A DNA stretch of 64,000 nt from contig JAOAEA010000001.1 of the NCBI GenBank assembly GCA_026417035.1, positions 1 to 64,000 of the forward strand. The letters run 5' to 3'. A model generated the notes under the pieces. That model was given only the letters and a program-made list of their open reading frames with translations, had not been told where the DNA came from and did not search any database. Positions 1-64,000 of this stretch are shown here, in pieces (the stretch's first letter is position 1; each line of letters opens with the position of its first letter). A program made the position numbers and the translations under genes. This stretch comes from Burkholderiales bacterium (GTDB taxonomy: Bacteria; Pseudomonadota; Gammaproteobacteria; Burkholderiales; SG8-39).

Positions 1-234
1 GTCTGGCTCACCTACCTCCTGATGCAGCGCATCGGGGGCCAGCGCATGGCGATCGTCGACCTGCCGATGGGCCTCGTGTTCGGCGCGATGCTCTTCGGCT
101 TCGCGATGATGGCCTTCCGCGCCCTCCAGATCGCGTGGCGCCACTGGCGCCAGGGCTACAGCGTGCTCGAGCGCCCCGAGACCGCGATCCCCGACAGCGC
201 GTCGCTCGAAGGCTACGAGGAGGCGGCGAAATGA
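1..234 (+). CDS. dctQ: TRAP transporter small permease (DctQ type), 3' part
   Basis: Only the last 77 codons are in the window; the reading frame is open to the left edge. The visible part ends in one hydrophobic helix (LPMGLVFGAMLFGFAMMAF) followed by a short charged tail that includes RHWRQGY, as expected for the last transmembrane segment of the four-helix small membrane subunit of a tripartite (TRAP) transporter. Its stop codon overlaps the start of the large permease gene by four bases (ATGA), so the two are translationally coupled. The family imports organic and sugar acids using ion gradients together with a periplasmic binding protein, which is not in the window. The call rests mainly on the coupled DctM gene and the helix; the substrate is inferred from the downstream acid-sugar genes. 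Confidence 0.82.
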   Translation, partial: VWLTYLLMQRIGGQRMAIVDLPMGLVFGAMLFGFAMMAFRALQIAWRHWRQGYSVLERPETAIPDSASLEGYEEAAK

Positions 235-1634
235 CCGGCACCGGGCTGATGGGCGGCTTCCTCGCCCTGATGGCGGGCGGGGTGCCGGTCGCGATCGCGA
301 TGGCCGGAGCGTCGCTCATCTACGTCATGGCCACGGGCAACGTGCCCGACTTCGTCGTCATCCACAGGATGTACGGCGGCGTGGACTCGTTCCCGCTGCT
401 CGCCGTGCCCTTCTTCATCTTCGCCGGCAACCTGATGAACTCGGCCGGCATCACCAACCGCATCTACAACTTCGCCCTCGCGCTGGTGGGCTGGCTCAAG
501 GGCGGCCTCGGGCACGTCAACGTCGTGGGCTCGATGGTGTTCGCGGGCATGTCGGGGACCGCGATCGCGGACGCCGCGGGCCTGGGCACCATCGAGATCA
601 AGGCCATGAAGGACCACGGCTACTCGACCGAGTTCGCGGTCGGCGTGACCGCCGCCTCGGCCACCGTCGGCCCGATCATCCCGCCGTCGCTGCCGTTCGT
701 GATCTACGGGATGATGGCGGGCGTCTCGATCGGCCAGCTCTTCCTCGCGGGCGTGGTGCCCGGCATCCTGATGGGCCTGATCATGATGCTGACGGTCGCC
801 TACTTCGCCTACACGCGGAACTACGGGCGCGACACCAAGTTCTCGCTGCCGAAGCTCACCAAGGCCGGCGTCGAGGTGGTCATCACGCTCGCCTTCCCTT
901 TCGGCATCTGGCTGCTCGCGGCGGCGGGCGTCGCGCCGAAATACGCGATCGGCATCGCCTTCGTCGGGCTGCTCGTCCTCGACCGCGTCTTCCGTTTCGA
1001 CGCGGTGATGGCGCTCCTCTCGCCGATCCTGCTCGTCGGCGGCATGACGATGGGCATCTTCACGCCGACCGAGGGCGCGGTCGCCGCGAGCGCCTGGGCG
1101 ATGTTCCTCGGCCTCGTCTGGTACCGCTCGCTCGACTGGCGCAAGCTCGCGAAGATCACGATGGACACGATCGAGACCACCGCCGCGGTGCTGCTCATCG
1201 TCGCGGCGGCGTCGATCTTCGGCTGGCTGCTCACCGTCACGCGCGTGACCGACGCGGTGGCGGCCTGGGTGCTCGCGTTCACCCACGAGAAGTGGGTCTT
1301 CCTCCTGCTCGCCAACGCGCTCATGCTCTTCGTCGGATGCTTCCTCGAGCCGGTGGCGGCGATCACGCTGCTCGTGCCGATCCTCGTCCCGATCTGCCAG
1401 AGCCTCGGCGTCGACCTCGTGCACTTCGGCCTGATCATGGTGCTCAACCTGATGATCGGCCTGCTGCACCCGCCGATGGGCACGGTGCTCTTCGTGCTCG
1501 CGCGCGTGTCCAAGCTCTCGTTCGAACGCACGACCGTGGCGATCCTCCCCTGGCTCGTGCCGCTCTTCGTCACGCTGGGCCTCGTGACGTACGTGCCCGA
1601 CATCGTGCTGTGGCTGCCGCGCCAGTTCTTCTAG
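231..1634 (+). CDS. dctM: TRAP transporter large permease (DctM)
   Basis: A 467-residue, almost entirely hydrophobic protein of the DctM family, the ion-coupled translocating subunit of a TRAP transporter in the inner membrane. Family-typical stretches are visible: NLMNSAGITNRIYNFA near residue 70, GMSGTAIADAAGLGTIEI near residue 110, TVGPIIPPSLPFVIYG near residue 145, and PTEGAVAASAW near residue 280. An upstream in-frame start at 135 exists, but the ATG at 231 is preferred because it overlaps the dctQ stop and removes a non-homologous basic leader. The next genes encode a DUF1537 kinase and a PdxA-like dehydrogenase, a combination known from D-threonate, L-threonate and D-erythronate use, so a four-carbon sugar acid is the likely cargo (inference). 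The stop codon lies inside a dispersed repeat. Confidence 0.95.
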   Translation: MTGTGLMGGFLALMAGGVPVAIAMAGASLIYVMATGNVPDFVVIHRMYGGVDSFPLLAVPFFIFAGNLMNSAGITNRIYNFALALVGWLKGGLGHVNVVGSMVFAGMSGTAIADAAGLGTIEIKAMKDHGYSTEFAVGVTAASATVGPIIPPSLPFVIYGMMAGVSIGQLFLAGVVPGILMGLIMMLTVAYFAYTRNYGRDTKFSLPKLTKAGVEVVITLAFPFGIWLLAAAGVAPKYAIGIAFVGLLVLDRVFRFDAVMALLSPILLVGGMTMGIFTPTEGAVAASAWAMFLGLVWYRSLDWRKLAKITMDTIETTAAVLLIVAAASIFGWLLTVTRVTDAVAAWVLAFTHEKWVFLLLANALMLFVGCFLEPVAAITLLVPILVPICQSLGVDLVHFGLIMVLNLMIGLLHPPMGTVLFVLARVSKLSFERTTVAILPWLVPLFVTLGLVTYVPDIVLWLPRQFF

Positions 1635-1732
1635 GGAAGCTCTGATCTGTTCGCCGAATGGATCAGGGCTTACTCCGACGTCGGGGGTCGGAGGGGGATG
1701 TGCCCCTCTTTGCTCAGACGTTACCTAGGGCG
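1631..1732 (+). repeat. dispersed repeat family 1, copy A
   Basis: This copy begins CTAGGGA, so it contains the TAG stop of dctM, and ends at CTAGGGCG. It aligns along its whole length, in the other orientation, with 11377-11477; the first 69 bases differ at about 13 positions by my alignment. It contains a hairpin, GAGGGG-GATGTG-CCCCTC, at 1691-1708, and the other copy has a G-run/C-run stem in the same place with different bases. The element fills most of the dctM-to-kinase gap and ends 27 bases before the kinase start. No protein is encoded. It may act as a transcript-end or attenuator structure. Confidence 0.8.
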
Positions 1733-1759
1733 TGCGGCGCCGCGCGCGCGGGAGCGGGC

Positions 1760-2875
1760 GTGGCCGGGCTAGCGCTGCACCTGCTCGCCGACGACCTGAC
1801 AGGCGCGCTCGACACCGCCGCGCAGTTCAGCGGCACGGCCGGCCCGGTCGCGGTGCGCTTCCGGCCGTCCGACGCGCGCTCGGCCGAGGCGCGGCTCGCG
1901 TTCTCCACCGACACGCGCGACCGCGACGCCGCGGCCGCGCGCGCGGCCCTCGCGCGGCTCGCCGGTTTCTTCGCAGGCGCCGACATCGCGTTCCTCAAGG
2001 TGGACAGCCTGCTGCGCGGCCATCCGGAATCCGACCTCGCGCAGGTCTTCCGCGACGGCGGGTTCCGCAGCTGCGTATTCGCGCCCGCCTTCCCGGCGCA
2101 GAACCGCGTCACCCGCGGCGGGATCCAGCTCGCCCGCGCTCTCGACGGCACCTGGCACGACGTGCGGCCCGGCTTCGCCGAGGCGCTCGCCGGCACCGGG
2201 CTGCGCGTGAGGAGGATCGCCGAGCCGGCACGCCTCGGCGGCTCGGGCGTCTTCTTCTGCGACGCCGCTTCGGACGCCGATCTCACGGAGCTCGTCGCCC
2301 ATGCCGTCGCGCTCGCCCCGCCGCTCCTCTGGTGCGGATCCGCAGGCCTCGCACGCGCCGTCGCGAGCGCCGCGGTTCCGCGCACCGCGGCCCCGCCGCG
2401 GCCGCTGCTCGTGATCGCCGGCTCGGATCACGCCGTCACGCGCGCGCAGCTCGCCGCGCTGCGCGCCGTGCGGCCCGATGCGATCGTCGCGGTCCGGCCC
2501 GGCGAGGACGCCGCGGGATCGGTGCGGGCCGCCCTCGCGCAGCGCGGCGTCGCGGTGGTCACGTTCGACCTCGGCGAGGGCATCGCGCCCGCGGAGGCGG
2601 CGCGCAGGATCGCGGCCGTGCTCGCGGGTCTGCTGCCGCGCCTCGACCGCCCCGGCGGGCTCATCGTGACCGGTGGCGGGACGCTCGCGGCGGTCGCCGC
2701 GGCGGTGCAGGCGACGGGGTTCACCGTGGGCGGCGAGGCGGAACCGGGCCTGCCGTGCTCGCTTGTCGCGGGCGGCCCATGGGACGGCGTGCGCATGGTG
2801 TCGAAGTCCGGCGCGTTCGGCGCGCCGGATCTCCTCCTGCGCCTCGTCGAGCGCGCGGGCCGGCCGCTGCGCTGA
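1760..2875 (+). CDS. four-carbon acid-sugar kinase (DUF1537 family)
   Basis: A 371-residue protein of the DUF1537 kinase family, which uses ATP to phosphorylate four-carbon aldonic acids such as D-threonate, L-threonate or D-erythronate. The N-terminal signature LADDLTGALDTAAQF (substrate domain) is at residues 7-21, followed by KVDSLLRGHPESDL near residue 75 and the C-terminal nucleotide-binding stretch VTGGGTLAAV near residue 305. I start at the GTG at 1760, preceded by GGGAG, because the frame upstream of it (open to 1658) lies in a dispersed repeat and is not family-like. The neighbours, a TRAP permease upstream and a PdxA-like dehydrogenase downstream, are those reported for DUF1537 catabolic clusters. 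The precise substrate stereochemistry cannot be read from sequence. Confidence 0.88.
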   Translation: MAGLALHLLADDLTGALDTAAQFSGTAGPVAVRFRPSDARSAEARLAFSTDTRDRDAAAARAALARLAGFFAGADIAFLKVDSLLRGHPESDLAQVFRDGGFRSCVFAPAFPAQNRVTRGGIQLARALDGTWHDVRPGFAEALAGTGLRVRRIAEPARLGGSGVFFCDAASDADLTELVAHAVALAPPLLWCGSAGLARAVASAAVPRTAAPPRPLLVIAGSDHAVTRAQLAALRAVRPDAIVAVRPGEDAAGSVRAALAQRGVAVVTFDLGEGIAPAEAARRIAAVLAGLLPRLDRPGGLIVTGGGTLAAVAAAVQATGFTVGGEAEPGLPCSLVAGGPWDGVRMVSKSGAFGAPDLLLRLVERAGRPLR

Positions 2876-2930
2876 CGCCGGACGCGCCCCGCTTCTGCTA
2901 CCCTGCCGCGCTCCCGAGGGAGGCCCCGCC

Positions 2931-3926
2931 ATGACCCGCCCGCGCATCGCGATCACCATGGGCGACGCCGCCGGCGTCGGTCCCGAGGTCGTCATGAAAG
3001 CCCTCGCGCATCCGGAGCTCTACGCGATGTGCCGCCCGTTCGTGGTGGGCGACGCGCGGCGGCTCGACGAGGCGGGTCGGCGCGCGGGCACGCGGCTGGC
3101 GGTCTCGCGCATCGCCGCACCCGCCGACGCCCGCTTCGCGCACGGCACGGTGGACTGCATCGACCTCGACCTCATCCCCGCGGACCTGCCCTTCGGCCGG
3201 CTCGCGCCGATCGCCGGCGAGGCGGCCTACCGCTACGTCGAGAAGGCGGTCGCGCTCACGCTCGCCGGCGAGGCCGACGCCATCTGCACGGCGCCGCTCA
3301 ACAAGGAGGCGCTCAACGCGGCTGGCCACCGTTATCCGGGCCACACGGAGCTGCTGGCGGCCCTCACCGGGACGCCGGAAGTGTCGCTCATGCTGATGGC
3401 GCCGGGGCTCGTGGTGATCCACGTCACCACGCACATCGGCCTCCTCGACGCCATCGAGAGGATCGACGCGCCGCTCGTCGAGCGCACGATCGCGCGCGGG
3501 CGCGAGCTCCTCGTGCGCGCCGGCAACCGCGACCCGCGCATCGCGGTGTGCGGCATCAATCCGCACGCCGGCGAGGGCGGGCTCTTCGGTCGCGGCGAGG
3601 AGGAGACGAAGATCGTCCCGGCGATCGCGGCCTGCCAGGCGCGCGGGTGGGCGGTCGCAGGACCGCTCCCCGCCGACACCCTCTTCCACCGCGCCCGCAA
3701 GGGCGACTTCGACCTCGTCGTCGCGATGTACCACGACCAGGGCCACGCCCCGGTGAAGGCGGTGGCCTTCGACACCGGCGTCAACATCACGGCCGGGCTG
3801 CCGATCCTGCGCACGTCCGTGGATCACGGCACCGCGTTCGACATCGCGGGCACCGGCAAGGCGGACGAGCGCAGCATGCTCGAGGCGCTGCGCCAGGCGG
3901 CCGCGCTCGCGCCCAAGCGGCGGTAG
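2931..3926 (+). CDS. pdxA: 4-hydroxythreonine-4-phosphate dehydrogenase family (PdxA/PdxA2)
   Basis: A 331-residue metal- and NAD-dependent dehydrogenase of the PdxA family. Visible motifs are ITMGDAAGVGPEV at the N terminus, APLNKEALNAAGHRYPGHTE in the middle (metal-binding His), CGINPHAGEGG and MYHDQGHAPVK in the C-terminal half. PdxA itself serves pyridoxal phosphate synthesis. Next to a DUF1537 kinase, however, the PdxA2 branch is known to oxidise 4-phospho-threonate or erythronate, which then decarboxylates to dihydroxyacetone phosphate; that catabolic role is favoured here by context. The start is the ATG at 2931, behind CGAGGGAGG; the frame is open further upstream but overlaps the kinase. 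It is separated from the kinase stop by 55 bases. Confidence 0.9.
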   Translation: MTRPRIAITMGDAAGVGPEVVMKALAHPELYAMCRPFVVGDARRLDEAGRRAGTRLAVSRIAAPADARFAHGTVDCIDLDLIPADLPFGRLAPIAGEAAYRYVEKAVALTLAGEADAICTAPLNKEALNAAGHRYPGHTELLAALTGTPEVSLMLMAPGLVVIHVTTHIGLLDAIERIDAPLVERTIARGRELLVRAGNRDPRIAVCGINPHAGEGGLFGRGEEETKIVPAIAACQARGWAVAGPLPADTLFHRARKGDFDLVVAMYHDQGHAPVKAVAFDTGVNITAGLPILRTSVDHGTAFDIAGTGKADERSMLEALRQAAALAPKRR

Positions 3927-3941
3927 GCCCGCGGTCGGGGC

Positions 3942-3969
3942 GCCGCCGCGGATCGTCCGCTGCGGCGGC
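3942..3969 (+). terminator. strong GC hairpin after pdxA
   Basis: GCCGCCGCGGA and TCCGCTGCGGCGGC form a long stem with a three-base loop just after the pdxA stop. There is no T-run after it, so it may be a transcript-stabilising 3' structure rather than a true intrinsic terminator. Confidence 0.45.
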
Positions 3970-4014
3970 CCGGCCCGGGCGCGCACCGCGTCCTCGGCGG
4001 CGACGGATCCGTTC

Positions 4015-4020
4015 TAGAAT
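4015..4020 (+). promoter_or_regulatory. candidate -10 element (TAGAAT) for the dehydratase gene
   Basis: TTCTAGAATCG lies 24 bases before the start codon at 4045. No clear -35 hexamer is seen 16-18 bases upstream. The same CTAGAATC word recurs at several other gene starts in the window. Confidence 0.45.
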
Positions 4021-4044
4021 CGCCCGACCCGCACGGAGGCCGAC

Positions 4045-5577
4045 ATGCTGCAAGCCGCCGATCTCGTCATTCGCTTGAACCCCGCCGACGACGTGGTGAT
4101 CGCGCGCGTCGACATCCCGCGCGACACGCTGATCGCGAGCGAGAACGTGCGCACGCTCGCCGCGATCCCCGCGGGCCACAAGGTCGCCGTGCGCGAGGTG
4201 CGGGCCGGCAGCCCGGTGCGCCGCTACAGCCAGATCATCGGCTTCGCGACGCGCGACATCCGGCCCGGGGAGCACGTGCACGTCGAGAACCTCGGCATGG
4301 CCGACTTCGAGCGCGACTACGCCTTCTCCGCGGACGTGCGTCCGACCGAGTACTTCGCGACGCCCGCCACGTTCCAGGGGATCGTGCGCCGCGACGGCCA
4401 CAACGCCGGCCGCGTCGCGACGCGCAACTACATCGGCGTCGTGACGAGCGTGAACTGCTCGGCGACGGTCGCGCGGCTGATCGCGCGCGAGTTCGAGGGC
4501 CGCCTCGGCGATTTCCCGAACGTCGACGGCATCGTCGCGATCACGCACAAGTCGGGCTGCGGCATGGCCTCCGAGGGCGAGGCGATCGACCTCCTGCGGC
4601 GCACGATCGCGGGCTACATCCGCCATCCCAACTTCCACTCCGTGCTCCTCGTCGGTCTGGGTTGCGAGGCGAACCAGATCGGCGCGCTGCTCGCGGCGCA
4701 GGGGATCGCGGCGAGCGATTGCCTCCACCCGTTCACGATCCAGGACAAGGGCGGCACGCGCAAGGCGGTGGCGGAAGGCGTCGCGCGCGTGCAGGCGCTG
4801 CTGCCCGAGGCGAACCGGGTGCGGCGCGAGGCGGTTCCCGCGAGCCACCTCGTGCTCGGCCTGCAGTGCGGCGGCTCCGACGGCTACTCCGGCATCAGCG
4901 CCAACCCGGCGCTCGGCGCGGCGGTCGACCTGCTCGTGCGGCACGGCGGCACGGCGATCCTCTCCGAGACGCCCGAGATCTACGGCGCCGAGCACCTGCT
5001 CACGCGGCGCGCGGTCTCGCGCGCGGTGGGCGAGAAGCTCGTCCGGCGCATCCGGTGGTGGGAGGCGTACACCGCGCGCATGGGCAACGAGATGAACAAC
5101 AACCCGTCGCCGGGCAACAAGGCCGGCGGCCTCACGACGATCCTCGAGAAGTCGCTCGGCGCCGTGGCCAAGGGCGGGACGACCAACCTCGTCGATGTGT
5201 ACGAGTATGCGGAGCCGGTCACCGCGAAGGGGTTCGTCTTTATGGACACGCCGGGCTACGACCCGGTGTCGGCGACGGGCCAGGTGGCCGGCGGCGCCAA
5301 CGTGATCTGCTTCACGACCGGCCGTGGCTCCGCCTACGGGTGCAAGCCGGCGCCGTCGCTCAAGCTCGCGACCAACACCCCGCTCTTCCTGCGCCAGGAG
5401 GACGACATGGACATCAACTGCGGCACCGTGATCGACGGCAAGGAGTCGATCGCCGAGGCGGGCGCACGGTTCTTCCAGATGATCCTCGCCACCGCGTCGG
5501 GCGCGAAGACCAAGAGCGAAGCCCTCGGCTACGGTGACGACGAGTTCGCGCCGTGGGTCCTCGGGGCGACGATGTGA
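4045..5577 (+). CDS. altronate/galactarate dehydratase family (UxaA/GarD type)
   Basis: A 510-residue full-length member of the UxaA/GarD dehydratase family, metal-dependent enzymes that remove water from hexonates or hexarates to give 2-keto-3-deoxy acids. The N-terminal SAF-like domain (residues 1-90, starting LQAADLVIRLNPADDVVIA) is followed by the catalytic part with GRVATRNYIGVVTSVNCSAT near residue 125, THKSGCGM near 170, LGLQCGGSDGYSGISANP near 270 and FTTGRGSAYGCKPAPSLK near 415. The start codon at 4045 follows CGGAGG. It lies on the same strand as the kinase/PdxA genes but behind a hairpin and its own candidate promoter, so it may be a separate unit. Which sugar acid it uses cannot be decided here. 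Confidence 0.9.
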   Translation: MLQAADLVIRLNPADDVVIARVDIPRDTLIASENVRTLAAIPAGHKVAVREVRAGSPVRRYSQIIGFATRDIRPGEHVHVENLGMADFERDYAFSADVRPTEYFATPATFQGIVRRDGHNAGRVATRNYIGVVTSVNCSATVARLIAREFEGRLGDFPNVDGIVAITHKSGCGMASEGEAIDLLRRTIAGYIRHPNFHSVLLVGLGCEANQIGALLAAQGIAASDCLHPFTIQDKGGTRKAVAEGVARVQALLPEANRVRREAVPASHLVLGLQCGGSDGYSGISANPALGAAVDLLVRHGGTAILSETPEIYGAEHLLTRRAVSRAVGEKLVRRIRWWEAYTARMGNEMNNNPSPGNKAGGLTTILEKSLGAVAKGGTTNLVDVYEYAEPVTAKGFVFMDTPGYDPVSATGQVAGGANVICFTTGRGSAYGCKPAPSLKLATNTPLFLRQEDDMDINCGTVIDGKESIAEAGARFFQMILATASGAKTKSEALGYGDDEFAPWVLGATM

Positions 5578-5683
5578 CCGCGGCGGCGGGATGACCGCGG
5601 GGCACGCCGCCGCGCGCCTGCCGGCGCGCGCGCGGAATCCCGGCCCGCGGAGCCGCTGCATCGCCCCCGCGGCGTTGGCGGAT

Positions 5684-5697
5684 TTGATCTGCATCAA
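5684..5697. promoter_or_regulatory. FNR/ANR-type binding site
   Basis: TTGAT-CTGC-ATCAA is an exact match to the FNR-family consensus TTGATN4ATCAA. It sits 202 bases before the DUF1631 start on the right and 107 bases after the dehydratase stop on the left. No obvious -10 element is found at the usual distance on either strand, and no respiratory gene is adjacent. Confidence 0.6.
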
Positions 5698-5847
5698 GGT
5701 GCATACCTCGCCCCCGACCGGCTGACGGACTTTCGACGTGTCCGGCGGCGCATCGCCGGTCGCAACCGCCGACCGACCGTTCGTCGGCTCGCGGCCGGCA
5801 CGCCGTGAACTGGGTCACGCCGGAAGCCCGACGCAGCTGTCGGCGCG

Positions 5848-5860
5848 ATGCCATCGGCAT
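5848..5860. promoter_or_regulatory. 13-bp palindrome ATGCCATCGGCAT
   Basis: Five-base arms ATGCC/GGCAT flank a three-base centre, 38 bases before the DUF1631 start. A near-identical palindrome, ATGCCAACGGCAT, lies at 15864-15876 before the outer-membrane protein gene, suggesting a common DNA-binding protein (inference). Confidence 0.4.
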
Positions 5861-5898
5861 AGCGCTCTGGCATAGTGTGCCGGCACGGCCGGAGACCC

Positions 5899-8229
5899 AT
5901 GAACCTTTTCGCGCGCGGGCGCGCGCGGCGGCTCCGGCGCCCACCGGCAGGCGCAACCATGGAAACGTCGTCTCTCGCCAGAGCGGTCGAGCAGCCCCCC
6001 GAGGCGAATCCGCTGCGCGCGCGCGCGCTCCTGGGGCAGTGCCGCGAGCTCGTGCGCGAGCGCCTCAACCGGGTGATCGGCGAGGCCCTCGAGAAGCTCG
6101 AGACCGACCTCATGAAGCTCGCGGAGCAGAGCCACGCCCGCAACGAGCAGCAGGTGTTCTTCGAGGCGATCGCGCAGCTGCGCCGGCACCGCGGCGAGTT
6201 CACCGTCGCGTTCGACCGCAGCTTCCTCGAGGTCTTCGACCGCCGCCTGGAGAAGCCGCGGCTCGCGTCGGTGACGTCCACCGCCGAGCTGCGGCTCGAG
6301 GACCTGAAGCTCGTCGACGACTCGGCGATCGAGAGCGAGATCATCGTCGGCCAGCTCGCGAAGAAGGCGAAGGACGCGATCGACCAGGACCAGCTGATGG
6401 GCGTGCGCGCCCGCATCGGCCACCTGCTCGCCAACGAGGACCTCCCGGACGACATCAACCCGATCGCGCCCGAGGCCATCATCGAGGCGCTGAAGCGCGC
6501 CTGCGACCACATTCCTGCGGAGCTCGCGGTCAAGGCCGCGCTGCTCAACGCCTTCCAGCCCTACGTCGCCGGCGGCATCCAGTACGTGTACGCCGACGTC
6601 AACCAGTGCCTGATCGCCAACCACGTCCTGCCGCGCATCCGCCACCACGTGCGCCGGGCACACGACGGCGGTGCGCAGTCGCAGGCGCCGCGGCCGCAAG
6701 GCATGGATCCCGCCGCCGCCGCGCGCATGGGGATGACGCAGCCGCTGCGGCTCGACCAGCTGCTCGCGATGGGCCAGATGCGCCGCAGCCAGCAGATACC
6801 GATTCCCGGCGCGGCGATGGGCATGAGCCAGGCGATGGCGACGATGCCCTTCTCCGCCGCCGAGATCTCCGCCGCCCTCGGCGACGCCATCGTGAACGGC
6901 ACCCCGGAGGTGCGCTCCCAGGTCGCGAGGATGCTCTCGGACCCGCAGCGCTACGCGTTCGAGCCGGCGCTGCAGATCCCGGCGACGCCCTCGCTGGTCG
7001 CGTCGCTTTCGGAGATGCAGGCGACGCTCGCGGATGCGCCGGTCAACTTCCTGACGGCGCTCGACGGCGAGCTGCGCGCGCAGGCGCACCCGCTCGACCA
7101 GCTCACCATCGAGCTGGTCACGGTCGTGTTCGACTTCATCCTCGACGACAAGGCCCTGCCGCAGGCGATCAAGGCCGAGCTCGCGCGGCTGCAGATCGTG
7201 GCGGTGAAGGCGGCGATCCTCGACCGCACGTTCTTCGCCCGCCGGCAGCACCCGATGCGGCAGCTCCTCGCCCGCATCGCCGAGGCCGGGACCGACCCCG
7301 AAGTGGACACGTCCGCCGAAGGCCCGTTCGTCACCGGCCTGCGCGCGATCGTGGACACGGTCGTCGCGGACTTCAAGGACGATCTCGCCGTCTTCACTGC
7401 GGCGCAGGAGCGTGTGGACAAGCTCGCGGCCGAGTCGGTGAAGGTGCGCGCGGCCGAGCTCGCGACCAAGGCGAAGGAGCTCGAGCAGCAGGAGCAGGCC
7501 GAGATCGCGCACGCGTCCGCGCTCGCGGAAGTGCGCCGCCGCATCCGCCGCCGGACGCCCGACTTCGTGCGCGACTTCCTGCTTGAATGGTGGACGCGCG
7601 TGCTCGTCGACGCCTACCTGAAGGAGCTGCAGGGCGACGACTCCTGGACGCACCGCCTCGGCGTGGTCGATGCGCTGGTCTGGAGCGTCGGCTCCCTGCG
7701 CAAGACCGAAGTCGCGCAGCTCGCGTCCATGCTGCCGACCCTGATGCGCAGCCTCCTGCGCGGGATGAACGCGGTGGAGATGCCCGGCGACGCGCGCCAC
7801 GCCTTCTTCAACCAGCTCATGCAGGCGCACACCGCGAGCATCAACGCCGCCAAGGCGGCGACCGGCGAAACGACGCTCCCCGACGCGCAGGCCGCCAACG
7901 ATCCGGCGTCCGAAGCGCCGGCGGAGGAGGCCACGCCCGCCACGCCCGCGGTGAGCGGCGACTACTACCTGCACGCGGTCAAGGCGATGGAGCGCGGCGC
8001 GCTGGTGGAGTTCGTCGCCGAGGGCGAGCCGGTGCGCGCGAAGCTCTCGTGGGTGAGCCCGCGGCAGACCATCTACCTCTTCACCTCGGCGGCCGGCGGC
8101 CGCTCGCTGTCGCCGGACGCGCTCGCGCAGGCCCTGCGCAGCGGCGCGGCGCGCCTCGTCGGCGAGACGGCGGGCCTCATGGACCGCGTCGTCGAGGCCG
8201 TCGTCGGCCCGCACTCGGTCCCCGCCTGA
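5899..8229 (+). CDS. DUF1631 family protein with PilZ-like C terminus
   Basis: A 776-residue soluble protein recognised as DUF1631 by its N-terminal block (CRELVRERLNRVIGEALEKL, then ARNEQQVFFEAIAQLRRHR) and the long helical body. A glutamine/methionine-rich linker lies around residues 255-310 (GMDPAAAARMG, MGQMRRSQQ). A charged helix around residues 500-545 looks like a coiled coil. The last 85 residues (YYLHAVKAMERGALVEFV, then KLSWVSPRQTIYLFTSAAGG) resemble the beta-barrel fold of PilZ domains but lack a clear RxxxR di-GMP motif. The start is the ATG at 5899, after GGAGACCC; an in-frame GTG at 5875 and ATG at 5959 are alternatives. The family is widespread in beta- and gammaproteobacteria. 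Its function is not established, and names such as thymidine phosphorylase in databases are not supported by this sequence. Confidence 0.85.
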   Translation: MNLFARGRARRLRRPPAGATMETSSLARAVEQPPEANPLRARALLGQCRELVRERLNRVIGEALEKLETDLMKLAEQSHARNEQQVFFEAIAQLRRHRGEFTVAFDRSFLEVFDRRLEKPRLASVTSTAELRLEDLKLVDDSAIESEIIVGQLAKKAKDAIDQDQLMGVRARIGHLLANEDLPDDINPIAPEAIIEALKRACDHIPAELAVKAALLNAFQPYVAGGIQYVYADVNQCLIANHVLPRIRHHVRRAHDGGAQSQAPRPQGMDPAAAARMGMTQPLRLDQLLAMGQMRRSQQIPIPGAAMGMSQAMATMPFSAAEISAALGDAIVNGTPEVRSQVARMLSDPQRYAFEPALQIPATPSLVASLSEMQATLADAPVNFLTALDGELRAQAHPLDQLTIELVTVVFDFILDDKALPQAIKAELARLQIVAVKAAILDRTFFARRQHPMRQLLARIAEAGTDPEVDTSAEGPFVTGLRAIVDTVVADFKDDLAVFTAAQERVDKLAAESVKVRAAELATKAKELEQQEQAEIAHASALAEVRRRIRRRTPDFVRDFLLEWWTRVLVDAYLKELQGDDSWTHRLGVVDALVWSVGSLRKTEVAQLASMLPTLMRSLLRGMNAVEMPGDARHAFFNQLMQAHTASINAAKAATGETTLPDAQAANDPASEAPAEEATPATPAVSGDYYLHAVKAMERGALVEFVAEGEPVRAKLSWVSPRQTIYLFTSAAGGRSLSPDALAQALRSGAARLVGETAGLMDRVVEAVVGPHSVPA

Positions 8230-8238
8230 CCGGCCCCT

Positions 8239-8997
8239 TCAGCGGTCCGCTGCGTCGGGGGCCGCCGCGCGCCGCGGCGGCGCGTCGAGGCGGTCGGCGA
8301 GCCAGGCGGCGATCTCGGTGAGCGCCTGCGCGCTGATCTGGTGTCCGCTCGGATATTCCCGGTAGGCGAGCTCGAGGCCGAGGCCGCGCAGGAACTCGCG
8401 GGTCGCCCGCGCGCGCCCGATCGGCACGACGTCGTCGTGGATGCCGTGCGCGACGAACACCGGCAGGCCGGCGACGCGCGCCGCGGAAGCCATGCTCGGC
8501 AGCACCTCGCGCAGCATGCGTCCGCCGATCGCCACCACGCCGGCGATCTGGCGCGGCACGGTGAGCGCGAGCGACAACGCGACCGTCGCGCCCTGGCTGA
8601 AGCCGAGCAGGAACACGCGCCGGTGGTCGGCCCCGTGCCGGGCGATCACGCCGTCGATGAACGTGGCGAGCGCCTTGCGGCTGTCGGCTTCCTGCCCTTC
8701 GTGCACCACCGGGCCGCCGGCGGTGAACGTGGTCCGGAACCACGAGTAGGCACCGGCCTCCACGCGATGCGGCGCCCGCGCGGCCGCGATCTGGAAGCGC
8801 GGGTCGAGATACGGGACGAGCCCGAGCAGGTCGCCCTCGTTGGCACCGCCGCCGTGCAGCAGCACGAGAAGTGGCGGAGCTTCCGGTCCCATCTGGCGCG
8901 GCGGGACCAGCTCGTAGGAGAGCGAGCCCTCGTGCCGCACCGTGCTCCCCCCGACGAGCTGCAGTGACTGGTGGAACGCCTCGCTGTCCTTGCCCAT
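8239..8997 (-). CDS. alpha/beta-hydrolase, phospholipase/carboxylesterase family
   Basis: A 252-residue cytosolic hydrolase. The fold is shown by LLVLLHGGGANEGDLL (oxyanion region), GFSQGATVALSLAL (nucleophile Ser in GFSQG), VAHGIHDDVVP (acid Asp) and GHQIS (His), the order and spacing of the phospholipase/carboxylesterase family (YpfH/Est-like). The frame runs upstream to 9240, but the added residues are a low-complexity Arg/Ala stretch, so the ATG at 8997 is taken. It lies 121 bases downstream of the inositol-monophosphatase gene on the same strand and only nine bases from the convergent DUF1631 stop. The physiological ester is unknown. Confidence 0.87.
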   Translation of the reverse strand: MGKDSEAFHQSLQLVGGSTVRHEGSLSYELVPPRQMGPEAPPLLVLLHGGGANEGDLLGLVPYLDPRFQIAAARAPHRVEAGAYSWFRTTFTAGGPVVHEGQEADSRKALATFIDGVIARHGADHRRVFLLGFSQGATVALSLALTVPRQIAGVVAIGGRMLREVLPSMASAARVAGLPVFVAHGIHDDVVPIGRARATREFLRGLGLELAYREYPSGHQISAQALTEIAAWLADRLDAPPRRAAAPDAADR

Positions 8998-9118
8998 TTC
9001 GCCCGTTCGCGCGGTGCGCGCCTCAGCGGGCAAGGATGCCACGGCGCGCTCCCGGGCGCAGCCGCGGTCGCGTCCTCGACGGCGGGCCGCGCGAGGAAGC
9101 TTCGCCCGTAGCCGTCGC

Positions 9119-9901
9119 TCAGGAGCGCGCGCGGATCCAGCTTCTCCAGGCGACGAACGCCTCGCGATCGAGCGCGGCGACGACGGCGCGGCTGCGCAGC
9201 GGCCCGGCCCAGAAATCGTCGGCGTCGAACGTCGCCGCATGGCCGCCGGCTTCCGCGAGGATGACGCTCCCCGCGGCGTAGTCCCAGAGCTGCTGGTCGC
9301 CGTGCAGATAGACGTCGAGCCGCCCGGCGGCGAGCCAACACCATTCGAGCGTGCCCGATCCGAAGTTGCGCTGCGAGTGGTAGGGCGGCCGCTCCGCGAG
9401 CGCCGCGGCGAGCGGCTTCGGCAGCCGCTTCAGGTCCACGCCCGCGATCGCATCGCGAAGGCGCGTCGCGCCGGGGCGCAGCGGCAAACGCTCGTCGCCC
9501 AGCCACGCGCCGGCGCCGCGTGCGGCATGGAACAGCTCGCCTGCGGCGGGGTTGTAGACGACGCCGAGCACCGGGCGGCCGGCTGCGAACAGGGCCACCG
9601 AGACGGCGAAGCAGGGGATGGCGTTCGCGAAGTTCGAGGTTCCGTCGAGCGGATCGACGCACCAGAAGGACCCGCCGGCCGCCTCGAGGATCCCATCGCG
9701 CTCCGCCACGCCCATCTCTTCGCCGACGAGTGGCACCGGCGCGATGCGCGCGAGTCGCGCGGCGAGCGCGTGCTGCGCGGCGAGGTCGGCCTCGGTGACG
9801 ACGCTGCCGTCGGCCTTGCGCCGGTGGCCGACCTCGCGGAAGCGCGGCATCACTTCCGCGTGCGCCACCTCGCGCACGGCGGTGACGACGTCGGCGATCA
9901 C
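9119..9901 (-). CDS. inositol-monophosphatase family phosphatase
   Basis: A 260-residue Mg-dependent phosphatase of the IMPase family. Metal-binding motifs are complete: TEADLAAQ near residue 38, GEEMG near 60, CVDPLDGTSNF near 80 and WDYAAGSVILAEAGG near 205. Members hydrolyse inositol phosphates, histidinol phosphate, fructose-1,6-bisphosphate or 3'-phosphoadenosine phosphates, and the substrate cannot be chosen from the motifs. I start at the GTG at 9901, which gives a family-like N terminus (IADVVTAVREVA). There is no ATG in frame until far upstream, inside the neighbouring gene. It follows the thioredoxin-like gene by 19 bases, so the two are probably co-transcribed. Confidence 0.87.
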   Translation of the reverse strand: MIADVVTAVREVAHAEVMPRFREVGHRRKADGSVVTEADLAAQHALAARLARIAPVPLVGEEMGVAERDGILEAAGGSFWCVDPLDGTSNFANAIPCFAVSVALFAAGRPVLGVVYNPAAGELFHAARGAGAWLGDERLPLRPGATRLRDAIAGVDLKRLPKPLAAALAERPPYHSQRNFGSGTLEWCWLAAGRLDVYLHGDQQLWDYAAGSVILAEAGGHAATFDADDFWAGPLRSRAVVAALDREAFVAWRSWIRARS

Positions 9902-9920
9902 CGGCGCGGCGCCCGCGGGC

Positions 9921-10478
9921 TCAATGCCCGTGCCGCCACCTGATCGAGCAGCCGATCGACGGCGTCTGGTCCGCCGGACCCTTGCCGGTGCGCGCGATCC
10001 CGACCATCGCCTCGAAGAGCTCGCGCCGCGCGTCGGGCGGCGCGGGGTTGCGCCCCGACGCGTCGAGCCGGCCGCGGTACTGCAGCTCGAGCTCGCGGTT
10101 GAACCCGAAGAAATCGGGCGTGCACGCCGCGCCATAGGTCCGCGCGACGTCCTGCGTCTCGTCCCAGACGTACGGGAACGGGAAAGCGTGCGCCGCGGCG
10201 ACCTTCTTCATATTGTCGAACGAGTCCTCCGGATACTCGGCCGGATCGTTCGACATGATCGCGATCGCGCCCACACCGTGGCCCGCGAGCTCGCGGCAGT
10301 CGCGCACGATGCGGTCGATCACCGCCTTGACGTACGGGCAGTGGTTGCAGATGAACATGACGAGGAGGCCGTTCGGGCCGCGTGCCGAGGCGAGGCTGTG
10401 ACGCCGGCCGTCGACGCCGGGGAGGTCGAAGTCGCGGGCCTTCCAGCCGAAGTCGCAGACGGGGGTTTGGGCTGCCAT
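9921..10478 (-). CDS. thioredoxin-like/redoxin family protein
   Basis: A 185-residue protein of the thioredoxin-like AhpC/TSA superfamily. The active-site region FICNHCPYVKAV at residues 43-54 holds a CxxC pair (Cys-Asn-His-Cys), followed by SNDPAEYPEDSFDNMKKVA and CTPDFFGFNRE, features shared by a common cytosolic family usually annotated as thioredoxin family protein. There is no signal peptide. It is divergent from rsmE, with 100 bases between the starts, and upstream of the IMPase-family gene in what is probably one transcript. Its partner and electron donor are unknown. Confidence 0.85.
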   Translation of the reverse strand: MAAQTPVCDFGWKARDFDLPGVDGRRHSLASARGPNGLLVMFICNHCPYVKAVIDRIVRDCRELAGHGVGAIAIMSNDPAEYPEDSFDNMKKVAAAHAFPFPYVWDETQDVARTYGAACTPDFFGFNRELELQYRGRLDASGRNPAPPDARRELFEAMVGIARTGKGPADQTPSIGCSIRWRHGH

Positions 10479-10566
10479 GGAAGTGCGGTCGGGTCGAAGA
10501 ATGGGAGCGGCTGCGCGCGAGGGACACCGGACGGGGTGCGCGTCGCGGAGCCTCGCGCGCCTCGAC

Positions 10567-10572
10567 TAGAAT
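10567..10572 (+). promoter_or_regulatory. candidate -10 element (TAGAAT) of rsmE, suggesting a leaderless mRNA
   Basis: GACTAGAATCC ends only six bases before the rsmE ATG at 10579. Transcription would start at or next to the A of ATG, and there is no ribosome binding site in the six bases available. Confidence 0.45.
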
Positions 10573-10578
10573 CCTAGC

Positions 10579-11322
10579 ATGCTCCCTCCGGGCGACAGCG
10601 CCGCCGCGCCCCGCTTCCACTGCCCCGAAGGCCTGGCCGTCGGCGCGACGATCGCGCTGCCGGACCGCGCCGCCCAGCACGTGCGCGTGCTGCGGCTCGC
10701 GCCGGGCGATGCGGTGACGCTCTTTTCGGGCGACGGCGCCGAATACGCGGCCGAGGTGCTCGAGATCGGCAGGCGCGCGGTGAGCGTCCTCGTGCGCAGC
10801 CGGCGCGAAACGAGCCGCGAATCCCCGCTCGCGATCCGGCTCGCGCAGGGCCTTTCGGGCGGGGACCGCATGGACCTCGTGATCCAGAAGGCGACCGAGC
10901 TCGGCGTCACCGCGGTGCAGCCGGTGCTCACCGCGCGCAGCATCGTGCGGCTGTCGAGCGAGCGCCAAGAGCGGCGCGAGGCGCACTGGCAGAACGTCGC
11001 GATCGCGGCCTGCGAGCAGTGCGGCCGCAACGTCGTGCCCGAGGTGCTGCCGCTCGTACCGCTCGCCGATTTCCTCGCGCAGCCGCGCTCGGCCCTGGCG
11101 CTCGTACTCTCGCCCGCGGGATCGGCGTCGCTTCGCGCGATCGCGCCCGCCGCCGACGTCGAGATCCTGATCGGCCCCGAAGGCGGGCTCACCGCCGCCG
11201 AGCGCGAGGCGGCGGTCGCGGTGGGCTTCACCGCCGTGCGCCTCGGCCCGCGCATCCTGCGCACCGAGACGGCGCCGCTCGCGGCGATCGCCGCGCTGCA
11301 GTCGATGTGGGGCGACGGCTGA
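10579..11322 (+). CDS. rsmE: 16S rRNA m3U1498 methyltransferase RsmE
   Basis: A 247-residue SPOUT-class methyltransferase that methylates N3 of U1498 in 16S rRNA using S-adenosylmethionine. The N-terminal PUA-like domain holds PRFHCPEGLAVGATIALPD and HVRVLRLAPGDAV. The C-terminal knotted domain holds GLSGGDRMDLVIQKATELG, AACEQCGRN, IGPEGGLTAAEREAA and LGPRILRTETAPLAA, all hallmark RsmE segments. The first ATG follows a -10-like TAGAAT by only six bases, so the mRNA may be leaderless. The 151 bases after the stop hold copy B of repeat family 1 in opposite orientation. Confidence 0.95.
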   Translation: MLPPGDSAAAPRFHCPEGLAVGATIALPDRAAQHVRVLRLAPGDAVTLFSGDGAEYAAEVLEIGRRAVSVLVRSRRETSRESPLAIRLAQGLSGGDRMDLVIQKATELGVTAVQPVLTARSIVRLSSERQERREAHWQNVAIAACEQCGRNVVPEVLPLVPLADFLAQPRSALALVLSPAGSASLRAIAPAADVEILIGPEGGLTAAEREAAVAVGFTAVRLGPRILRTETAPLAAIAALQSMWGDG

Positions 11323-11376
11323 ACGGCCGCGGCCCGGGAACCTGCGCCGGGTGAGCCCCCGGGTCGGCGCGCATCG

Positions 11377-11477
11377 CGCCCTGGGGAACGTCCAAGAGGG
11401 GGAAACCGATCCCCCTTCGACCGCCGACACCAGAGGAACCCCCGATCCCTTCGGCGAACCGATCAGAGCGTCCCTAG
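11377..11477 (-). repeat. dispersed repeat family 1, copy B
   Basis: Read on the minus strand it begins CTAGGGACGCTCTGATC and ends at CCAGGGCG, matching copy A at 1631-1732. Its first bases contain the TAG stop of the ankyrin-repeat gene, exactly as copy A contains the dctM stop. A GGGGG/CCCCC stem (11398-11402 with 11411-11415) sits where copy A has its hairpin. It occupies most of the space between convergent rsmE and the ankyrin gene. Confidence 0.8.
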
Positions 11478-12052
11478 CGGGCCGCCCCCGCGATGAGCGC
11501 GACGAGCTCGGTGTTGCCGCTGCGGCGCGCGAGGTCGAGCGCGCTCGCGCCATCGGCGTCCCGGGCGTCGAGCGGGACGCCGCGTCCGGCGATGAAGAGG
11601 CGCACCGCGATCGTGTCGCCGCGGCGCACGGCGTCGAGGAACTGGCGCGGATCGTGGTAGGCGAGGCCCATCGCCGCGAGGTCCTTGCGGGCGTCGATCG
11701 CGCGGCGTTCCGCGGCCGTCGAACCGCTTTCCCCCGTGGCACTCCTCTCCGACAGCGCCGCCGCCGAGCGTGCGATCGCAGCGAGGCGTTCGCGGTCCTC
11801 GGGCGAGAGCTGCGGCAGGATGTCGCGCGCGATCGCGTTGGCCTCGGCGTTGCGGCCGGCGAGGATATCGCGCACCGCCTGGTCCACGGCGCGCTGCTCG
11901 GTGCCGGGCGGCGCGGTCGCGGCGGTGTCCATCAGCCCCTGCACGAGCGCGAGGATCCGGCTCAAAGGCAGCGGATCGTCCGGGGGCGCGGCGCGCACCG
12001 GCGCGAGCGCGAGGGCGAGGACGAACGTGAGAGCGAGGCTCGCGAGGCGCAT
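11474..12052 (-). CDS. exported ankyrin-repeat protein
   Basis: A 192-residue protein with a clear signal peptide (residues 1-22, hydrophobic core LASLALTFVLALALA, cleavage after VRA), so it is probably periplasmic. The middle is helical and charged, without a recognised domain. Residues about 135-190 form one and a half ankyrin repeats (DAVRRGDTIAVRLFIAGRG, then DADGASALDLARRSGNTEL). The start ATG at 12052 follows GGGAG. The long frame continuing to 14092 on this strand is an artefact of GC-rich DNA. The stop codon lies in repeat family 1. The function is unknown; ankyrin repeats only suggest protein binding. Confidence 0.82.
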   Translation of the reverse strand: MRLASLALTFVLALALAPVRAAPPDDPLPLSRILALVQGLMDTAATAPPGTEQRAVDQAVRDILAGRNAEANAIARDILPQLSPEDRERLAAIARSAAALSERSATGESGSTAAERRAIDARKDLAAMGLAYHDPRQFLDAVRRGDTIAVRLFIAGRGVPLDARDADGASALDLARRSGNTELVALIAGAAR

Positions 12053-12117
12053 CGGGCTCCCTCCCTGGGGGCAACGGTGGGGTCGATCATAACGCCGGGC
12101 TCGCCCGGGCCGTTGAC

Positions 12118-12145
12118 TTGCGATCCGGGCGCGAGCCGTTAGACT
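12118..12145 (+). promoter_or_regulatory. candidate promoter TTGCGA-16-TAGACT
   Basis: A -35-like TTGCGA (12118-12123) and a -10-like TAGACT (12140-12145) are spaced by 16 bases and placed 31 bases before the start of the small gene at 12177. Confidence 0.45.
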
Positions 12146-12176
12146 CGCGCCGCCGCACGCCGCCAAGGAGGTCCGC

Positions 12177-12455
12177 ATGGGTATGAAGCGAACGGAGATG
12201 GAAAAGCACAAGGCCAAGGCGCTCGAGAACCGGATGCGCCGGGAGGCCCCCGGCGCGCGTCCCGGCGCATCGGCCGCAGGCGTGGAGGGCCGCCGCGAGC
12301 GGCGCGAGCGCGAGCGCGCGCTCGGCCTGGTGCCGTTCGCGGTGAAGCTCGACGCCGCCTTGGTGGCCGAGGTGCGGGCGCGAGCGGCGTCGCGGGGCGG
12401 GGACCTGGACGCGGTGGTCGCCGAGCTCCTGCGCGACGGCCTCGCCAAGCCGTGA
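12177..12455 (+). CDS. small protein with ribbon-helix-helix-like C terminus (hypothetical)
   Basis: A 92-residue basic protein with an excellent ribosome site (AAGGAGG, seven bases before ATG) and its own candidate promoter. The first half is an Arg/Lys/Glu-rich segment (MKRTEMEKHKAKALENRMRR). The second half, VPFAVKLDAALVAEVRARA followed by a helix ending ELLRDGL, has the strand-helix-helix order of MetJ/Arc-type DNA-binding proteins. That fold assignment is my inference from pattern only. It is divergent from the ankyrin gene and upstream of argA. I do not recognise a named family. Confidence 0.65.
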   Translation: MGMKRTEMEKHKAKALENRMRREAPGARPGASAAGVEGRRERRERERALGLVPFAVKLDAALVAEVRARAASRGGDLDAVVAELLRDGLAKP

Positions 12456-12565
12456 TCGTGGCGAAAAGCCGGTCCGTGGCGCGATCCGGCGCTGCGGCAG
12501 CGCATCGCGCCTTCGCCCGCAGCCGGGGGCTCTGCGCGCGCGCCGGACGCGGGGGCCGGTTCCCG

Positions 12566-12571
12566 TAGAAT
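12566..12571 (+). promoter_or_regulatory. candidate -10 element (TAGAAT) of argA
   Basis: CCGTAGAATCCC lies 36 bases before the argA ATG; no clear -35 hexamer. Confidence 0.4.
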
Positions 12572-12607
12572 CCCGGCACGCCGACTCCCCCCGAGCCACG
12601 CCCCGCG

Positions 12608-13924
12608 ATGCCCGACCAGCACCCCGAACAGTTCGTCGCCTGGTTTCGTTCCGTCGCACCCTACTTCCACGCGTTCCGGGGGAAGACGTTCGTCGTCGCC
12701 TTCGGCGGCGAGGTGGTGGCCGAAGGCAAGCTCGCGCGGCTCGCGAGCGACCTCAACCTGCTGCACAGCGCCGGCATCCGCGTGGTCGTCGTGCACGGCT
12801 CGCGGCCGCAGATCGAGGCGCAGCTCGCGAGCCGTGGCGCGCGCCCGCGCTACCGCCGCGGGCTGCGGATCACCGACCCCGTCGCGCTCGAGTGCGTGAA
12901 GGAGGCGGTCGGCCTGCTGCGCGTCGAGATCGACGCGCTCCTCTCGCAGGGCCTGCCGAACACGCCGATGGCCGGCGCGCCGATCAACACCGTTTCCGGC
13001 AACTTCATCACCGCGCGGCCGCTCGGCGTGGTGGACGGCACCGACTTCCAGTACACCGGCGTCGTGCGCAAGATCGACGCGGCGGCCATCGCGGGCTGCC
13101 TCGCCGCGGGCAACATCGTGATCGTGTCGCCGATCGGCTACTCGCCCACCGGCGAGGTGTTCAACCTGTCGAGCGAGGACGTCGCGGTCGAGACCGCCAA
13201 GGCCCTGCGCGCCGACAAGCTCGTGTACCTCACCGACGCCGCGGTCAAGGACGCCCGTGGCCGGCTGCTGCCCGAGCTCTCGGCGAAGGAGGCGGAGGCG
13301 CTCCTCGCGCGCGCCGGGCACCTCACGGCCGACACGCGCCTCTACCTTGCGCATGCGGTCGAAGCCGTGCGCGCCGGGGTGGAGCGCGCCCACCTGGTCT
13401 CGCACAACGTCGACGGCAGCCTGCTGATCGAGCTCTTCACGCACGCCGGCTCGGGCAGCATGATCACCGCCGACAAGCTCGAGCGACTGCGCCCGGCGAC
13501 GATCGACGACGTCGGGGGGCTCCTCGCCCTGATCGAGCCCCTCGAGGCGGACGGCACGCTGGTGCGCCGCAGCCGCGAGCTGCTCGAGCGAAAGATCGGC
13601 CGCTTCATGGTGATCGAGCACGACCGGCTGATCGTCGGCTGCGCGGCCCTGTACCCGTTCCCCAGGGCGAAGGCGGGCGAGCTCGCTTGCCTGGCGGTGC
13701 GTCCCGAGCACCGCGACCGCGGCCACGGCGAGAAGCTGATGCTCGCGATCGAGGCGCAGGCGCGCGCGGCCGGGATGAAGAAGCTCTTCGTGCTCACCAC
13801 GCGGGCGATGCACTGGTTCGTCGAGCGCGGTTTCGCGGAAACCCGGGTCACGGAGCTCCCGGACGAGCGCAAGGCCCTCTACAACCTGCAACGCCGGTCG
13901 AAGGTCCTCGTGAAGCGGTTGTGA
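12608..13924 (+). CDS. argA: N-acetylglutamate synthase (ArgA)
   Basis: A 438-residue enzyme that acetylates glutamate with acetyl-CoA, the first step of arginine biosynthesis. Residues 1-290 form the amino-acid-kinase-like domain that binds arginine for feedback inhibition (KTFVVAFGGEVVAEGKLARLA, VVHGSRPQIEAQLASRG, VSPIGYSPTGEVFNLSSEDV). Residues 290-438 form a GNAT acetyltransferase domain (IGRFMVIEHDRLIVGCAAL, ACLAVRPEHRDRGHGEKLM with the acetyl-CoA P-loop). The length and architecture match the classical proteobacterial ArgA rather than the short ArgA or bifunctional ArgJ. The ATG at 12608 gives a typical N terminus (PDQHPEQFVAWFRSVAPYFH). Confidence 0.95.
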   Translation: MPDQHPEQFVAWFRSVAPYFHAFRGKTFVVAFGGEVVAEGKLARLASDLNLLHSAGIRVVVVHGSRPQIEAQLASRGARPRYRRGLRITDPVALECVKEAVGLLRVEIDALLSQGLPNTPMAGAPINTVSGNFITARPLGVVDGTDFQYTGVVRKIDAAAIAGCLAAGNIVIVSPIGYSPTGEVFNLSSEDVAVETAKALRADKLVYLTDAAVKDARGRLLPELSAKEAEALLARAGHLTADTRLYLAHAVEAVRAGVERAHLVSHNVDGSLLIELFTHAGSGSMITADKLERLRPATIDDVGGLLALIEPLEADGTLVRRSRELLERKIGRFMVIEHDRLIVGCAALYPFPRAKAGELACLAVRPEHRDRGHGEKLMLAIEAQARAAGMKKLFVLTTRAMHWFVERGFAETRVTELPDERKALYNLQRRSKVLVKRL

Positions 13925-13959
13925 GCGCGGGCGGCGCGCTTTGGCCCCCTGCCCCGCGC

Positions 13960-13965
13960 TAGAAT
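13960..13965 (+). promoter_or_regulatory. candidate -10 element (TAGAAT) of yggX
   Basis: GCTAGAATCGCGCC lies 28 bases before the yggX ATG, in the short argA-yggX gap; no clear -35. Confidence 0.4.
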
Positions 13966-13993
13966 CGCGCCTCCTCAAGGCGGGAATGACCCC

Positions 13994-14266
13994 ATGGCGA
14001 GAATGGTGAAGTGCGTGAAGCTCGGGCGCGAGGCGGAAGGGCTCGACTTCCCGCCGGTGCCGGGCGAGCTCGGCAAGCGCATCTACGAGCATGTCTCGAA
14101 GGAGGCGTGGCAGCTGTGGCAGGCGCAGCAGACGCGCCTCATCAACGAGAACCGGCTCTCGCTCGCCGACGCGCGCGCCCGCAAGTACCTCCTCGAGCAG
14201 ACGGAGAGGTTCTTCTTCGGCGGCGGCGCCGACGAGGCCTCGGGCTACGTGCCCCCGCCCCGCTGA
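13994..14266 (+). CDS. yggX: Fe(2+)-trafficking protein (YggX family)
   Basis: A 90-residue cytosolic protein of the YggX family, linked to iron trafficking and protection of Fe-S proteins against oxidants. Family features are [20 protein letters not shown] at the start with the conserved Cys, [20 protein letters not shown], and [18 protein letters not shown], ending in FFGGG. The length is normal (about 90). It has its own -10-like element after argA and is followed by a clear intrinsic terminator shared with convergent phoU. Confidence 0.95.
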
Positions 14267-14284
14267 CCGCGCCCCGGAACGAAG

Positions 14285-14314
14285 AAGGGCCGCGCGAGCG
14301 GCCCTTTCAGTTTT
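14285..14314. terminator. intrinsic terminator between yggX and phoU
   Basis: A perfect nine-base-pair stem AAGGGCCGC / GCGGCCCTT closes a GCGA (GNRA-type) tetraloop and is followed by TCAGTTTT. It lies between two convergent genes and could serve both, though the minus-strand T-run is weaker (TTCTTC). Confidence 0.85.
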
Positions 14315-14330
14315 CGCCGCCGCCGTGGCG

Positions 14331-15035
14331 CTACTGCTGCGCCACCATCTTCTCGACGTCCTCCACCGGCAGGTGGCGCACGTCGCGGCCCTCGACCATG
14401 TACACCACGTACTCGGCCATGTTCTTGGCGTGGTCGCCGATGCGCTCCAGCGCCTTGGCGACGAACAGCACCTCGAGGCAGCGGCTGATGGTGCGCGGGT
14501 CTTCCATCATGAACGTGATCAGCTGGCGCAGGATCGAGCGGAACTCGACGTCCACCGCCTGGTCCTGACGCACCACCTCGGAAGCGCCCTTCGCGTCGAG
14601 GCGGGCGAAGGCGTCGAGCGCCTTGCGCAGCATCGCCACCGCGAGGCTCGCGACGTGCTTCAGCTCGAGGCGCGGCATGTGCAGCCGCTCGGCGGTGTGG
14701 ATGAGCTTCGCCATGCGGGCGATCTTCTCGGCCTCGTCGCCGATGCGCTCGAGGTCGGTGATGGTCTTCACCACCGCGATGATGAGCCGCAGGTCGCCGG
14801 CGGCCGGCTGGCGGCGGGCGATGATGTGGCTGCACGCCTCGTCGAGCTCGACCTCCATCGCGTTCACCCGCTTGTCCTGCTCGATGACGTGCTCGATCAG
14901 GACCATGTTTCCGGTGCCGAGCGCCTCCATCGCCTTGGTGATCTGCTCCTCGACGAGGCCGCCCATCGCGAGCACGCGCGAGCGCACGGTCTCGAGCTCC
15001 TGGTCGAACTGCTTGGAGGTGTGGTGGTCGGCCAT
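14331..15035 (-). CDS. phoU: phosphate transport regulator PhoU
   Basis: A 234-residue all-helical protein with two PhoU domains (roughly residues 15-105 and 118-210). PhoU negatively controls the PhoR/PhoB phosphate response and the Pst transporter. Typical segments are MGGLVEEQITKAMEAL, IARRQPAAGDLRLIIAVVK, ERIGDEAEKIARMA and RIGDHAKNMAEYVVYMVEG. The start ATG at 15035 follows a GGGAG-like site. No pst genes are near, so it stands alone, and a PHO-box-like site lies just upstream, suggesting its own phosphate-controlled promoter. It shares a terminator with yggX. Confidence 0.95.
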   Translation of the reverse strand: MADHHTSKQFDQELETVRSRVLAMGGLVEEQITKAMEALGTGNMVLIEHVIEQDKRVNAMEVELDEACSHIIARRQPAAGDLRLIIAVVKTITDLERIGDEAEKIARMAKLIHTAERLHMPRLELKHVASLAVAMLRKALDAFARLDAKGASEVVRQDQAVDVEFRSILRQLITFMMEDPRTISRCLEVLFVAKALERIGDHAKNMAEYVVYMVEGRDVRHLPVEDVEKMVAQQ

Positions 15036-15075
15036 CGCTGCGCTCCCGGGGGAAAACGGAAGCTAGCTTAGCATC

Positions 15076-15093
15076 GTGACAGTCATATTTCAG
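15076..15093 (-). promoter_or_regulatory. candidate PHO box upstream of phoU
   Basis: On the minus strand CTGAAAT-ATGA-CTGTCAC matches the PhoB box layout of two CTGTCAT-like repeats separated by four AT-rich bases (five of seven and six of seven matches). It lies 41 bases before the phoU start, and a -10-like TAAGCT follows after five bases (15065-15070), which is closer than in classical Pho promoters. Confidence 0.55.
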
Positions 15094-15140
15094 CGCGCCT
15101 CCGGGTGGCAACGCCCGCGGGCGGCCGCCCGCGCCCGCCG

Positions 15141-15800
15141 TCAGCGGGAGATCGTCCGCACGCCGTCCGGCGCGGCGAGCAGGAGGAGGTCCGCGCCGCG
15201 CCGCGCGAAGATCCCGTTCGCGACCACGCCGACGACGTCGTTGATCCGCGACTCGAGCGCGGCCGGCGCCGTGATCGCGAGGCCGTGGACGTCGAGGATC
15301 ACGTTGCCGTTGTCGGTGACGAACCCCTCGCGCAGCCGCGGCGCGCCGCCGAGCTTGGCGAGCTCGCGCGCGACGTAGGCGCGCGCCATGGGGATCACCT
15401 CCACCGGCAGCGGGAAACGGCCGAGCACCTCGACCCGCTTGGAGGCGTCGGCGATGCAGACGAACCGGCGCGCGACCGCCGCGACGATCTTCTCGCGCGT
15501 CAGCGCTCCGCCGCCGCCCTTGATCATGGCGAGCGAGCCGTCGATCTCGTCCGCCCCGTCCACGTAGACCGGGAAGGACTCGAGCTCGTTCAGGTCGAGC
15601 ACCGGGATGCCGTGGCGGGCGAGCCGCGCGGCGCTGCGCTCGGAGCTCGCGACGGCGCCGGGGATGCGCACGCCCGCCTCGGCCAACGCATCGATGAAGA
15701 AATCGACGGTCGAGCCCGTGCCGACGCCGAGCACCTCGCCCGGAGGGACATGGCGAACCGCCTCCCGCGCCACCGCCTGCTTGAGCTCGTCCTGGGTCAT
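15141..15800 (-). CDS. rpiA: ribose-5-phosphate isomerase A
   Basis: A 219-residue enzyme interconverting ribose-5-phosphate and ribulose-5-phosphate in the pentose phosphate pathway. Typical RpiA motifs are [13 protein letters not shown] near residue 27, [16 protein letters not shown] near 52, the catalytic-region [11 protein letters not shown] near 78 and [15 protein letters not shown] near 94, with a C-terminal [17 protein letters not shown]. The start ATG at 15800 gives the usual [15 protein letters not shown] terminus. It lies 105 bases upstream of phoU on the same strand. Confidence 0.95.
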
Positions 15801-15863
15801 CGCCGCCGCCTCAGTCGGGTCGAAGCTGCGATGCTAGCGCACCGGGCGGCCCGCCCCGAGGCC

Positions 15864-15885
15864 ATGCCAACGGCATAAAACTTGC
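15864..15885 (+). promoter_or_regulatory. 13-bp palindrome overlapping a sigma-54-like -24/-12 site
   Basis: ATGCCAACGGCAT (15864-15876) repeats the palindrome seen at 5848-5860. Its right arm continues as GGCATAAAACTTGC, with GG and GC separated by ten bases as in sigma-54 promoters (consensus GGCAC-N5-TTGC). It lies about 170 bases before the outer-membrane protein gene. Either reading is tentative. Confidence 0.35.
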
Positions 15886-15921
15886 CCGCTCGCGCCGCCG
15901 GCCGCGGGCTCCGGGGCTTAC

Positions 15922-15959
15922 GTCGCACCCCTGCCACAAAAGGGCCCGCCGGGTGCGAC
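15922..15959. promoter_or_regulatory. nine-base inverted repeat GTCGCACCC / GGGTGCGAC
   Basis: Perfect nine-base arms at 15922-15930 and 15951-15959 are separated by 20 bases, about 100 bases before the outer-membrane protein start. It could be a 5'-UTR stem-loop or a dimeric operator. A -10-like TTATAT at 16006-16011 downstream would place it upstream of the transcript. Confidence 0.45.
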
Positions 15960-16056
15960 TTATTGCCTCGCGGCGGGGGCGAGCCGCGGGGGCCGGGGCT
16001 AGAGGTTATATGTGGGCTGGGGGCGGCAGGATGGGATCCGGCGAGAGGGGCGCTTC

Positions 16057-16740
16057 ATGAGAAGGGTCGTCATCATCGGCATCGTGGCGGCGGCTTGCGC
16101 ACCCGCCGCGTTCGCCCAGGAGGCGGGTTTCATCGGGCTGCGCGCCGACCCGGCGCGGGCAAGCGCCGCGGGTGGCTTCGGGTTGCGGCTGGGCGCGGCC
16201 TCCGAGGCGGCGCGGTGGGGCTTTGCCGCGCCGGCGGCATCGGACCGGGTGGCCTGGAGCCCGCGCCTCACCGCGGACGGCGCGTCGTCTTGGGCGTATG
16301 GCGGCATCGGCGATGGCCGTGCCTTCGCGTTCCCCGCCCAGACCGCAGCCGCCCTCGACTACCGCTTCGAGCGCTGGACGCTCTCGAGCTCGCTGCGCCA
16401 GGGCCTGGGGGAGCGGTCGACGGCGATCGACCTCGGCGCGCGCTATGGGTTCTCGCTCGCGCCGCGCCACAGCCTCGCCCTGCTCGGTTCGGTGGGGCTC
16501 GGCGACCACAGCGCCATGCGCGCGCTCGCGATGAGCGAGCTCGACGCCTTGCGCGTGCGGCCGCCCGGCCTGGGGTTCCGGGACGTGGGAGCGCAGCTGT
16601 CCATGCTCTACACGTACAGCGAGACCTGGTACGTGAACACCACGCTCGGCTACGCGCGCCTGCTCGGCGACCCGGCGGACGCGGGCACGCCGGACCGCAA
16701 CGTCACCTCGGTCGGGGCGTACTTCGGCTACCGGTTCTAG
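16057..16740 (+). CDS. outer-membrane beta-barrel protein, MipA/OmpV-like
   Basis: A 227-residue protein with a signal peptide (RRVVIIGIVAAACAPAAFA, cleavage before QEAG) and alternating beta-strands ending in the C-terminal Phe required by the Bam machinery. The second half (LDYRFERWTLSSSLRQGLG, ARYGFSLAPRHSLALLG, YVNTTLGYARLLGDPADAG, SVGAYFGYRF) resembles the MipA/OmpV scaffold family. The first half does not show the usual MipA start, so the family call is moderate. The start ATG at 16057 follows GAGAGGGG; an upstream in-frame ATG at 16031 lacks a site. The region before it holds a palindrome, a stem-loop and a -10-like TTATAT. The stop is followed closely by copy B of repeat family 2. Confidence 0.7.
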   Translation: MRRVVIIGIVAAACAPAAFAQEAGFIGLRADPARASAAGGFGLRLGAASEAARWGFAAPAASDRVAWSPRLTADGASSWAYGGIGDGRAFAFPAQTAAALDYRFERWTLSSSLRQGLGERSTAIDLGARYGFSLAPRHSLALLGSVGLGDHSAMRALAMSELDALRVRPPGLGFRDVGAQLSMLYTYSETWYVNTTLGYARLLGDPADAGTPDRNVTSVGAYFGYRF

Positions 16741-16758
16741 GCGCTGACGCGAAACGCC

Positions 16759-16855
16759 GGAACGACGGCGCGGACGCCTCCGGGGGAAACGCTCCCGGGA
16801 GCGACGAGCGCGCTTCGCGTCACCGGCTTCGGGGATCCCGAAAGGGCGTGGCCCC
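16759..16855 (+). repeat. dispersed repeat family 2, copy B
   Basis: It begins GGAACGACGGCG and ends GTGGCCCC, aligning over about 98 bases with the reverse complement of 30402-30499 at roughly 80% identity by eye. Shared blocks include GAGCGCG-TTCGCGTC and CGGGGATCC. It starts 18 bases after the outer-membrane protein stop. The sequence TGACGCGAAACGC just before it (16745-16757) is nearly complementary to GCGCTTCGCGTCA inside it (16810-16822), so a larger stem is possible. Confidence 0.8.
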
Positions 16856-16870
16856 TTTGGGTTGAACCCG

Positions 16871-16888
16871 CCGGGGCCGCGGCCCCGG
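16871..16888. terminator. perfect 18-base GC palindrome, possible terminator
   Basis: CCGGGGCCGCGGCCCCGG is fully self-complementary. It lies between the convergent outer-membrane protein and lpdA genes. No T-run follows on either strand, so a terminator role is only suggested. Confidence 0.35.
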
Positions 16889-16958
16889 CTCGGAAGCGCC
16901 GCCGCATGGCGCCGTTCGTCTTTCGACGCCCGCCCGCCGCGGCGGCGCGTTCACGGCC

Positions 16959-18722
16959 TCAACGCTTGCGCGGCGGCAGGACGTCGGTGCAGACGCCTTC
17001 GTAGACTTCCGCCGCGAGCCCCACGCTCTCGCCCAGGGTCGGGTGCGGGTGGATCGTGCGGCCGATGTCCACCGCGTCCGCGCCCATCTCGATGGCGAGC
17101 GCGACTTCGCCGATGAGGTCGCCCGCGTTGGTGCCGACGATGCCGCCGCCGATGATGCGGTGGGTCTCCGCGTCGAAGAGGAGCTTGGTGAACCCTTCCG
17201 CGCGGCCGTTCGCGAGGGCGCGGCCCGAGGCGCCCCAGGGGAGCTTGCCGACGCCGTAGCGCACGCCCTGCTTCTTCGCTTCCTCCTCGGTCATCCCGAC
17301 CCAGGCGACCTCCGGGTCGGTGTACGCGACGGCAGGAATGACCCGGGCGTCGAAGTGGCTCTTCTGCCCGGCGGCGGCTTCGGCAGCGACGTGGCCCTCG
17401 TGCACCGCCTTGTGCGCGAGCATCGGCGCGCCGGCGACGTCGCCGATGGCGAAGATGTGCGGCACGTTGGTCCGCATCTGCGAATCCACCGGGATGAAGC
17501 CGCGGTCGGTCACGGCGACGCCCGCCTTGTCGGCGCCGATCTTGCCGCCGTTGGGGCTGCGACCGACGCTCACCAGCACGAGATCGTAGAGCTGCGGCTC
17601 GGGCGGCGCCTGCTCGCCCGCGAACGCGACGAGGATCCCCTCGGGCTTCACCTCGATGGCCACCGTCTTCGTCTTCAGCATGATCCGGTCGAAGCGCCGG
17701 GCGTTGTGCTTCTGCCAGACGGCGACGAGGTCGCGGTCGGCGCCGGTCATCAGGGCGTCGAGCATCTCGACCACTTCGATGCGCGCGCCGAGCGTCGAGT
17801 AGACGCTCGCCATCTCGAGGCCGATGATGCCGCCGCCGATGACGAGCATCCGCTTCGGCACCGCCGCGAGCTCGAGCGCGCCGGTCGAATCGACGATGCG
17901 CGGGTCGTCGGGCACGAACGGCAGCCGCACCGGCATGGATCCGGCCGCGATGATCGCCTTCGCGAAGCGCACGACCTTCTTCTCGCCGGTCTTGTCCTGG
18001 CCCGCGCCCGTCGTGAGCTCCACCTCGAGGTGGTGCGGGTCGAGGAAGTGCCCGTAGCCGCGCACGACCGTGACTTTGCGCGCCTTCGCCATGCCGCCCA
18101 CGCCGCCGACGAGCTTCGCGACCACTCGGTCCTTGTGGGCGCGCAGCCGGCCGAGGTCCACGGTGGGCTTGCCGAACGCCACGCCGTGCTCGGCGAGGTG
18201 CGCGGCCTCGTCGATCACCGCGGCGACGTGCAGCAGCGCCTTCGAGGGGATGCAGCCCACGTTGAGGCACACGCCGCCGAGCGTCGCGTAACGCTCGACG
18301 AGCACGGTGTCGAGCCCGAGGTCCGCGGCGCGGAACGCCGCCGAGTAGCCGCCCGGCCCCGAGCCGAGCACGACGACGTCGCAGGTGAGGTCGGCGCCGC
18401 CCGCGTGCACGGCCGCAGCCGGCGCGGCAGCGGGTGCTGGCGCCGGCGCAGCCTCCGCGGCGGCGGGCGCGGCCGGCTGCGCCGCGCCGCCCTCGTCGAG
18501 CTCGAGGATGACGTCGCCCTGCGAGACCCTGTCGCCGACCTTGATCCGGAGCGCGGTGACGATCCCGGCGTGCGACGACGGGATCTCCATCGTCGCCTTG
18601 TCGGACTCCAGCGTGACGAGCGATTGCTCGGCGGCGACCCGGTCGCCGGGTTTCACCAGGACCTCGATCACCGCGACGTCCCGGAAGTCGCCGATGTCTG
18701 GAACCTTCACCTCGACCGTCAT
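16959..18722 (-). CDS. lpdA: dihydrolipoyl dehydrogenase with N-terminal lipoyl domain (PDH E3)
   Basis: A 587-residue E3 subunit of the pyruvate dehydrogenase complex that reoxidises dihydrolipoamide with NAD+. Residues 1-80 are a lipoyl domain (lipoylated Lys in LESDKATMEIPSSHAG). A proline/alanine-rich linker follows to about residue 115. The flavoprotein part then has the FAD motif VVLGSGPGGYSAAFRAADLG, the redox disulfide in GGVCLNVGCIPSKALLH, the NAD motif VIGGGIIGLEMASVYSTLG and the C-terminal active-site HPHPTLGES. A lipoyl domain fused to E3 is typical of beta-proteobacterial and neisserial PDH operons. It is the last gene of aceE-aceF-lpdA, 15 bases after aceF. Confidence 0.96.
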   Translation of the reverse strand: MTVEVKVPDIGDFRDVAVIEVLVKPGDRVAAEQSLVTLESDKATMEIPSSHAGIVTALRIKVGDRVSQGDVILELDEGGAAQPAAPAAAEAAPAPAPAAAPAAAVHAGGADLTCDVVVLGSGPGGYSAAFRAADLGLDTVLVERYATLGGVCLNVGCIPSKALLHVAAVIDEAAHLAEHGVAFGKPTVDLGRLRAHKDRVVAKLVGGVGGMAKARKVTVVRGYGHFLDPHHLEVELTTGAGQDKTGEKKVVRFAKAIIAAGSMPVRLPFVPDDPRIVDSTGALELAAVPKRMLVIGGGIIGLEMASVYSTLGARIEVVEMLDALMTGADRDLVAVWQKHNARRFDRIMLKTKTVAIEVKPEGILVAFAGEQAPPEPQLYDLVLVSVGRSPNGGKIGADKAGVAVTDRGFIPVDSQMRTNVPHIFAIGDVAGAPMLAHKAVHEGHVAAEAAAGQKSHFDARVIPAVAYTDPEVAWVGMTEEEAKKQGVRYGVGKLPWGASGRALANGRAEGFTKLLFDAETHRIIGGGIVGTNAGDLIGEVALAIEMGADAVDIGRTIHPHPTLGESVGLAAEVYEGVCTDVLPPRKR

Positions 18723-18737
18723 GGCGCCCCCGGGCCT

Positions 18738-20060
18738 TCAGAGCATCACCCGGCGGAAGTCCGCCAGGAGCTGCGCGAGGTACACGTTGAAGCGCGCCGC
18801 GGCGGCGCCATCGACCACGCGGTGGTCCCACGAGAGCGACAGCGGCAGGATGAGCCGCGGCCGGAACGCTGTTCCGTCCCACACGGGCCGCGTCGCCGCC
18901 TTGCACACGCCGAGGATCGCCACCTCCGGCGCGTTGATGATCGGCGTGAAGTAGGTGCCGCCGATCCCGCCGAGGCTCGAGATCGAGAACGTCCCGCCCT
19001 GCATGTCCGTCGGTTTGAGCTTGCCCTCGCGCGCGAGCCGCGCGAGCTCGGCGGTCTCCTGCGCGATCTCGAGGATGCCCTTCCTGTCCGCGTCCTTCAC
19101 GTTCGGCACCACGAGCCCCTGGGGCGTGTCCGCGGCGAAGCCGATGTGGTAGTAGCGCTTCAGCACGATCGACTCGCCGTCCGGAGCGAGCGAGCCGTTG
19201 AACTCCGGGAACTTCTTCAGCGCCGCGACGCAGGCCTTGACGAGGAAGGCGAGCATCGTCACCTTGACGCCCGACTTCTCGTTCTCGCGGTTGAGCTGCA
19301 CGCGGAACGCCTCGAGCTCCGTGATGTCGGCGTCCTCGTGGTTGGTGACGTGCGGGATCGTGACCCAGTTGCGCGCCAGCGCCGGCCCGGAGAGCTTGCG
19401 GATGCGTGACATCGGGACGGTCTCGACCGGCCCGAATTTCGCGAAGTCCACCACCGGCCAGGCGGGCAGGTTGAGGCCGAGGCCACCGCCCGCGGGCGCC
19501 GGCGCCCCGGGCGCGGCCGCGCGCGCCACCATCGCCTTCACGTAGGCTTGCACGTCGGCGTGGAGGATGCGGCTCTTCGGGCCGGTGCCCTTCACCTGCG
19601 CAAGGTCGACGCCGAGCTCGCGCGCGAACTTGCGCACCGAGGGGCTCGCGTGCGGCTTGAAACCGCCGGGCGCCGCCGGCTCGAGCGGCACGGGCGGGAC
19701 GTGCGACCGCACCGGCAGCGGGGCAACGGGAACCGTGGCGGCGGGCGCCGCTGCGGGCGGCGCGGCGGGCGCGGGCGCAGGCGGAGCGGCCGGCGCTGCG
19801 GCGGCGTTCGCGGCGGCGGCGTGAGCCTCGAGGAGCAGGATCAGGCTCCCCTGCGACACCTTGTCGCCGACCTTCACCCGGAGCTCCTTCACGACGCCCG
19901 CCGCGGGCGACGGGATCTCCATGGTCGCCTTGTCGGACTCGAGGCTGATGAGCGACTGCTCCGCGGCGACGGTGTCGCCCGGCTTCACCAGCACCTCGAT
20001 CACCTCGACGTCCTTGAAGTCGCCGATGTCGGGGACGAACACTTCCTGGATGGCTCCCAT
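18738..20060 (-). CDS. aceF: pyruvate dehydrogenase E2, dihydrolipoyllysine acetyltransferase
   Basis: A 440-residue core subunit of the PDH complex that transfers the acetyl group to CoA. It has a single lipoyl domain (residues 3-80, Lys in LESDKATMEIPSPAAG), an Ala/Pro linker, the peripheral-subunit-binding domain around residues 130-170 (ASPSVRKFARELGVDL, KGTGPKSRILHADVQ) and the catalytic domain from about residue 210, ending with LSWDHRVVDGAAAARF, which holds the active-site His and Asp. It lies 101 bases downstream of aceE and 15 bases upstream of lpdA. With the lipoyl domain on E3, the complex would carry lipoyl groups on two different subunits. Confidence 0.96.
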   Translation of the reverse strand: MGAIQEVFVPDIGDFKDVEVIEVLVKPGDTVAAEQSLISLESDKATMEIPSPAAGVVKELRVKVGDKVSQGSLILLLEAHAAAANAAAAPAAPPAPAPAAPPAAAPAATVPVAPLPVRSHVPPVPLEPAAPGGFKPHASPSVRKFARELGVDLAQVKGTGPKSRILHADVQAYVKAMVARAAAPGAPAPAGGGLGLNLPAWPVVDFAKFGPVETVPMSRIRKLSGPALARNWVTIPHVTNHEDADITELEAFRVQLNRENEKSGVKVTMLAFLVKACVAALKKFPEFNGSLAPDGESIVLKRYYHIGFAADTPQGLVVPNVKDADRKGILEIAQETAELARLAREGKLKPTDMQGGTFSISSLGGIGGTYFTPIINAPEVAILGVCKAATRPVWDGTAFRPRLILPLSLSWDHRVVDGAAAARFNVYLAQLLADFRRVML

Positions 20061-20161
20061 CGGGGTTCCCTCTGGTGGCGCGTCTTCGTGCTTGTTTCCC
20101 TCGCGGCCGAGGCCCCCGGGCGCGGGCCCTGCGGCGGCGCTCCGCCTCCGGGCCGTTCAGC

Positions 20162-22855
<2,694 letters not shown>

Positions 22856-23089
22856 GGGGCGATCCTCTCTTCGGCGGGCCGACGGCGCACCCGGCGACGG
22901 CGTCGGGGATGCGGGGCGCGCAGCTAGCTTAATACGCCCTTCAGGGGGCAGCAAACCACGCTTTTTCCGGAATACAAAATGCCGTTGCGGATGATACAAT
23001 GCAATCGCCTTGCTTTTCAATGCCTTTTTGCCATGCCGACGCAAGCCCGCAGGCCTGACCCGGCGCCCGAGCCGGGCTGCGGGCACTGC

Positions 23090-23095
23090 TAGAAT
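23090..23095 (+). promoter_or_regulatory. candidate -10 element (TAGAAT) of folD
   Basis: TGCTAGAATCCGCC lies 25 bases before the folD ATG. The wider aceE-folD gap (22856-23120) also has an unusually AT-rich patch at 22962-23000, with a TTCCGGAA palindrome and GATACAAT, that may hold the aceE control region. Confidence 0.45.
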
Positions 23096-23120
23096 CCGCC
23101 CCTTTTCCCCACCGGCCACC

Positions 23121-23999
23121 ATGCAGACGCGCATCATCGACGGCACCGGGCTCGCCAGGCGCGTGCGCGAGGAATGGCGCGAGCGGGCGCAGGCACTCGC
23201 CGGCCGCGGCTGCCGTCCGGGCCTCGCTGTCGTCATCGTCGGCGACGACCCGGCGTCGCGCGCGTACGTCCGAAACAAGATCCGCGCCTGCGCCGAGCTC
23301 GGGCTGCACTCCGAGCAGGTCGAGCTGCCCGCGGAGGCGAGCGAGGCGGAGCTCCTCGCGCGCATCGCGGCGCTCAACGCCGACCCGGCGATCCACGGGA
23401 TCCTGGTGCAGCTCCCTCTGCCGAAGCACATCGCGGCGGAGCGCGTCATCCTCGCGATCGCGCCGGAGAAGGACGTCGACGGCTTCCACCCGCTGAACGT
23501 CGGCCTGCTCGCGACCGGGCATCCGCGCTTCGCGCCCTGCACTCCCGCGGGCGTGATGCTGATGCTCGAGCGCGAGGGCATCGACCCCTGGGCGAAGCAC
23601 GCGGTGATCGTCGGCGCGAGCAACATCGTCGGCAAGCCGATGGCGCTGCTCCTCCTCTCCCGCGGCGCAACCGTGACCCTCTGCAACTCCAAGACGCGCG
23701 ACCTCGCGGCCCACACCCGAGCGGCGGACATCCTGGTCGCGGCGGTCGGCCGGCCGAAACTGGTGACCGGCGACATGGTCAAACCGGGCGCGGTGGTGAT
23801 CGACGTCGGCATCAACCGGCTCGCCGACGGCAAGCTCGTCGGCGACGTGGACACCGCGGCCGTCATGGGCGTCGCGTCCCACGTCACGCCGGTACCCGGC
23901 GGCGTCGGTCCGATGACGGTGACCATGCTCGTCGTGAACACGGTGCTCGCCGCCGAGCGTGCGTGCGAGGCCGGCCGGCCGAAGGAACCCGCGACATGA
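23121..23999 (+). CDS. folD: methylenetetrahydrofolate dehydrogenase/cyclohydrolase
   Basis: A 292-residue bifunctional enzyme that converts 5,10-methylene-THF to 10-formyl-THF with NADP. Conserved stretches are [20 protein letters not shown] (catalytic Lys in YVRNK), [27 protein letters not shown], the nucleotide-binding [18 protein letters not shown] and [18 protein letters not shown]. The start is the ATG at 23121; the frame extends upstream to 23010 without homology. The stop overlaps the start of the next gene by four bases (ATGA), so the two are coupled. Confidence 0.96.
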
Positions 24000-24550
24000 A
24001 TCCCGCGCTCGTGCTCGTCGACATCCAGAACGACTACTTCGCCGGCGGCGCGATGGCGCTCGAGGGCATGGACACCGCGGCCGCGAACGCGGCGCGGGCG
24101 CTCGCCGCCTTCCGCGCGAAGGGCCTGCCGCTCGTGCACGTCCAGCACCTCTCGGTGCGCCCCGGGGCGACCTTTTTCGTCCCCGGGACGAACGGCGTCG
24201 AGATCAGCGAAACGGTGCGGCCGGGACCGGGCGAGCCCGTCGTGCAGAAGAACTTCCCGAACGCCTTCCGCGGGACCGGGCTCGAAGCGATGCTGCGCGA
24301 CCGCGGCGCGGACGCGCTCGTGATCGCCGGCGCGATGAGCCACATGTGCATCGACGCGACGACGCGCGCGGCGTTCGACCTCGGCTTCGCGTGCACCGTC
24401 CTCGACGACGCCTGCGCCACCCGCGCGCTCGCGTTCCGCGGCGCGACCGTGCCTGCGGCGATGGTGCACGCCGCCTTCATGGCGGCGCTCGCCGTGCCCT
24501 ACGCGAAGGTGACGGGGACCGCGCAGGCGCTCGCGGATCTCGCATGCTGA
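23996..24550 (+). CDS. isochorismatase-family cysteine hydrolase
   Basis: A 184-residue cysteine hydrolase of the isochorismatase superfamily. The catalytic triad is visible as Asp in LVDIQNDYF (residue 9), Lys in [10 protein letters not shown] (near 84) and Cys in [18 protein letters not shown] (near 118). The superfamily includes nicotinamidase, ureidoacrylate hydrolase, N-carbamoylsarcosine amidase and many uncharacterised amidases; the metal-binding His set of nicotinamidases is not evident, so the substrate is open. Translational overlap with folD suggests co-expression, which need not mean a shared pathway. The stop is followed by a short inverted-repeat element. Confidence 0.85.
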
Positions 24551-24680
24551 ACCACGGAGGACGCCGCGGACGCGCAGCAAGCGCACGTGGGCGCAACGAA
24601 CGCGCCGGCGCCCCCGGAATCCGTGACGCAAGCCCGGGAACGCGGCGTGCCTCTGCGCTCTGCGCGCCCTCCGCTTTGAA
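24551..24680. repeat. short inverted-repeat element (ACGGAGGACGC type)
   Basis: The 130-base stretch starts ACCACGGAGGACGCCG and ends GCGCGCCCTCCGCTTTGAA. The ends are imperfect inverted repeats of a GGAGGACGC/GCGCGTCCTCC-like unit. Such elements, ACGGAGGACACGG-like at one end and complementary at the other, are common non-coding mobile-type repeats in many genomes. No gene is present. Only one copy was noticed in the window. Confidence 0.45.
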
Positions 24681-24701
24681 GCCTCTCAGGATGGACCGAC
24701 C

Positions 24702-26819
24702 GTGAACCCGCTCCTCGACTTCTCCGGCCTGCCGCGCTTCGCGCAGATCCGGCCCGCCGACGTGACGCCGGCGATCGACCAGCTCCTCGCCGAGAACCGC
24801 GCGCTCGTCGCGCGCCTCACCGACGATGCGACGCCCGCGACCTGGGCGGGTTTCGTCGAGCCGCTCGAGGACGCCAACGAGCGCCTCTCGCGCGCCTGGG
24901 GCACGGTGAGCCACCTGCACGGCGTGCTCGACTCGCCGGAGCTGCGCGAGGCCTACAGCGCCAACCAGCCGAAGCTCGTCCAGTACTGGACCGAGCTCGG
25001 GCAGAACGAGCGGCTCTTCGCCAAGTACAAGGCGCTCGCCGCGTCGCCCGAGTTCGCCGCGCTCTCGCCGGCGCAGCGGCGCATCGTCGAGAACGAGATC
25101 CGCGACTTCCGCCTCTCCGGCGCCGAGCTGCCCGCGGCCGAGAAGAAACGCTTCGCGGAGATCATGGAGGCGCTCGCGAAGCTCTCGACCGACTTCTCCG
25201 AGCATCTGCTCGACGCGACCAACGCGTTCGCCCTCTACGTCGGCGACGAGGCCGAGCTGGCCGGCATCCCCGCGGACGCGCTGGCGGCGGCGCGCGCGGC
25301 CGCCGAGCGCGACGGCAAGCCCGGCTGGAAGCTCACGCTGCAGGCGCCGAGCTACCTCCCGGTGCTGCAGTACGCCGACAGCCGCGCGCTGCGCGAGGTC
25401 GTCTACCGGGCCTACGCCACCCGCGCCTCCGAGGAGTACGCGGCGTCGCTCGCCCGTGCGCACGAGTTCCAGGCGCGCGCGGGTGCGATCGAGAGCGAGC
25501 CGCCCGCCGCCGATGCCGTCGCGGGCTGGGACAACACGCCGCTCATCCGGGAGATCCTCAGGCTGCGGCGCGAGGCGGCGCGCCTCCTCGGCTACGCGAG
25601 CCACGCCGAGGTGTCGCTGGTGCCGAAGATGGCGGACCGCCCGGAGCAGGTGCTCGCGTTCCTGGAGGATCTCGCCGCGAAGTCGCTGCCGTTCGCCCGG
25701 CGCGACCTCGCCGAGCTCGAGGCGTTCGCGCGCGATGAGCTCGGCCTCGCGCCGCTCGAGGCCTGGGACATCGCCTACGCCTCGGAGAAGCTCCGCGTGA
25801 AGCGCTACGCCTTCTCGAGCCAGGAGGTCAAGCAATACTTCCCCGAGCCGAAGGTGCTGGAGGGGATGTTCCGCGTCGTCGAGACGCTCTACGGCGTGGC
25901 GATCGAGCGCGACGAGGCCGAGACCTGGGATCCGGGCGTGCGCTTCTTCCGCATCGTCGCCGCCGACGGCGCGCTCGTCGGGCAGTTCTACCTCGACCCG
26001 TACGCGCGCGAGTCGAAGCGTGGCGGCGCGTGGATGGACGAGGCGCTGTCGCGGCGCATGAAGGCCGGGCGGGTGCAACCGCCGGTCGCGTACCTCGTGT
26101 GCAACTTCCCCTCGCCGGTGGGCGGCAAGCCGGCGCTCCTCACGCACGACGACGTGCTCACGCTGTTCCACGAGTTCGGCCACGGGCTGCACCACATGCT
26201 GACCCGGGTGGACCACCTGGGCGTGTCGGGCATCCACGGGGTCGAGTGGGATGCGGTCGAGCTGCCCTCGCAGTTCATGGAGAACTTCGCCTGGGAGTGG
26301 CGCGTGCTCGAGCACATGACGGCGCACGTGGACACCGGCGCGGCGCTGCCGCGCCCGCTCTTCGACAAGATGATCGCCGCGAAGAACTTCCAGAGCGGCA
26401 TGCAGATGGTGCGCCAGCTCGAGTTCGCGCTCTTCGACATGCACCTGCACTTCGACTACGACCCGGACGGCGCGCAGACCCCGCTCGAGCTCCTCGACGC
26501 GATCCGACGCCGCGTGGCGGTGGTGTTCCCCCCGGTCTGGAACCGCTTCCCGAACAGCTTCTCGCACATCTTCGCCGGGGGCTACAGCGCGGGCTACTAC
26601 AGCTACAAGTGGGCCGAGGTGCTCTCGGCGGACGCCTACAGCCTGTTCGAGGAGAACGGCGTGCTCGATCCCGCGACCGGCCGGCGGTTCTGGGAGGAGA
26701 TCCTCGCCGTGGGCGGCAGCCGCCCGGCGCTCGAGTCCTTCAAGGCCTTCCGCGGCCGCGAACCGAAGGTGGATGCGCTGCTGCGCCACAGCGGCATGAC
26801 CGAGCCCGCGCCGGCCTGA
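24702..26819 (+). CDS. prlC: oligopeptidase A, M3 family zinc peptidase
   Basis: A 705-residue cytosolic metallopeptidase of the thimet/oligopeptidase A family that degrades short peptides and signal peptide remnants. The zinc site HEFGHGLHH (HExxH-type) is near residue 490, with the third ligand region in FMENFAWEWRVLEHM about 35 residues later. The flanking PVAYLVCNFPSPVGGKPALLTHDDV and the C-terminal GGYSAGYYSYKWAEVLSAD are characteristic. The start is a GTG at 24702 with AGGA upstream, giving the usual NPLLDFSGLPRFAQIRPADV. The length is slightly above the usual 680. Confidence 0.95.
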   Translation: MNPLLDFSGLPRFAQIRPADVTPAIDQLLAENRALVARLTDDATPATWAGFVEPLEDANERLSRAWGTVSHLHGVLDSPELREAYSANQPKLVQYWTELGQNERLFAKYKALAASPEFAALSPAQRRIVENEIRDFRLSGAELPAAEKKRFAEIMEALAKLSTDFSEHLLDATNAFALYVGDEAELAGIPADALAAARAAAERDGKPGWKLTLQAPSYLPVLQYADSRALREVVYRAYATRASEEYAASLARAHEFQARAGAIESEPPAADAVAGWDNTPLIREILRLRREAARLLGYASHAEVSLVPKMADRPEQVLAFLEDLAAKSLPFARRDLAELEAFARDELGLAPLEAWDIAYASEKLRVKRYAFSSQEVKQYFPEPKVLEGMFRVVETLYGVAIERDEAETWDPGVRFFRIVAADGALVGQFYLDPYARESKRGGAWMDEALSRRMKAGRVQPPVAYLVCNFPSPVGGKPALLTHDDVLTLFHEFGHGLHHMLTRVDHLGVSGIHGVEWDAVELPSQFMENFAWEWRVLEHMTAHVDTGAALPRPLFDKMIAAKNFQSGMQMVRQLEFALFDMHLHFDYDPDGAQTPLELLDAIRRRVAVVFPPVWNRFPNSFSHIFAGGYSAGYYSYKWAEVLSADAYSLFEENGVLDPATGRRFWEEILAVGGSRPALESFKAFRGREPKVDALLRHSGMTEPAPA

Positions 26820-26931
26820 GCGCGAAAACGGCGCCCTCGAGCGAGGCTCGCCTCGGGGCGGCGAGTGTGCAGGATGCCGCAGGCCGCGCGCGCCCATGAC
26901 GGCGTCCTGCGGGCCCGGTGCTATGATCGCC

Positions 26932-26937
26932 CGGTCA
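26932..26937 (+). promoter_or_regulatory. candidate -10 element (TATGAT)
   Basis: GTGCTATGATCGCC lies 19 bases before the start at 26957. It sits within GC-rich inverted sequences that make a -35 hard to assign. Confidence 0.4.
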
Positions 26938-26956
26938 TCCCGACCGGGGCCCGCCC

Positions 26957-27532
26957 ATGCCGAGACTGCTCGCCGCCGTGATCGCCGCGCTCTTCGCCTC
27001 GGCCGCGTCCGCGCAGCTCTACCGGTGGGTCGGCCCGGACGGCAAGGTCCATTACTCCGACACGCCGCCGCAGCCCGCGGCCGCGAAATCCGTCGAGAAG
27101 AAGAAGGCGACGCCGTCGGTGATCGAGGGCGTCACGCCCTACGCGGTGCAGCAGGCCGCGAAGAACTTCCCGGTCACGCTCTACACGTCGGCGACCTGCG
27201 AGGCGCCCTGCAAGGACGCGCGCGAGCTGCTCGCGAAGCGCGGCGTGCCGTATGCGGAGGTGGCGGTCGCCGACCAGAAGCAGCTCGACGAGCTGAAGCG
27301 CGTCTCGGGCGGCGACGAGGTGCCGGTGCTCGTGGTCGGCAAGGCGGTGGTGCGCGGCTTCGAAGCGAGCCAGTACGCGAGCGCGCTCGACGGCGCCGGG
27401 TATCCGCAGAACGCGCCGCCGCAGGCCGTGCGTGCCCCGAAGCCTGCTGGGCCCGCGAAGCCCGCGCAGCAGGCGATCGCGCCGGAAGTCGCCGAGCCCG
27501 CGCCGCCCCCGGGACCCTACGCGCCGCGCTGA
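26957..27532 (+). CDS. exported DUF4124/glutaredoxin-like protein
   Basis: A 191-residue protein with a signal peptide (LLAAVIAALFASAASA, cleavage before QLYRW). Residues 20-45 are a DUF4124-type motif (QLYRWVGPDGKVHYSDTPP). Residues about 72-145 have a glutaredoxin fold (FPVTLYTSATCEAPCKDARE, VPVLVVGKAVVRGF). The cysteines are spaced C-E-A-P-C rather than CxxC, which is usual in this beta-proteobacterial subgroup but makes classical dithiol chemistry uncertain. The tail is Pro/Ala-rich. It is probably periplasmic and involved in thiol handling; no partner is adjacent. An intrinsic terminator follows. Confidence 0.85.
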   Translation: MPRLLAAVIAALFASAASAQLYRWVGPDGKVHYSDTPPQPAAAKSVEKKKATPSVIEGVTPYAVQQAAKNFPVTLYTSATCEAPCKDARELLAKRGVPYAEVAVADQKQLDELKRVSGGDEVPVLVVGKAVVRGFEASQYASALDGAGYPQNAPPQAVRAPKPAGPAKPAQQAIAPEVAEPAPPPGPYAPR

Positions 27533-27552
27533 TCACGGCGCGCGAACATCGA

Positions 27553-27577
27553 GGGCCGCGCGCAGCGGCCCCTTTTC
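27553..27577 (+). terminator. intrinsic terminator after the glutaredoxin-like gene
   Basis: The stem GGGCCGC / GCGGCCC with a five-base loop is followed by CTTTTCGTT, 20 bases after the stop codon. It closely resembles the yggX terminator stem. Confidence 0.8.
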
Positions 27578-27714
27578 GTTCCAGTGATGGAACCGAGCGC
27601 CACGCGCGCCCCATCGCCGTGCGCGGCCGTCGAGAGCGCGCGCTGCGCGCACCCTGATGGCGAGCGCCACCGCCGCCGCGACGCGGGAGATGGCGGCCGC
27701 AACGTGCACGCGGC

Positions 27715-27720
27715 TATAAT
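27715..27720 (+). promoter_or_regulatory. consensus -10 element TATAAT
   Basis: CGGCTATAATCC is a rare perfect -10 hexamer in this GC-rich DNA. A -35 is not obvious (TGGCGG at the 17-base position). It would give a leader of about 150 bases for the patatin gene. Confidence 0.5.
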
Positions 27721-27805
27721 CCGCCGCGCTCGAAGCCGGCGCTCCGTTGCCGCGAGCGACGGCGCTTCGACCGCAGTCCATCCCGTTTCGCCACGCTTCC
27801 ACCCG

Positions 27806-27830
27806 GCGTCGCGGCCCGTTGCCGCGACGC
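27806..27830 (+). promoter_or_regulatory. leader hairpin upstream of the patatin gene
   Basis: GCGTCGCGG and CCGCGACGC form a perfect nine-base-pair stem with a seven-base loop (CCCGTTG), ending 46 bases before the ATG at 27877. It could affect mRNA stability or translation. Confidence 0.4.
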
Positions 27831-27876
27831 GTCGCCGCCCGGTCGCACCAGGGGGCGCATCGGAGAGCCGACCGCC

Positions 27877-28929
27877 ATGAACGACGCGAACCGCGAACCG
27901 GTGCTCATCGACCTCGCCCTGCAGGGCGGCGGCGCGCACGGCGCCTTCACCTGGGGCGTGCTCGACCGCCTGCTCGAGGTGCCCTGGCTGAGGCTCGACG
28001 GCATCTCGGGGACCTCCGCCGGCGCGATGAACGCCGTGGTGCTCGCCCACGGGCTCCTCGAAGGCATCGCGCGCAGGGACGGCGAGGCGGCGCGCGCCGG
28101 GGCCAAGGCGGCGCTCGAGGGCTTCTGGCGGCGCGTGTCGAACGCGGCCATGATGAGCCCCTTCCAGCGCGGCCCGCTCGAGATCATGGCCGGACGCTGG
28201 ACGCTCGACTACTCGCCGGCGTTCGTCGCCGTGGACCTCGCATCGCGGCTCTTCTCGCCCTACGACGTCAACATCACCGGGTTCAACCCGCTGCGGCGCA
28301 TCCTCGAGGAGTGCGTCGATTTCTCCCGGCTGAAGGAAGCGCCGATCAAGCTCTTCGTGACGGCCACGAACGTGCGCACCGGGCGCGGCCGCATCTTCCG
28401 CAACGCCGACCTGTCGCCCGACGCGCTGCTCGCATCGGCCTGCCTGCCGACGATGTTCCAGGCGGTCGAGATCGACGGCGATCCCTACTGGGACGGCGGC
28501 TACTCGGGCAACCCGACCATCACGCCGCTCGTGCGCGAGTGCGACTCCGCCGACACCATCCTCGTGCAGATCAACCCGATCGAGCGTCCCGGCACGCCGC
28601 GCACCGCCGCCGAGATCCAGAACCGCCTCAACGAAGTCTCGTTCAACTCGCCGCTCATGAAGGAGCTGCGCATGGCGGCGCTCCTGCGTCGCGTCGCCGA
28701 CCCCGGGACGGGCGAGGGCGCGGTGTGGGCGAGGATGCGCGTGCACCGGATCGCGAGCGACTTCATGACCGAGCTCAGCCTGTCCTCGAAGCTGCTCGCC
28801 GAATGGGGCTTCCTCTGCAAGCTGCGCGACGAGGGCCGCCGCGCCGCCGACGAGTTCCTGGAGAGGCACGGCGCCGACGTCGGCGTGCGCTCCTCGCTCG
28901 ACCTCGACACCTTCCTCGCGGAGGCCTGA
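27877..28929 (+). CDS. patatin-like phospholipase family protein
   Basis: A 350-residue patatin-fold acyl hydrolase. The oxyanion motif LQGGGAHGAFTWG is at residues 11-23, the nucleophile Ser is in GISGTSAGAMNA (near residue 48) and the partner Asp is in YWDGGYSGNP (near residue 207), so the Ser-Asp dyad is complete. There is no signal peptide, so it is probably cytosolic. In related bacteria this RssA-type subgroup often lies near 3-hydroxybutyrate dehydrogenase or polyhydroxyalkanoate genes; here the next gene, four bases later, is a GntP-type permease. A role in lipid or PHA-granule metabolism is inference. Confidence 0.88.
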   Translation: MNDANREPVLIDLALQGGGAHGAFTWGVLDRLLEVPWLRLDGISGTSAGAMNAVVLAHGLLEGIARRDGEAARAGAKAALEGFWRRVSNAAMMSPFQRGPLEIMAGRWTLDYSPAFVAVDLASRLFSPYDVNITGFNPLRRILEECVDFSRLKEAPIKLFVTATNVRTGRGRIFRNADLSPDALLASACLPTMFQAVEIDGDPYWDGGYSGNPTITPLVRECDSADTILVQINPIERPGTPRTAAEIQNRLNEVSFNSPLMKELRMAALLRRVADPGTGEGAVWARMRVHRIASDFMTELSLSSKLLAEWGFLCKLRDEGRRAADEFLERHGADVGVRSSLDLDTFLAEA

Positions 28930-28933
28930 CGCC

Positions 28934-30385
28934 ATGGGTCTCGCCGGCATCCTCCTCGGTCTCGCGCTCCTCGTCTGGCTTTCGTTCCGCGGCTGGACCG
29001 TGCTGCTCCTCGCCCCGGCCGGGGCGCTCGTCGCCGCGGCCGCCGCCGGCGAGCCGCTCCTCGCGCACTGGACGCTCACGTTCATGAACGCGGCGGCCGG
29101 CTTCCTCGCCCAGTTCTTCCCGCTGTTCCTCCTCGGCGCGGTGTTCGGCAAGCTGATGGAGGACAGCGGTTCGGTCGCGGCGATCGCGAACTTCATGACC
29201 GCGAAGCTCGGGGCGCAGCGCGCGATCCTCGCCATCGTGCTCGCGGGGGCGCTCGTGACCTACGGCGGCGTGAGCCTGTTCGTCGCGTTCTTCGTGCTCG
29301 GGCCGATGGCGCAGGCGCTCTTCCGCGCCGCGGACGTCCCGAGCCGGCTGATGCCGGCGGCGATCGCGCTCGGCACCTCGACGTTCACGATGTCGGCGCT
29401 CCCGGGAACGCCCGCGATCCAGAACGCGATCCCGATGCCGTTCTTCGGGACGACGCCGTTCGCCGCCCCCGGGCTGGGCATCGTCGCTTCCGCGATCATG
29501 CTCGGCTTCGGGCTGTGGTGGCTCGCGCGCGCCGAGGCGAAGGCGCGGCGGGCCGGGGAAGGCTACGGCGGCGCGGCGGTCGCCGCCGACGCCGCGGCGG
29601 AGGATCCGCTCGTTCGCGAACGCGCCACGACGGCGAGTTCCTTCGATCCTCCCGAGGCGCGCCGCGGCCGACCCGCGGCCGCGGCGCCGGGCGCGTTCGC
29701 CGCGATGGCGCCGCTCGTGGTCGTCGTGCTCGTCAACCTGACGATGTCGATGCTCGTGCTGCCGCGGCTCGACACGAGCTTCCTCGCAGCCGAAGCCTGG
29801 GGCGGCGTCCCGCTCGCGTCCGTGAGCGGCATCTGGTCGGTCGTCGTGGCGCTCCTCGCCGCGATCCTCGCCGTGCTCGCGATCAACCGCGGCCGGCTCG
29901 CCGCCCTGCGCGAAACGATCGATGCGGGGGCGAACGCCTCGGTGCTGCCGGTGCTGAGCGTCGCGAGCCTGGTCGGCTTCGGCGCGGTCGTCGCCGCGAT
30001 GCCGGCGTTCGCGCTGGTGCGCGACTGGGTGCTCTCGATCGGCGGCGGCCCGCTCGTGTCGCTCGCGGTCGCCACCAACATCCTCGCCGCCCTCACCGGC
30101 TCCGCCTCCGGAGGCATGACCATCGCGCTCGACGCGCTCGGCGGCACGTTCATGGAGATCGCGGCGACCCAGGGCCTCGACCCGGCGCTATTGCACCGCG
30201 TCGCCGTCATGAGCGCGGGGACGCTCGACAGCCTGCCTCACAACGGCGCGGTCGTCACGCTGCTCGCGGTCTGCGGCGCGACGCACCGCACGAGCTACTT
30301 CGACATCGTGATGGCGGCGATCGTCGGGCCCATCCTGGCGCTGGTGGCGGTGATCGTGCTCGGGACGATGTTCGGCTCCTTCTAG
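28934..30385 (+). CDS. GntP-family permease
   Basis: A 483-residue inner-membrane permease with about 12 hydrophobic segments and one long hydrophilic loop around residues 200-255 (rich in Ala, Glu and Arg). Family features include FFPLFLLGAVFGKLMEDSG near residue 58, GGVSLFVAFFVLGPMA near 112, STFTMSALPGTPAIQNAIP near 150 and LTGSASGGMTIALDALG near 385. GntP members carry gluconate and related hydroxy acids, including 3-hydroxybutyrate. Coupling to the patatin gene (four-base gap) makes 3-hydroxybutyrate or another hydroxy acid plausible, but this is not shown by sequence. Copy A of repeat family 2 begins 16 bases after the stop. Confidence 0.85.
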   Translation: MGLAGILLGLALLVWLSFRGWTVLLLAPAGALVAAAAAGEPLLAHWTLTFMNAAAGFLAQFFPLFLLGAVFGKLMEDSGSVAAIANFMTAKLGAQRAILAIVLAGALVTYGGVSLFVAFFVLGPMAQALFRAADVPSRLMPAAIALGTSTFTMSALPGTPAIQNAIPMPFFGTTPFAAPGLGIVASAIMLGFGLWWLARAEAKARRAGEGYGGAAVAADAAAEDPLVRERATTASSFDPPEARRGRPAAAAPGAFAAMAPLVVVVLVNLTMSMLVLPRLDTSFLAAEAWGGVPLASVSGIWSVVVALLAAILAVLAINRGRLAALRETIDAGANASVLPVLSVASLVGFGAVVAAMPAFALVRDWVLSIGGGPLVSLAVATNILAALTGSASGGMTIALDALGGTFMEIAATQGLDPALLHRVAVMSAGTLDSLPHNGAVVTLLAVCGATHRTSYFDIVMAAIVGPILALVAVIVLGTMFGSF

Positions 30386-30401
30386 CAAGTCGAAGCGACC
30401 G

Positions 30402-30499
30402 GGGGCCACACCTCCTTCTGGATCCCCGGAGCCAGCGACGCGAAACGCGCTCTTCGCTCGCGGGAGGCTTTCCGCCACGGACCTCGTCGCCGTCGTTCC
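30402..30499 (-). repeat. dispersed repeat family 2, copy A
   Basis: Read on the minus strand it starts GGAACGACGGCGACG and ends TGTGGCCCC, matching 16759-16855. It is in opposite orientation to the preceding GntP-type gene, whereas copy B is in the same orientation as its upstream gene. It does not encode a protein. Confidence 0.8.
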
Positions 30500-30601
30500 G
30501 GGGGTTCACACCACGCTGCTCGGCGACGCGGCGCCGCGGCCTGCGCCGGTTTCACCCGTGAAACCGGCCGCGCCGGTTCGTTCGCGCCTCGGGCGCGGGC
30601 A

Positions 30602-30631
30602 TTTTCTGCATCCCGGCGCCGCTGCTAAGAT
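30602..30631 (+). promoter_or_regulatory. candidate promoter TTTTCT-18-TAAGAT
   Basis: TTTTCT (30602-30607) and TAAGAT (30626-30631), spaced by 18 bases, lie about 90 bases before the glycine-zipper protein start. Confidence 0.45.
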
Positions 30632-30718
30632 GCCGGCGTCCCGTTTCGCCCGCCGAGAGGCGGTGTGCCGGGCGGGCGCGACGCACGATCTCAGCGACTC
30701 ATCGACGGAGACCTCGGC

Positions 30719-31315
30719 ATGCCCCTTGCGTCTGGCACAGGAAAGTGGCTCGTCGCGGCCGCGCTCGCTTCGGCGTGCGGTCTCGCGTGGGCGCAGACGA
30801 GCGTCCAGTTCGGACGCATCACCGCGGTCACTCTGGTGACCGATGCGAACCGCGCCGCGCAGACGGGCGGCGCGATCCTCGGCGGCGCGCTCGGCGCGGC
30901 GTCGGGCTCGAACCGCTCGAGCGGAACGCGCGCGGTGCGCGCCGCGGGCGGCGTCGTCGCCGGCCAGCAGCTCGGCCGCATCGCCACGCAGCGCCAGGTG
31001 TTCGAGTACACGATCCTGATCGACGGCACCTCGACCATCACCATGGTCACCGACGAAGCGGGCCTGCGCGTCGGCGATTGCGTCGCGGTCGAGCGCGGCG
31101 CGTTCAACAACCTGCGGCTCGTCGACGATTCGCGCTGCGCGCCCGCGCGCGCCGCGCCGGCCGCCAAGGCGCCCGCGCCGGCGCCCAAGGCCACGCCCGC
31201 CGACGTGCGCGTGGCGGACGCCTGCATCCAGGCGAAGGAGCAGCTGCTCGCCGCGGAGACGGACGAAGCCTTCGACCGCGCCGAGCGCCGCGTGCGCCTG
31301 TTGTGCGCGGACTAG
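30719..31315 (+). CDS. exported glycine-zipper protein (SlyB-like)
   Basis: A 198-residue protein with a signal peptide (WLVAAALASACGLAWA, cleavage before QTSV). Residues about 45-85 form a glycine-zipper segment (GGAILGGALGAASGSN, then AAGGVVAGQQLGR), the pattern of SlyB/Rick_17kDa outer-membrane proteins. There is no lipobox Cys at the expected place, so it is not an obvious lipoprotein. The C-terminal half has an Ala/Pro/Lys linker (APAPAPKATPAD) and an extra helical segment not found in SlyB. The ATG at 30719 after CGGAG is preferred to the upstream in-frame start at 30665. Probably an envelope protein; precise role unknown. Confidence 0.75.
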   Translation: MPLASGTGKWLVAAALASACGLAWAQTSVQFGRITAVTLVTDANRAAQTGGAILGGALGAASGSNRSSGTRAVRAAGGVVAGQQLGRIATQRQVFEYTILIDGTSTITMVTDEAGLRVGDCVAVERGAFNNLRLVDDSRCAPARAAPAAKAPAPAPKATPADVRVADACIQAKEQLLAAETDEAFDRAERRVRLLCAD

Positions 31316-31448
31316 GCGCCGGCGGCGCGCTGCCCGGGTTTCCCGCGGCCGGACGGATCGTGGGCCCGGAGGAGGCCGCCGCCGGACGATAACGGCGCGC
31401 GGGGCCCGCCGGCGCCGCCGCGACCGACCGACCCGAGACAGGCAGCCG

Positions 31449-32915
31449 ATGACCCGCCCTGGCGCTCCGCAGCCGCTCACTCTCGTCGAGGCGATCGTCC
31501 CGATCGCGAGCCTCGTGTTGCTCGTCGCGCTGTCGTACTACCTCTTCGGCGACGCCGGCGCGGCCGGCCCGAACCAGATCGCGCTGGTGGTCGCGACCAT
31601 GGTCGCGGTTCTGATCGGGTGGCGGAAAGGGCACTCGCTCGAGTCGCTGCGGGAGGCGGCGGTCGCGAGCGTCGGCTCGGGCCTCGGCGCGATCTTCATC
31701 CTGCTCGCCGTCGGCTCGCTGATCGGCACCTGGGCCCTCAGCGGGACGCTCATCGCGATGGTCTATTACGGCCTGCAGATCCTCAGCCCGAACTATTTCT
31801 ACCTGACGGCGTGCGCCATCGCGGCGGTGGTCTCGTTCAGCGTCGGCAGCTCTTGGACGGTCGTCGGCACGATCGGCATCGGGCTGATGGGGATCGCGGT
31901 CAACATGGACCTCGACCCGGCGATCACGGCGGGAGCCGTGATCTCGGGCGCCTACCTCGGGGACACGACTTCCCCGCTCTCCGACTCCGCGAACCTCGCC
32001 GCCGCGGCCGCGGGCGTCGACCTCTACCAGCACCTGCGCGAGACGGCGCTCACCTCCGTGCTCGCGGTGGCGATCGCGCTCGCGGTGTTCTGGACGCTCG
32101 GCCAGCCCGGCGACTTCGAGGCGAACGCGAAGATCCGCGCGATCGAGGACACGTTCACGATCACCCCGTGGCTGTTCCTGCCGCTCGCGGTCGTCGTCGC
32201 GCTCGCGCTCACGCGGACGCCGCCCTTCACCGCGATCTTCCTGGGCGCGCTGGCGGGCGGCGCGCTCGCGGTGTTCGTCGCCCCCGAGCGGGTGGCCGCG
32301 CTCGCCGGGGCGGGCCAGGACCTGCCCGCCGGGCTCGCGCTCCTGAAGGGGGTGTGGAAGGCGCTCGCGACGGGCTACGTCTCCTCGGCCGGCCACCCGG
32401 CGATCGACCAGCTCCTCACCCGCGGCGGCATGGCGAGCATGCTGAACACCATCTGGCTCATCATCACCGCGCTCGCCTTCGGCGGGGTGGTCGAGAAGGC
32501 CGGCGTGCTCGACCGCCTCATGGCGCCGGTGATCGCGGCGGCGCGCTCGGCGGGCCGTCTCGTCGCTTCGCTCGTCGCCGCGGTGTTCGGGACGAACGTG
32601 GTGACCGCCGACCAGTACATCGCGATCGTGCTGCCGGGCCGGATGTTCAAGGGCGCGTTCGCGAGCCGCGGCCTCGCACCGGTGGTGCTCTCGCGCACGA
32701 TCGCCGCGTCCGGGACGCCGACCTCGGCGCTCATCCCCTGGAACAGCTGCGGCGCCTACATGGCCGCGACCCTGGGCGTCGCGACGGTCAGTTACCTGCC
32801 CTACGCGATCTTCAACTTCGCCAGTCCGATCCTCGCGGTGGCGCTCGCCTACGCGGGGGTGCGCATGCTGCGCGCGCCAGGGAAAGCGGAAGCGGCGCCC
32901 GCGAGGGAGCGCTGA
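31449..32915 (+). CDS. nhaC: NhaC-family Na+/H+ antiporter
   Basis: A 488-residue inner-membrane antiporter with about 11-12 helices. NhaC-type features are VGSGLGAIFILLAVGSLIGTW near residue 75, FSVGSSWTVVGTIGIGLMGI near 130 and the signature GDTTSPLSDSANLAAAA near 176, with GTPTSALIPWNSCGAYMA near 420. Family members exchange cytosolic Na+ for external H+, and some exchange organic acid pairs. The start ATG at 31449 follows GGCAG. The next gene begins 59 bases later on the same strand. It adds to the cation/pH theme of the 31-60 kb region. Confidence 0.92.
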   Translation: MTRPGAPQPLTLVEAIVPIASLVLLVALSYYLFGDAGAAGPNQIALVVATMVAVLIGWRKGHSLESLREAAVASVGSGLGAIFILLAVGSLIGTWALSGTLIAMVYYGLQILSPNYFYLTACAIAAVVSFSVGSSWTVVGTIGIGLMGIAVNMDLDPAITAGAVISGAYLGDTTSPLSDSANLAAAAAGVDLYQHLRETALTSVLAVAIALAVFWTLGQPGDFEANAKIRAIEDTFTITPWLFLPLAVVVALALTRTPPFTAIFLGALAGGALAVFVAPERVAALAGAGQDLPAGLALLKGVWKALATGYVSSAGHPAIDQLLTRGGMASMLNTIWLIITALAFGGVVEKAGVLDRLMAPVIAAARSAGRLVASLVAAVFGTNVVTADQYIAIVLPGRMFKGAFASRGLAPVVLSRTIAASGTPTSALIPWNSCGAYMAATLGVATVSYLPYAIFNFASPILAVALAYAGVRMLRAPGKAEAAPARER

Positions 32916-32974
32916 AGCGTGGCGAAAGCGCGCTTCGTCACGCGGAAGGCGATGGAAAGGCCGAAGGGGGAGCC

Positions 32975-34315
32975 ATGACCGCGCACACGAGCCGGGCGGC
33001 GCGCGACGCGATGCGGGCGGCACGCGCGCTGCTCGCCGCCCTCGCCTTCGCAGTGGCGCAGGCGGCGGCCGCGGCCGAGCCGGACCTCGGCCGCGCCGAG
33101 CGGCTCGTGAGCGAAGGCCGCTATCGCGAGGCCTACGACCTGCTCGCGCCGTTCGAGCCGACGCGGGGGTCGGATCCGCAGTTCGGCTATCTCTTCGGGC
33201 GCGCCGCGCTCGGCACGGGCGACGCCGCGAGGGCGAAGGTCCTCTTCGAGCGCAGCCTCGCTGCCCGCCCCGGCTCGATTCCGACCCGCCTCGCCCTCGG
33301 GCGCGCCTATTACGCGCTCGGGCAGTACGCCGAGGCGAAGATCGAGTTCGAAACGGTCCTCTCCTTCGACAACCTCCCGCCCGACCTCGAATCGCAGGTG
33401 CAGATCTACGCCGACGCCGCCGCCCAGTATCTCGACCGGGGCCGGCGCCTCACGTGGTTCGGCTATGCCGAGACCGGCGTCGGCCGCTACCGCGTGAACT
33501 CGACGCGCGGCACGCAGGCGCTCGGCGGGGACGACCGGCAGGACACGTTCTACAACGCGCGGGCGGGCGGCGGGCTCGATTACTTCCTCTCCGACGAATG
33601 GGCGCTCGACGCGAGCCTCGATTACCGGTTCCGCCATTACGACAATCCCGATGTCCGCAACGACTCCGACTGGCGCTGGCGCGCGGCCGCCACGCGCGTG
33701 CTCGACGCGGCGAGCCTGGTGTTCGGCACCCGCGGACGCGTGAGCTACCGGGGCGACGGGATCCACCGCACCGACTACGGTCTCTTCGCGACCTGGCGCT
33801 ACCGGCTCGACGAGGACAACCAGCTCGCCCTCGGGGCCGAGGTGGAGCGACGCCACTACCCGAACGGGCCGTTGCGCGACCGCAGCCGCACGCGCTCGAC
33901 CGCCAGCGCCGGCTGGACGCGCGGCTTCGCCGACGGCAAGGCGACCTTTTCGCTGCGCGGCTGGGGCGGCTACAACTACGCCACCAGCCGGCCCGACGGC
34001 GACTCGGCGGTGTACGGGGCGACCGCCTCGCTCGACTACACGTTCTCCCCGCGCCTGGGCGGGTTCGTCTTCGCCTGGTACGAGCACGACAACTTCAACA
34101 CCGACCGTATCCACTTCCACCCCGACGCGCTCGACGAGAGCGTGATCCTGCGGCGCAAGGACAACCTCTACGAGATCGGCGGCGGGCTCGTCTGGGAGTT
34201 CGCGCGCAACTGGACCCTGCGGCCCGAGATCCTCTGGATCCGCGACCAGAGCAATGCGGTCGCCTTCAACTACAGCTCGACCGAGGTGTGGCTGAACGTG
34301 CGCTACGGCTTCTGA
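32975..34315 (+). CDS. TPR domain plus outer-membrane beta-barrel protein (Slam/DUF560-like architecture)
   Basis: A 446-residue exported protein. The signal peptide (ALLAALAFAVAQAAAA) ends before AEPD. Residues 35-150 are tetratricopeptide-like (RLVSEGRYREAYDLLAP, FGRAALGTGDAARAKVLFER, ALGRAYYALGQYAEAKIEFE). Residues 160-446 are amphipathic beta-strands ending in WLNVRYGF with terminal Phe. This order, TPR then barrel, is that of Slam/DUF560 translocon-like proteins and of some polysaccharide export proteins. No partner lipoprotein gene is beside it. The ATG at 32975 after GGGGGAG is chosen; the frame upstream overlaps nhaC. Confidence 0.75.
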   Translation: MTAHTSRAARDAMRAARALLAALAFAVAQAAAAAEPDLGRAERLVSEGRYREAYDLLAPFEPTRGSDPQFGYLFGRAALGTGDAARAKVLFERSLAARPGSIPTRLALGRAYYALGQYAEAKIEFETVLSFDNLPPDLESQVQIYADAAAQYLDRGRRLTWFGYAETGVGRYRVNSTRGTQALGGDDRQDTFYNARAGGGLDYFLSDEWALDASLDYRFRHYDNPDVRNDSDWRWRAAATRVLDAASLVFGTRGRVSYRGDGIHRTDYGLFATWRYRLDEDNQLALGAEVERRHYPNGPLRDRSRTRSTASAGWTRGFADGKATFSLRGWGGYNYATSRPDGDSAVYGATASLDYTFSPRLGGFVFAWYEHDNFNTDRIHFHPDALDESVILRRKDNLYEIGGGLVWEFARNWTLRPEILWIRDQSNAVAFNYSSTEVWLNVRYGF

Positions 34316-34362
34316 GCCCGGCGGCCGCGCGCGGGGCCCGGCACGGGCGCGCGGTTCGCACT

Positions 34363-34368
34363 AGACTC
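34363..34368 (+). promoter_or_regulatory. candidate -10 element (TAGACT) of the MarC gene
   Basis: CACTAGACTCGG lies 26 bases before the GTG start at 34395; no clear -35. Confidence 0.4.
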
Positions 34369-34394
34369 GGGGCCGTGCGTCGCCGGGAGCGCCC

Positions 34395-35066
34395 GTGGAA
34401 GCAGCGGTTGTGTCACTCGTGAAGTCGGTCGTCCTCGTGCCGGTGACGCTGCTTCCCATCATCAACCCGCTCTCGACGGCGCCGGTGTTCGTCGCGACGG
34501 CGGGCGGCAACCCTGTCCTCGGCGCGCGCCTCGCGCGGCAGGTGGCCATCAACGCGTGGTTCGTCGTGGTCACGTCGATCTTGATCGGCAGCTACGTGCT
34601 CGCGCTCTTCGGCATCTCGCTGCCGGTCGTGCGCATCGGCGGCGGGCTGCTGGTGGCGTCCACCGCCTGGCGCATGCTCCACCGCACCGAGGAGGACGAC
34701 GTGCACGCCGCGGCGGCGGAGAGAGCGAGCGGGATGTCCCATGTGGACGTCGCGCGGCGGAGCTTCTTCCCGATCACCTTCCCGCTCACCACCGGACCCG
34801 GCACGATCGCCGCGTCGATCGCGCTCGGCGCGCAGGAGCCGATGACGCCGGCCCAGTACTTCGCTGGCGCGATCGTCGCCGCGGCCGGGGCCGCGATCGT
34901 GTCGGCGGTGCTGTATCTCGTCTTCAGGCACTCGACGCGGGTGATCGGATGGCTGGGCCCCGTGGGCATGCTCGTCATGACCCGCCTCATGGCGTTCATC
35001 CTGCTCTGCATCGGCATCCAGATCATGTGGACCGGCTGGTCCGAGCTGAACGGTGTCGCGTTGTGA
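34395..35066 (+). CDS. MarC family integral membrane protein
   Basis: A 223-residue protein with six hydrophobic segments. MarC/YchE/YhgN features are the N-terminal LLPIINPLSTAPVFVA, a hydrophilic loop around residues 100-115, and FFPITFPLTTGPGTIAASIALG near residue 125. The start is a GTG behind GGGAG. The molecular function of the family is unknown; the early link to multiple antibiotic resistance was withdrawn. It lies between the barrel protein and the AsmA gene, all on the plus strand. Confidence 0.9.
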   Translation: MEAAVVSLVKSVVLVPVTLLPIINPLSTAPVFVATAGGNPVLGARLARQVAINAWFVVVTSILIGSYVLALFGISLPVVRIGGGLLVASTAWRMLHRTEEDDVHAAAAERASGMSHVDVARRSFFPITFPLTTGPGTIAASIALGAQEPMTPAQYFAGAIVAAAGAAIVSAVLYLVFRHSTRVIGWLGPVGMLVMTRLMAFILLCIGIQIMWTGWSELNGVAL

Positions 35067-35144
35067 CGGGGGCGACACCGGGCGGCGGCCTTCGGGCCGA
35101 TCGCTGATGCGGGCGCGACGGCACGGTCGCTTCGGGGCGCGACG

Positions 35145-38100
35145 ATGAAGGGGCTGCGCCGCTTCCTCGCCGTGGCGGCGGCGCTCGCCGCCCTGCTCGT
35201 GCTCGCCCTCGCCGCGCTCGCCGCGCTCGCGCCGACGCTCGACGCGTCGCGCTGGCGCGAGGGGATCGCTGCCCGCGCCTCGGCGGCGCTCGGCCGGCCG
35301 GTCGCCCTCGAGGGTGCCTTGCAGGTGCGGCTCGCGCGCGTCGCCGAGTTCCGCGTCGGCGCGATGCGCGTCCTCAACCCGCCCGGGTTCGCGGCGCCCG
35401 AGTTCGCGTCGTTGCGCGACGCCCGCATCGAAGTCGATCTCCTCGGCCTTCTGCGCCGGCGGATCGTGCTACCGGCGGTCGAGGCATCCGACGTGCGCGT
35501 GCGCCTCGCGCGCGCCGCCGATGGCCGCGCGAACTGGACGTTCGGCGACGCGGACGCGGCGCCCCGCGCGCCGGCGGTAACCCGCGCCACGATCGCGGTG
35601 GAGCGGGTTGCGCTGAACGGCCTCACGGTGGAGTACCACGACGCGACGTCCGGAACGCACCGCCGGATCGAGCTCGACGCGCTCACGGGCGCTGGCGGCA
35701 CGAACGAGCCGATCACCGTCGCCGCGCGAGGGACGGCCGCGGGCGGGGCTCGCTACGAGGCAGCCCTCACAGGCGGCCCCGCGCGCCTACTCGGCGCGGA
35801 CTCGCGCTGGCCGTTCGCCATCGACCTCGGCTTCGGCGGTACCCGGGTGCACGCGGCCGGTTCGGTCGCGCTGGACACGCCCGACGCCGAGCTCGAGTTC
35901 GGCGCGGGCACCGACAGCGTCGCGGACGTCCAGGCGCTGGTCGGCACGCAGCTGCCGAGCTTCGGGGCCGCCGCAGCGGCCGGTCGCGCCAGCGTTCGCC
36001 CCGGTGCGATCGATCTCGCAGACCTTCGCGGCGTCGCCGGCGGCGCGGCGTTCTCGGGACGTCTGTCGCTCGATGCAAGCGGGGCACGGACGCGCGCGAG
36101 CGGCGAGCTCGCGATCGCCGCGCTCGACCTCCGCCCCTTCCTGCGCGACCCGGCGGCCGACGCGCGCCGCCCGTTCGGTTACGACGACCTCGCCGGCAAC
36201 GCGACGGCGCTGCGAACGCTCGTGCCGGTCGATCTCGCGCTGGCGCTGCGGGTCGGGCGACTCGCGGGGGTCGACCTCGACGTGCGCGACGCAACGCTCG
36301 AGCTCGTGGCCGATGCGGGCGGCGCGCGCGCGCCGATGGCGGTGACCGTCGCCGACGTCGCGTTCACCGGGCTCGCGCGGCTCGACACGGCGGGCGCCGT
36401 GCCCGAGGTCTCGCTCGAGCTCGGCGCGCAGGACGCGCGGCTCGCCGCGCTCGCGCTCCAGGCCACGGGCCTGGAAGGGATCGAGGGCAGCATCGAGCGC
36501 ATGGCGTTGCGCGCGAACGGCCGTGGCGAGACGGTCGGCGACGTCGCGCGCGGTCTCGCCGCGCGGCTCGAGCTCGAGCGGGCGCGGCTCTCTTACGGGA
36601 GCTTCGCCGGCGGACGGCCCGTCGGCGTGGCGCTCGACACGCTCGTGCTCGAAGCGCCGCAGGGCGGCCGCCTGCGGGGGGCCGCGCGCGGCACGCTGCT
36701 CGGCAAGCCCGCTTCGTTCACGCTCCGCGGCCGCGAGCTCCCGCGCATCCTGCGCGACGGCGTTCTTCCCCTCGAGCTCGACGTCGCCGGCGCCGGTGCG
36801 CAGGCGCGCATCGAAGCGAGGGCCGCCCCGTCGGGGGCCGCGCTCGCGTTCCGCGCCGACGCGGCGCGCTCGGGCGATCTCGCCGAATGGCTCGGCTTCG
36901 CGCCCCAGTCGGCCTTGCCCGTCGCGCTGCGCGGCGACGCGCGACGCGAGGCGGGCGGCTGGCACTTGCGCGATGTGCGTCTCGAGGTCGGGCGGAGCGT
37001 CGTCGTCGCGGACGTGCGTCTCGCCGCCGAGGGCGGTCGCACCGTCCCGCGCGTGCGCGTCGCGAGCCCCCTCGTCGACCTCGCCGAGCTCGCCACGCTG
37101 CGGCCGCCGGCTTCCTCGCCGCAGGAGCGACGCAACCTGTCGCTGGACGTGCCGGTGCTCCCGCAGCGCATCGACTTCCCCGACGCGGACATCGACCTCG
37201 CGCTCGAGCGTGTGCGCTCGAGCCGCGCGGAGGTGACGGACGTCGCGCTCACGGCGCGGATCCGCGACGGTTACCTGCCGCCCGCACCGCTCGGGTTGCG
37301 CGTCGCCGCCGTCCGGTTCGAGGGAACGCTCGGCCTCGATCTGCGCGGCCACGTGCCCGAGGCGGCGCTGGAGCTTTCCGCATCCGGGGCTGATGTCGGC
37401 GCCGTGCTGCGCGCGCTCGGCCTGGCCGATGGCGTCGAGGCCCACGCCGATGCGCTCGAGTTCCGCCTCGCAGGCCGCGGCGCGACCCTCGGCGAGCTCG
37501 CCGAGCGCTCCTCCCTCGCGGCGCGGGTGACCGGTGGCGATCTCGCGCTCCACGGCCCCGCGGGCAGGCCCCTCGGGCAGATCGCGCTGCGCAAAGGTGT
37601 CGTGACGGCCGCCCCGGGCGAGCCGGTCACCGCACGCCTCGACGGCGCCATCGACGCGACGGATGTCGAGCTCCGGGTCAGGACCGGCACGCTCGCGGAT
37701 TTCGCGGGCGAACCGCGCCGCGTGCCGCTCACGGTCGAAGGACGCGCGGCCGGCGCGACACTGCGCATCGCGGGCGAGGCAGGGCTCCCGCTCGGACGCT
37801 CGGGCGAGCTCGCGATCGAGCTCGCCGGCGAGCGGCTCGACTCACTGAGCGGTCTCGCCCGCGTGGCGCTCCCGCCCTGGGGACCCTGGTCGGCTGCGGG
37901 ACCGATCACCATGACCGCGACCGGCTACGCGATTCCGCGCCTCGCGCTGCGCGTCGGGTCGAGCGAGCTCGTCGGACGCGGCGCGCTCGAGCTCGGCGGC
38001 GCGCGGCCCGTGCTCGACCTGCACGTGGCCGCCCCGCGCATCCAGCTCGACGACTTCCCGCGTTGGCGCGATGCGGCGCGCGCAGCGCCGATGACGGCCG

Positions 38101-39020
38101 AGAGCCTGCGCGACCAGGCCGCGGGCGCGGCGACGCAGACGCAGCGGGTGCTCGACGCCGCGTTCCTGCGCCGCTTCGACGCCTACGCCGAGGTCGAGGT
38201 CGGGGAAGTGCTCGTCGGCGCCGACCGGCTCGCCGACGGCAGGCTGCGCGTGCAGCTCAAGGACGGCGACCTCTACGTCGGCCCCGCCGAGGTGAACGTC
38301 CCCGGCGGGACGGTGAAGCTCTCGGCCGCCTACGACGCGGAGGATAGCCAGATCGAGCTCAGGCTCGGCGCGCACATCGAGCGCTTCGACTATTCCATCC
38401 TCGCACGCCGGCGCTGGCCGGACTCGGGCGTCTCGGGCCTCTTCAGCATGAACCTCGAGCTCGCGAGCACCGCCCGCTCGCTCGATGCGGTGCTCGCTTC
38501 CGCGAACGGGCGCCTGGACATGGCCGCGTGGCCGAAGGACCTCGGGGCGCGGCAGGTGGACAACTGGGCGGTCAACCTGTTCCGGCTGCTGCTGCCGGCG
38601 CTCGACCCCCTGCTGCCGGGCCGCGGCCGCGGCGCGGAGTCGATGGTCAACTGCATTGTCGGCCGCTTCGACATCGTCGACGGCCGGCTCACCGAGGACC
38701 TCATGATCATCGACACGAGCCGCATCCGGGTGCGGGGGACGGGAACCGTCGACTTCCGCACCGAGGCGATCGACGCCCGGTTCAGTCCGCGCACCAAGCG
38801 CCTGCAGCCCTTGAGCCTCCAGCCGCCGCTGCGCGTGAGCGGCACGCTCACCGACTTCAGGATCGGCCTCGCGCCCGAGGACCTGCTCGCGGCGCTCGCG
38901 CGCTTCCTGACCTCGGTGGTCGTCGTGCCGCTCGAGAGGCTCTTCCGCGGACCGATCCCGGTGGACGGTTCGGACGTGTGCGCCGACCCGCTGCGGCTCG
39001 TCGAGCCCGAACGGCGCTGA
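35145..39020 (+). CDS. very large AsmA family protein
   Basis: A 1291-residue protein with one N-terminal anchor helix (FLAVAAALAALLVLALAALA) and a long periplasmic part built of beta-strand repeats, typical of the AsmA/TamB-like superfamily of lipid-transfer bridges between inner and outer membrane. AsmA features at the start are LDASRWREGIAARASAALGR followed by GRPVALEGALQV. At the C-terminal end, GRLDMAAWPKDLGARQVDNW, NCIVGRFDIVDGRLTED and the GTGTVDFRTEAIDARFSPR stretch are characteristic. The length is much greater than E. coli AsmA (about 617). Role by family: envelope phospholipid transport. It converges with the antiporter cluster, with ten bases between stops. Confidence 0.9.
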   Translation: MKGLRRFLAVAAALAALLVLALAALAALAPTLDASRWREGIAARASAALGRPVALEGALQVRLARVAEFRVGAMRVLNPPGFAAPEFASLRDARIEVDLLGLLRRRIVLPAVEASDVRVRLARAADGRANWTFGDADAAPRAPAVTRATIAVERVALNGLTVEYHDATSGTHRRIELDALTGAGGTNEPITVAARGTAAGGARYEAALTGGPARLLGADSRWPFAIDLGFGGTRVHAAGSVALDTPDAELEFGAGTDSVADVQALVGTQLPSFGAAAAAGRASVRPGAIDLADLRGVAGGAAFSGRLSLDASGARTRASGELAIAALDLRPFLRDPAADARRPFGYDDLAGNATALRTLVPVDLALALRVGRLAGVDLDVRDATLELVADAGGARAPMAVTVADVAFTGLARLDTAGAVPEVSLELGAQDARLAALALQATGLEGIEGSIERMALRANGRGETVGDVARGLAARLELERARLSYGSFAGGRPVGVALDTLVLEAPQGGRLRGAARGTLLGKPASFTLRGRELPRILRDGVLPLELDVAGAGAQARIEARAAPSGAALAFRADAARSGDLAEWLGFAPQSALPVALRGDARREAGGWHLRDVRLEVGRSVVVADVRLAAEGGRTVPRVRVASPLVDLAELATLRPPASSPQERRNLSLDVPVLPQRIDFPDADIDLALERVRSSRAEVTDVALTARIRDGYLPPAPLGLRVAAVRFEGTLGLDLRGHVPEAALELSASGADVGAVLRALGLADGVEAHADALEFRLAGRGATLGELAERSSLAARVTGGDLALHGPAGRPLGQIALRKGVVTAAPGEPVTARLDGAIDATDVELRVRTGTLADFAGEPRRVPLTVEGRAAGATLRIAGEAGLPLGRSGELAIELAGERLDSLSGLARVALPPWGPWSAAGPITMTATGYAIPRLALRVGSSELVGRGALELGGARPVLDLHVAAPRIQLDDFPRWRDAARAAPMTAESLRDQAAGAATQTQRVLDAAFLRRFDAYAEVEVGEVLVGADRLADGRLRVQLKDGDLYVGPAEVNVPGGTVKLSAAYDAEDSQIELRLGAHIERFDYSILARRRWPDSGVSGLFSMNLELASTARSLDAVLASANGRLDMAAWPKDLGARQVDNWAVNLFRLLLPALDPLLPGRGRGAESMVNCIVGRFDIVDGRLTEDLMIIDTSRIRVRGTGTVDFRTEAIDARFSPRTKRLQPLSLQPPLRVSGTLTDFRIGLAPEDLLAALARFLTSVVVVPLERLFRGPIPVDGSDVCADPLRLVEPERR

Positions 39021-39030
39021 AGCGGGGCCG

Positions 39031-40767
39031 TCAGCGGCCGAGAAGCATCGTCGCGGCGAACGCGATCGCCGCGAGCATGAGCGCGAGCGCGGCCACCGGC
39101 CATTGCCGCAGCACGCCGTCGGCGCGCACGAACGCCGCGCCCGCCGGGACGGTCACACGTCGGACGGCAGCGGCGAGCCCGCCGCCAGCCGCGAGCGGCG
39201 GGAGCTTGCGGCCGAGCGCGACGGCGAGGACCGCCCCGCCCGTCAAGGTGACGAGCGCCGCGCCGAATTCCTTCGCGGCGAGGGGTTTCGGCAGGGCGTC
39301 GAAGGGCGCCGGACCAAGCGCCGCGAACCCGAGGGCGAGCGAGCCGAGCGCCAGCGCGAGCGCGGCGAGCTCGGACAGCCGCGACACGGGTTTCGCGGGC
39401 TCGACCGCGCCCCCGGCCGGACGCGCGAGCGCGTGCGCGAGCACCAGCACGACGTAGCTCGCCGTGAGCAGCCCGCCCACGTCGAGCACCGTTTCCCACC
39501 ACCACCGGCCCGACATCCCCGCGGCGTCGAGCAGCAGCTTCTTCGCCGCGAATGCGCCGCTCGGCGGCAGCCCCATCAGCGCGAGCCCGGCGACGGCGAA
39601 GGTGAGCACGGTGAGCGGCAGCGCCCGCGCGACGCCGCCGAGCTCGGCGATGCGGTCGTGACCGAGCCCGCGATAGACGAGGCCCGCGGCCATGAACATC
39701 GCCGCCTTCGCCAGCGCGTGGGAGATCGCCTGCAGCGTGCCTCCGGCGAGCGCGCCGCCGCGCGCGAGCGCCGCCGCCCCCGCATCGAACGCGAGCGGGA
39801 ACATGAGGAAGAGATAGCCGATCTGCGCGACCGTCGAGTACGCGACCAGCAGCTTCAGCCGCTCCTGCCGCAGCGCGACGACGTTTCCGACGAGGATCGC
39901 GCCCGCGCCGAGCGCGGCGAGGAGCTCGGCCGAGGGCGCGGTGACCACGCCCGGCAGCACGTCGAACCACAGCCGCACGACCAGGAACCACGAGCCCTTG
40001 ACGACCAGGCCCGAGAGCACCGCGCTCGCGGCCGGCGGCGCCCCGGCGTGCGCCGGCGGCAGCCACAGGTGCAGCGGGAAGAGCGCCGTCTTGGCGGCGA
40101 GCCCCACGGTCATGAGCGCCGCGGCGACGAGCGTGGCGGGATCCGGATCGGCCCGCTCGCCGAGGAGCGCGATGTCGAGCGTGCCGTACGTGCCGTAGAC
40201 GAGCACCGCACCGAGCAGGTAGAAGATCGACCCGCTGAGCGCGTAGAGCAGATACCGCAGCGCGGCGCGCAGCGTTTCGGCCTTGCCGTCGAGCGAAACG
40301 AGCGGCACCGCGGCGAAGGTGAGGAGCTCCAGCGCGACCTGCTCGAAGAAGGCCTCGCCCGCGACGAAGACGAGGTTGAGCGCCCCCCAGATGGCGAGGA
40401 GCAGCGTCCAGAAGACGAGCGGCGCGCGCGCCTCGCGCACGCCTTCGGGCGTGGCGAAATCGGCGCGTGCGTAGACGCCGATGCCGAGGATCACCACCGC
40501 GATGGCGGGGATCATCACGAGCGAGAGGGCGTCGGCGCGCAGCGCGATGCCGAGGGGCGGCGGCCAGCCGCCGAGGAGATAGACGAGCGTCCCGCCGGAG
40601 TCCGGCGCCGCGGCGACGATCGCCGCGGCGATCGCGGCGCCGGCGAGGATCGTCACCGCCGCGACGCGCTGCGCGTTGCGTCCACCGAGGGCGAAGCCCG
40701 CGAGCACGCCGACGAACGGCACGAGCACTGCCGCCACGAGCAGGAGCCCGCCGGGCGTCGCCGTCAT
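39031..40767 (-). CDS. mnhD: Mrp-type antiporter subunit D (proton-conducting)
   Basis: A 578-residue membrane protein with about 14 hydrophobic segments, homologous to the antiporter-like subunits of complex I. Key features are FTALLPL-like ALFPLHLWLPPAHAGAPPAASAVLSG near residue 225 (with conserved Lys and His for proton relay), LLVAYSTVAQIGYLFLMFPLA near 308 and ISHALAKAAMFMAAGLVY near 345. It is longer than common MrpD (about 500) through a C-terminal extension with three or four more helices. It is the last gene of the six-gene unit, nine bases after mnhC. No second, MrpA-like ion-translocating subunit is present in the cluster. Confidence 0.92.
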   Translation of the reverse strand: MTATPGGLLLVAAVLVPFVGVLAGFALGGRNAQRVAAVTILAGAAIAAAIVAAAPDSGGTLVYLLGGWPPPLGIALRADALSLVMIPAIAVVILGIGVYARADFATPEGVREARAPLVFWTLLLAIWGALNLVFVAGEAFFEQVALELLTFAAVPLVSLDGKAETLRAALRYLLYALSGSIFYLLGAVLVYGTYGTLDIALLGERADPDPATLVAAALMTVGLAAKTALFPLHLWLPPAHAGAPPAASAVLSGLVVKGSWFLVVRLWFDVLPGVVTAPSAELLAALGAGAILVGNVVALRQERLKLLVAYSTVAQIGYLFLMFPLAFDAGAAALARGGALAGGTLQAISHALAKAAMFMAAGLVYRGLGHDRIAELGGVARALPLTVLTFAVAGLALMGLPPSGAFAAKKLLLDAAGMSGRWWWETVLDVGGLLTASYVVLVLAHALARPAGGAVEPAKPVSRLSELAALALALGSLALGFAALGPAPFDALPKPLAAKEFGAALVTLTGGAVLAVALGRKLPPLAAGGGLAAAVRRVTVPAGAAFVRADGVLRQWPVAALALMLAAIAFAATMLLGR

Positions 40768-40776
40768 GCCGCCTGC

Positions 40777-41109
40777 CTACTCATCGCCCGCGGCCGGCGG
40801 CGGCTCGGGCGCGAGCGTCGCAGAGCCGGTTTCGGCGTGCAGGCGCAGCAGGACCGCGACGGCGAGCGCGGTCGCGGCGAACGCGACCACGAGCCCGGTG
40901 ATCAGCAGCGCCTGCGGGACGGGGTCGCCGCCCCAGCCGGCGGCGGCGCCGCGGTGCGCGACCGCGCCGAACAGCACGAACACGCCCGCGCCGATGACGT
41001 TGAACGCGAGGATCTTGCGCAGCGGCTGCGGATCGACGATGAGCGCATAGACGCCCAGGCCCACGAGCGCCGCGGCCACCAGCCCGAAGAGCGTCGCCGC
41101 GTCGGTCAT
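40777..41109 (-). CDS. mnhC: Mrp-type antiporter subunit C (NuoK-like)
   Basis: A 110-residue protein with three transmembrane helices, homologous to NuoK. The central region IVDPQPLRKILAFNVIGAGVF and DPVPQALLITGLVVAFAATALAVAVLLRL, with its conserved helix-3 pattern, is typical. The start overlaps the stop of the preceding gene by four bases. The tail is Glu/Pro-rich. It assembles with subunit D in the inner membrane. Confidence 0.92.
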   Translation of the reverse strand: MTDAATLFGLVAAALVGLGVYALIVDPQPLRKILAFNVIGAGVFVLFGAVAHRGAAAGWGGDPVPQALLITGLVVAFAATALAVAVLLRLHAETGSATLAPEPPPAAGDE

Positions 41110-42044
41110 CGCTCCGGCCTTTCGGGCGCGCCGGCCATGATCAGCGCGAGCGCGAGCGCGATCGACGGCAGGAGCGCCCACTCGATCAACTTGATGAGCA
41201 GCTTGGCGTAGCCATCGGGGTAAGCGAGGAACGCACCCGCCGTCACGACGCCCGCGGCGCCGACGGCGAGGAACACGACCGCCCCGCCGACGAGCGCGAG
41301 CCGGACCCAGGTCCGGCTGACCGGCGGCGCGTCGGCAAGGCCCGCCACCACCGCGAGCATCCACATCGCCGCGAGGATGGTCGCCGCCTGGAATTTGCCG
41401 CCGGGCTCGTCGGCGCCGACCCAGAAGATGTAGATCGCGACGACGATCCCGATCGGCGGCAGCACGCGCGCGAACCAGGCGAGGATCCCGTCGGGATCGG
41501 CGTGGTGCGGCTGCCCCGGGCGGCCGCCCCAGGCGCGGTCCGGCGCGAGCGACCAGACACCGATCATCGCGAAGAGCACCACGATCGCCTCGAGCAGCGT
41601 GTCCATCGCGCGGAACGCGATCAGCACGGCGGTGATGGGGTTCGCGACGCCGGTCGATGCGATGTTGTCGGCGGTCAAGTGCGCGAGCGTCGGCGCGGGC
41701 TCCGGCAGCGCGAGGATCGCGTAGGCGAGCGCGGCGGTGACGCAGGCCGCGACGCATGCGGCGGCGATTCGCAGGGCGAGGCCGGGGCGCTCGGCACGCG
41801 CCGACGCTTCGGTGTCGCGCAGACGCGCGGCCGCGGCGACCAGCATCGCGCCGGTGAGACCGCCGCCGATCGCGCCCTCGGTGAGCGCGATGTCCACGCC
41901 CTGGAGCTGCACCCACACCAGCGTGAGGACGAGGCCGTAGGCGACGAAACCGACCGTGGCCGCGAAGGTGCTGCGGGCGGCGACCGTCCAGACCGCGAGC
42001 GCGAGGACGAGGACGGCGAGCGCCGCGTTGAGCGCCGCGATCAC
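41106..42044 (-). CDS. mnhB: fused Mrp subunit: DUF4040 (MbhD-like) + MbhE-like + MrpB
   Basis: A 312-residue membrane protein combining three parts. Residues 1-75 match the MbhD/DUF4040 domain (GFVAYGLVLTLVWVQLQGVD, IALTEGAIGGGLTGA). Residues about 95-165 match MbhE (NPITAVLIAFRAMDTLLEAI). Residues about 190-310 match MrpB (VLPPIGIVVAIYIFWVGADE, PGGKFQAATILAAMWML). The first two parts correspond to the C-terminal domain of MrpA in classical Mrp systems and to separate genes in membrane-bound hydrogenases. The start is GTG, overlapping the mnhG stop by four bases. The large NuoL-like part of MrpA is missing. Confidence 0.85.
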   Translation of the reverse strand: MIAALNAALAVLVLALAVWTVAARSTFAATVGFVAYGLVLTLVWVQLQGVDIALTEGAIGGGLTGAMLVAAAARLRDTEASARAERPGLALRIAAACVAACVTAALAYAILALPEPAPTLAHLTADNIASTGVANPITAVLIAFRAMDTLLEAIVVLFAMIGVWSLAPDRAWGGRPGQPHHADPDGILAWFARVLPPIGIVVAIYIFWVGADEPGGKFQAATILAAMWMLAVVAGLADAPPVSRTWVRLALVGGAVVFLAVGAAGVVTAGAFLAYPDGYAKLLIKLIEWALLPSIALALALIMAGAPERPER

Positions 42045-42331
42045 GCGCGCGGCCCCGTGCGCCGCGCCACGCGCGCCACGAGCTGCGACACCGCGCCGCT
42101 CGCCAGCAACACGAGCGCCCAGATGGCGACCAGCTTGAGCGCGCCGAGGAGCCCGTCGACGCGCGGCAGCAGGCCCAGGACGACGAGTCCGAGGCCGAGG
42201 TTGTCGGCCTTGGTGAGCGCGTGCAGCCGCGCGAGCGCATCGGGGAAGCGCAGCAGCCCGACGCTGCCGGCGAGGAAAAAGAAAGCGCCGGCGGAGACCG
42301 CGACGACCGTGAAGAGGTCGGCGAGGCTCAT
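42041..42331 (-). CDS. mnhG: Mrp-type antiporter subunit G
   Basis: A 96-residue protein with three helices and the MnhG/PhaG pattern FFFLAGSVGLLRFPDALARLHALTKADNLG, in which RFPDxxxRxHAxTKAxTLG is the family hallmark. The start overlaps the mnhF stop (ATGA), and the stop overlaps the GTG of the fused subunit, so the genes are tightly coupled. Confidence 0.93.
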   Translation of the reverse strand: MSLADLFTVVAVSAGAFFFLAGSVGLLRFPDALARLHALTKADNLGLGLVVLGLLPRVDGLLGALKLVAIWALVLLASGAVSQLVARVARRTGPRA

Positions 42332-42609
42332 CCGCGGTCGCCTGCGTCGTCGGGCGGCGCGCCCGTCGCGCTCTTGTAGAAGGCGACCGAGGCGAAGGCT
42401 GCGAGCAGCGCGAGCGTGAGCGCGACGTCCACGGTGGCGCCGACGCCGGTCGCCGCGCTCACGAGCAGCGCCACCGCGATCCCGCCGGTGCCGAGGAGCT
42501 GCGCCGCCATCATGCGCTCGGCGTCGCCGGGACCGCGCACGACGCGCGCCAGGCCGAGCGCGACCATCGCCAGGACGAAGAGCGCGGCCCCGAGCAGGAA
42601 CTCAGCCAA
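42328..42609 (-). CDS. mnhF: Mrp-type antiporter subunit F
   Basis: A 93-residue protein with three helices. LGLARVVRGPGDAERMMAAQ is the MnhF signature (RGPxxxDRxxAxxxLG type), followed by GTGGIAVALLVSAATG and LTLALLAAFASVAFYKS. There is no ATG near the family start; I take TTG at 42609, which overlaps the mnhE stop by eight bases and has GGGGAAG upstream. Confidence 0.88.
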   Translation of the reverse strand: MAEFLLGAALFVLAMVALGLARVVRGPGDAERMMAAQLLGTGGIAVALLVSAATGVGATVDVALTLALLAAFASVAFYKSATGAPPDDAGDRG

Positions 42610-43090
42610 GGCGCTTCCCCGGCGCGAGCGCGTCGGCGTACTCGCGCTCCTCGGCAGCGAGCTGCGCCGCCACCGGCTGCCCGACGTCGAGGCAGTGGTA
42701 GGAGATTTCCGCCTCGGTGTCGTCGACGGGCACCGTGCCCGGCATGAGGCTCGTGATGGTCGCGAACGCGTTGCGCGCCGCACCGCGCGCGAAGCCGGTG
42801 CGGTAGCCGACGAACCCCAACCGGAGGGGTACGCCCGGCGCGAGCGCACGGCGGGCGACGTCGACCCCGGCGACGACCGACTGCCACAGGAAGCGCGGCA
42901 GCCGCAGCGCGAGGGCACCGAGGTTCACCCGGCCGGCCTCCGCGGGCAGCAGCCGCAGGCTCGCCCACGTGGCCACGGCAGCCGCGAGCACGCCGACGGC
43001 GAGATCGGCCGGCGCGACGCCGCGGACCAGCACGACCCAGAGCGCGGCGAAACCGAGGAAGCGCGCGAACGCTGTGCCCATCCCTGCCAT
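42602..43090 (-). CDS. mnhE: Mrp-type antiporter subunit E
   Basis: A 162-residue protein with two or three N-terminal helices and a cytosolic tail. MnhE features are FARFLGFAALWVVLVRGVAP, FLWQSVVAGVDVARRALAPG and ITSLMPGTVPVDDTEAEIS, followed by YHCLDVGQP. It is the first gene of the cluster, with CGGAGGG before the ATG at 43090 and a -10-like TAGTCT upstream. Confidence 0.9.
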   Translation of the reverse strand: MAGMGTAFARFLGFAALWVVLVRGVAPADLAVGVLAAAVATWASLRLLPAEAGRVNLGALALRLPRFLWQSVVAGVDVARRALAPGVPLRLGFVGYRTGFARGAARNAFATITSLMPGTVPVDDTEAEISYHCLDVGQPVAAQLAAEEREYADALAPGKRLG

Positions 43091-43111
43091 GTCCCTCCGT
43101 TGCCCGGGCCG

Positions 43112-43117
43112 AGACTA
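43112..43117 (-). promoter_or_regulatory. candidate -10 element (TAGTCT) of the antiporter operon
   Basis: On the minus strand GCTAGTCTCGG ends 21 bases before the mnhE ATG, resembling the CTAGAATC-type elements at other genes here. Confidence 0.4.
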
Positions 43118-43160
43118 GCAGGTTGGAGCGAAGAGGACTACAGCGCCGGGCGAATCCCCG

Positions 43161-43186
43161 GGGCGCCGATGCGCAGCATCGCGCCC
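43161..43186. terminator. hairpin between the DUF1576 gene and mnhE
   Basis: GGGCGCCGATGC and GCATCGCGCCC form a stem with one bulge and a three-base loop. It lies after the DUF1576 stop on the minus strand. No T-run follows. Confidence 0.35.
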
Positions 43187-43220
43187 AAGCCGCCTTGCTT
43201 CGCGGCGGCGCCGGACGGTT

Positions 43221-44513
43221 TCACCCGGGGTCATCGTGCGGCCGCGTGCGCTTGCGGATCGCGACGATCACCGGCACGAGCACGGCGGCGACGATCCCGG
43301 CGGCGAAGCCGTTGTTGTAGAGGTTGAGGCCCGCGTGCACTGTGCCCACGGAACGCGCCGCCGACGAGTGGACGAATCCCGCGACGAGCCCCCAGTGCCA
43401 GCCGAAGCGCCCGGCGATCGGCGCGAGCGTGGTGCCGAAGAGCGCGGCGAGCTGCATCGACGGATCGTGCGCGTTCCACGGCTTCGCGAGCGAGCCGAGG
43501 AACACCCCCGCCATGATCGGGACGATGTTGCGCGGATGCTTCCCGAAGGCGGCGAACCCGACGATCGTGAAGATCGCGCCGATGACGGGCCCGTTGAGAT
43601 CGCCGCCCACGACGAGGATGTAGGCCATCGCGACCGCGCCGGCGAGCCCCATGTTGACGAGCGTCGCGCCAAAGCCGGCGAGCGCGATGAAGTCGGTCGG
43701 GGACTGGCCGGGCGCCGCGAGGATCGTCTTCAGGCCGGCGCGCGCCCCACGGTCGAACCGGAAACCGACGGCCACCATCGAGGCGAAGAGGACCGCGAGG
43801 AACGCGCCGAGCAGCAGGTCGTTGCCGGTCGTCCAGACGAACACCGGATCGGGCACGAAGCCGTACGACTTGTAGAGCGCGACGACCAGCGTGCCGACGA
43901 GCCCCGCGGTGAACCCCATGTTGTAGAGGCTGAACCCCTCGTGCGCCTTGAAGAGCTGCGCCGCGGCGGGCGGCAGGACGAAGCCGATCGCGAGTCCGGT
44001 CGCGATCGCGAGCGGAACGCCGACGGCCGGCGCGAGGCTCGTGCTGAAGAGGATCTCCGAGAAGATCGGCGCCAGCGCCACGCCGAAGAAGGCGGTGTTG
44101 AGATGCGTCGCGAATGCCTCGCCTCGGAAACGGGCGTAGAGCCAGACCCCGGCGACGATCGCCCAGACGTTGAGGAGGTTCTTGCCGAACAGGGCGAAAC
44201 CGAGGACGAGGAAGAGGCACGCGACCGCCGCCCCGGTCATCCTGGCGCCGGCCTTGTGGTAGACGAAACATGCGCACAACGTGAGGAGCCCCGCGTTCAC
44301 GCAGGCGCCGCCGATCCCGCCGATGCCCATGTAATCGGTGAGCAGGGCGTCCCGCGTCGTGAGGATCGCGACGAGCCCCTGCGCCACCGCCCCGGGGCCG
44401 TCCACGGCCAGGCCGAAAACGACGAATGCGGCCGCGTACGCGGCGACGACCGCGAGGATGGTGCGGTCCGGCACCGGCGCCGGGGTCGCCTCAGGGTGCG
44501 CTGCGCCGCTCAT
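43221..44513 (-). CDS. DUF1576 family polytopic membrane protein
   Basis: A 430-residue inner-membrane protein with about 12 hydrophobic segments, which I recognise as DUF1576-like. It is built of two similar halves. [13 protein letters not shown] (63-75) corresponds to [12 protein letters not shown] (278-289), GFALFGKN (105-112) to GFAAFGKH (319-326), and [17 protein letters not shown] (191-207) to [18 protein letters not shown] (392-409). Such internal duplication is common in channels and transporters, including urea channels. The start ATG at 44513 follows AAAGG. It is divergent from ureA with 126 bases between the starts, suggesting shared control. The function of the family is not known; a transport role linked to urea, ammonium or CO2 is only a hypothesis. 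Confidence 0.72.
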
Positions 44514-44565
44514 GTGCGCCTTTCTCGCTCGACCGCTTCCGGAATAAAACAACCGCGAAAGAAGA

Positions 44566-44595
44566 TTGACGCGGCGAAATCCCCTCGGATACAGT
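44566..44595 (+). promoter_or_regulatory. candidate sigma-70 promoter of the urease operon (TTGACG-18-TACAGT)
   Basis: TTGACG (44566-44571) and TACAGT (44590-44595) are spaced by 18 bases, placing the transcript start about 38 bases before ureA. The same 126-base gap must hold the divergent DUF1576 promoter, for example around the AT-rich GGAATAAAACAAC at 44541-44553. Confidence 0.6.
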
Positions 44596-44639
44596 GCCCG
44601 AGCGCTCGCTGCCCGTGCCACGGACGAAGAGAGGTCTTC

Positions 44640-44942
44640 ATGCAGCTCACACCACGGGAATTCGACAAGCTCCTTATTTACATGCTCGCCGAGGTGGCGC
44701 TCAAGCGCAAGGCGAAGGGCATCAAGCTCAATTACCCGGAAGCCGTCGCCGTCATCTCCGCCGTCGCGCTCGACGGCGCGCGTGCGGGCAAGACGATCGA
44801 GGAGGTCACCAAGGAGGCGCGCACCGCGCTCTCCAAGGCCGACGTCATGGACGGCGTCGCCGACCTCATCCCGATGGTGCAGATCGAGGCGGTGTTCACC
44901 GACGGCAGCCGCCTCGTGACCGTGCACACCCCGATCCAATAG
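44640..44942 (+). CDS. ureA: urease subunit gamma
   Basis: A 100-residue subunit of the nickel enzyme that hydrolyses urea to ammonia and carbamate. It is recognised by [20 protein letters not shown], then [35 protein letters not shown] and [14 protein letters not shown]-like [15 protein letters not shown]. The length is standard. The start ATG at 44640 follows AGAGAGG. It is first in the order ureA-ureB-ureC-ureE-ureF-ureG-ureD. Confidence 0.97.
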
Positions 44943-44962
44943 GGCCGATAGGAGCTCGCGCC

Positions 44963-45415
44963 ATGGCGATCGTCAAGTCCTACCCCAGCCTCGCACCCGA
45001 CGTCGATCCGGCGACCGCCAGCGTGCCGGTGGGCGGCTACGTGTGCCGGAAGGAAGACCTGCGCTACCACGACCAGCTGCCGGTCACCACCCTCAAGGTG
45101 CGCAACACCGGCGACCGGCCGGTGCAGGTGGGTTCGCACTTCCACTTCTTCGAGGTGAACCGCGCGCTCGAGTTCGACCGCGCGGCCGCGTTCGGGCAGC
45201 ACCTCAACATCCCGGCGGCGACCGCGATCCGCTTCGAGCCCGGCGACGAACGCGAAGTGAGCCTGGTGCCCTACCTCGGCAAGCGCGCCGTGTACGGGTT
45301 CAACAACCTGGTGGACGGGCCGACCGCGGGCAAGGCGGCCGAGGCGAAGAAGGCGAAGGCGGTGGCGGCTGCGGCGAAGCGCGGCTTCCGCTCCGCGCCG
45401 GCGAAGAAGCGCTGA
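44963..45415 (+). CDS. ureB: urease subunit beta with basic C-terminal tail
   Basis: A 150-residue urease subunit with the typical core: [20 protein letters not shown]-like [60 protein letters not shown] and [14 protein letters not shown]. The last about 30 residues form a Lys/Ala/Arg-rich tail ([18 protein letters not shown]) not found in classical ureases of about 100-125 residues. Such tails occur in some beta-proteobacterial homologues; their role is unclear. The ATG at 44963 lies 20 bases after the ureA stop, with AGGAG upstream. Confidence 0.96.
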
Positions 45416-45445
45416 CGGCACGACGGACCCAAAGCGAGGCTGACC

Positions 45446-47167
45446 ATGGCGAGGATTTCCCGCAACGAGTACGTCGGGCTCTACGGCCCGACCGTCGGCG
45501 ACCGCATCCGGCTCGGCGACACCGGCCTCTACGTCGAGATCGAGCGCGATCTGCGCGGCGCGCCCGGCGACGAGATCGTCTTCGGCGGCGGCAAGAGCAT
45601 GCGCGAAGGCATGGGCATGGACAACCGGATCACGCGCGCCGGCGGCGCGCCCGACCTCGTGATCACGAACGTGACCATCATCGACGCGGTGCTCGGCGTC
45701 GTGAAGGCCGACGTCGGCATCAAGGACGGCCGCATCTGCGCGATCGGCAAGGCCGGCAACCCGCAGACCATGGACGGGATCACGCCGGGGCTGGAGTGCG
45801 GCCTCGCGACCGACGCCATCTCGGGCGCGCACCTCATCCTCACCGCCGCGGGCATCGACACGCACATCCACTACATCTCGCCGCAGCAGGCGTACGCCGC
45901 ACTCTCGAACGGCACCACCACGCTGATCGGCGGCGGCACCGGGCCTTCCGACGGCTCGAACGCGACCACCGTCACGCCGGGGCCGGGGAACATCCGCAAC
46001 ATGCTGCGCGCCTTCGAGAACTGGCCGATCAACGTCGGCATCCTCGGCAAAGGGCACGGCCACGGCAAGGCGGCGCTCGTCGAGCAGGTCGAGGCCGGGG
46101 CGGTGGGCTTCAAGTGCCACGAGGACTGGGGCACCACGCCGGCGGTGCTGCGCTCCGCGCTCACCGTCGCCGACGAGATGGACGTGCAGGTCTGCATCCA
46201 CACCGACACGCTGAACGAGTCGGGCTTCGTCGAGGACACGATCGCCGCGTTCGAGGGCCGCACCGTCCACTCGTTCCACACGGAAGGGTCGGGCGGCGGC
46301 CACGCGCCGGACATCATCAAGGTGTCGGGCCTCGCGAACGTGCTGCCGTCGTCGACCAACCCCACGCTCCCCTACGGCATCAACTCGCAGGCGGAGCTCT
46401 ACGACATGATCATGGTGTGCCACCACCTCTCGCCCGACATCCCGTCGGACGTGGCGTTCACCGAGAGCCGCATCCGCGCCGAGACGATCGCCGCCGAGAA
46501 CGTGCTGCACGATCTCGGCGTGATCTCGATGATGTCGAGTGACTCGCAGGCGATGGGCCGGATCGGGGAATGTTGGCTGCGCACCATCCAGACCGCGGAT
46601 GCGATGAAGACGCAGCGCGGCAAGCTCCCCGAGGACGCGAAGGGCAACGACAACTTCCGCGTCCTGCGCTACGTGGCGAAGATCACCATCAACCCGGCGA
46701 TCGCGCACGGCATCTCGCACGTGCTCGGCTCGGTCGAAGTGGGCAAGATCGCCGACCTCGTGCTCTGGGAGCCCGCGTTCTTCGGCGCGAAGCCCAAGCT
46801 CGTGCTCAAGGGCGGCGTGATCACCTGGGGCCTGATGGGCGACCCGAACGCGTCGCTGCCGACGCCGCAGCCGGTCTATTACCGGCCGATGTTCGGCGCC
46901 TTCGGAAAGCTCCTGCCGGACACGTGCATCACGTTCGTCTCGCGCGCGGCGCACGCGGCGGGCATCAAGAAGAAGCTCGGCCTGGAGCGGCAGGTCATGC
47001 CGGTGCGCAACACGCGCAAGATCGGCAAGCGCGACATGGTGCGCAATTCGGGCACGCCGAAGATCGAGGTGGATCCGGAGACCTTCGCGGTCACCGTGGA
47101 CGGCAGGCACGCGACCGTCAAGCCGCTCACGACCGTCTCGCTCAACCAGAAGTACTTCTTCAGCTGA
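45446..47167 (+). CDS. ureC: urease subunit alpha (catalytic, nickel-binding)
   Basis: A 573-residue catalytic subunit. All active-site residues align with Klebsiella urease at an offset of six: nickel ligands His140 and His142 (in [10 protein letters not shown]), the carbamylated Lys223 (GFKCHEDWG), His252 ([11 protein letters not shown]), His278 ([12 protein letters not shown]) and Asp366 ([10 protein letters not shown]), plus the flap residues Cys325 and His326 (VCHHLSPD). The enzyme therefore looks fully competent. The ATG at 45446 gives [19 protein letters not shown]. It is 30 bases after ureB, and ureE follows after 11 bases. Confidence 0.98.
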
Positions 47168-47178
47168 AGGGCCGCGCC

Positions 47179-47850
47179 GTGATCCTCGTCGAGGCGGTGC
47201 TCGGCAACGTTGCCGATCCGCAGTGGGCGGCGCGGCTCGCCGGCGCGTCGATGGACACGCTGGCGCTCGACCACTGGGAGGCGCAGAAGAACCGCCTGCG
47301 CAAGAAGACCGCCGGGGGCGCCGAGATCGCCGTGTCGCTCGACCGCGGCACCTTCATGCGCGACGGCGACGTGCTCGTCTGGGACGAATCCGCGCGCCGT
47401 GCGGTGGTCGCGCGGATCGCGCTGCGCGACGTGATGGTGGTGCACCTCGACGGGATCGCCGGCGACCCGCCGGAGGTCGCGCTGCGCACCTGCGTCGAGC
47501 TCGGCCACGCGCTCGGCAACCAGCACTGGCCGGCGCTCGTCAAGGGCACGCGCGTGTACGTGCCGCTCACCGTGGACCGCAAGGTGATGAGCTCGGTGAT
47601 GAACACGCACCGCTTCGAGGGCATCCGCTACGAGTTCGTGCCCGGCGGCGAGGTCGTCCCCTATCTCGCGCCGCACGAGTCGCGCCGCCTCTTCGGCGGG
47701 GCCGAGGGGCCGGTGCACACACACACGCACGAGCGCTACGTGGAGGTCGATGCCGCGACCGGGCACGCCTGGGGGCGTCCGCCGGTGCACGCGCACGATC
47801 ACGCGCATCCGCACGCGCACCCGCACGCCGAAGGCGACCCGCACCGATGA
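47179..47850 (+). CDS. ureE: urease accessory protein UreE (nickel chaperone)
   Basis: A 223-residue nickel-binding metallochaperone. The N-terminal peptide-binding domain contains LDRGTFMRDGDVLVWDESAR. The C-terminal domain has ELGHALGNQHWPALVKGTRVYV, with the interface His near residue 117. The last about 50 residues are rich in His, with alternating His-Pro/Ala (THTHERYVEV, VHAHDHAHPHAHPHAEG), giving a strong nickel-storing tail. The start is GTG at 47179 behind AAGG. The stop overlaps the ureF start by four bases. Confidence 0.95.
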   Translation: MILVEAVLGNVADPQWAARLAGASMDTLALDHWEAQKNRLRKKTAGGAEIAVSLDRGTFMRDGDVLVWDESARRAVVARIALRDVMVVHLDGIAGDPPEVALRTCVELGHALGNQHWPALVKGTRVYVPLTVDRKVMSSVMNTHRFEGIRYEFVPGGEVVPYLAPHESRRLFGGAEGPVHTHTHERYVEVDAATGHAWGRPPVHAHDHAHPHAHPHAEGDPHR

Positions 47851-48566
47851 CGGCGGCCCGCGACGGCGCGGCGGGCCTGGCCGCCGCTGCGCGCCTCGCG
47901 CGCTTCCTGCAATTCGGCGATTCGATGTTCCCGGTGGGCGCGTTCGCGTTCTCCGCCGGGCTCGAATCCGCGATCCAGAAACGCGTGGTGACCGACGCCG
48001 GGACGCTCGAGTCCTACGCGCGCACGGCGCTCGAGCAGGCAGCGATGGGCGACGGGATCGCGCTCCTCTGGGCGCATCGCGCCGCGGTGGCCGGCGACCT
48101 GGACGAGGTCGCGCGCATCGACGCGCTCGCCTACGCGCGCAAGCTCTCCTCCGAGACGCGCACGATGACGGTGCGCATGGGGAAGAAACTCGCCGAGATG
48201 GCGGCCGAGGTGACCGGCGCGCCCCTCGCTGCGCACTGGCGCGCGCGCATCGACGCCGGCGTGACGCCGGGATGCTACCCGGTGGCGCTCGCGGTGAGCT
48301 TCGCCGCGCAGGGCCTCCCCGCGCGCGACGCGTTCGTGGTGCACCACTACGGCGTGGCGGCGATGATCCTCGGCGCGGCGCTGCGCCTGATGAAGGTGAG
48401 CCACGTGGACACGCAGCGGATCCTCTACGCGCTCAATGCCGGCGCGGACGAGGCCTACGAGGCGACGGCCGCGGCGCGTCTCGAGGACATGGCCGGGTTC
48501 GCGCCGCTCGCCGAGATCCTCGCGGCGGTGCACGTCAAGGCGCACGTGCGCCTCTTCATGAGCTGA
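47847..48566 (+). CDS. ureF: urease accessory protein UreF
   Basis: A 239-residue helical accessory protein that gates UreG GTPase activity during nickel insertion. Typical UreF stretches are RFLQFGDSMFPVGAFAFSAG, LESYARTALEQAAMGDGIAL, then RKLSSETRTMTVRMGKKLAEM and SFAAQGLPARDAFVVHHYG. The ATG at 47847 overlaps the ureE stop. The C-terminal VHVKAHVRLFMS is a common UreF end. Confidence 0.96.
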   Translation: MTAARDGAAGLAAAARLARFLQFGDSMFPVGAFAFSAGLESAIQKRVVTDAGTLESYARTALEQAAMGDGIALLWAHRAAVAGDLDEVARIDALAYARKLSSETRTMTVRMGKKLAEMAAEVTGAPLAAHWRARIDAGVTPGCYPVALAVSFAAQGLPARDAFVVHHYGVAAMILGAALRLMKVSHVDTQRILYALNAGADEAYEATAAARLEDMAGFAPLAEILAAVHVKAHVRLFMS

Positions 48567-48581
48567 ACGGGGACTGAGAAA

Positions 48582-49229
48582 GTGAAGAAGAAGATCACGC
48601 GCATCGGCATCGGCGGCCCGGTCGGGTCGGGCAAGACCGCGATCATCGAGGCGATCACGCCGCAGCTCCTCGACATGGGGATCAAGGTCCTGATCATCAC
48701 CAACGACGTGGTGACGACCGAGGACGCCAAGCACGTGCAGCGCACCCTCAAGGGCATCCTGCTCGAAGAGCGCATCCTCGGGGTGGAGACCGGCGCCTGC
48801 CCGCACACCGCGGTGCGCGAGGACCCCAGCATGAACCTCGCCGCGGTGGAGGACATGGAGGCGCGCTTTCCCGACGGCGACGTGGTGCTGATCGAGAGCG
48901 GCGGCGACAACCTGACGCTCACCTTCTCGCCGGCGCTGGTCGACTTCTTCATCTACGTGATCGACGTCGCCGCCGGCGACAAGATCCCGCGCAAAAACGG
49001 CCCCGGCATCACGCAGTCCGACATCCTCGTCATCAACAAGACCGACCTCGCGCCGCACGTGGGCGCGAGCCTCGAGGTGATGGCGCGCGACTCGAAGCTG
49101 ATGCGCGGCGACAAGCCCTTCCTGTTCACCAACTGCAAGACCGGCGAGGGCATCCCGGAGCTCGTCCAGGCGATCCGCCGGGACATGCTCTTCGACCTGA
49201 AGCTGCCGGCCCGGCAGAGCGCGGCGTGA
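48582..49229 (+). CDS. ureG: urease accessory protein UreG (GTPase)
   Basis: A 215-residue SIMIBI-class GTPase that carries nickel to apourease. The P-loop [17 protein letters not shown], the nickel-binding region [17 protein letters not shown] (CPH motif), [19 protein letters not shown] and the guanine motif [14 protein letters not shown] are all present. The start is a GTG at 48582 with GGGGACTGAGAAA upstream; an ATG alternative is not available nearby. Confidence 0.97.
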
Positions 49230-49301
49230 CATGAGGCCGCGGATCCCGTGTCGCCGGGGGGCGGGCGCAGGCGGTCCGGGCATCCGCAGGGCGCCGGGGC
49301 C

Positions 49302-50264
49302 ATGAAGCTCACCGAGCACGCGCCGATCCCCACACCGTGGGCGGCCGCCGAGGCGCTCGGGGCTTCGGCCGCGGAGCTCGCCGCGTTCCACGACGAGCCG
49401 CCGCAGATGGCGAGCGGCGCAGTCGGCAAGACCGGGTACCTGCGGCTCGGCTTCGAGCGGCGCGGCGAGCGCACCGTCCTCGCCGAGCTCGACCGCCGCA
49501 CGCCGTTCATGGCGCAGCGCGCGCTCTATCCCGACGAGGCGATGCCCGACCTCGCGTGGGTCTTCATGATCACCACGTCGGGCTGCGTGCTGCAGGGCGA
49601 CCGCCTCGCGCTGGAGATCGAGCTGGCGCCTGGCGCGCGCGCGCACGTCACCACGCAGTCGGCGACCAAGGTGCACTCGATGGACGCCAACTACGCGGTG
49701 CAGACCCAGGTCGTGTCGCTCGCCGACGGCGCCTACCTCGAGCTCATGCCCGAGCCGCTGATCCCGCACCGCCGCGCGCGCTTTCTCTCCGACACGCGCA
49801 TCGCGATCGCGCCGACGGCGACGCTCCTGTACGGGGAGATCGTCCAGCCGGGCCGCAAGCACCACCACCCGGACGAGGTGTTCGGCGCCACCGCGCTGTC
49901 GCTCGCGACGAGCGCCGCGCGTCCCGGCGGCGAGCTCCTCTTCGCCGAGAAACTCCTCGTCGACCCGGTACGCCGCCCGGTGCGGCAGACCGGCGTGATG
50001 GGCCCGTTCGACGTGCTCGCGAACGTGATCCTGCTCACCACGAAGGACGCCGCCGACCGCGTCCACGCGCGGGTCGCAGCGGACGTGGACCTCGCGAACG
50101 GCGTCGCGTTCGGCGCCTGCCACCTGCCGAACGACGCCGGCCTCGTCTTCAAGGTGCTCGGCCGCGAGACCCTGCCGGTCAAGGCGAAGGTGCGCGAATT
50201 CTGGGCGATCGCGCGCGAGGAAATCGCCGGGACGGCGCTACCGCCGCCCTACTTCTGGCGCTGA
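49302..50264 (+). CDS. ureD: urease accessory protein UreD (UreH)
   Basis: A 320-residue scaffold protein for nickel insertion. Recognised segments are MASGAVGKTGYLRLGFERR, RTPFMAQRALYPDEAMPDLA, TTSGCVLQGDRLALEIELAP, THVTTQSATKVHSM-like AHVTTQSATKVHSMDANYAV and LELMPEPLIPHRRARF. In classical operons ureD comes first (ureDABCEFG); here it is last, after ureG, with a 72-base gap. The ATG at 49302 is preferred over the upstream in-frame start at 49248. Confidence 0.93.
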   Translation: MKLTEHAPIPTPWAAAEALGASAAELAAFHDEPPQMASGAVGKTGYLRLGFERRGERTVLAELDRRTPFMAQRALYPDEAMPDLAWVFMITTSGCVLQGDRLALEIELAPGARAHVTTQSATKVHSMDANYAVQTQVVSLADGAYLELMPEPLIPHRRARFLSDTRIAIAPTATLLYGEIVQPGRKHHHPDEVFGATALSLATSAARPGGELLFAEKLLVDPVRRPVRQTGVMGPFDVLANVILLTTKDAADRVHARVAADVDLANGVAFGACHLPNDAGLVFKVLGRETLPVKAKVREFWAIAREEIAGTALPPPYFWR

Positions 50265-50278
50265 TCCGGGAGGCCACG

Positions 50279-51250
50279 ATGAAGGGACTGCTGACGTGGT
50301 GGGAAAGCTGCTGCGCCTCCTCGAAGTTCCTGCGCTTCATCGACTACAACCTGCGCGGCATCGGGCAGGTGATGTTCATGGACAACCCGCTCTCGGGGCT
50401 CGTCTTCTTCGTCGCGATCGGCTGGGGCTCGGTCGCCGCCGGCATGCCGCAGGTCGCGATCGGCGGGCTGGTGGCGCTCGTCGCGGGCACGCTCATGGCG
50501 CAGTGGCTGCGCGTGGAAGCAGCCGACCTCGGCGCGGGCCTGTACGGCTACAACGCTTACCTCGTCGGCCTGGCGCTCGGGACGTTCCTCGCGCCCTCGC
50601 CGCTCTTCTGGCTCTACGTCGCGTTCGGCGGCGCGGTGTCGGTGGTGGCGACGCTCGGGACCGCCAACGTCTTCAAGACCTGGGGCGTCGCCGCCCTGAC
50701 CGCGCCGTTCGTCCTCACGACCTGGCTCCTGCTCCTCGCCGCCTACGCGTTCGCGGCGATCGGCGGCAGCGGCCTGCCCATGGCGAACGCGGTCGCGCCG
50801 ATCGACGCCGCCGCGGCGAACCCGCTCGCGTTCGGCGATTTCGTCGCTGGCGTCCTGAAGAGCATCGGACAGGTGTTCCTGAAGGCGAGCCCCGTCGCCG
50901 CGATCCTGCTCCTCGTCGGGCTGGCGGTGAACTCGCTCGCCGCCGCGGCGTTCGCGCTGGCCGGCGCGGTCGTCGCCGTGGTCACCGCCCATGCCCTGGG
51001 CGCCGAGAGCGACCTCATCACGGGCGGGCTGATGGGCTTCAGCCCGGTGCTCACCGCGGTCGCCCTCGGGGCGGTGTTCTACAAGCCAGGGGTGAAGGTG
51101 GCGCTCTACGCGCTCGCGGCGACGGTGTTCACCGTCATCGTCCAAGGAGCGCTCAACGTCGCCATCGCGCCGTTCGGTATCCCCACGCTGACCGCGCCGT
51201 TCGTCCTCGCGTCCTGGCTGTTCCTCCTGCCGCGCCGGCACTTCGAGTGA
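50279..51250 (+). CDS. urea channel/transporter (UT family)
   Basis: A 323-residue membrane protein of the urea transporter family, made of two homologous halves. Visible features are FIDYNLRGIGQVMFMDNPLSG near residue 20, GLYGYNAYLVGLALGTF near 90, LTAPFVLTTWLLLLAAYAF near 138, GLMGFSPVLTAVALGAVFY near 245 and a second LTAPFVLASWLFLLPRR at the end. By family it allows facilitated urea uptake across the inner membrane. It starts 14 bases after ureD, with GGGAGG upstream, so it belongs to the urease operon and supplies its substrate. Confidence 0.92.
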   Translation: MKGLLTWWESCCASSKFLRFIDYNLRGIGQVMFMDNPLSGLVFFVAIGWGSVAAGMPQVAIGGLVALVAGTLMAQWLRVEAADLGAGLYGYNAYLVGLALGTFLAPSPLFWLYVAFGGAVSVVATLGTANVFKTWGVAALTAPFVLTTWLLLLAAYAFAAIGGSGLPMANAVAPIDAAAANPLAFGDFVAGVLKSIGQVFLKASPVAAILLLVGLAVNSLAAAAFALAGAVVAVVTAHALGAESDLITGGLMGFSPVLTAVALGAVFYKPGVKVALYALAATVFTVIVQGALNVAIAPFGIPTLTAPFVLASWLFLLPRRHFE

Positions 51251-51293
51251 CGGCGCGCGCGCCCGCCCGGCCGCGTGTGGGCCGCACCGCGCG

Positions 51294-52343
51294 CTACAGC
51301 GCGTCGTTGAGCGAGACGCCCGCGCCGATGGTGGTCTGGTTCCAGTTGTAGTCGATCATGCTCTCGCCGTAGCCGCTGAACGCCTGCACGTAGGCGCGCA
51401 GCGGGCCGAGGAGCCGCGGCGACATCCAGGTGAGCTCGGCCGCGCCCTTGCCCTTGCTGAGGTTGCCGCGGCCCATGAGCGAGAAGCTGTGCCCGCGCCA
51501 CTTGTAGATCGCGGTGAGGCTCCCGTAACCGTAGTAGTCGGTGATGTCGGGGTTGTCTTCCTTGTAGTTGAACGGGTACCAGACCTTCGCGAGCAGCGCG
51601 AAGTCGCCGCGCTCGATGCCGAAGGTCGCGACGATGCGGTCCCAGCTCCGCGACAGGATGTCGGTGCGCCCGTTCGACTGGTGGTTGTAGCCGACGTTCA
51701 AGAGATTCCACTGGAAACCGCCGCCGAGGTCGAGCCCGGGGCGGTAGCTCACGAAGAGCTCCGGCATGTAGTTCGTCTCGCGGAACGGCCGCGAGGTGTC
51801 GCCGTTGTAGACCTGCCACTGGTTCTGCTGCGTGTAGGCCGCCCAGACGCCCCAGCGGCGGTCGTCGGTCGTCCACAGCCTGAACTTGAAGCTCAGCTGG
51901 AACTTGGCCTCGACGTCGTCGAGGTTCACCGGCTTGCCGGCCGCCTGGAAGAGCGGCACGTAGGGCGCGGTGTTGAGGTCGTTGGTGTAACGCGCGAAGA
52001 GGAGGTAATTCTGGTTGTAGAGGTCGATGGCGTAGCGGCTCGAGCCGGGCTCGAAGCCCCACGCGGCGTCGATCAGCGAGGCCGGCGCGCGCAGGGCGCC
52101 TGCTGCCGCCTGCGCGCCGGTGTCGCCCACGGCGGAAGGCGGCTCGGGGAGCTTGGCGGGCGCCGGCGCCGGCACGGCGGCCGGGCCGCGCCCGCTCGCG
52201 CGGTCGTAACACGCGAGGCGCTCGGCGTCCGATGCGATCGCGGCGCACTCGGCGATCGCAGCCGGGACCTGGGCGCGCACGGCACCCGGGAAGATGGCCA
52301 TGGCGGCCAGGGCCGCGGCGGCGAGGCGAAGGGCATGATTCAT
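51294..52343 (-). CDS. pldA: outer-membrane phospholipase A1
   Basis: A 349-residue outer-membrane barrel enzyme that hydrolyses phospholipids that have reached the outer leaflet. The signal peptide (LRLAAAALAAMAIFPGAVRA) is followed by a short Cys-containing segment and a Pro/Ala linker (residues 50-75). The catalytic motif YNHQSNGRTDILSRSWDRI, near residue 235, contains the His and Ser nucleophile in the OMPLA pattern (HQSNGxxxxxSRSWxR), with the Asn in the partner strand region. It converges with the urea transporter (43-base gap). It lies downstream of the small membrane protein and efflux genes on the same strand. Confidence 0.93.
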   Translation of the reverse strand: MNHALRLAAAALAAMAIFPGAVRAQVPAAIAECAAIASDAERLACYDRASGRGPAAVPAPAPAKLPEPPSAVGDTGAQAAAGALRAPASLIDAAWGFEPGSSRYAIDLYNQNYLLFARYTNDLNTAPYVPLFQAAGKPVNLDDVEAKFQLSFKFRLWTTDDRRWGVWAAYTQQNQWQVYNGDTSRPFRETNYMPELFVSYRPGLDLGGGFQWNLLNVGYNHQSNGRTDILSRSWDRIVATFGIERGDFALLAKVWYPFNYKEDNPDITDYYGYGSLTAIYKWRGHSFSLMGRGNLSKGKGAAELTWMSPRLLGPLRAYVQAFSGYGESMIDYNWNQTTIGAGVSLNDAL

Positions 52344-52444
52344 CGTCGTTCCTCGAATCGGGTTGCGGGTCCGGGCGGGCGCGGATGCGCTGCCACGGGC
52401 GAAGAGAATCGGGCGGGGCGCCGCGCCCAAGCGCCCGCGGCGCG

Positions 52445-53038
52445 TCATGATCGGCCCTCGCGCGCGGCGCCGTCGCTCGCGACGAGGCGCACCGGCATCG
52501 CGGCGAGGCGGTCGAAGAGCCGCGCGTCGCCGAGGATCGGCCACCAGTCGTAGAGGAAGATCTCCATCGGCCGCCACAGCGCGACCCACGCGCCGATGAC
52601 GATGCTCTCGTGCAGAAACCGGCCGTAGGCGTGCTCGCCGACGAGGTGCGCGACGAGGTCGCCGACGACATTCGCCGCGGCGACGAACGCAAGCCCGATG
52701 ACGAGCGCCCAGCGCCCGGTGGCGAAGAGCCGCTTCAGCCGCGCGCGCGCCTCCTGCGCGGCGTGGCCGAAGTATTCGTGCACCGCCTGCTCGAGCACGG
52801 CGGCGCCCTCGGGCGTCGGCGTCTCCCGCGAGAGCTGCACGACGAGGGCGAGCGGCGCGTCGCGGTGCAGCTCGCGCGCCCAGTTGACGATGAACTGCTC
52901 CGCGTTCGGGTCGAGGTCCCGCTCGCGGAAGGGCGCCGGGTCCATCGCGTTGAAGAGCTGCTTCAGCTCGCCGACGTGGACCTCGATGCGCTGGGTGCCC
53001 CGCGGGAGCGGATCGTCCGAGCCGCCGCGCTCGACCAT
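52445..53038 (-). CDS. two-helix membrane protein of unknown function
   Basis: A 197-residue protein. Residues 15-70 form a soluble domain (TQRIEVHVGELKQLFNAMDP, ERDLDPNAEQFIVNWARELH, LALVVQLSRETP). Residues about 108-155 hold two transmembrane segments (WALVIGLAFVAAANVVGDLV, ESIVIGAWVALWRPM). The end is basic. The ATG at 53038 has GGGGAGG upstream, a strong site. It begins 19 bases after the RND pump gene on the same strand and is probably in its operon. I do not recognise a named family. Confidence 0.7.
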   Translation of the reverse strand: MVERGGSDDPLPRGTQRIEVHVGELKQLFNAMDPAPFRERDLDPNAEQFIVNWARELHRDAPLALVVQLSRETPTPEGAAVLEQAVHEYFGHAAQEARARLKRLFATGRWALVIGLAFVAAANVVGDLVAHLVGEHAYGRFLHESIVIGAWVALWRPMEIFLYDWWPILGDARLFDRLAAMPVRLVASDGAAREGRS

Positions 53039-53057
53039 GGCGTCCTCCCCGCGCGCC

Positions 53058-56000
53058 CTACGCCGCCGCGCCCTTCGCGCCCGCGGGAGGCGCTGCCTCG
53101 CCGGGCCGGCCGCCGAAAACGGTGACGTAGAGCGTCGGCAGGACGACGAGCGTGAGCAGGGTGGCGACCAGCAGTCCGCCCATGATGGCGAACGCCATCG
53201 GTCCCCAGAAGACGGTGGGCGCGATCGGGATGAGGCCGAGCACGGTGGAGAGCGCGGCAAGCGAGAGCGGGCGCATGCGCGAGCTCGCTGCCGCGACCAC
53301 CGCGTCCCACACGCTCTTGCCCTCGGCGCGATCGGTCTCGATCTGGACGACGAGGATGACTGCGTTCTTCGCCACCATCCCGATCAGCGCCAGGATGCCG
53401 AGGATCGCCACGAAACCGAGCGGGCGGTTGAAGACGAGCAGCGCGAGCACGACACCGATCAGCGCGAGCGGCAGCACCGCGACCACGATGCCGACGCGGC
53501 GGAAGCTCTGCAGCTGGAACATGAGCACGGTGAGCATCAGCCCGAGCATGAGCGGGACGACGGCGAACACCGACGCCTGCGACACCGCGCTCTCCTCGGC
53601 GATGCCGCCGAGCTCGACGCGGTAGCCCTTGGGAAGCTTCGCCGCGAGCGCGTCGATCTTCGGCTCGAGCTCCGCCACCACCGTGTCGGGCAGCACGCCG
53701 GGCGCGACGTCGGCGCGGACGGTGAGCGTCGGCACGCGGTTGCGGCGCCAGACGAGCGGGTACTCCTCGCCGTACTCGAAGGTGGCGAACTGGCCGAGCG
53801 GCACGGTGCGCCCGCCCGGCAGCGGCACCTGCAGCGACCGCAGCGTGTCGATCTGGGCGCGCTCCTCGCCGACGGCGCGGGCGACGACGTCCACGAGATA
53901 GATGTCGTCGCGGATCTGCGTGACCGTCGTCCCGGTGATCGACGCGTTGAGCACGCCGCCGAGCGCCGCGGAGGAGACGCCGAGGCTCCGCGCCTGGTCC
54001 TGGTCCACCTTGACGCGGAGCTGCCGCGCCGGCTCCATCCAGTCGAAGTTGATGCGCCGTGCGTTCGGCGTGGAGGCCACGGTCTGCGCCACCTGCTGCG
54101 CGATGCGCGCGACCTCGTCCTTGTCGGGGCCGCTCACCCGGTACTGCAGGGGCCAGCCCACCGGCGGCCCGAGCTCGAGCGGCCAGATCCCCGACACGAC
54201 CTCCGGAAACTCCTCGGCGAGCAGCTTCTCGAGCTTCGCCTCGAGGCGCCGGCGCGCCTCGAAGCTCTTCGCCACCACCACCGCCTGGCCGAAGAAGTCG
54301 TTCGCGAGCTGCACGTTGAGCGGCAGGTAGAAGCGGATCGCGCCGCGGCCCACGTAGGTGCTCCAGCTCTCGACGTCCGGATCCTTGGCGAGCGCCGCGT
54401 CGAAGCGTTTGGTCACCGCCTCGGTGGCGAAGATCGAGGCGTTCTGGCGCAGGGCGAGGTCGACGACCAGCTCGGGGCGGTCGGAGGACGGGAAGAACTG
54501 TCGCGGCACGAAACGCGAGCCGTACACCGCGGCCACGAAGACCGCGAGCGAAAGCGCGATGGTCAACCACTTCGCGCGCATGGCGAATTCGAGGAAGCGC
54601 TTGTAGGCGTTCTCGACCCTGCCCGGCTTCTCCTGCCCGGCGCCGCCCTTGGGGGCTTTGAGGATGGCGAGCCCGATGACCGGCGCGAAGATCACCGCCA
54701 CGAGCCACGAGGTGACGAGCGCGATCGCGACCACGGCGAAGATCGAGAACGTGTACTCGCCCGCGGAGCTGCGCGCGAACCCGATCGGCACGAAGCTCGC
54801 GATGGTGATCAGCGTCCCGGCGAGCATCGGCGCGGCGAGGGTCCGGTACGCGAAGGTGCCGGCCTGCTCTTTGGTGTCGCCGGCGGCGAGGCGCCGCAGG
54901 ATCGCGTCCACCGTGGTCATCGCGTCGTCCACGAGCAGCGCCAGCGCGATGATGAGCGCGCCGAGCGAGATGCGGTGCAGGTCGATGTGGACGACCTGCA
55001 TCACCGCGAAGACGACGGCGAGCGTGAGCGGAATGGCGGTCGCCACCACCATGCCGGGCCGCAGGCCGAGCATGACGAAGCTCGCGCCGAGGATGATGAC
55101 GATGGCCTGCCACAGCGAGGTCATGAAATCGCTGATGGCGAGATCCACGACGACCGACTGGTCGGTGACCAGGTGGGGCTCGATGCCGATCGGAAGATTC
55201 GCGCGGATGTCCGCCATCTCGGCCTTGAGGTTCTTGCCGAGCTGCAGGATGTCGCCGCCGTCGCGCATGGAAATCGCGAGCCCGATCGCCGGCACGCCGT
55301 TCACCCGGAACATCGGCTGCGGCGGGTCGGCGTAGCCGCGGCGGATGGTGGCGATGTCCGAGAGGGGCACGAGGCGGTCGCCGACGCGGAAGTTGACCTT
55401 CTTCAGGTCCTCCTCGGTCTCGAAGGCGCCGGACACGCGCAGGAAGATGCGCTCGCCGCCGGTCTGCATCACGCCGGTGGGGCGGACCAGGTTCTGCGCC
55501 TGGAGCTGCTGCACGAGCTGCGCGTAGGACAGTCCGAGCCCGGCGAGCCGCGCGGTGGAGAACTCGAGGTAGACGCGCTCGTCCTGCGCGCCGAGGATCT
55601 CGATCTTCGAGACATCGGGCACGGTGAGCAGGCGCGAGCGCGCGTGCTCCACGTAGTCGCGCAGCTCCCGCTGGCCGAAGCCGTCGGCGGTGAAGCCGTA
55701 GATGATGCCGAAGGTGTCGCCGAAGTCGTCGTTCAGGCCCGGGCCGAGCACGCCCTGCGGCAGGGTCCCGCGGATGTCGCCCATGCTGTTGCGGACCTGC
55801 TGCCAGATGGGCGGAATCTCGGGCGCGCTCGTGGACTGGCGCAGCTCCACGAAGATGATGGTGGTGCCCGCCGTGGTGTAGCTGCGCAGGCGGTCGAGTT
55901 TGTCCGTCTCCTGGAGCTTGCGCTCGAGGCGCTCGGTGACCTGCAGGAGCATGTCCTCGAGGGACGCGCCCGGCCACGCGGCGGAAACGACCATGGTGCG

Positions 56001-56135
56001 GATCGTGATCGGCGGGTCCTCGCCGCGGCCGAGACTCTTGAACGCCATCGTCCCGGCGACCACCGCCACGATCATGAAGAACACGACCAGCGAGCGGCGC
56101 CCGAGGGCCCACTCCGAAAGGTTCGGGCCGATCAC
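53058..56135 (-). CDS. RND efflux pump inner-membrane subunit
   Basis: A 1025-residue proton-driven efflux transporter of the AcrB/MexF superfamily with 12 helices and two large periplasmic loops. Features include LGRGEDPPITIRTMVVSAAWPG-like start (residues 36-55), IALALLVDDAMTTVDAILRR near residue 400 (proton-relay Asp pair in helix 4), FVPIGFARSSAGEYTFSIF near 462 and the C-terminal LIPIAPTVFWGPMAFAIMGG. The start is a GTG that overlaps the stop of the fusion-protein gene (GTGA). No outer-membrane channel gene is in the unit, so a TolC-like protein must come from elsewhere. The substrate is unknown. Confidence 0.93.
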   Translation of the reverse strand: MIGPNLSEWALGRRSLVVFFMIVAVVAGTMAFKSLGRGEDPPITIRTMVVSAAWPGASLEDMLLQVTERLERKLQETDKLDRLRSYTTAGTTIIFVELRQSTSAPEIPPIWQQVRNSMGDIRGTLPQGVLGPGLNDDFGDTFGIIYGFTADGFGQRELRDYVEHARSRLLTVPDVSKIEILGAQDERVYLEFSTARLAGLGLSYAQLVQQLQAQNLVRPTGVMQTGGERIFLRVSGAFETEEDLKKVNFRVGDRLVPLSDIATIRRGYADPPQPMFRVNGVPAIGLAISMRDGGDILQLGKNLKAEMADIRANLPIGIEPHLVTDQSVVVDLAISDFMTSLWQAIVIILGASFVMLGLRPGMVVATAIPLTLAVVFAVMQVVHIDLHRISLGALIIALALLVDDAMTTVDAILRRLAAGDTKEQAGTFAYRTLAAPMLAGTLITIASFVPIGFARSSAGEYTFSIFAVVAIALVTSWLVAVIFAPVIGLAILKAPKGGAGQEKPGRVENAYKRFLEFAMRAKWLTIALSLAVFVAAVYGSRFVPRQFFPSSDRPELVVDLALRQNASIFATEAVTKRFDAALAKDPDVESWSTYVGRGAIRFYLPLNVQLANDFFGQAVVVAKSFEARRRLEAKLEKLLAEEFPEVVSGIWPLELGPPVGWPLQYRVSGPDKDEVARIAQQVAQTVASTPNARRINFDWMEPARQLRVKVDQDQARSLGVSSAALGGVLNASITGTTVTQIRDDIYLVDVVARAVGEERAQIDTLRSLQVPLPGGRTVPLGQFATFEYGEEYPLVWRRNRVPTLTVRADVAPGVLPDTVVAELEPKIDALAAKLPKGYRVELGGIAEESAVSQASVFAVVPLMLGLMLTVLMFQLQSFRRVGIVVAVLPLALIGVVLALLVFNRPLGFVAILGILALIGMVAKNAVILVVQIETDRAEGKSVWDAVVAAASSRMRPLSLAALSTVLGLIPIAPTVFWGPMAFAIMGGLLVATLLTLVVLPTLYVTVFGGRPGEAAPPAGAKGAAA

Positions 56136-57226
56136 TTCGCGGCTCCGAGCAGGCGCACCTTCTGGCCGGTGTGCAGCGCCTGGACGCCGGCGGTCACGAC
56201 CACGTCGCCCGCCTCGAGGCCCTCGGCGACGACGACCCGCTCGGCGTCGTGGCTCGCCACCCGGATCGGGCGCTGCGAAACGGTCTGCGTCCTGGGATCG
56301 ACGATCCACACCGCCGGCTCGGGGCCGGCGCGGACCAGGGCGGACCCGGGGATCTCGATCGCCGGGGCCTTGTCCATCCGGAAGCTGCCCGTCACCGTGG
56401 AGCCGAGACGCATGCCCGCAGGCGGATCGATCAGCCCGACGCGCACCTGGAACGTCCCGGTCACCGGGTCGGCGCGCGGCGAGACCTCGCGCACGCGGCC
56501 CTTCGCCGCGACGCTCGGGTCGCCGGTGAGCACGACGGTGATCTCGGGATTGGCGGGCGCGCGGTCCTTGATCTGCGCCGGCACGTCGAACACCGCGTCG
56601 ACACCGGCCTTGCGCGCCGCCTGCACGATCATGCGGCCGGCAGGCACGACCTCGCCCGGCTCGGCACCCACCGCCGCGACGGTGCCGGGCGCGTCGGCGA
56701 CGAGACGCGTGTAGCTCAACCGGTTCTGCGCGAGCTCGACCTGCGACCGCGCGGCGACGACCGACGCCTCGGCGCTCTTGGCGTTCGCCGCGATCTGGTC
56801 GAACGCCGCCTGCGAAATGAAGCGCTGCGCGAGCAGCTCGCGCTGCCGGTTGAGGTTGTTCCGCTGCTCGACGGCCACGGCTTCCGCGGCGGCGAGCTGC
56901 GCGCGCGCCGAGGCGAGCGCCGCCTCCTCGTTCGAGGCGTCGAGCCGGGCGAGGAGCTGGCCCGGCCGGATCGCGTCGCCCACGCGCACCGGGCGTTCGA
57001 TCATGCGCCCGTCGATGCGGAAGGCGTAGTTCACCTCGGTCTGCGCCTGCACGGTGCCGGTGAGCGTCACCGTCTGCCCGGCGGCGAGCTTCATCACCGT
57101 CATCGTGCGCACCGGCCGCACCTCGGGCGGCGGCGGCTCGGGGGCGGGCCTGCACCCTGCGATCAGGATGGCTCCTGCGAGGGCGACGGGTGCCGCGCGC
57201 GCGGCGAGACGGCTGGGCTTCGGCAT
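56132..57226 (-). CDS. RND efflux periplasmic adaptor (membrane fusion lipoprotein)
   Basis: A 364-residue adaptor that links the RND pump to an outer-membrane channel. The lipobox (ALAGAILIAGC, Cys at residue 25) marks it as a lipoprotein. Domains in order are a first beta/lipoyl half (RVGDAIRPGQLLARLDASNEE), a helical hairpin (ARAQLAAAEAVAVEQRNNLNRQ), the second lipoyl half (VAAVGAEPGEVVPAGRM) and a beta-barrel (RVREVSPRADPVTGTFQVRV). The start may be ATG at 57226 or an in-frame GTG at 57241 that has a better ribosome site. It is first in the unit, 124 bases after arcA. Confidence 0.9.
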   Translation of the reverse strand: MPKPSRLAARAAPVALAGAILIAGCRPAPEPPPPEVRPVRTMTVMKLAAGQTVTLTGTVQAQTEVNYAFRIDGRMIERPVRVGDAIRPGQLLARLDASNEEAALASARAQLAAAEAVAVEQRNNLNRQRELLAQRFISQAAFDQIAANAKSAEASVVAARSQVELAQNRLSYTRLVADAPGTVAAVGAEPGEVVPAGRMIVQAARKAGVDAVFDVPAQIKDRAPANPEITVVLTGDPSVAAKGRVREVSPRADPVTGTFQVRVGLIDPPAGMRLGSTVTGSFRMDKAPAIEIPGSALVRAGPEPAVWIVDPRTQTVSQRPIRVASHDAERVVVAEGLEAGDVVVTAGVQALHTGQKVRLLGAAK

Positions 57227-57326
57227 GGCATGGACGGGCACGACCACCCCCGGGAGATTCGCGTTTCGGGACCGACGCAGCGGCGCCCGCATGTTAATCG
57301 AACCGGGCCGCCGGCGATCGCGGCCC

Positions 57327-57344
57327 CGGCTGCGGCGCCAGCCG
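57327..57344. terminator. hairpin after arcA
   Basis: CGGCTG and CAGCCG with a six-base loop lie just after the arcA stop on the minus strand, before the efflux genes. No T-run follows. Confidence 0.35.
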
Positions 57345-57350
57345 CTAGTG

Positions 57351-58601
57351 CTAGTAGTCGACCGGGTCGCGGATGATCGGGCAGGTCATGCAGTGCCCGC
57401 CGCCGCGGCCGCGGCCGAGCTCCGCCCCGACGATGGTGATCACCTCGATGCCTTCCTTGCGCAGCAGCGTGTTCGTGTAGGTGTTGCGGTCGTACGCGAA
57501 TACCACCCCGGGCGAGGCGCAGACGAGGTTCGCGCCGCTGTCCCACTGCGTGCGCTCGCGCATGTAGGCGGTGCCGCCGGTCTCGACGACGCGCATCTTC
57601 TTCAGGCCGAGCGCATCGCGCACGGTGTCCACGAACGAACCCTTGTCCTTGCGCAGCTCGACCCCGCCGCCCTTGTCGCTCGGGTAATACGAGTAGGCGT
57701 GGATGTTGTAGACGATGTCCGGATACAGCAGCACGCAGTCGCGGTCGGCGAAGGTGAAGATGGTGTCCAAGTGCATCGCCGCGCGCAGCTTCGGCATCGC
57801 TGCGACGATGACGCGGGGCGCCGCGCCCTTGTCGAACAGCGCCTTCGCCACCTGGCTGATCGCCTGGCGCGAGGTGCGCTCGCTCATGCCGATCAGCACG
57901 TTGCCCTTGCCGATCGGCATCACGTCGCCGCCCTCGATGGTGGCGAGGCCGTGGTCCTGCGTCGGGTCGCCCCACCACACGTTCACTTTGCCGGCGAAGT
58001 CGGGGTGGAACTTGTAGATCGATGTCGTGAGGATGGTTTCCTCGTGGCGCGCCGGCCAGTACAGCGCGTTCAGCGTCACGCCGCCGTAGATCCAGCAGGT
58101 CGTGTCGCGCGTGTAGAGCGTGTTGGGCAGCGGCGGCAGCAGGTATTCGGTGACGCCCGCAGCGTCCTTGATGAGCTTCAGCTGCTCGCCGCCGATTCTC
58201 TCGGGGAATTCCTCGGTCGAGAGACCGCCGATCAGCGTCTCGGCGAGATCGCGGTCGGAAAGGCCGTTGAGGTAGCTCTTGATCTCGTCGACGAGCCCCA
58301 GGCCGACCTGGTTCGGCACCACCTGGTTGTCGATGATCCACTTCTTCGCCTCGGGCACGGCGAGGGTCTCGGTGAGGAGGTTGTGCATCTCCACGACATC
58401 GACACCGCGGTCGCGCATCTTCTGCATGAAGTCGAAGTGGTCGCGCTTGGCGTTCTCCACCCACAGCACGTCGTCGAAGAGCAGCGCGTCGCAGTTGGAG
58501 GGCGTCAGCCGCTGGTGCGCGCGCCCCGGGGCGCACACCATCACCTTGTGCAGCTGGCCGACCTCCGAGTGGACGCCGAAGGGCTTCTGTTGCGTGGCCA
58601 T
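57351..58601 (-). CDS. arcA: arginine deiminase
   Basis: A 416-residue enzyme that converts L-arginine to citrulline and ammonia. It is a guanidine-modifying (pentein) enzyme with the catalytic Cys in the C-terminal [17 protein letters not shown], the His/Asp region [15 protein letters not shown] near residue 272 and [19 protein letters not shown] near 220. The N terminus [20 protein letters not shown] is typical. It lies 16 bases after arcD and is co-transcribed with it. Ornithine carbamoyltransferase (arcB) and carbamate kinase (arcC), which normally complete the ATP-yielding pathway, are not in the window. Confidence 0.96.
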
Positions 58602-58617
58602 GCGAACCTCCAGGGAA

Positions 58618-60051
58618 TCAGATGGTGATGTAACCCGTCGCCAGCCCGTGCACGGCGATGACCGCGAGCACGACGGCGACGACGAAGACGATCCACTCGA
58701 ACGACCGGTCGAAGAGCGGCTTGCCCTGCTCGCGGCGGGTCCAGAAGTACAGGACGGTGCCGGGGCCGTAGAGGAGGCCCGACAGCACCGTGAACTTCCA
58801 GCCCGCGGCGTAGAGGAGGAACACCGTGTAGACGACGGCCAGGCTGGCGAACACGAGGTCCGTCTTTCGGTCCTGCGCGTCCTTCTCGTAGGTCTCGCCG
58901 CGCTTCGTGAGCCGATACCCGTAGAGGGCCACGAGGAAGAACGGGATCAGGGTCATCACGCTCGTCATGCTGAGCATCAGCGTGAAGGCGTCGGTGGACC
59001 AGTAGGTGCTGATCACGAAGAGCTGCACCACGATGTTGGAGAGCCACAGCCCCGCCGCCGGCACTTGGTTCTTGTTCTCGGTGCCGAAGACCTTCGGCAT
59101 GTCGCGGTTCTTGCCCGCGGCGAACAGCACCTCGGCGCAGATCAGCGACCAGGCGAGGTACGCCCCCAGCACGGACACGAGCAGGCCGACGCTGATGAAG
59201 ATCGCGCCCCACGGCCCCACCACCGCTTCGAGCACCGAGGCCATCGACGGCTGGCGCATGCCGGCGATGTCCGCGCGCTCGAGCACGGCGTAGGGCAGCA
59301 GGGTGACGAGCACGAGGAGGCAGGTCACCGAGAGGAAGCCGAAGATGGTCGCCATCCCCACGTGCTCGCGCTTCTGCGCCATGCGCGAATAGACGCTCGC
59401 GCCCTCGATGCCGAGGAACACGAACACGGTGACGAGCATCGTCGCGCGCACCTGCTCGAAGAGGCTCGTGCCCTCGTAGCCCTTGCCGCCGAAGAAGTTG
59501 GCGCTGAAGAGGTCGAACTCGAACGCGAAGATCAGGATGACGATGAAGGTGAGGATCGGCACGATCTTCGCGACCGTGACCACCTGGTTGATGAACGCGG
59601 CCTGCTTCGTGCCGCGCAGGATCGTGAAGTGGAACGCCCAGATGCCGACCGACGCGACCGCGATCGCGGTGGGCGTGTTGCCATCGCCGAACACCGGGAA
59701 GAACGCGCCGAGCGTGGACTTGATGAGCACCCAGTACGAGACGTTGCCGATGCAGGAGCCGATCCAGTAGCCGAAGACCGAGAGGAAGCCGAGGTAGTCG
59801 CCGAAGCCGGCCTTCGCGTAGGCGTACACGCCGGCGTCGAGGTCGGGCTTGCGCTCGGCGAGGAACTGGAAGACGCGGGCAAGCGTGTACATGCCGCCCG
59901 CGGCGATGCACCACGCGATGATCGCGCCGAACGGCCCGGTCGCGATGCCGAAGGTCCGCGGCAGCGAGAAGATCCCCGAACCGACCATGCTGCCCACCAC
60001 CATTGCGGTGAGGGCGAACAGCGAGAGCTTCTGCGTCGATGCTTCGGACAT
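58618..60051 (-). CDS. arcD: arginine:ornithine antiporter (ArcD, APC family)
   Basis: A 477-residue amino-acid exchanger with about 12 helices. The N-terminal [40 protein letters not shown] near residue 95, [20 protein letters not shown] near 225 and [22 protein letters not shown] near 300 are typical of basic amino-acid antiporters of the APC family. It would take up arginine in exchange for ornithine or, if citrulline is not processed further, for citrulline. The start ATG at 60051 follows AGGGAGG. A candidate sigma-70 promoter and a palindromic operator are upstream. Confidence 0.9.
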
Positions 60052-60199
60052 GCTGCCTCCCTGGGGACCGCGGTCGGACGATTGCCGCGCGGAAAGCCTC
60101 AGCGGCTCGGGTGCCCTGCGGCGGGCGTATCCGCACCCGCCGGCGTGAGTTTCGGGCGCCGGCCATCCGGCGGTGATGGCCGCGCGAAAGAACGGCCCG

Positions 60200-60228
60200 A
60201 TTCTCCCCGAGCCCGATGGGGGTGGCAA
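60200..60228 (-). promoter_or_regulatory. candidate promoter of arcD-arcA (TTGCCA-17-GAGAAT)
   Basis: On the minus strand TTGCCA (60228-60223) and GAGAAT (60205-60200) are spaced by 17 bases, giving a leader of about 140 bases before the arcD ATG. No FNR/ANR box is seen here, unlike many arc operons. Confidence 0.5.
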
Positions 60229-60276
60229 TACGACCGGGGGCCGACGCCGCGCAGCGGAGCAGCGGCCGTGCCGCTT

Positions 60277-60294
60277 TGTTCCATTACCGAAACA
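60277..60294. promoter_or_regulatory. palindromic operator-like site, IclR type
   Basis: TGTTCC-ATTACC-GAAACA is an inverted repeat with one mismatch per arm, similar in layout to GTTCC-type sites of IclR-family regulators. It lies about 50 bases upstream of the arcD -35 and 62 bases after the stop of the truncated iclR-like gene. Confidence 0.4.
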
Positions 60295-60355
60295 CAAGCT
60301 CCCCACGGCTGCGCAGGCAGCGGTGCGATCCGCGGCCCGCGGCGGCGCGGCAACA

Positions 60356-60712
60356 TCAATCCTGCCGCGACCGGACGATTCCGGAGTGCGATGGACGCGG
60401 GCCGATCGGGGTCGCGGGCGAGAGACCAGCGACGAACCGTGGCGCCGCTCCCTCGACGCCGCCGCGGCGCTCCAGCGCGAACCGCGCGAGGGCCGGACCG
60501 ATGCGGTAGACGGAGCCGTTCACGCGCTCGAGCCAGCCGAACGCTTCGAGCGTGGCGATGAGGCGGAAGACGCTCGTGCGCGGCAATCCGAGCGCCCGGC
60601 AGATGTCCGGCGCGGCGAGCGCCTCGCGCTCGCGGTCGAACAGGGCGAGGATGCTCAGGCCACGCGCGAGCGCGGGAACGCGATAGCGGTCGGGTGGCGA
60701 AGGGGCGTTCAA
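60356..60712 (-). pseudogene. truncated IclR-family regulator (DNA-binding domain only)
   Basis: A 118-codon frame. Residues 7-78 match the winged-helix domain of IclR regulators (YRVPALARGLSILALFDRER, ICRALGLPRTSVFRLIATLE, GWLERVNGSVYRIGPALARF). Full-length IclR proteins are 240-270 residues; the ligand-binding domain is missing, and after residue 80 the sequence is Arg/Gly/Pro-rich and unrelated. I start at TTG 60712, which has CCGGAGCG upstream; no ATG is available. It lies upstream of arcD on the same strand and divergent from a broken LysR gene. It is most likely a decayed gene, though a short DNA-binding protein could still be made. Confidence 0.7.
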
Positions 60713-60917
60713 GGAAGCGCTCCGGTTGCAGAAGGGCTTGCCCGCGGGATTGCGAGAAGCCTGGCGGAGTGTAGCCCGCAGCGCGCGAGGAGCGCCAATC
60801 CGCTTTTTTTCACGAGGCAATAACCAAACGCATTTACTCCGCGCCCACCCGGCGGTGGCCTCCGACGAGCCACGCGGCCGGGCCTGCACGCGGGGATGGC
60901 AACGGAGGGAAGGAAGG

Positions 60918-61950
60918 ATGCCGGTCGGCGATCTCGCGGAGCGGCTGCCACGGCACCTGAAACTGCGGCAACTGCGCGTGCTGCTCGCGGTGGCGAGGGA
61001 GGGGAGCTTCCGCAAGGCCGGAAGCGCGCTCCACATGACGCAGCCCGCGGTCACCTCGGCGATCGCCGAGCTCGAGCGAACGCTCGGCGTGCCGCTGTTC
61101 GAGCGGTCGGCGCTGGGGGTGAGGCCGACCGCTCATGGCGAGCGCTTCATCCAGCGCGCGGCCGCGATCTTCGGCGAGCTGCGTCTGGCGGCCCAGGATA
61201 TCGAGTCCGCCGTCCGGGGATCTCGGGCCGTGTTCTCCGTCGGCATCGGCGGCGGGCTCTGGGGCGCGGGCATCATGCCGGCAGCCCTCGCCGAGCTGCT
61301 CGACCACCATCCGCAGGCGTCCATCTCGATCCGCGAGGCCGGCGAGGACGCGCTGATCGAGCTCATCAAGGCGCAGGATCTCGACCTCGCCATCGCGCGG
61401 CTCGCGCCGCTGCCGGTGCACCCCGAGTTCGCGTTGCAGCCGCTCTTCGAGGACGCGCTCCGCGTGATCACCGGGCGTTCGCATCCGCTCGCCCGGCGCA
61501 GGCGGGTCGCCTGGGACGAGCTCGCCGATGAACGCTGGGTGCCGCCGCCGCCGGGCACGCCGGCTTTCGCCCGGATGGAGCTCACGTTTGCGCGCGGCGG
61601 GGCTGGCGCTGCCCCGGAACGTCGTGTCGGCCGGCTTCGCTCCGGTCGCGCTTGCGATGGTGCTGGAGCGCGGTTTCCTGGCTGTGGCCACCGACGTCTT
61701 TCAAGAGTCCAGCGTGATCAAGCCCCTCCTCGCGGTCGTGAAGGTGGATCTGCCGCGGGCCACCGTCCCGATCGGTGCGATCACGCTCAAGGGGCGCGCC
61801 CTGCCCGCCCCGGGGCAGCGGCTCATCGAGCTCGTCGGCAAGGTGGCGCACGCGGCGCTGCAAAGGCGCGACGCCTGCAACGGCCGCGTCGCAACCCCGG
61901 CGGCTTCCCGCAGCCCGATGAGCCGGGACGCGTCCAGGCGCCGGCGCTGA
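60918..61950 (+). pseudogene. LysR-family regulator with a frameshift
   Basis: The first part, from ATG 60918 (GGAAGG upstream), encodes a LysR helix-turn-helix (LKLRQLRVLLAVAREGSFRK, HMTQPAVTSAIAELERTLGV) and most of the effector domain to PPPGTPAFARMELTFA near 61590. The rest of the effector domain (LALPRNVVSAGFAPVALAMV, ITLKGRALPAPGQRLIELVG) continues in the +1 frame to the stop at 61950. One extra G in the run GCGCGCGGCGGGG (61590-61602) would explain the shift. Joined, the protein would be about 343 residues, slightly above the usual LysR length. Either a recent pseudogene or a sequencing error in GC-rich DNA. Confidence 0.8.
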
Positions 61951-61995
61951 CCGGGCGCGGCGCGTGAGCGGCGGCGCGGCGCGCCGGCCTTCGAC

Positions 61996-62001
61996 TAGAC
62001 T
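61996..62001 (+). promoter_or_regulatory. candidate -10 element (TAGACT), leaderless layout
   Basis: GACTAGACTTCG ends six bases before the ATG at 62008, the same spacing as TAGAAT-rsmE. It would start transcription at the upstream, duplicated exonuclease start. Confidence 0.4.
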
Positions 62002-62007
62002 TCGCGC

Positions 62008-62088
62008 ATGAAGCTCGCGGCCTGGAACGTGTCGACCGTGCAAGGGGGCGATGCCCCCTTGCAGATCCCCCCAATCGGCAGGTCGTGA
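62008..62088 (+). pseudogene. duplicated 5' fragment of the exonuclease III gene, now a 26-codon upstream frame
   Basis: The first 24 bases (encoding MKLAAWNV) match the true start of the exonuclease gene at 62090-62113 (MKVATWNV) at 21 of 24 positions. After codon 8 the frame runs through an inserted hairpin and stops at TGA 62086-62088, one base before the real ATG. Translation of this small frame could be coupled to the exonuclease gene. Confidence 0.6.
62039..62063 (+). repeat. inserted 11-bp hairpin between the two exonuclease starts
   Basis: TGCAAGGGGGC-GAT-GCCCCCTTGCA is a perfect 11-base-pair stem with a three-base loop. It is followed by AGATCCCCCC. Its AGGGGG...TGCCCC core and following TTGC resemble the hairpin part of repeat family 1, but the match is too short to be sure. 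Confidence 0.6.
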
Positions 62089-62089
62089 C

Positions 62090-62857
62090 ATGAAGGTCGC
62101 GACCTGGAACGTCAATTCGCTCAAAGTGCGCCTGCCGCACCTCCTCGAGTGGCTCGCGCGGCACCAGCCGGACATCGTCTGCCTGCAGGAAACGAAGCTC
62201 GAGGACGACCGGTTCCCGCGCGCCGAGCTCGAGGCGGCGGGCTATCAGGCGGTCGTGTCCGGCCAGAAGACCTACAACGGCGTTGCGATCCTCTCCAAGG
62301 TGCCGCTCGCCGAGGTGCAGGCAGGCATCCCGGGTTTCGCCGACGAGCAGCGGCGGGTGATCACCGGGAGCGCCGGCGACGTGCGCATCGTCTGCGCCTA
62401 CGTCCCGAACGGCCAGGCGGTCGGCAGCGACAAGTACGAATACAAGCTCCGCTGGCTCGATGCGTTCATCGCCTGGATCCGCGAGGAGCTCGCGCGCCAC
62501 CCGCACCTCGTCGTCCTCGGCGACTACAACATCGCCCCCGACGAGCGCGACGTCTACGACCCGAAGGCGTGGGAGGGGCAGGTGCTCTTCAGCGAGCCCG
62601 AGCGCGAGGCGTTCCGCAGGCTGCTGGCGGCGGGCCTCGCCGACAGCTTCCGCCTCTTCCCCCAGCCCGACGGCTCGTTCACCTGGTGGGATTACCGGAT
62701 GAACATGTTCAGGCGGAAGATGGGGCTGCGCATCGACCACATCCTCCTCTCGCAGCCGCTCGCCGCGCGCTGCGAGTCGGTCGCGATCGACCTCGAGCCG
62801 CGCGCGCGCGAGCGCCCCTCCGACCACGCGCCGGTGATCGCGACGCTCGCCGCCTGA
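62090..62857 (+). CDS. xthA: exonuclease III (Xth family)
   Basis: A 255-residue AP endonuclease/3'-5' exonuclease for base-excision repair. Motifs in order are [15 protein letters not shown] (Asn7), [14 protein letters not shown] (metal-binding Glu), [44 protein letters not shown] (catalytic Asp/Asn), [24 protein letters not shown], and PSDHAPV (Asp-His pair). The length is close to the usual 257-268. The ATG at 62090 is the start that keeps the full motif. An older start copy with its own promoter is 82 bases upstream and is separated by a hairpin. Confidence 0.95.
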
Positions 62858-62879
62858 AGGGCGCGCGCCGGCCGGCGCC

Positions 62880-63305
62880 ATGGACACCGTCAAGGCCATC
62901 GCCCGGCTCGGCTTCCGGCGCTGGTACGAGCGGCAGCTCGTCGAGGGGCACGGGTGGCTCGTGACTGTGTTCCTCGCGATGATCGTCGTGGCCTCGTGCA
63001 TCGAGGCGGCCGATTTCCGGGAGAGCGTCGCGCAGGCGCTCCTCATGGCGGCGTTCGCCGCGGGCGCGGTGCTCCTCGCGATCCACGCGTGGCGGCGCTA
63101 CCTCGTCACGATGACGCGCGCCGAGGCGCTGGGCGAGCAGTCGCACTGCCCGGCGTGCAAGGGCTACGGCAGCTTCACGGTCGAGGCCTCCGGCGAGCAG
63201 CGCGAGCGCGCCGTGGGCGACGAAGCGGCGCGCTACCAGCCGCTCGGCGGCGCGTGGATGCGCGTGCGCTGCCGCAAGTGCCGCGCGGAGTGGACGATCG
63301 AGTAG
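62880..63305 (+). CDS. small membrane protein with C-terminal zinc ribbon
   Basis: A 141-residue protein with two transmembrane segments (residues 25-43, WLVTVFLAMIVVASCIEAAD; residues 50-67, AQALLMAAFAAGAVLLAI) and a cytosolic C-terminal half with four cysteines as HCPACKGYG and RCRKCRAEW, a rubredoxin-like or zinc-ribbon arrangement. The ATG at 62880 is 22 bases after the exonuclease stop, so they may be co-transcribed. I do not recognise a named family. Confidence 0.75.
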   Translation: MDTVKAIARLGFRRWYERQLVEGHGWLVTVFLAMIVVASCIEAADFRESVAQALLMAAFAAGAVLLAIHAWRRYLVTMTRAEALGEQSHCPACKGYGSFTVEASGEQRERAVGDEAARYQPLGGAWMRVRCRKCRAEWTIE

Positions 63306-63310
63306 CGTGC

Positions 63311-64000
63311 TCAACCCCCGCCGGCCGGCGGGTGCGGCGCCTCGCCCTGCGCGATCCAGGCGCCGAGCAGGGTGTAGGCGACCGCGAGCACCAGCGGCCC
63401 GACGAAGATCCCGATCAGCCCGAAGGCGAGCAGCCCGCCGATCACGCCGGCGAGGATCAGAAGGAGCGGCAGGTCGGCGCCCTTCTTGATGAGCCAGGGC
63501 CGCAGGAAATTGTCGAGCGTGCCGACGACCACCGTCACCACGAGGAGGAACGTGCCCGCGACGCTCGCGCCGCTCCAGTAGAGCCAGACGACCGCGGGGA
63601 CGAGCACGGGGAGCACGCCGAGCTGCGCGATGCAGAGCATGAACATCAGGGCGGTGAGCACGGCGGCGAACGGCACCCCGGCGATCGCCAGGCCGATGCC
63701 GCCGAGGATCGACTGGACCAGCGCCGTCACCACGACGCCGAGCGCGACGCCGCGGATCGCCTGCGCGCCGAGCGTGACGGTCTGGTCGCCGCGCTCGCCG
63801 CCGAGGCGCCTGCCGAAGCGGCGCACCGCGGCGGCGCCGGTCTCGCCGTAGGCGTACATGATCGCGGCGATCGCCACGACCAGCAGGAACTGCAGGAAGA
63901 GCATGCCGACGCCGCCCACCTCGCCGACGAACCAGCTCGTCAGCGTGCCCGCGTAGGGCTGCAGCCGCTTCAGCGCCGTCGCGATCCCCTCCGCGGTCAC
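63311..64000 (-). CDS. AI-2E family transporter (PerM/YdiK type), 3' part
   Basis: The last 229 codons of a larger gene that runs off the right edge. It has at least five hydrophobic segments and the family patterns VGMLFLQFLLVVAIAAIMY, ALVQSILGGIGLAIAGVPFA, MLCIAQLGVLPVLVPAVVWL, and DNFLRPWLIKKGADLPLLLI followed by GIFVGPLVLAVAYTLL. The family includes TqsA/PerM-like permeases; substrates are mostly unproven, and some are Na+/H+ antiporters. It converges with the zinc-ribbon gene (five bases between stops). Confidence 0.9.
   Translation of the reverse strand: MTAEGIATALKRLQPYAGTLTSWFVGEVGGVGMLFLQFLLVVAIAAIMYAYGETGAAAVRRFGRRLGGERGDQTVTLGAQAIRGVALGVVVTALVQSILGGIGLAIAGVPFAAVLTALMFMLCIAQLGVLPVLVPAVVWLYWSGASVAGTFLLVVTVVVGTLDNFLRPWLIKKGADLPLLLILAGVIGGLLAFGLIGIFVGPLVLAVAYTLLGAWIAQGEAPHPPAGGG

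Follow-up and report, generated by a model that had tools for sequence, protein, structure and literature searches.

Two unrelated genes in the window analysed here, a stretch of 64 kb from the start of a contig of a Burkholderiales bacterium, end at the same point of a dispersed repeat. This raises the question of how one repeat comes to lie on both stop codons. The initial annotation of this DNA suggested either that insertion trims or replaces gene ends, or that a transcript-end element is spreading. We consider it very probable that the repeat is a non-autonomous element of the IS5 family (a MITE), now decayed.

The two window copies and their family

The first gene, which we take with the initial annotation to be dctM, encoding the large subunit of a TRAP transporter, lies at 231-1634 on the plus strand. 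Copy A of the repeat follows it at 1635-1724 (plus strand, approximately 90 bp), with the left inverted repeat GGAAGCTCTGATC and a right inverted repeat that reads GTAACGTCTGAGC inward. It is flanked by CTAG on both sides. The left CTAG (1631-1634) includes the dctM stop codon, TAG at 1632-1634, and the right one lies at 1725-1728; the rule of 4-bp duplication comes from copies in a sister genus (see below). The second gene, named an ankyrin-repeat gene in the initial annotation, lies at 11474-12052 on the minus strand. Copy B (11385-11473, minus strand, approximately 89 bp) adjoins its end; the left target word in the sense of the element is CTAG at 11474-11477, in which the minus-strand TAG (11474-11476) is the stop codon, and the right one, at 11381-11384, reads CCAG on the minus strand, a decayed CTAG.

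With both target words included, the copies span 1631-1728 (plus) and 11381-11477 (minus). Aligned within the window they are 76.8% identical over 112 columns (E 5e-18), so that the relationship first claimed between 1631-1732 and the reverse complement of 11377-11477 is real, as is the common start CTAGGGA with its TAG serving as gene stop. The extent given for the repeat was slightly off: 1729-1732 lie outside the element, and the right target word of copy B starts at 11381.

The resemblance is not near-random, and the two copies are not the only ones in the genome. A covariance model built from 15 copies matched the source assembly (3.77 Mb, 249 contigs, 89.6% complete) 40 times with E<=1e-3, or at least 39 family places once one opposite-strand duplicate was removed. 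This is a lower bound, since 150 of 1844 candidates were scored; weak copies were retained, of which the lowest-scoring few could be chance matches. Searching directly at the DNA level with copy B recovered fewer copies and missed copy A. The consensus, CTAG-GGAAGCTCTGATC...GTTCAGAC(A/G)TTCC-CTAG, is about 98 bases long including both CTAGs. Read inward, its ends are GGAAGCTCTGATC and GGAA(C/T)GTCTGAAC, imperfect terminal inverted repeats. Inside, the left part contains a long hairpin and the right part one with a GGGGG/CCCCC stem. At about 90 bp, the element has no transposase gene inside.

The family in the source genome is old, with a mean pairwise identity of 75% between copies. As the source assembly yielded no IS5_4 transposase, it is probably also dead. 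A similar sequence, CAGCG.GATGCGAAACGC...TGACAGC, follows two of the copies, in locus L046 (after 1598) and in the flank of L053, and a similar GACGCGAAACGCCGG..CGACGGCG follows a CTAG at 16737-16770 of the window. These sequences possibly represent another repeat family.

Target duplication and empty sites

In the source genome the 4-mers flanking the copies are mostly decayed, and the duplication of the target was for this reason proved in younger copies from a sister genus. Related elements are also present in further genera of this bacterial family: 4 of the 61 genomes surveyed, the source genome included, had matches at E<=0.001, and a survey with stricter filters (E<=1e-4) found copies in 8 of 98. 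Two genomes of one sister genus, G004 and G029, hold young copies, with a median identity of 0.97 among 39 cores of 100 bp. After removal of both-strand doubles, 60 fetched stretches yielded 54 unique copies, of which 40 have identical flanking 4-mers (shuffles: mean 12.3, maximum 23 in 5000). Identical flanks persist in 24 of the 36 copies with a left 4-mer other than CTAG, and the left 4-mer is YTAR in 39 of 54. Judged by these flanks, the element makes a 4-bp YTAR target duplication, usually of CTAG. In the sister genus the duplicated words also include TTAG, CTAA and CTAT, among others, which rules out a duplication of TA only.

These flanks also bear on a different origin, in which the repeat would be an IS630/Tc1-like MITE comparable to RUP of pneumococcus, or else a REP element that owes its movement to a Y1 (RAYT) transposase. 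The size of about 100 bp, the TA ends and the palindromic parts would suit either. The duplication is of 4 bp and not of TA alone, however, and the IS630 domain PF13358 was found in 0 of 5 genomes. A REP/BIME with a RAYT was rejected for the same 4-bp duplication and for want of a Y1 partner: PF01797 has no match in the source genome, G004 or G029, and one in G018. As the full-length elements that share these ends code for IS5-family transposases (see below), we give this origin next to no weight against an IS5-type MITE.

Among the sister-genus loci, neighbouring tandem copies in L325, L349 and L352 have one CTAA/TTAG word in common, which is what would be expected had one element entered the target duplication of the next. 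Two further loci, L119 and L141 (CAMBSA010000183 and CAMBSA010000302), come from a public MAG labelled Bordetella parapertussis and have the contig positions of G029, which shares its genus with G004, a MAG that bears no label beyond Betaproteobacteria. The species name thus appears to be mistaken.

Sites without the element were found at three loci. G001, which belongs to the same genus as the source, had 0 family copies in both surveys, and at its dctM locus the gene and the sequence downstream of copy A are continuous. The dctM product ends in LPRQFF* in the window (TAG) and equally in the element-free G001 (TGA), G009 (TAG) and G021 (TGA). It ends in LPRRFF* (TAG) in G016 and LPKRFF* (TAA) in G027, and three more distant relatives, G038, G023 and G057, have other end residues at nearly equal length. 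The ankyrin gene of the window ends in LIAGAAR*, at a point within 1-2 residues of the ends of its relatives (LLAAGARAR* in G014, LIESAGAK* in G010); no ankyrin gene was found adjoining the copy B site in G001. Of four copies whose flanks were searched in G001, one (L045) gave a match, and there the gene tail has equal length in the filled source and the empty G001 (ASVAREITSP* and, as read by eye from the G001 alignment, ASVARQLAPR*).

The comparison of orthologues that the initial annotation had called for thus tells against its proposal that insertion trims or replaces gene ends. The idea arose from the start of both window copies at a stop codon, but at dctM, the ankyrin gene and L045 the ends match those of element-free relatives. 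Both window genes retain native C-termini, and trimming, refuted at these loci, is extremely unlikely as an explanation of the repeat. Empty sites occur in G001 at two loci and in G014 at one, the exact CTAG allele not being seen within the genus: the word at dctM is CTGA in G001, and CTAG in G009 and G016. From the latter two we infer that CTAG preceded the insertion of copy A.

An IS5-type MITE probably reached these sites as follows. An IS5 transposase acting in trans would cut at the inverted repeats, and the excised element would be pasted into a CTAG, which would be copied on both sides. With CTAG scarce and a third of its occurrences being C-TAG stops, insertion would often fall on the last codon of a gene, and the duplicated CTAG would leave the stop intact and the insertion nearly harmless. 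The dctM stop would have survived in this way, because CTAG was duplicated.

CTAG scarcity, stop codons and the question of terminators

The source genome has 72% G+C, and CTAG occurs 149 times in 650 kb. Base composition would predict 1649 occurrences, a trinucleotide model 648; relative to base composition the word is depleted about 11-fold. Outside the elements there are 142 free CTAGs in the 650 kb, comprising 49 gene stops, 24 sites inside genes and 69 intergenic ones. Exact abutment on a predicted stop codon was seen in 22 of the 39 copies, where random intergenic placement predicts 0.35 of 39. The suspicion of a mobile-type repeat that clusters at stop codons was therefore justified. 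In all, 24 stops are abutted (11 on the left and 13 on the right, with two copies abutting on both sides), and 22 of these are TAG. Set against all free CTAGs (0.345 at stops), abutment by 22 of 39 is in excess (p 0.004), and against non-coding CTAGs (49/118, 0.415) the excess is slight (p 0.043), with gene ends that are approximate, the predictor being a non-standard, purpose-written codon-score script. In the sister genus, a crude but supportive count found that ends with a stop-codon word close an open frame of at least 45 codons in 45 of 79 cases, versus 67 of 192 shifted-frame controls.

Copies thus settle at gene ends because their target is strongly depleted and a third of what remains consists of C-TAG stops. 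The choice of target is enough to account for most copies at stops; the remaining excess over non-coding CTAGs may reflect removal of harmful insertions. The clustering follows neatly from target choice, which alone accounts for unrelated genes ending at one point of the repeat. The rule is simple: where target words survive mainly in stop codons, transposons are steered harmlessly to gene ends.

CTAGAAT, which we take to resemble a -10 promoter box, occurs 19 times in the 650 kb. The right junction of three copies (L027, L247 and L249) reads TAG-AAT and lies upstream of a gene. In the window, CTAGAAT is also seen just upstream of predicted genes at 4014, 10566, 13959 and 23089. We offer tentatively, as somewhat less than an even prospect, a wider safe-harbour rule for CTAG-targeting IS5 elements and MITEs in G+C-rich, CTAG-depleted genomes. 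The remaining targets would often be amber stops and -10 boxes (TAGAAT), both restored by the duplication, and stop-adjacent insertions would accumulate as neutral passengers beyond target frequency, and some may later act as terminators.

An alternative is that selection keeps the repeat at gene ends as a structured RNA or terminator. In its favour, 22 of 39 copies lie against stop codons, and copy A and the consensus fold far better than their shuffles (z -4.7 and -6.3). Copy B, however, folds no better than shuffles (z -0.5), and the association itself is mostly predicted by CTAG targeting alone. Copies face the stop in either orientation about equally often (11 vs 13, p 0.84), which disfavours selection as terminators. 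Across 32 aligned copies of the 39, cells paired in the named structure amount to 83.5% (shuffles 83.3%) and double changes number 16 (shuffles 16.3), so that there is no covariation beyond shuffles. Versions of the structure slid along the alignment pair less, as should happen when the structure was taken from the consensus itself, and stem positions are no better conserved than positions elsewhere (0.852 vs 0.857). No terminator-like site was called at copy A or copy B, and Rfam gave no match in ten sources, the window and nine loci.

We therefore regard a selected terminator as improbable beside an IS5-type MITE, and with it the proposal of a spreading transcript-end element. The hairpins that had been noted at the same internal place of both copies, with different base pairs, fit the GGGGG/CCCCC stem in their position, but the differences are not compensatory and show no covariation. 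Most likely the hairpins are leftovers of nested inverted repeats that are decaying without compensation. Repeats at stop codons should accordingly not be read as terminators without caution.

Full-length relatives and known elements

A scan of genome contigs for one end sequence of the family gave at least 120 stretches. Among the 80 matches listed, most come from beta- and gammaproteobacterial MAGs and some from Acidobacteria, and single ones from elsewhere, which may be chance. At two loci an inverted partner end lies 1.16 and 1.18 kb away and one transposase is enclosed. The first, L173 in Variovorax sp. J22P271, measures 1.16 kb and is flanked by CTAG/CTAG; the second, L185 in an Acetobacteraceae MAG, measures 1.18 kb and is flanked by TTAG/CTAG. 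Both have the ends TAGGGAATCTCTGATCAAG, to which the left end of the family is close. Their proteins match NF033581, 'IS5 family transposase', with 348 and 356 bits (cut-off 140), and also PF01609 plus PF05598.

NF033581 was above cut-off in 8 of 80 genomes of the same bacterial family as the source. Eleven such loci were examined for ends along with L173 and L185; four of the 11 passed a motif filter, and three of these four have paired ends, matching at 15 of 16 positions in L286 and at 11-12 of 16 in L287 and L288. In L286 (genome G008) an IS5_4 transposase is enclosed by the ends GGGAATCTCTGAACAA and GGGAATGTCTGAACAA, each bordered by TA. The end GGGAATGTCTGAACAA is the right end of many source-genome copies, and TAGGGAATGTCTGAACAA, the right end in many family copies, recurs unchanged as an end of L286. 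The window copies resemble L173, L185 and L286 in end sequence and TA/YTAR flanks; they differ in being 90 bp long, whereas these relatives are coding elements of 1.16-1.19 kb. The defining features of an IS5-type MITE that were tested, namely ends, YTAR duplication, lack of a transposase gene and empty sites, were all recognized in the sequences compared.

The source assembly, 89.6% complete, has 0 matches to NF033581. Its one match to PF01609 is a partial DDE transposase (L285, contig C6, 5084-5251, minus strand) at a contig end, which could be a remnant or an IS broken by the assembly; no family terminal repeat was seen next to it. No clear partner transposase was found in G004 or G029, the genomes with young copies. 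When the PF01609 matches of all three genomes were checked for terminal repeats as possible parents, none fitted. Inverted ends 1.66 kb apart on contig C224 of G004 proved to be two separate mini copies, and an end pair on C243 of the same genome encloses ordinary genes.

Among described elements, MITEPsy1 of Pseudomonas syringae pv. phaseolicola comes closest. Its report gives a length of 100 nt, inverted repeats that begin GGAAGGTCTGA, a 4-nt duplication of CTAG or YTAA, and demonstrated transposition, with the IS5-type ISPsy2 as parent (PMC3189936). The window family works in the same manner, the sequence comparison covering the printed ends. It differs in that it is about 90 bp long, has the ends GGAAGCTCTGATC and GGAA(C/T)GTCTGAAC, and comprises at least 39 old copies with no parent found in the genome. 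Escherichia coli IS5 similarly duplicates 4 bp (Py-T-A-Pu), most commonly CTAG (15 of 24 listed sites), but is a full element with a transposase, unlike the window repeat (PMC5493358). RUP and Correia/NEMIS are likewise bacterial MITEs, of about 100-155 bp, and RUP differs in its tie to IS630-Spn1 and its TA target (PMC2229807). Literature searches returned no title on the ~90-bp family of the window. Its kind, an IS5-type MITE, is ordinary.

In several MAGs of Pseudomonadales and Pseudohongiella (L117, L137, L152, L160 and others) the same end is followed directly by its inverse, GGAAGCTCTGATCAAGTCAGAGCTTCC. This arrangement is a different, simpler hairpin element.

Follow-up and report, generated by a model that had tools for sequence, protein, structure and literature searches.

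We tentatively propose that the DUF1576 membrane protein of a Burkholderiales bacterium is a channel or facilitator of the Amt/Rh–UT–NqrB/RnfD fold, which in Proteobacteria would form part of a urea-use module and pass a small molecule of the urea reaction across the membrane, most likely ammonia or ammonium in the outward direction. Computation shows the protein to be internally duplicated, linked to urease-related genes in relatives, fused to MnhE in some of them and predicted to adopt this fold. The gene lies at positions 43221–44513 of the 64,000-nucleotide stretch of DNA analyzed here (the window). A literature search for DUF1576 and PF07613 found no paper.

The gene and its neighbors in the window

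DUF1576 is a single open reading frame on the minus strand (ATG at 44513, stop at 43221) that encodes 430 amino acids. Pfam family PF07613 matches the protein with 362.8 bits, against a cut-off of 25, in two stretches, one per half. Local alignment of the halves as single sequences gave a score of 210, whereas 1000 shuffles reached 86 at most, and profile–profile comparison with hhalign gave an E value of 7e-28 with 32% identity over 173 columns. As judged by these sequence comparisons, the halves are homologous beyond doubt. The first-pass annotation, made from the window alone, had already described one internally duplicated reading frame with matching motifs in its two halves; the duplication is borne out, and those motif pairs fall opposite each other in the half-versus-half alignment.

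The divergent urease operon occupies the plus strand in the order ureA-B-C-E-F-G-D-UT. It comprises ureA (44640–44942; PF00547, E 6e-39), ureB (44963–45415; an open reading frame with homologs in linked loci), ureC (45446–47167; NCBIfam urease subunit alpha equivalog), ureE (47170–47850; PF02814 and PF05194), ureF (47847–48566; likewise an open reading frame with homologs in linked loci), ureG (48582–49229; homologs in linked loci are 86–94% identical), ureD (49302–50264; PF01774, E 1e-45) and, starting 14 bp after ureD, a UT-family (Yut) urea channel gene (50279–51250; PF03253, E 1.6e-81, also given as 2e-81; equivalog TIGR03441). Two further statements of the first-pass annotation hold: the urea channel gene closes the operon, and the start codons of DUF1576 and ureA, the latter at 44640, share a spacer of 126 bp (44514–44639). 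This spacer contains one sigma-70-like site, at 44566–44595, oriented toward ureA, and none for the DUF1576 strand. A conserved regulatory motif in the ureA–DUF1576 spacer was considered and rejected, as the spacers of relatives fail to align.

On its other side DUF1576 is followed, after a gap of 130 bp, by a co-directional series of mnh genes (43090–39031, minus strand) that the first-pass annotation had overlooked. These are mnhE/mrpE (42602–43090; PF01899, E 1e-22), an mnhF/mrpF-like gene (42328–42609, start approximate; homologous to MnhF reading frames near DUF1576 elsewhere), an mnhG/mrpG-like gene (42041–42331; homologs in other loci), a gene for an MbhD-MbhE-MnhB-type subunit equivalent to the C-terminal part of MrpA plus MrpB (41106–42044; PF13244, PF20501 and PF04039), an mnhC/mrpC-like gene (40777–41109; homologs in other loci) and a gene for an MrpD-type antiporter subunit (39031–40767; PF00361, E 8e-47, and NCBIfam subunit D models), which is the sole large antiporter subunit of the operon. 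Neither around DUF1576 nor between it and mnhE was a terminator-like site detected. DUF1576 stands at the head of this co-directional Mrp/Mnh operon, mnhEFGBCD. With its fused MbhD/MbhE/MnhB subunit and one MrpD-like subunit, the operon resembles the antiporter part of membrane-bound hydrogenase, whose subunits have been matched to those of Mrp (PMC7419157).

Several other genes in the window are of note. A gene for an NhaC-type Na+/H+ antiporter, just under the equivalog cut-off, lies in the region of the Mrp operon (31449–32915, plus strand). Genes for an RND efflux pump and a HlyD-type adaptor (53058–57155 and 56132–57292, minus strand) are found near DUF1576 here, and similar ones in the DUF1576 loci L006, L009, L011, L014, L015, L017, L035, L039 and L042. 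Arginine deiminase, an ammonia-releasing enzyme, is encoded at 57351–58601 beside an amino acid permease at 58618–60306 (minus strand); both genes are seen again near DUF1576 in L009 and L011, with a remnant in L033, hinting at a common ammonia-producing or acid-stress neighborhood.

Predicted fold and conserved residues

An AlphaFold2 model of DUF1576, built from a 50-sequence alignment, has a pLDDT of 90.8 and a pTM of 0.91. Foldseek returned nothing for the model at E ≤ 0.001. In a second comparison, using VIA-align against 996 PDB chains, the predicted structure matched AmtB (1u77) with Z 14.1 over 258 residues at 4.7 Å, a score that helical models may reach without kinship, followed by Sd-Amt1 (Z 13.1), Rh50 (3b9w; Z 12.6), UT-B (4ezc; Z 11.9), dvUT (3k3f; Z 11.8) and the RnfD/NqrB proteins (Z 8.3–9.4 at 4.3–7 Å; RnfD 9.4, NqrB 8.8). 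Among the matches listed, all with Z above 8 are Amt, Rh, UT, RnfD or NqrB, and the next unrelated ones are UlaA (5.7) and GatC (3.4). We trust the fold match for three reasons: (i) the matches listed above Z 8 constitute one previously described fold group, NqrB having been described as resembling UT and Amt (PMC10643135); (ii) the matches cover nearly the whole chain; and (iii) scores are far lower for several hundred other aligned chains, of which many are helical transporters. It is well supported, at the level of a predicted model, that DUF1576 shares the overall fold of Amt/Rh and UT, and perhaps that of NqrB/RnfD.

The sequence tells a different story from the predicted fold. PF00909 (Amt/Rh) and PF03253 (UT) are absent among the Pfam matches of DUF1576 up to E 10, a DUF1576 profile found no chain among PDB sequences up to E 10, and hhalign against the UT family profile gave E 0.07 with a probability of 0.8%. 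Kinship to UT or Amt at the sequence level was accordingly rejected, and DUF1576 appears to be a sequence-distinct family with a predicted Amt/UT fold. The first-pass annotation had suggested comparing a predicted structure with the UT and Amt folds, and both are matched by the model; its description of a second, unrelated membrane protein tied to urease stands as regards sequence and linkage across many Proteobacteria, but not as regards the predicted fold, which groups DUF1576 with Amt/Rh/UT/NqrB.

From secondary structure and charge we infer a topology of 10 TM helices and two re-entrant hairpins, arranged as inverted halves of five TM helices and one hairpin each. Loops rich in K/R follow TM2 and hairpin 1 and occur at 251–275 and the C-terminus, and K/R-poor loops are found at 52–60, 154–163, 299–309 and 386–399; this distribution fits the inverted 5+5 arrangement. 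Amt proteins have 11 TM helices, and UT is a 10-TM inverted repeat with re-entrant elements. Amt/Mep/Rh is the best structural match, extending over nearly the full length, and likewise consists of two inverted halves, although it differs from DUF1576 in helix number, in the invariant lysine pair described below and in having no detectable sequence similarity; no glnK-like gene was noticed beside DUF1576. UT/SLC14 has an inverted 10-TM repeat and shares its gene cluster with DUF1576, but its conserved residues differ and UT itself is encoded next door. The NqrB/RnfD subunits of Na+-NQR and RNF may share the predicted fold of DUF1576, which resembles them in its genetic link to a Na+-handling complex; for DUF1576, however, that complex is Mrp, there is no sequence match to NqrB/RnfD, and there are no redox partner genes.

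Eleven residues are invariant in all 50 sequences (D60, K111, N115, H191, Y197, N198, D274, K325, N329, H382 and Y399), and N112, W117, N287, H326, H393, N400 and N401 are nearly so. Most are paired across the repeat: D60/D274, K111/K325, N115/N329, H191/H393, Y197/Y399 and N198/N400, which suggests a putative symmetric pore lining. H191 (50 of 50) and H393 (47 of 50) make up a pseudo-symmetric histidine pair that may correspond to the twin pore histidines of Amt/Mep/Rh. K111 and K325 are located at the tips of the predicted hairpins, beside invariant asparagines.

These lysines bear on a different reading, which we regard as fairly unlikely, namely that DUF1576 is a channel for bicarbonate or another anion, releasing or retaining the carbonate formed by urease. 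The invariant lysine that each hairpin carries is easier to reconcile with an anion than with NH4+, urease yields one carbonate per urea, and several hosts are, by their names, purple sulfur or other CO2-fixing bacteria. However, the proteins matched in fold are channels for neutral or cationic solutes, D60 and D274 may neutralize the lysines, and the amino-acid-fermenting Bacillota that carry DUF1576 offer no specific link to carbonate.

Genomic linkage across relatives

Searching a single genome from each species yielded 57 DUF1576 loci, 42 of which are proteobacterial by record title (L006, titled only 'uncultured bacterium', being assigned there by 77% identity and gene content) and 15 of which come from Bacillota, Synergistota, Cyanobacteria and Tsukamurella. 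Within 10 kb of DUF1576, in counts uncorrected for shared ancestry, UT is encoded in 31 of the 57 loci, UreC in 18, MnhE in 15, NikR in 5 and NikQ in 4; at distances below 600 bp the numbers are 11 for UreA, 12 for UT, 5 for NikR and 2 for UreG. None of the 15 loci outside Proteobacteria has a UT-, UreC-, MnhE- or NikR-type neighbor, so that all of the linkage comes from proteobacterial loci. It takes at least five different gene orders: DUF1576 divergent from ureA (the window, L005–L008, L010, L045 and L047), UT-DUF1576-ureA (L026 and L033), ureG-DUF1576 (L031 and L038), DUF1576 convergent with UT (L019, L027, L034, L044 and L061), and a Kaistia type combining nickel ECF genes, DUF1576, NikR and mnh genes (L013 and others). 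UreC proteins of the linked loci are either about 90% or 56–63% identical to that of the window, so that the linked ureases belong to two clearly divergent types. On a tree of 50 DUF1576 proteins, UT linkage shows at least 8 state changes and UreC linkage at least 10, both inflated by truncated contigs.

A true urease (E < 1e-20) is present in 33 of the 37 proteobacterial DUF1576 hosts searched, whereas in the phylum sample 83 of 249 genomes have one (Fisher p 6e-11, ancestry ignored). Across the 398 genomes of the phylum sample, DUF1576 exceeds the cut-off solely in the window's own genome, and the family is therefore rare. Weak PF07613 matches in other Gammaproteobacteria (L003 and L004) proved DsbD-like on inspection and were discarded as relatives. 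The first-pass annotation had proposed a neighborhood survey for urease or nitrogen genes and had staked the tie of the family to urease on statistical linkage; such linkage exists in Proteobacteria, where the association of DUF1576 with urease-related genes is well supported, but the tie does not extend to the other lineages, none of the 10 Bacillota and Synergistota hosts searched having a true urease.

Some loci show decay or additional neighbors. In L011 and L014 (about 7.9–9.7 kb), pieces of ureA and ureD, and in L014 also of ureE, lie beside DUF1576 and ureC is gone locally; DUF1576, which is kept, therefore outlasts its urease operon there. The DUF1576 frame itself is broken in L047 (around 10900) and in L099 (1903–2993), by a frameshift or an assembly error. 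In four Rhizobiales loci (L019, L027, L034 and L061), genes that inspection of the sequence identifies as those of a cytochrome bd oxidase come after the convergent DUF1576–UT pair.

The same neighborhoods could be read as those of a second urea permease, or a nickel permease, serving urease. NikR and ECF nickel genes adjoin DUF1576 in Kaistia and its relatives, NicO lies near it in L029, and the UT fold is matched at Z 11.9. Yet a dedicated importer, either UT or one for nickel, is already present in these loci, a urea permease would be redundant with the UT next door, and the conserved residues include no Cys/His-rich metal site, so this role seems very improbable. A precedent for the Kaistia-type loci is the ure2 operon of Brucella abortus, ureABCEFGDT-nikKMLQO, in which urease, UT and ECF nickel genes are likewise united, although the operon as described has neither DUF1576 nor Mrp genes (PMC2868824). 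An Amt gene in that operon was also considered and rejected, being absent from the same description.

In four purple sulfur bacteria DUF1576 and MnhE are fused in single open reading frames of 649–721 amino acids (L011, 9962–12028; L014, 9983–12148; L017, 9986–12043; L021, 9980–11929). The four fusions fall in one clade and probably reflect a single event. In L006, DUF1576 and mnhE share a 4-bp overlap. DUF1576 could, on this evidence, be an accessory Na+ or K+ path or a subunit of the Mrp antiporter, comparable to NqrB, the Na+ path of Na+-NQR. The mnh genes that follow it on its own strand, both in the window and in many other loci, the fusions, the fold match to NqrB/RnfD, and the position of MrpE, which caps the Mrp complex and makes its dimer interface (PMC7419157), all speak for such a path. 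We nevertheless consider it distinctly unlikely: in most linked loci UT or urease, not Mrp, is found beside DUF1576, no Mrp genes lie close to the copies of Bacillota, Cyanobacteria and Actinobacteria, and the fusion is confined to one clade.

In Bacillota and Synergistota a different partner appears. Of 12 loci from these two phyla, 10 have directly 3' of DUF1576 a gene for a small protein of about 115 amino acids, and so do most of the additional Clostridia-class loci (L046, L048, L050, L053–L057, L059, L060, L064, L087–L094 and L097). The model of this protein (pLDDT 83) resembles the ATPase domains of GHKL proteins (SiaB, Z 8.5; SpoIIAB, 7.6; DesK, 7.3), and the predicted fold is of GHKL type; an analogy to PII/GlnK was rejected, the predicted fold not being that of PII. 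Two divergent partners (L094 and L097) match HATPase_c above the cut-off and have visible E/N and DNGSGM motifs, but most lack recognizable ATP-binding motifs. The pairing could mean that DUF1576 is a sensor or transceptor, a channel fold that binds a ligand, with the Bacillota copies signaling via the adjacent GHKL protein. The frequency of the partner and the two HATPase_c matches are in keeping with this, as is Ks-Amt5, in which an Amt fused to a histidine kinase is an ammonium sensor (PMC5764959). In Ks-Amt5, however, an Amt-fold membrane protein is coupled by fusion to a full kinase, whereas the DUF1576 partner is separate, small, mostly degenerate and restricted to Bacillota and Synergistota; with the partner missing in Proteobacteria, the window included, and its motifs mostly absent, a sensory role appears quite improbable.

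Amt is missing in seven of nine Bacillota/Synergistota DUF1576 hosts. The idea that DUF1576 replaces Amt was nonetheless rejected: in a Clostridia-class sample Amt is present in 7 of 14 carriers and in 57 of 134 other genomes, which indicates no exclusion, so that DUF1576 neither replaces nor follows Amt.

A possible outlet for the products of urea breakdown

Urea breakdown floods the cell with ammonia and carbonate and alkalinizes the cytoplasm. Inlets for urea are known, but we are aware of no established gene for an outlet dedicated to the products in these urease clusters. Fold and context together are most simply explained by a channel that carries some small molecule of urea metabolism, and DUF1576 is probably such a channel, the molecule being perhaps ammonia. 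We infer conduction, substrate and direction, as well as any physical contact with Mrp in the organism of the window. The first-pass annotation had listed ammonium, CO2/bicarbonate, nickel and urea as candidate substrates, and our preference among these comes from indirect evidence. In the proposed scheme, urea would enter via UT and nickel via the nickel importers, urease would convert urea to ammonia and carbonate, DUF1576 would move ammonia or ammonium, the most likely substrate, outward across the membrane, and Mrp-type antiporters would exchange Na+ and H+, controlling cytoplasmic pH and countering alkalinization.

Exit of ammonia or ammonium is favored because these loci already provide importers dedicated to urea and to nickel and because the window genome has two Amt genes, which makes a role other than scavenging plausible. 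We also count in favor of ammonia the arginine deiminase encoded near DUF1576 in the window, L009 and L011, a second source of this product. Against the proposal stand the lack of sequence kinship to Amt or UT, the empty Foldseek result, the invariant lysines of the hairpins, and the wide occurrence of the family without urease in Bacillota and Synergistota. A broader form of the proposal, which we hold to be unlikely, would make DUF1576 a further family of Amt/UT-fold channels built into or beside an Mrp-type antiporter, coupling export of urease products to Na+/H+ exchange, with a GHKL-regulated counterpart in ammonia-producing anaerobes.

The present analysis provides a first functional lead for DUF1576, and would enlarge the small Amt/UT/NqrB fold group by one sequence family. 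The genomic context and predicted fold make the question of the missing outlet directly testable. If the broader form of the proposal is true, Mrp-coupled DUF1576 would serve urea breakdown both as a dedicated outlet and as a means of balancing pH.
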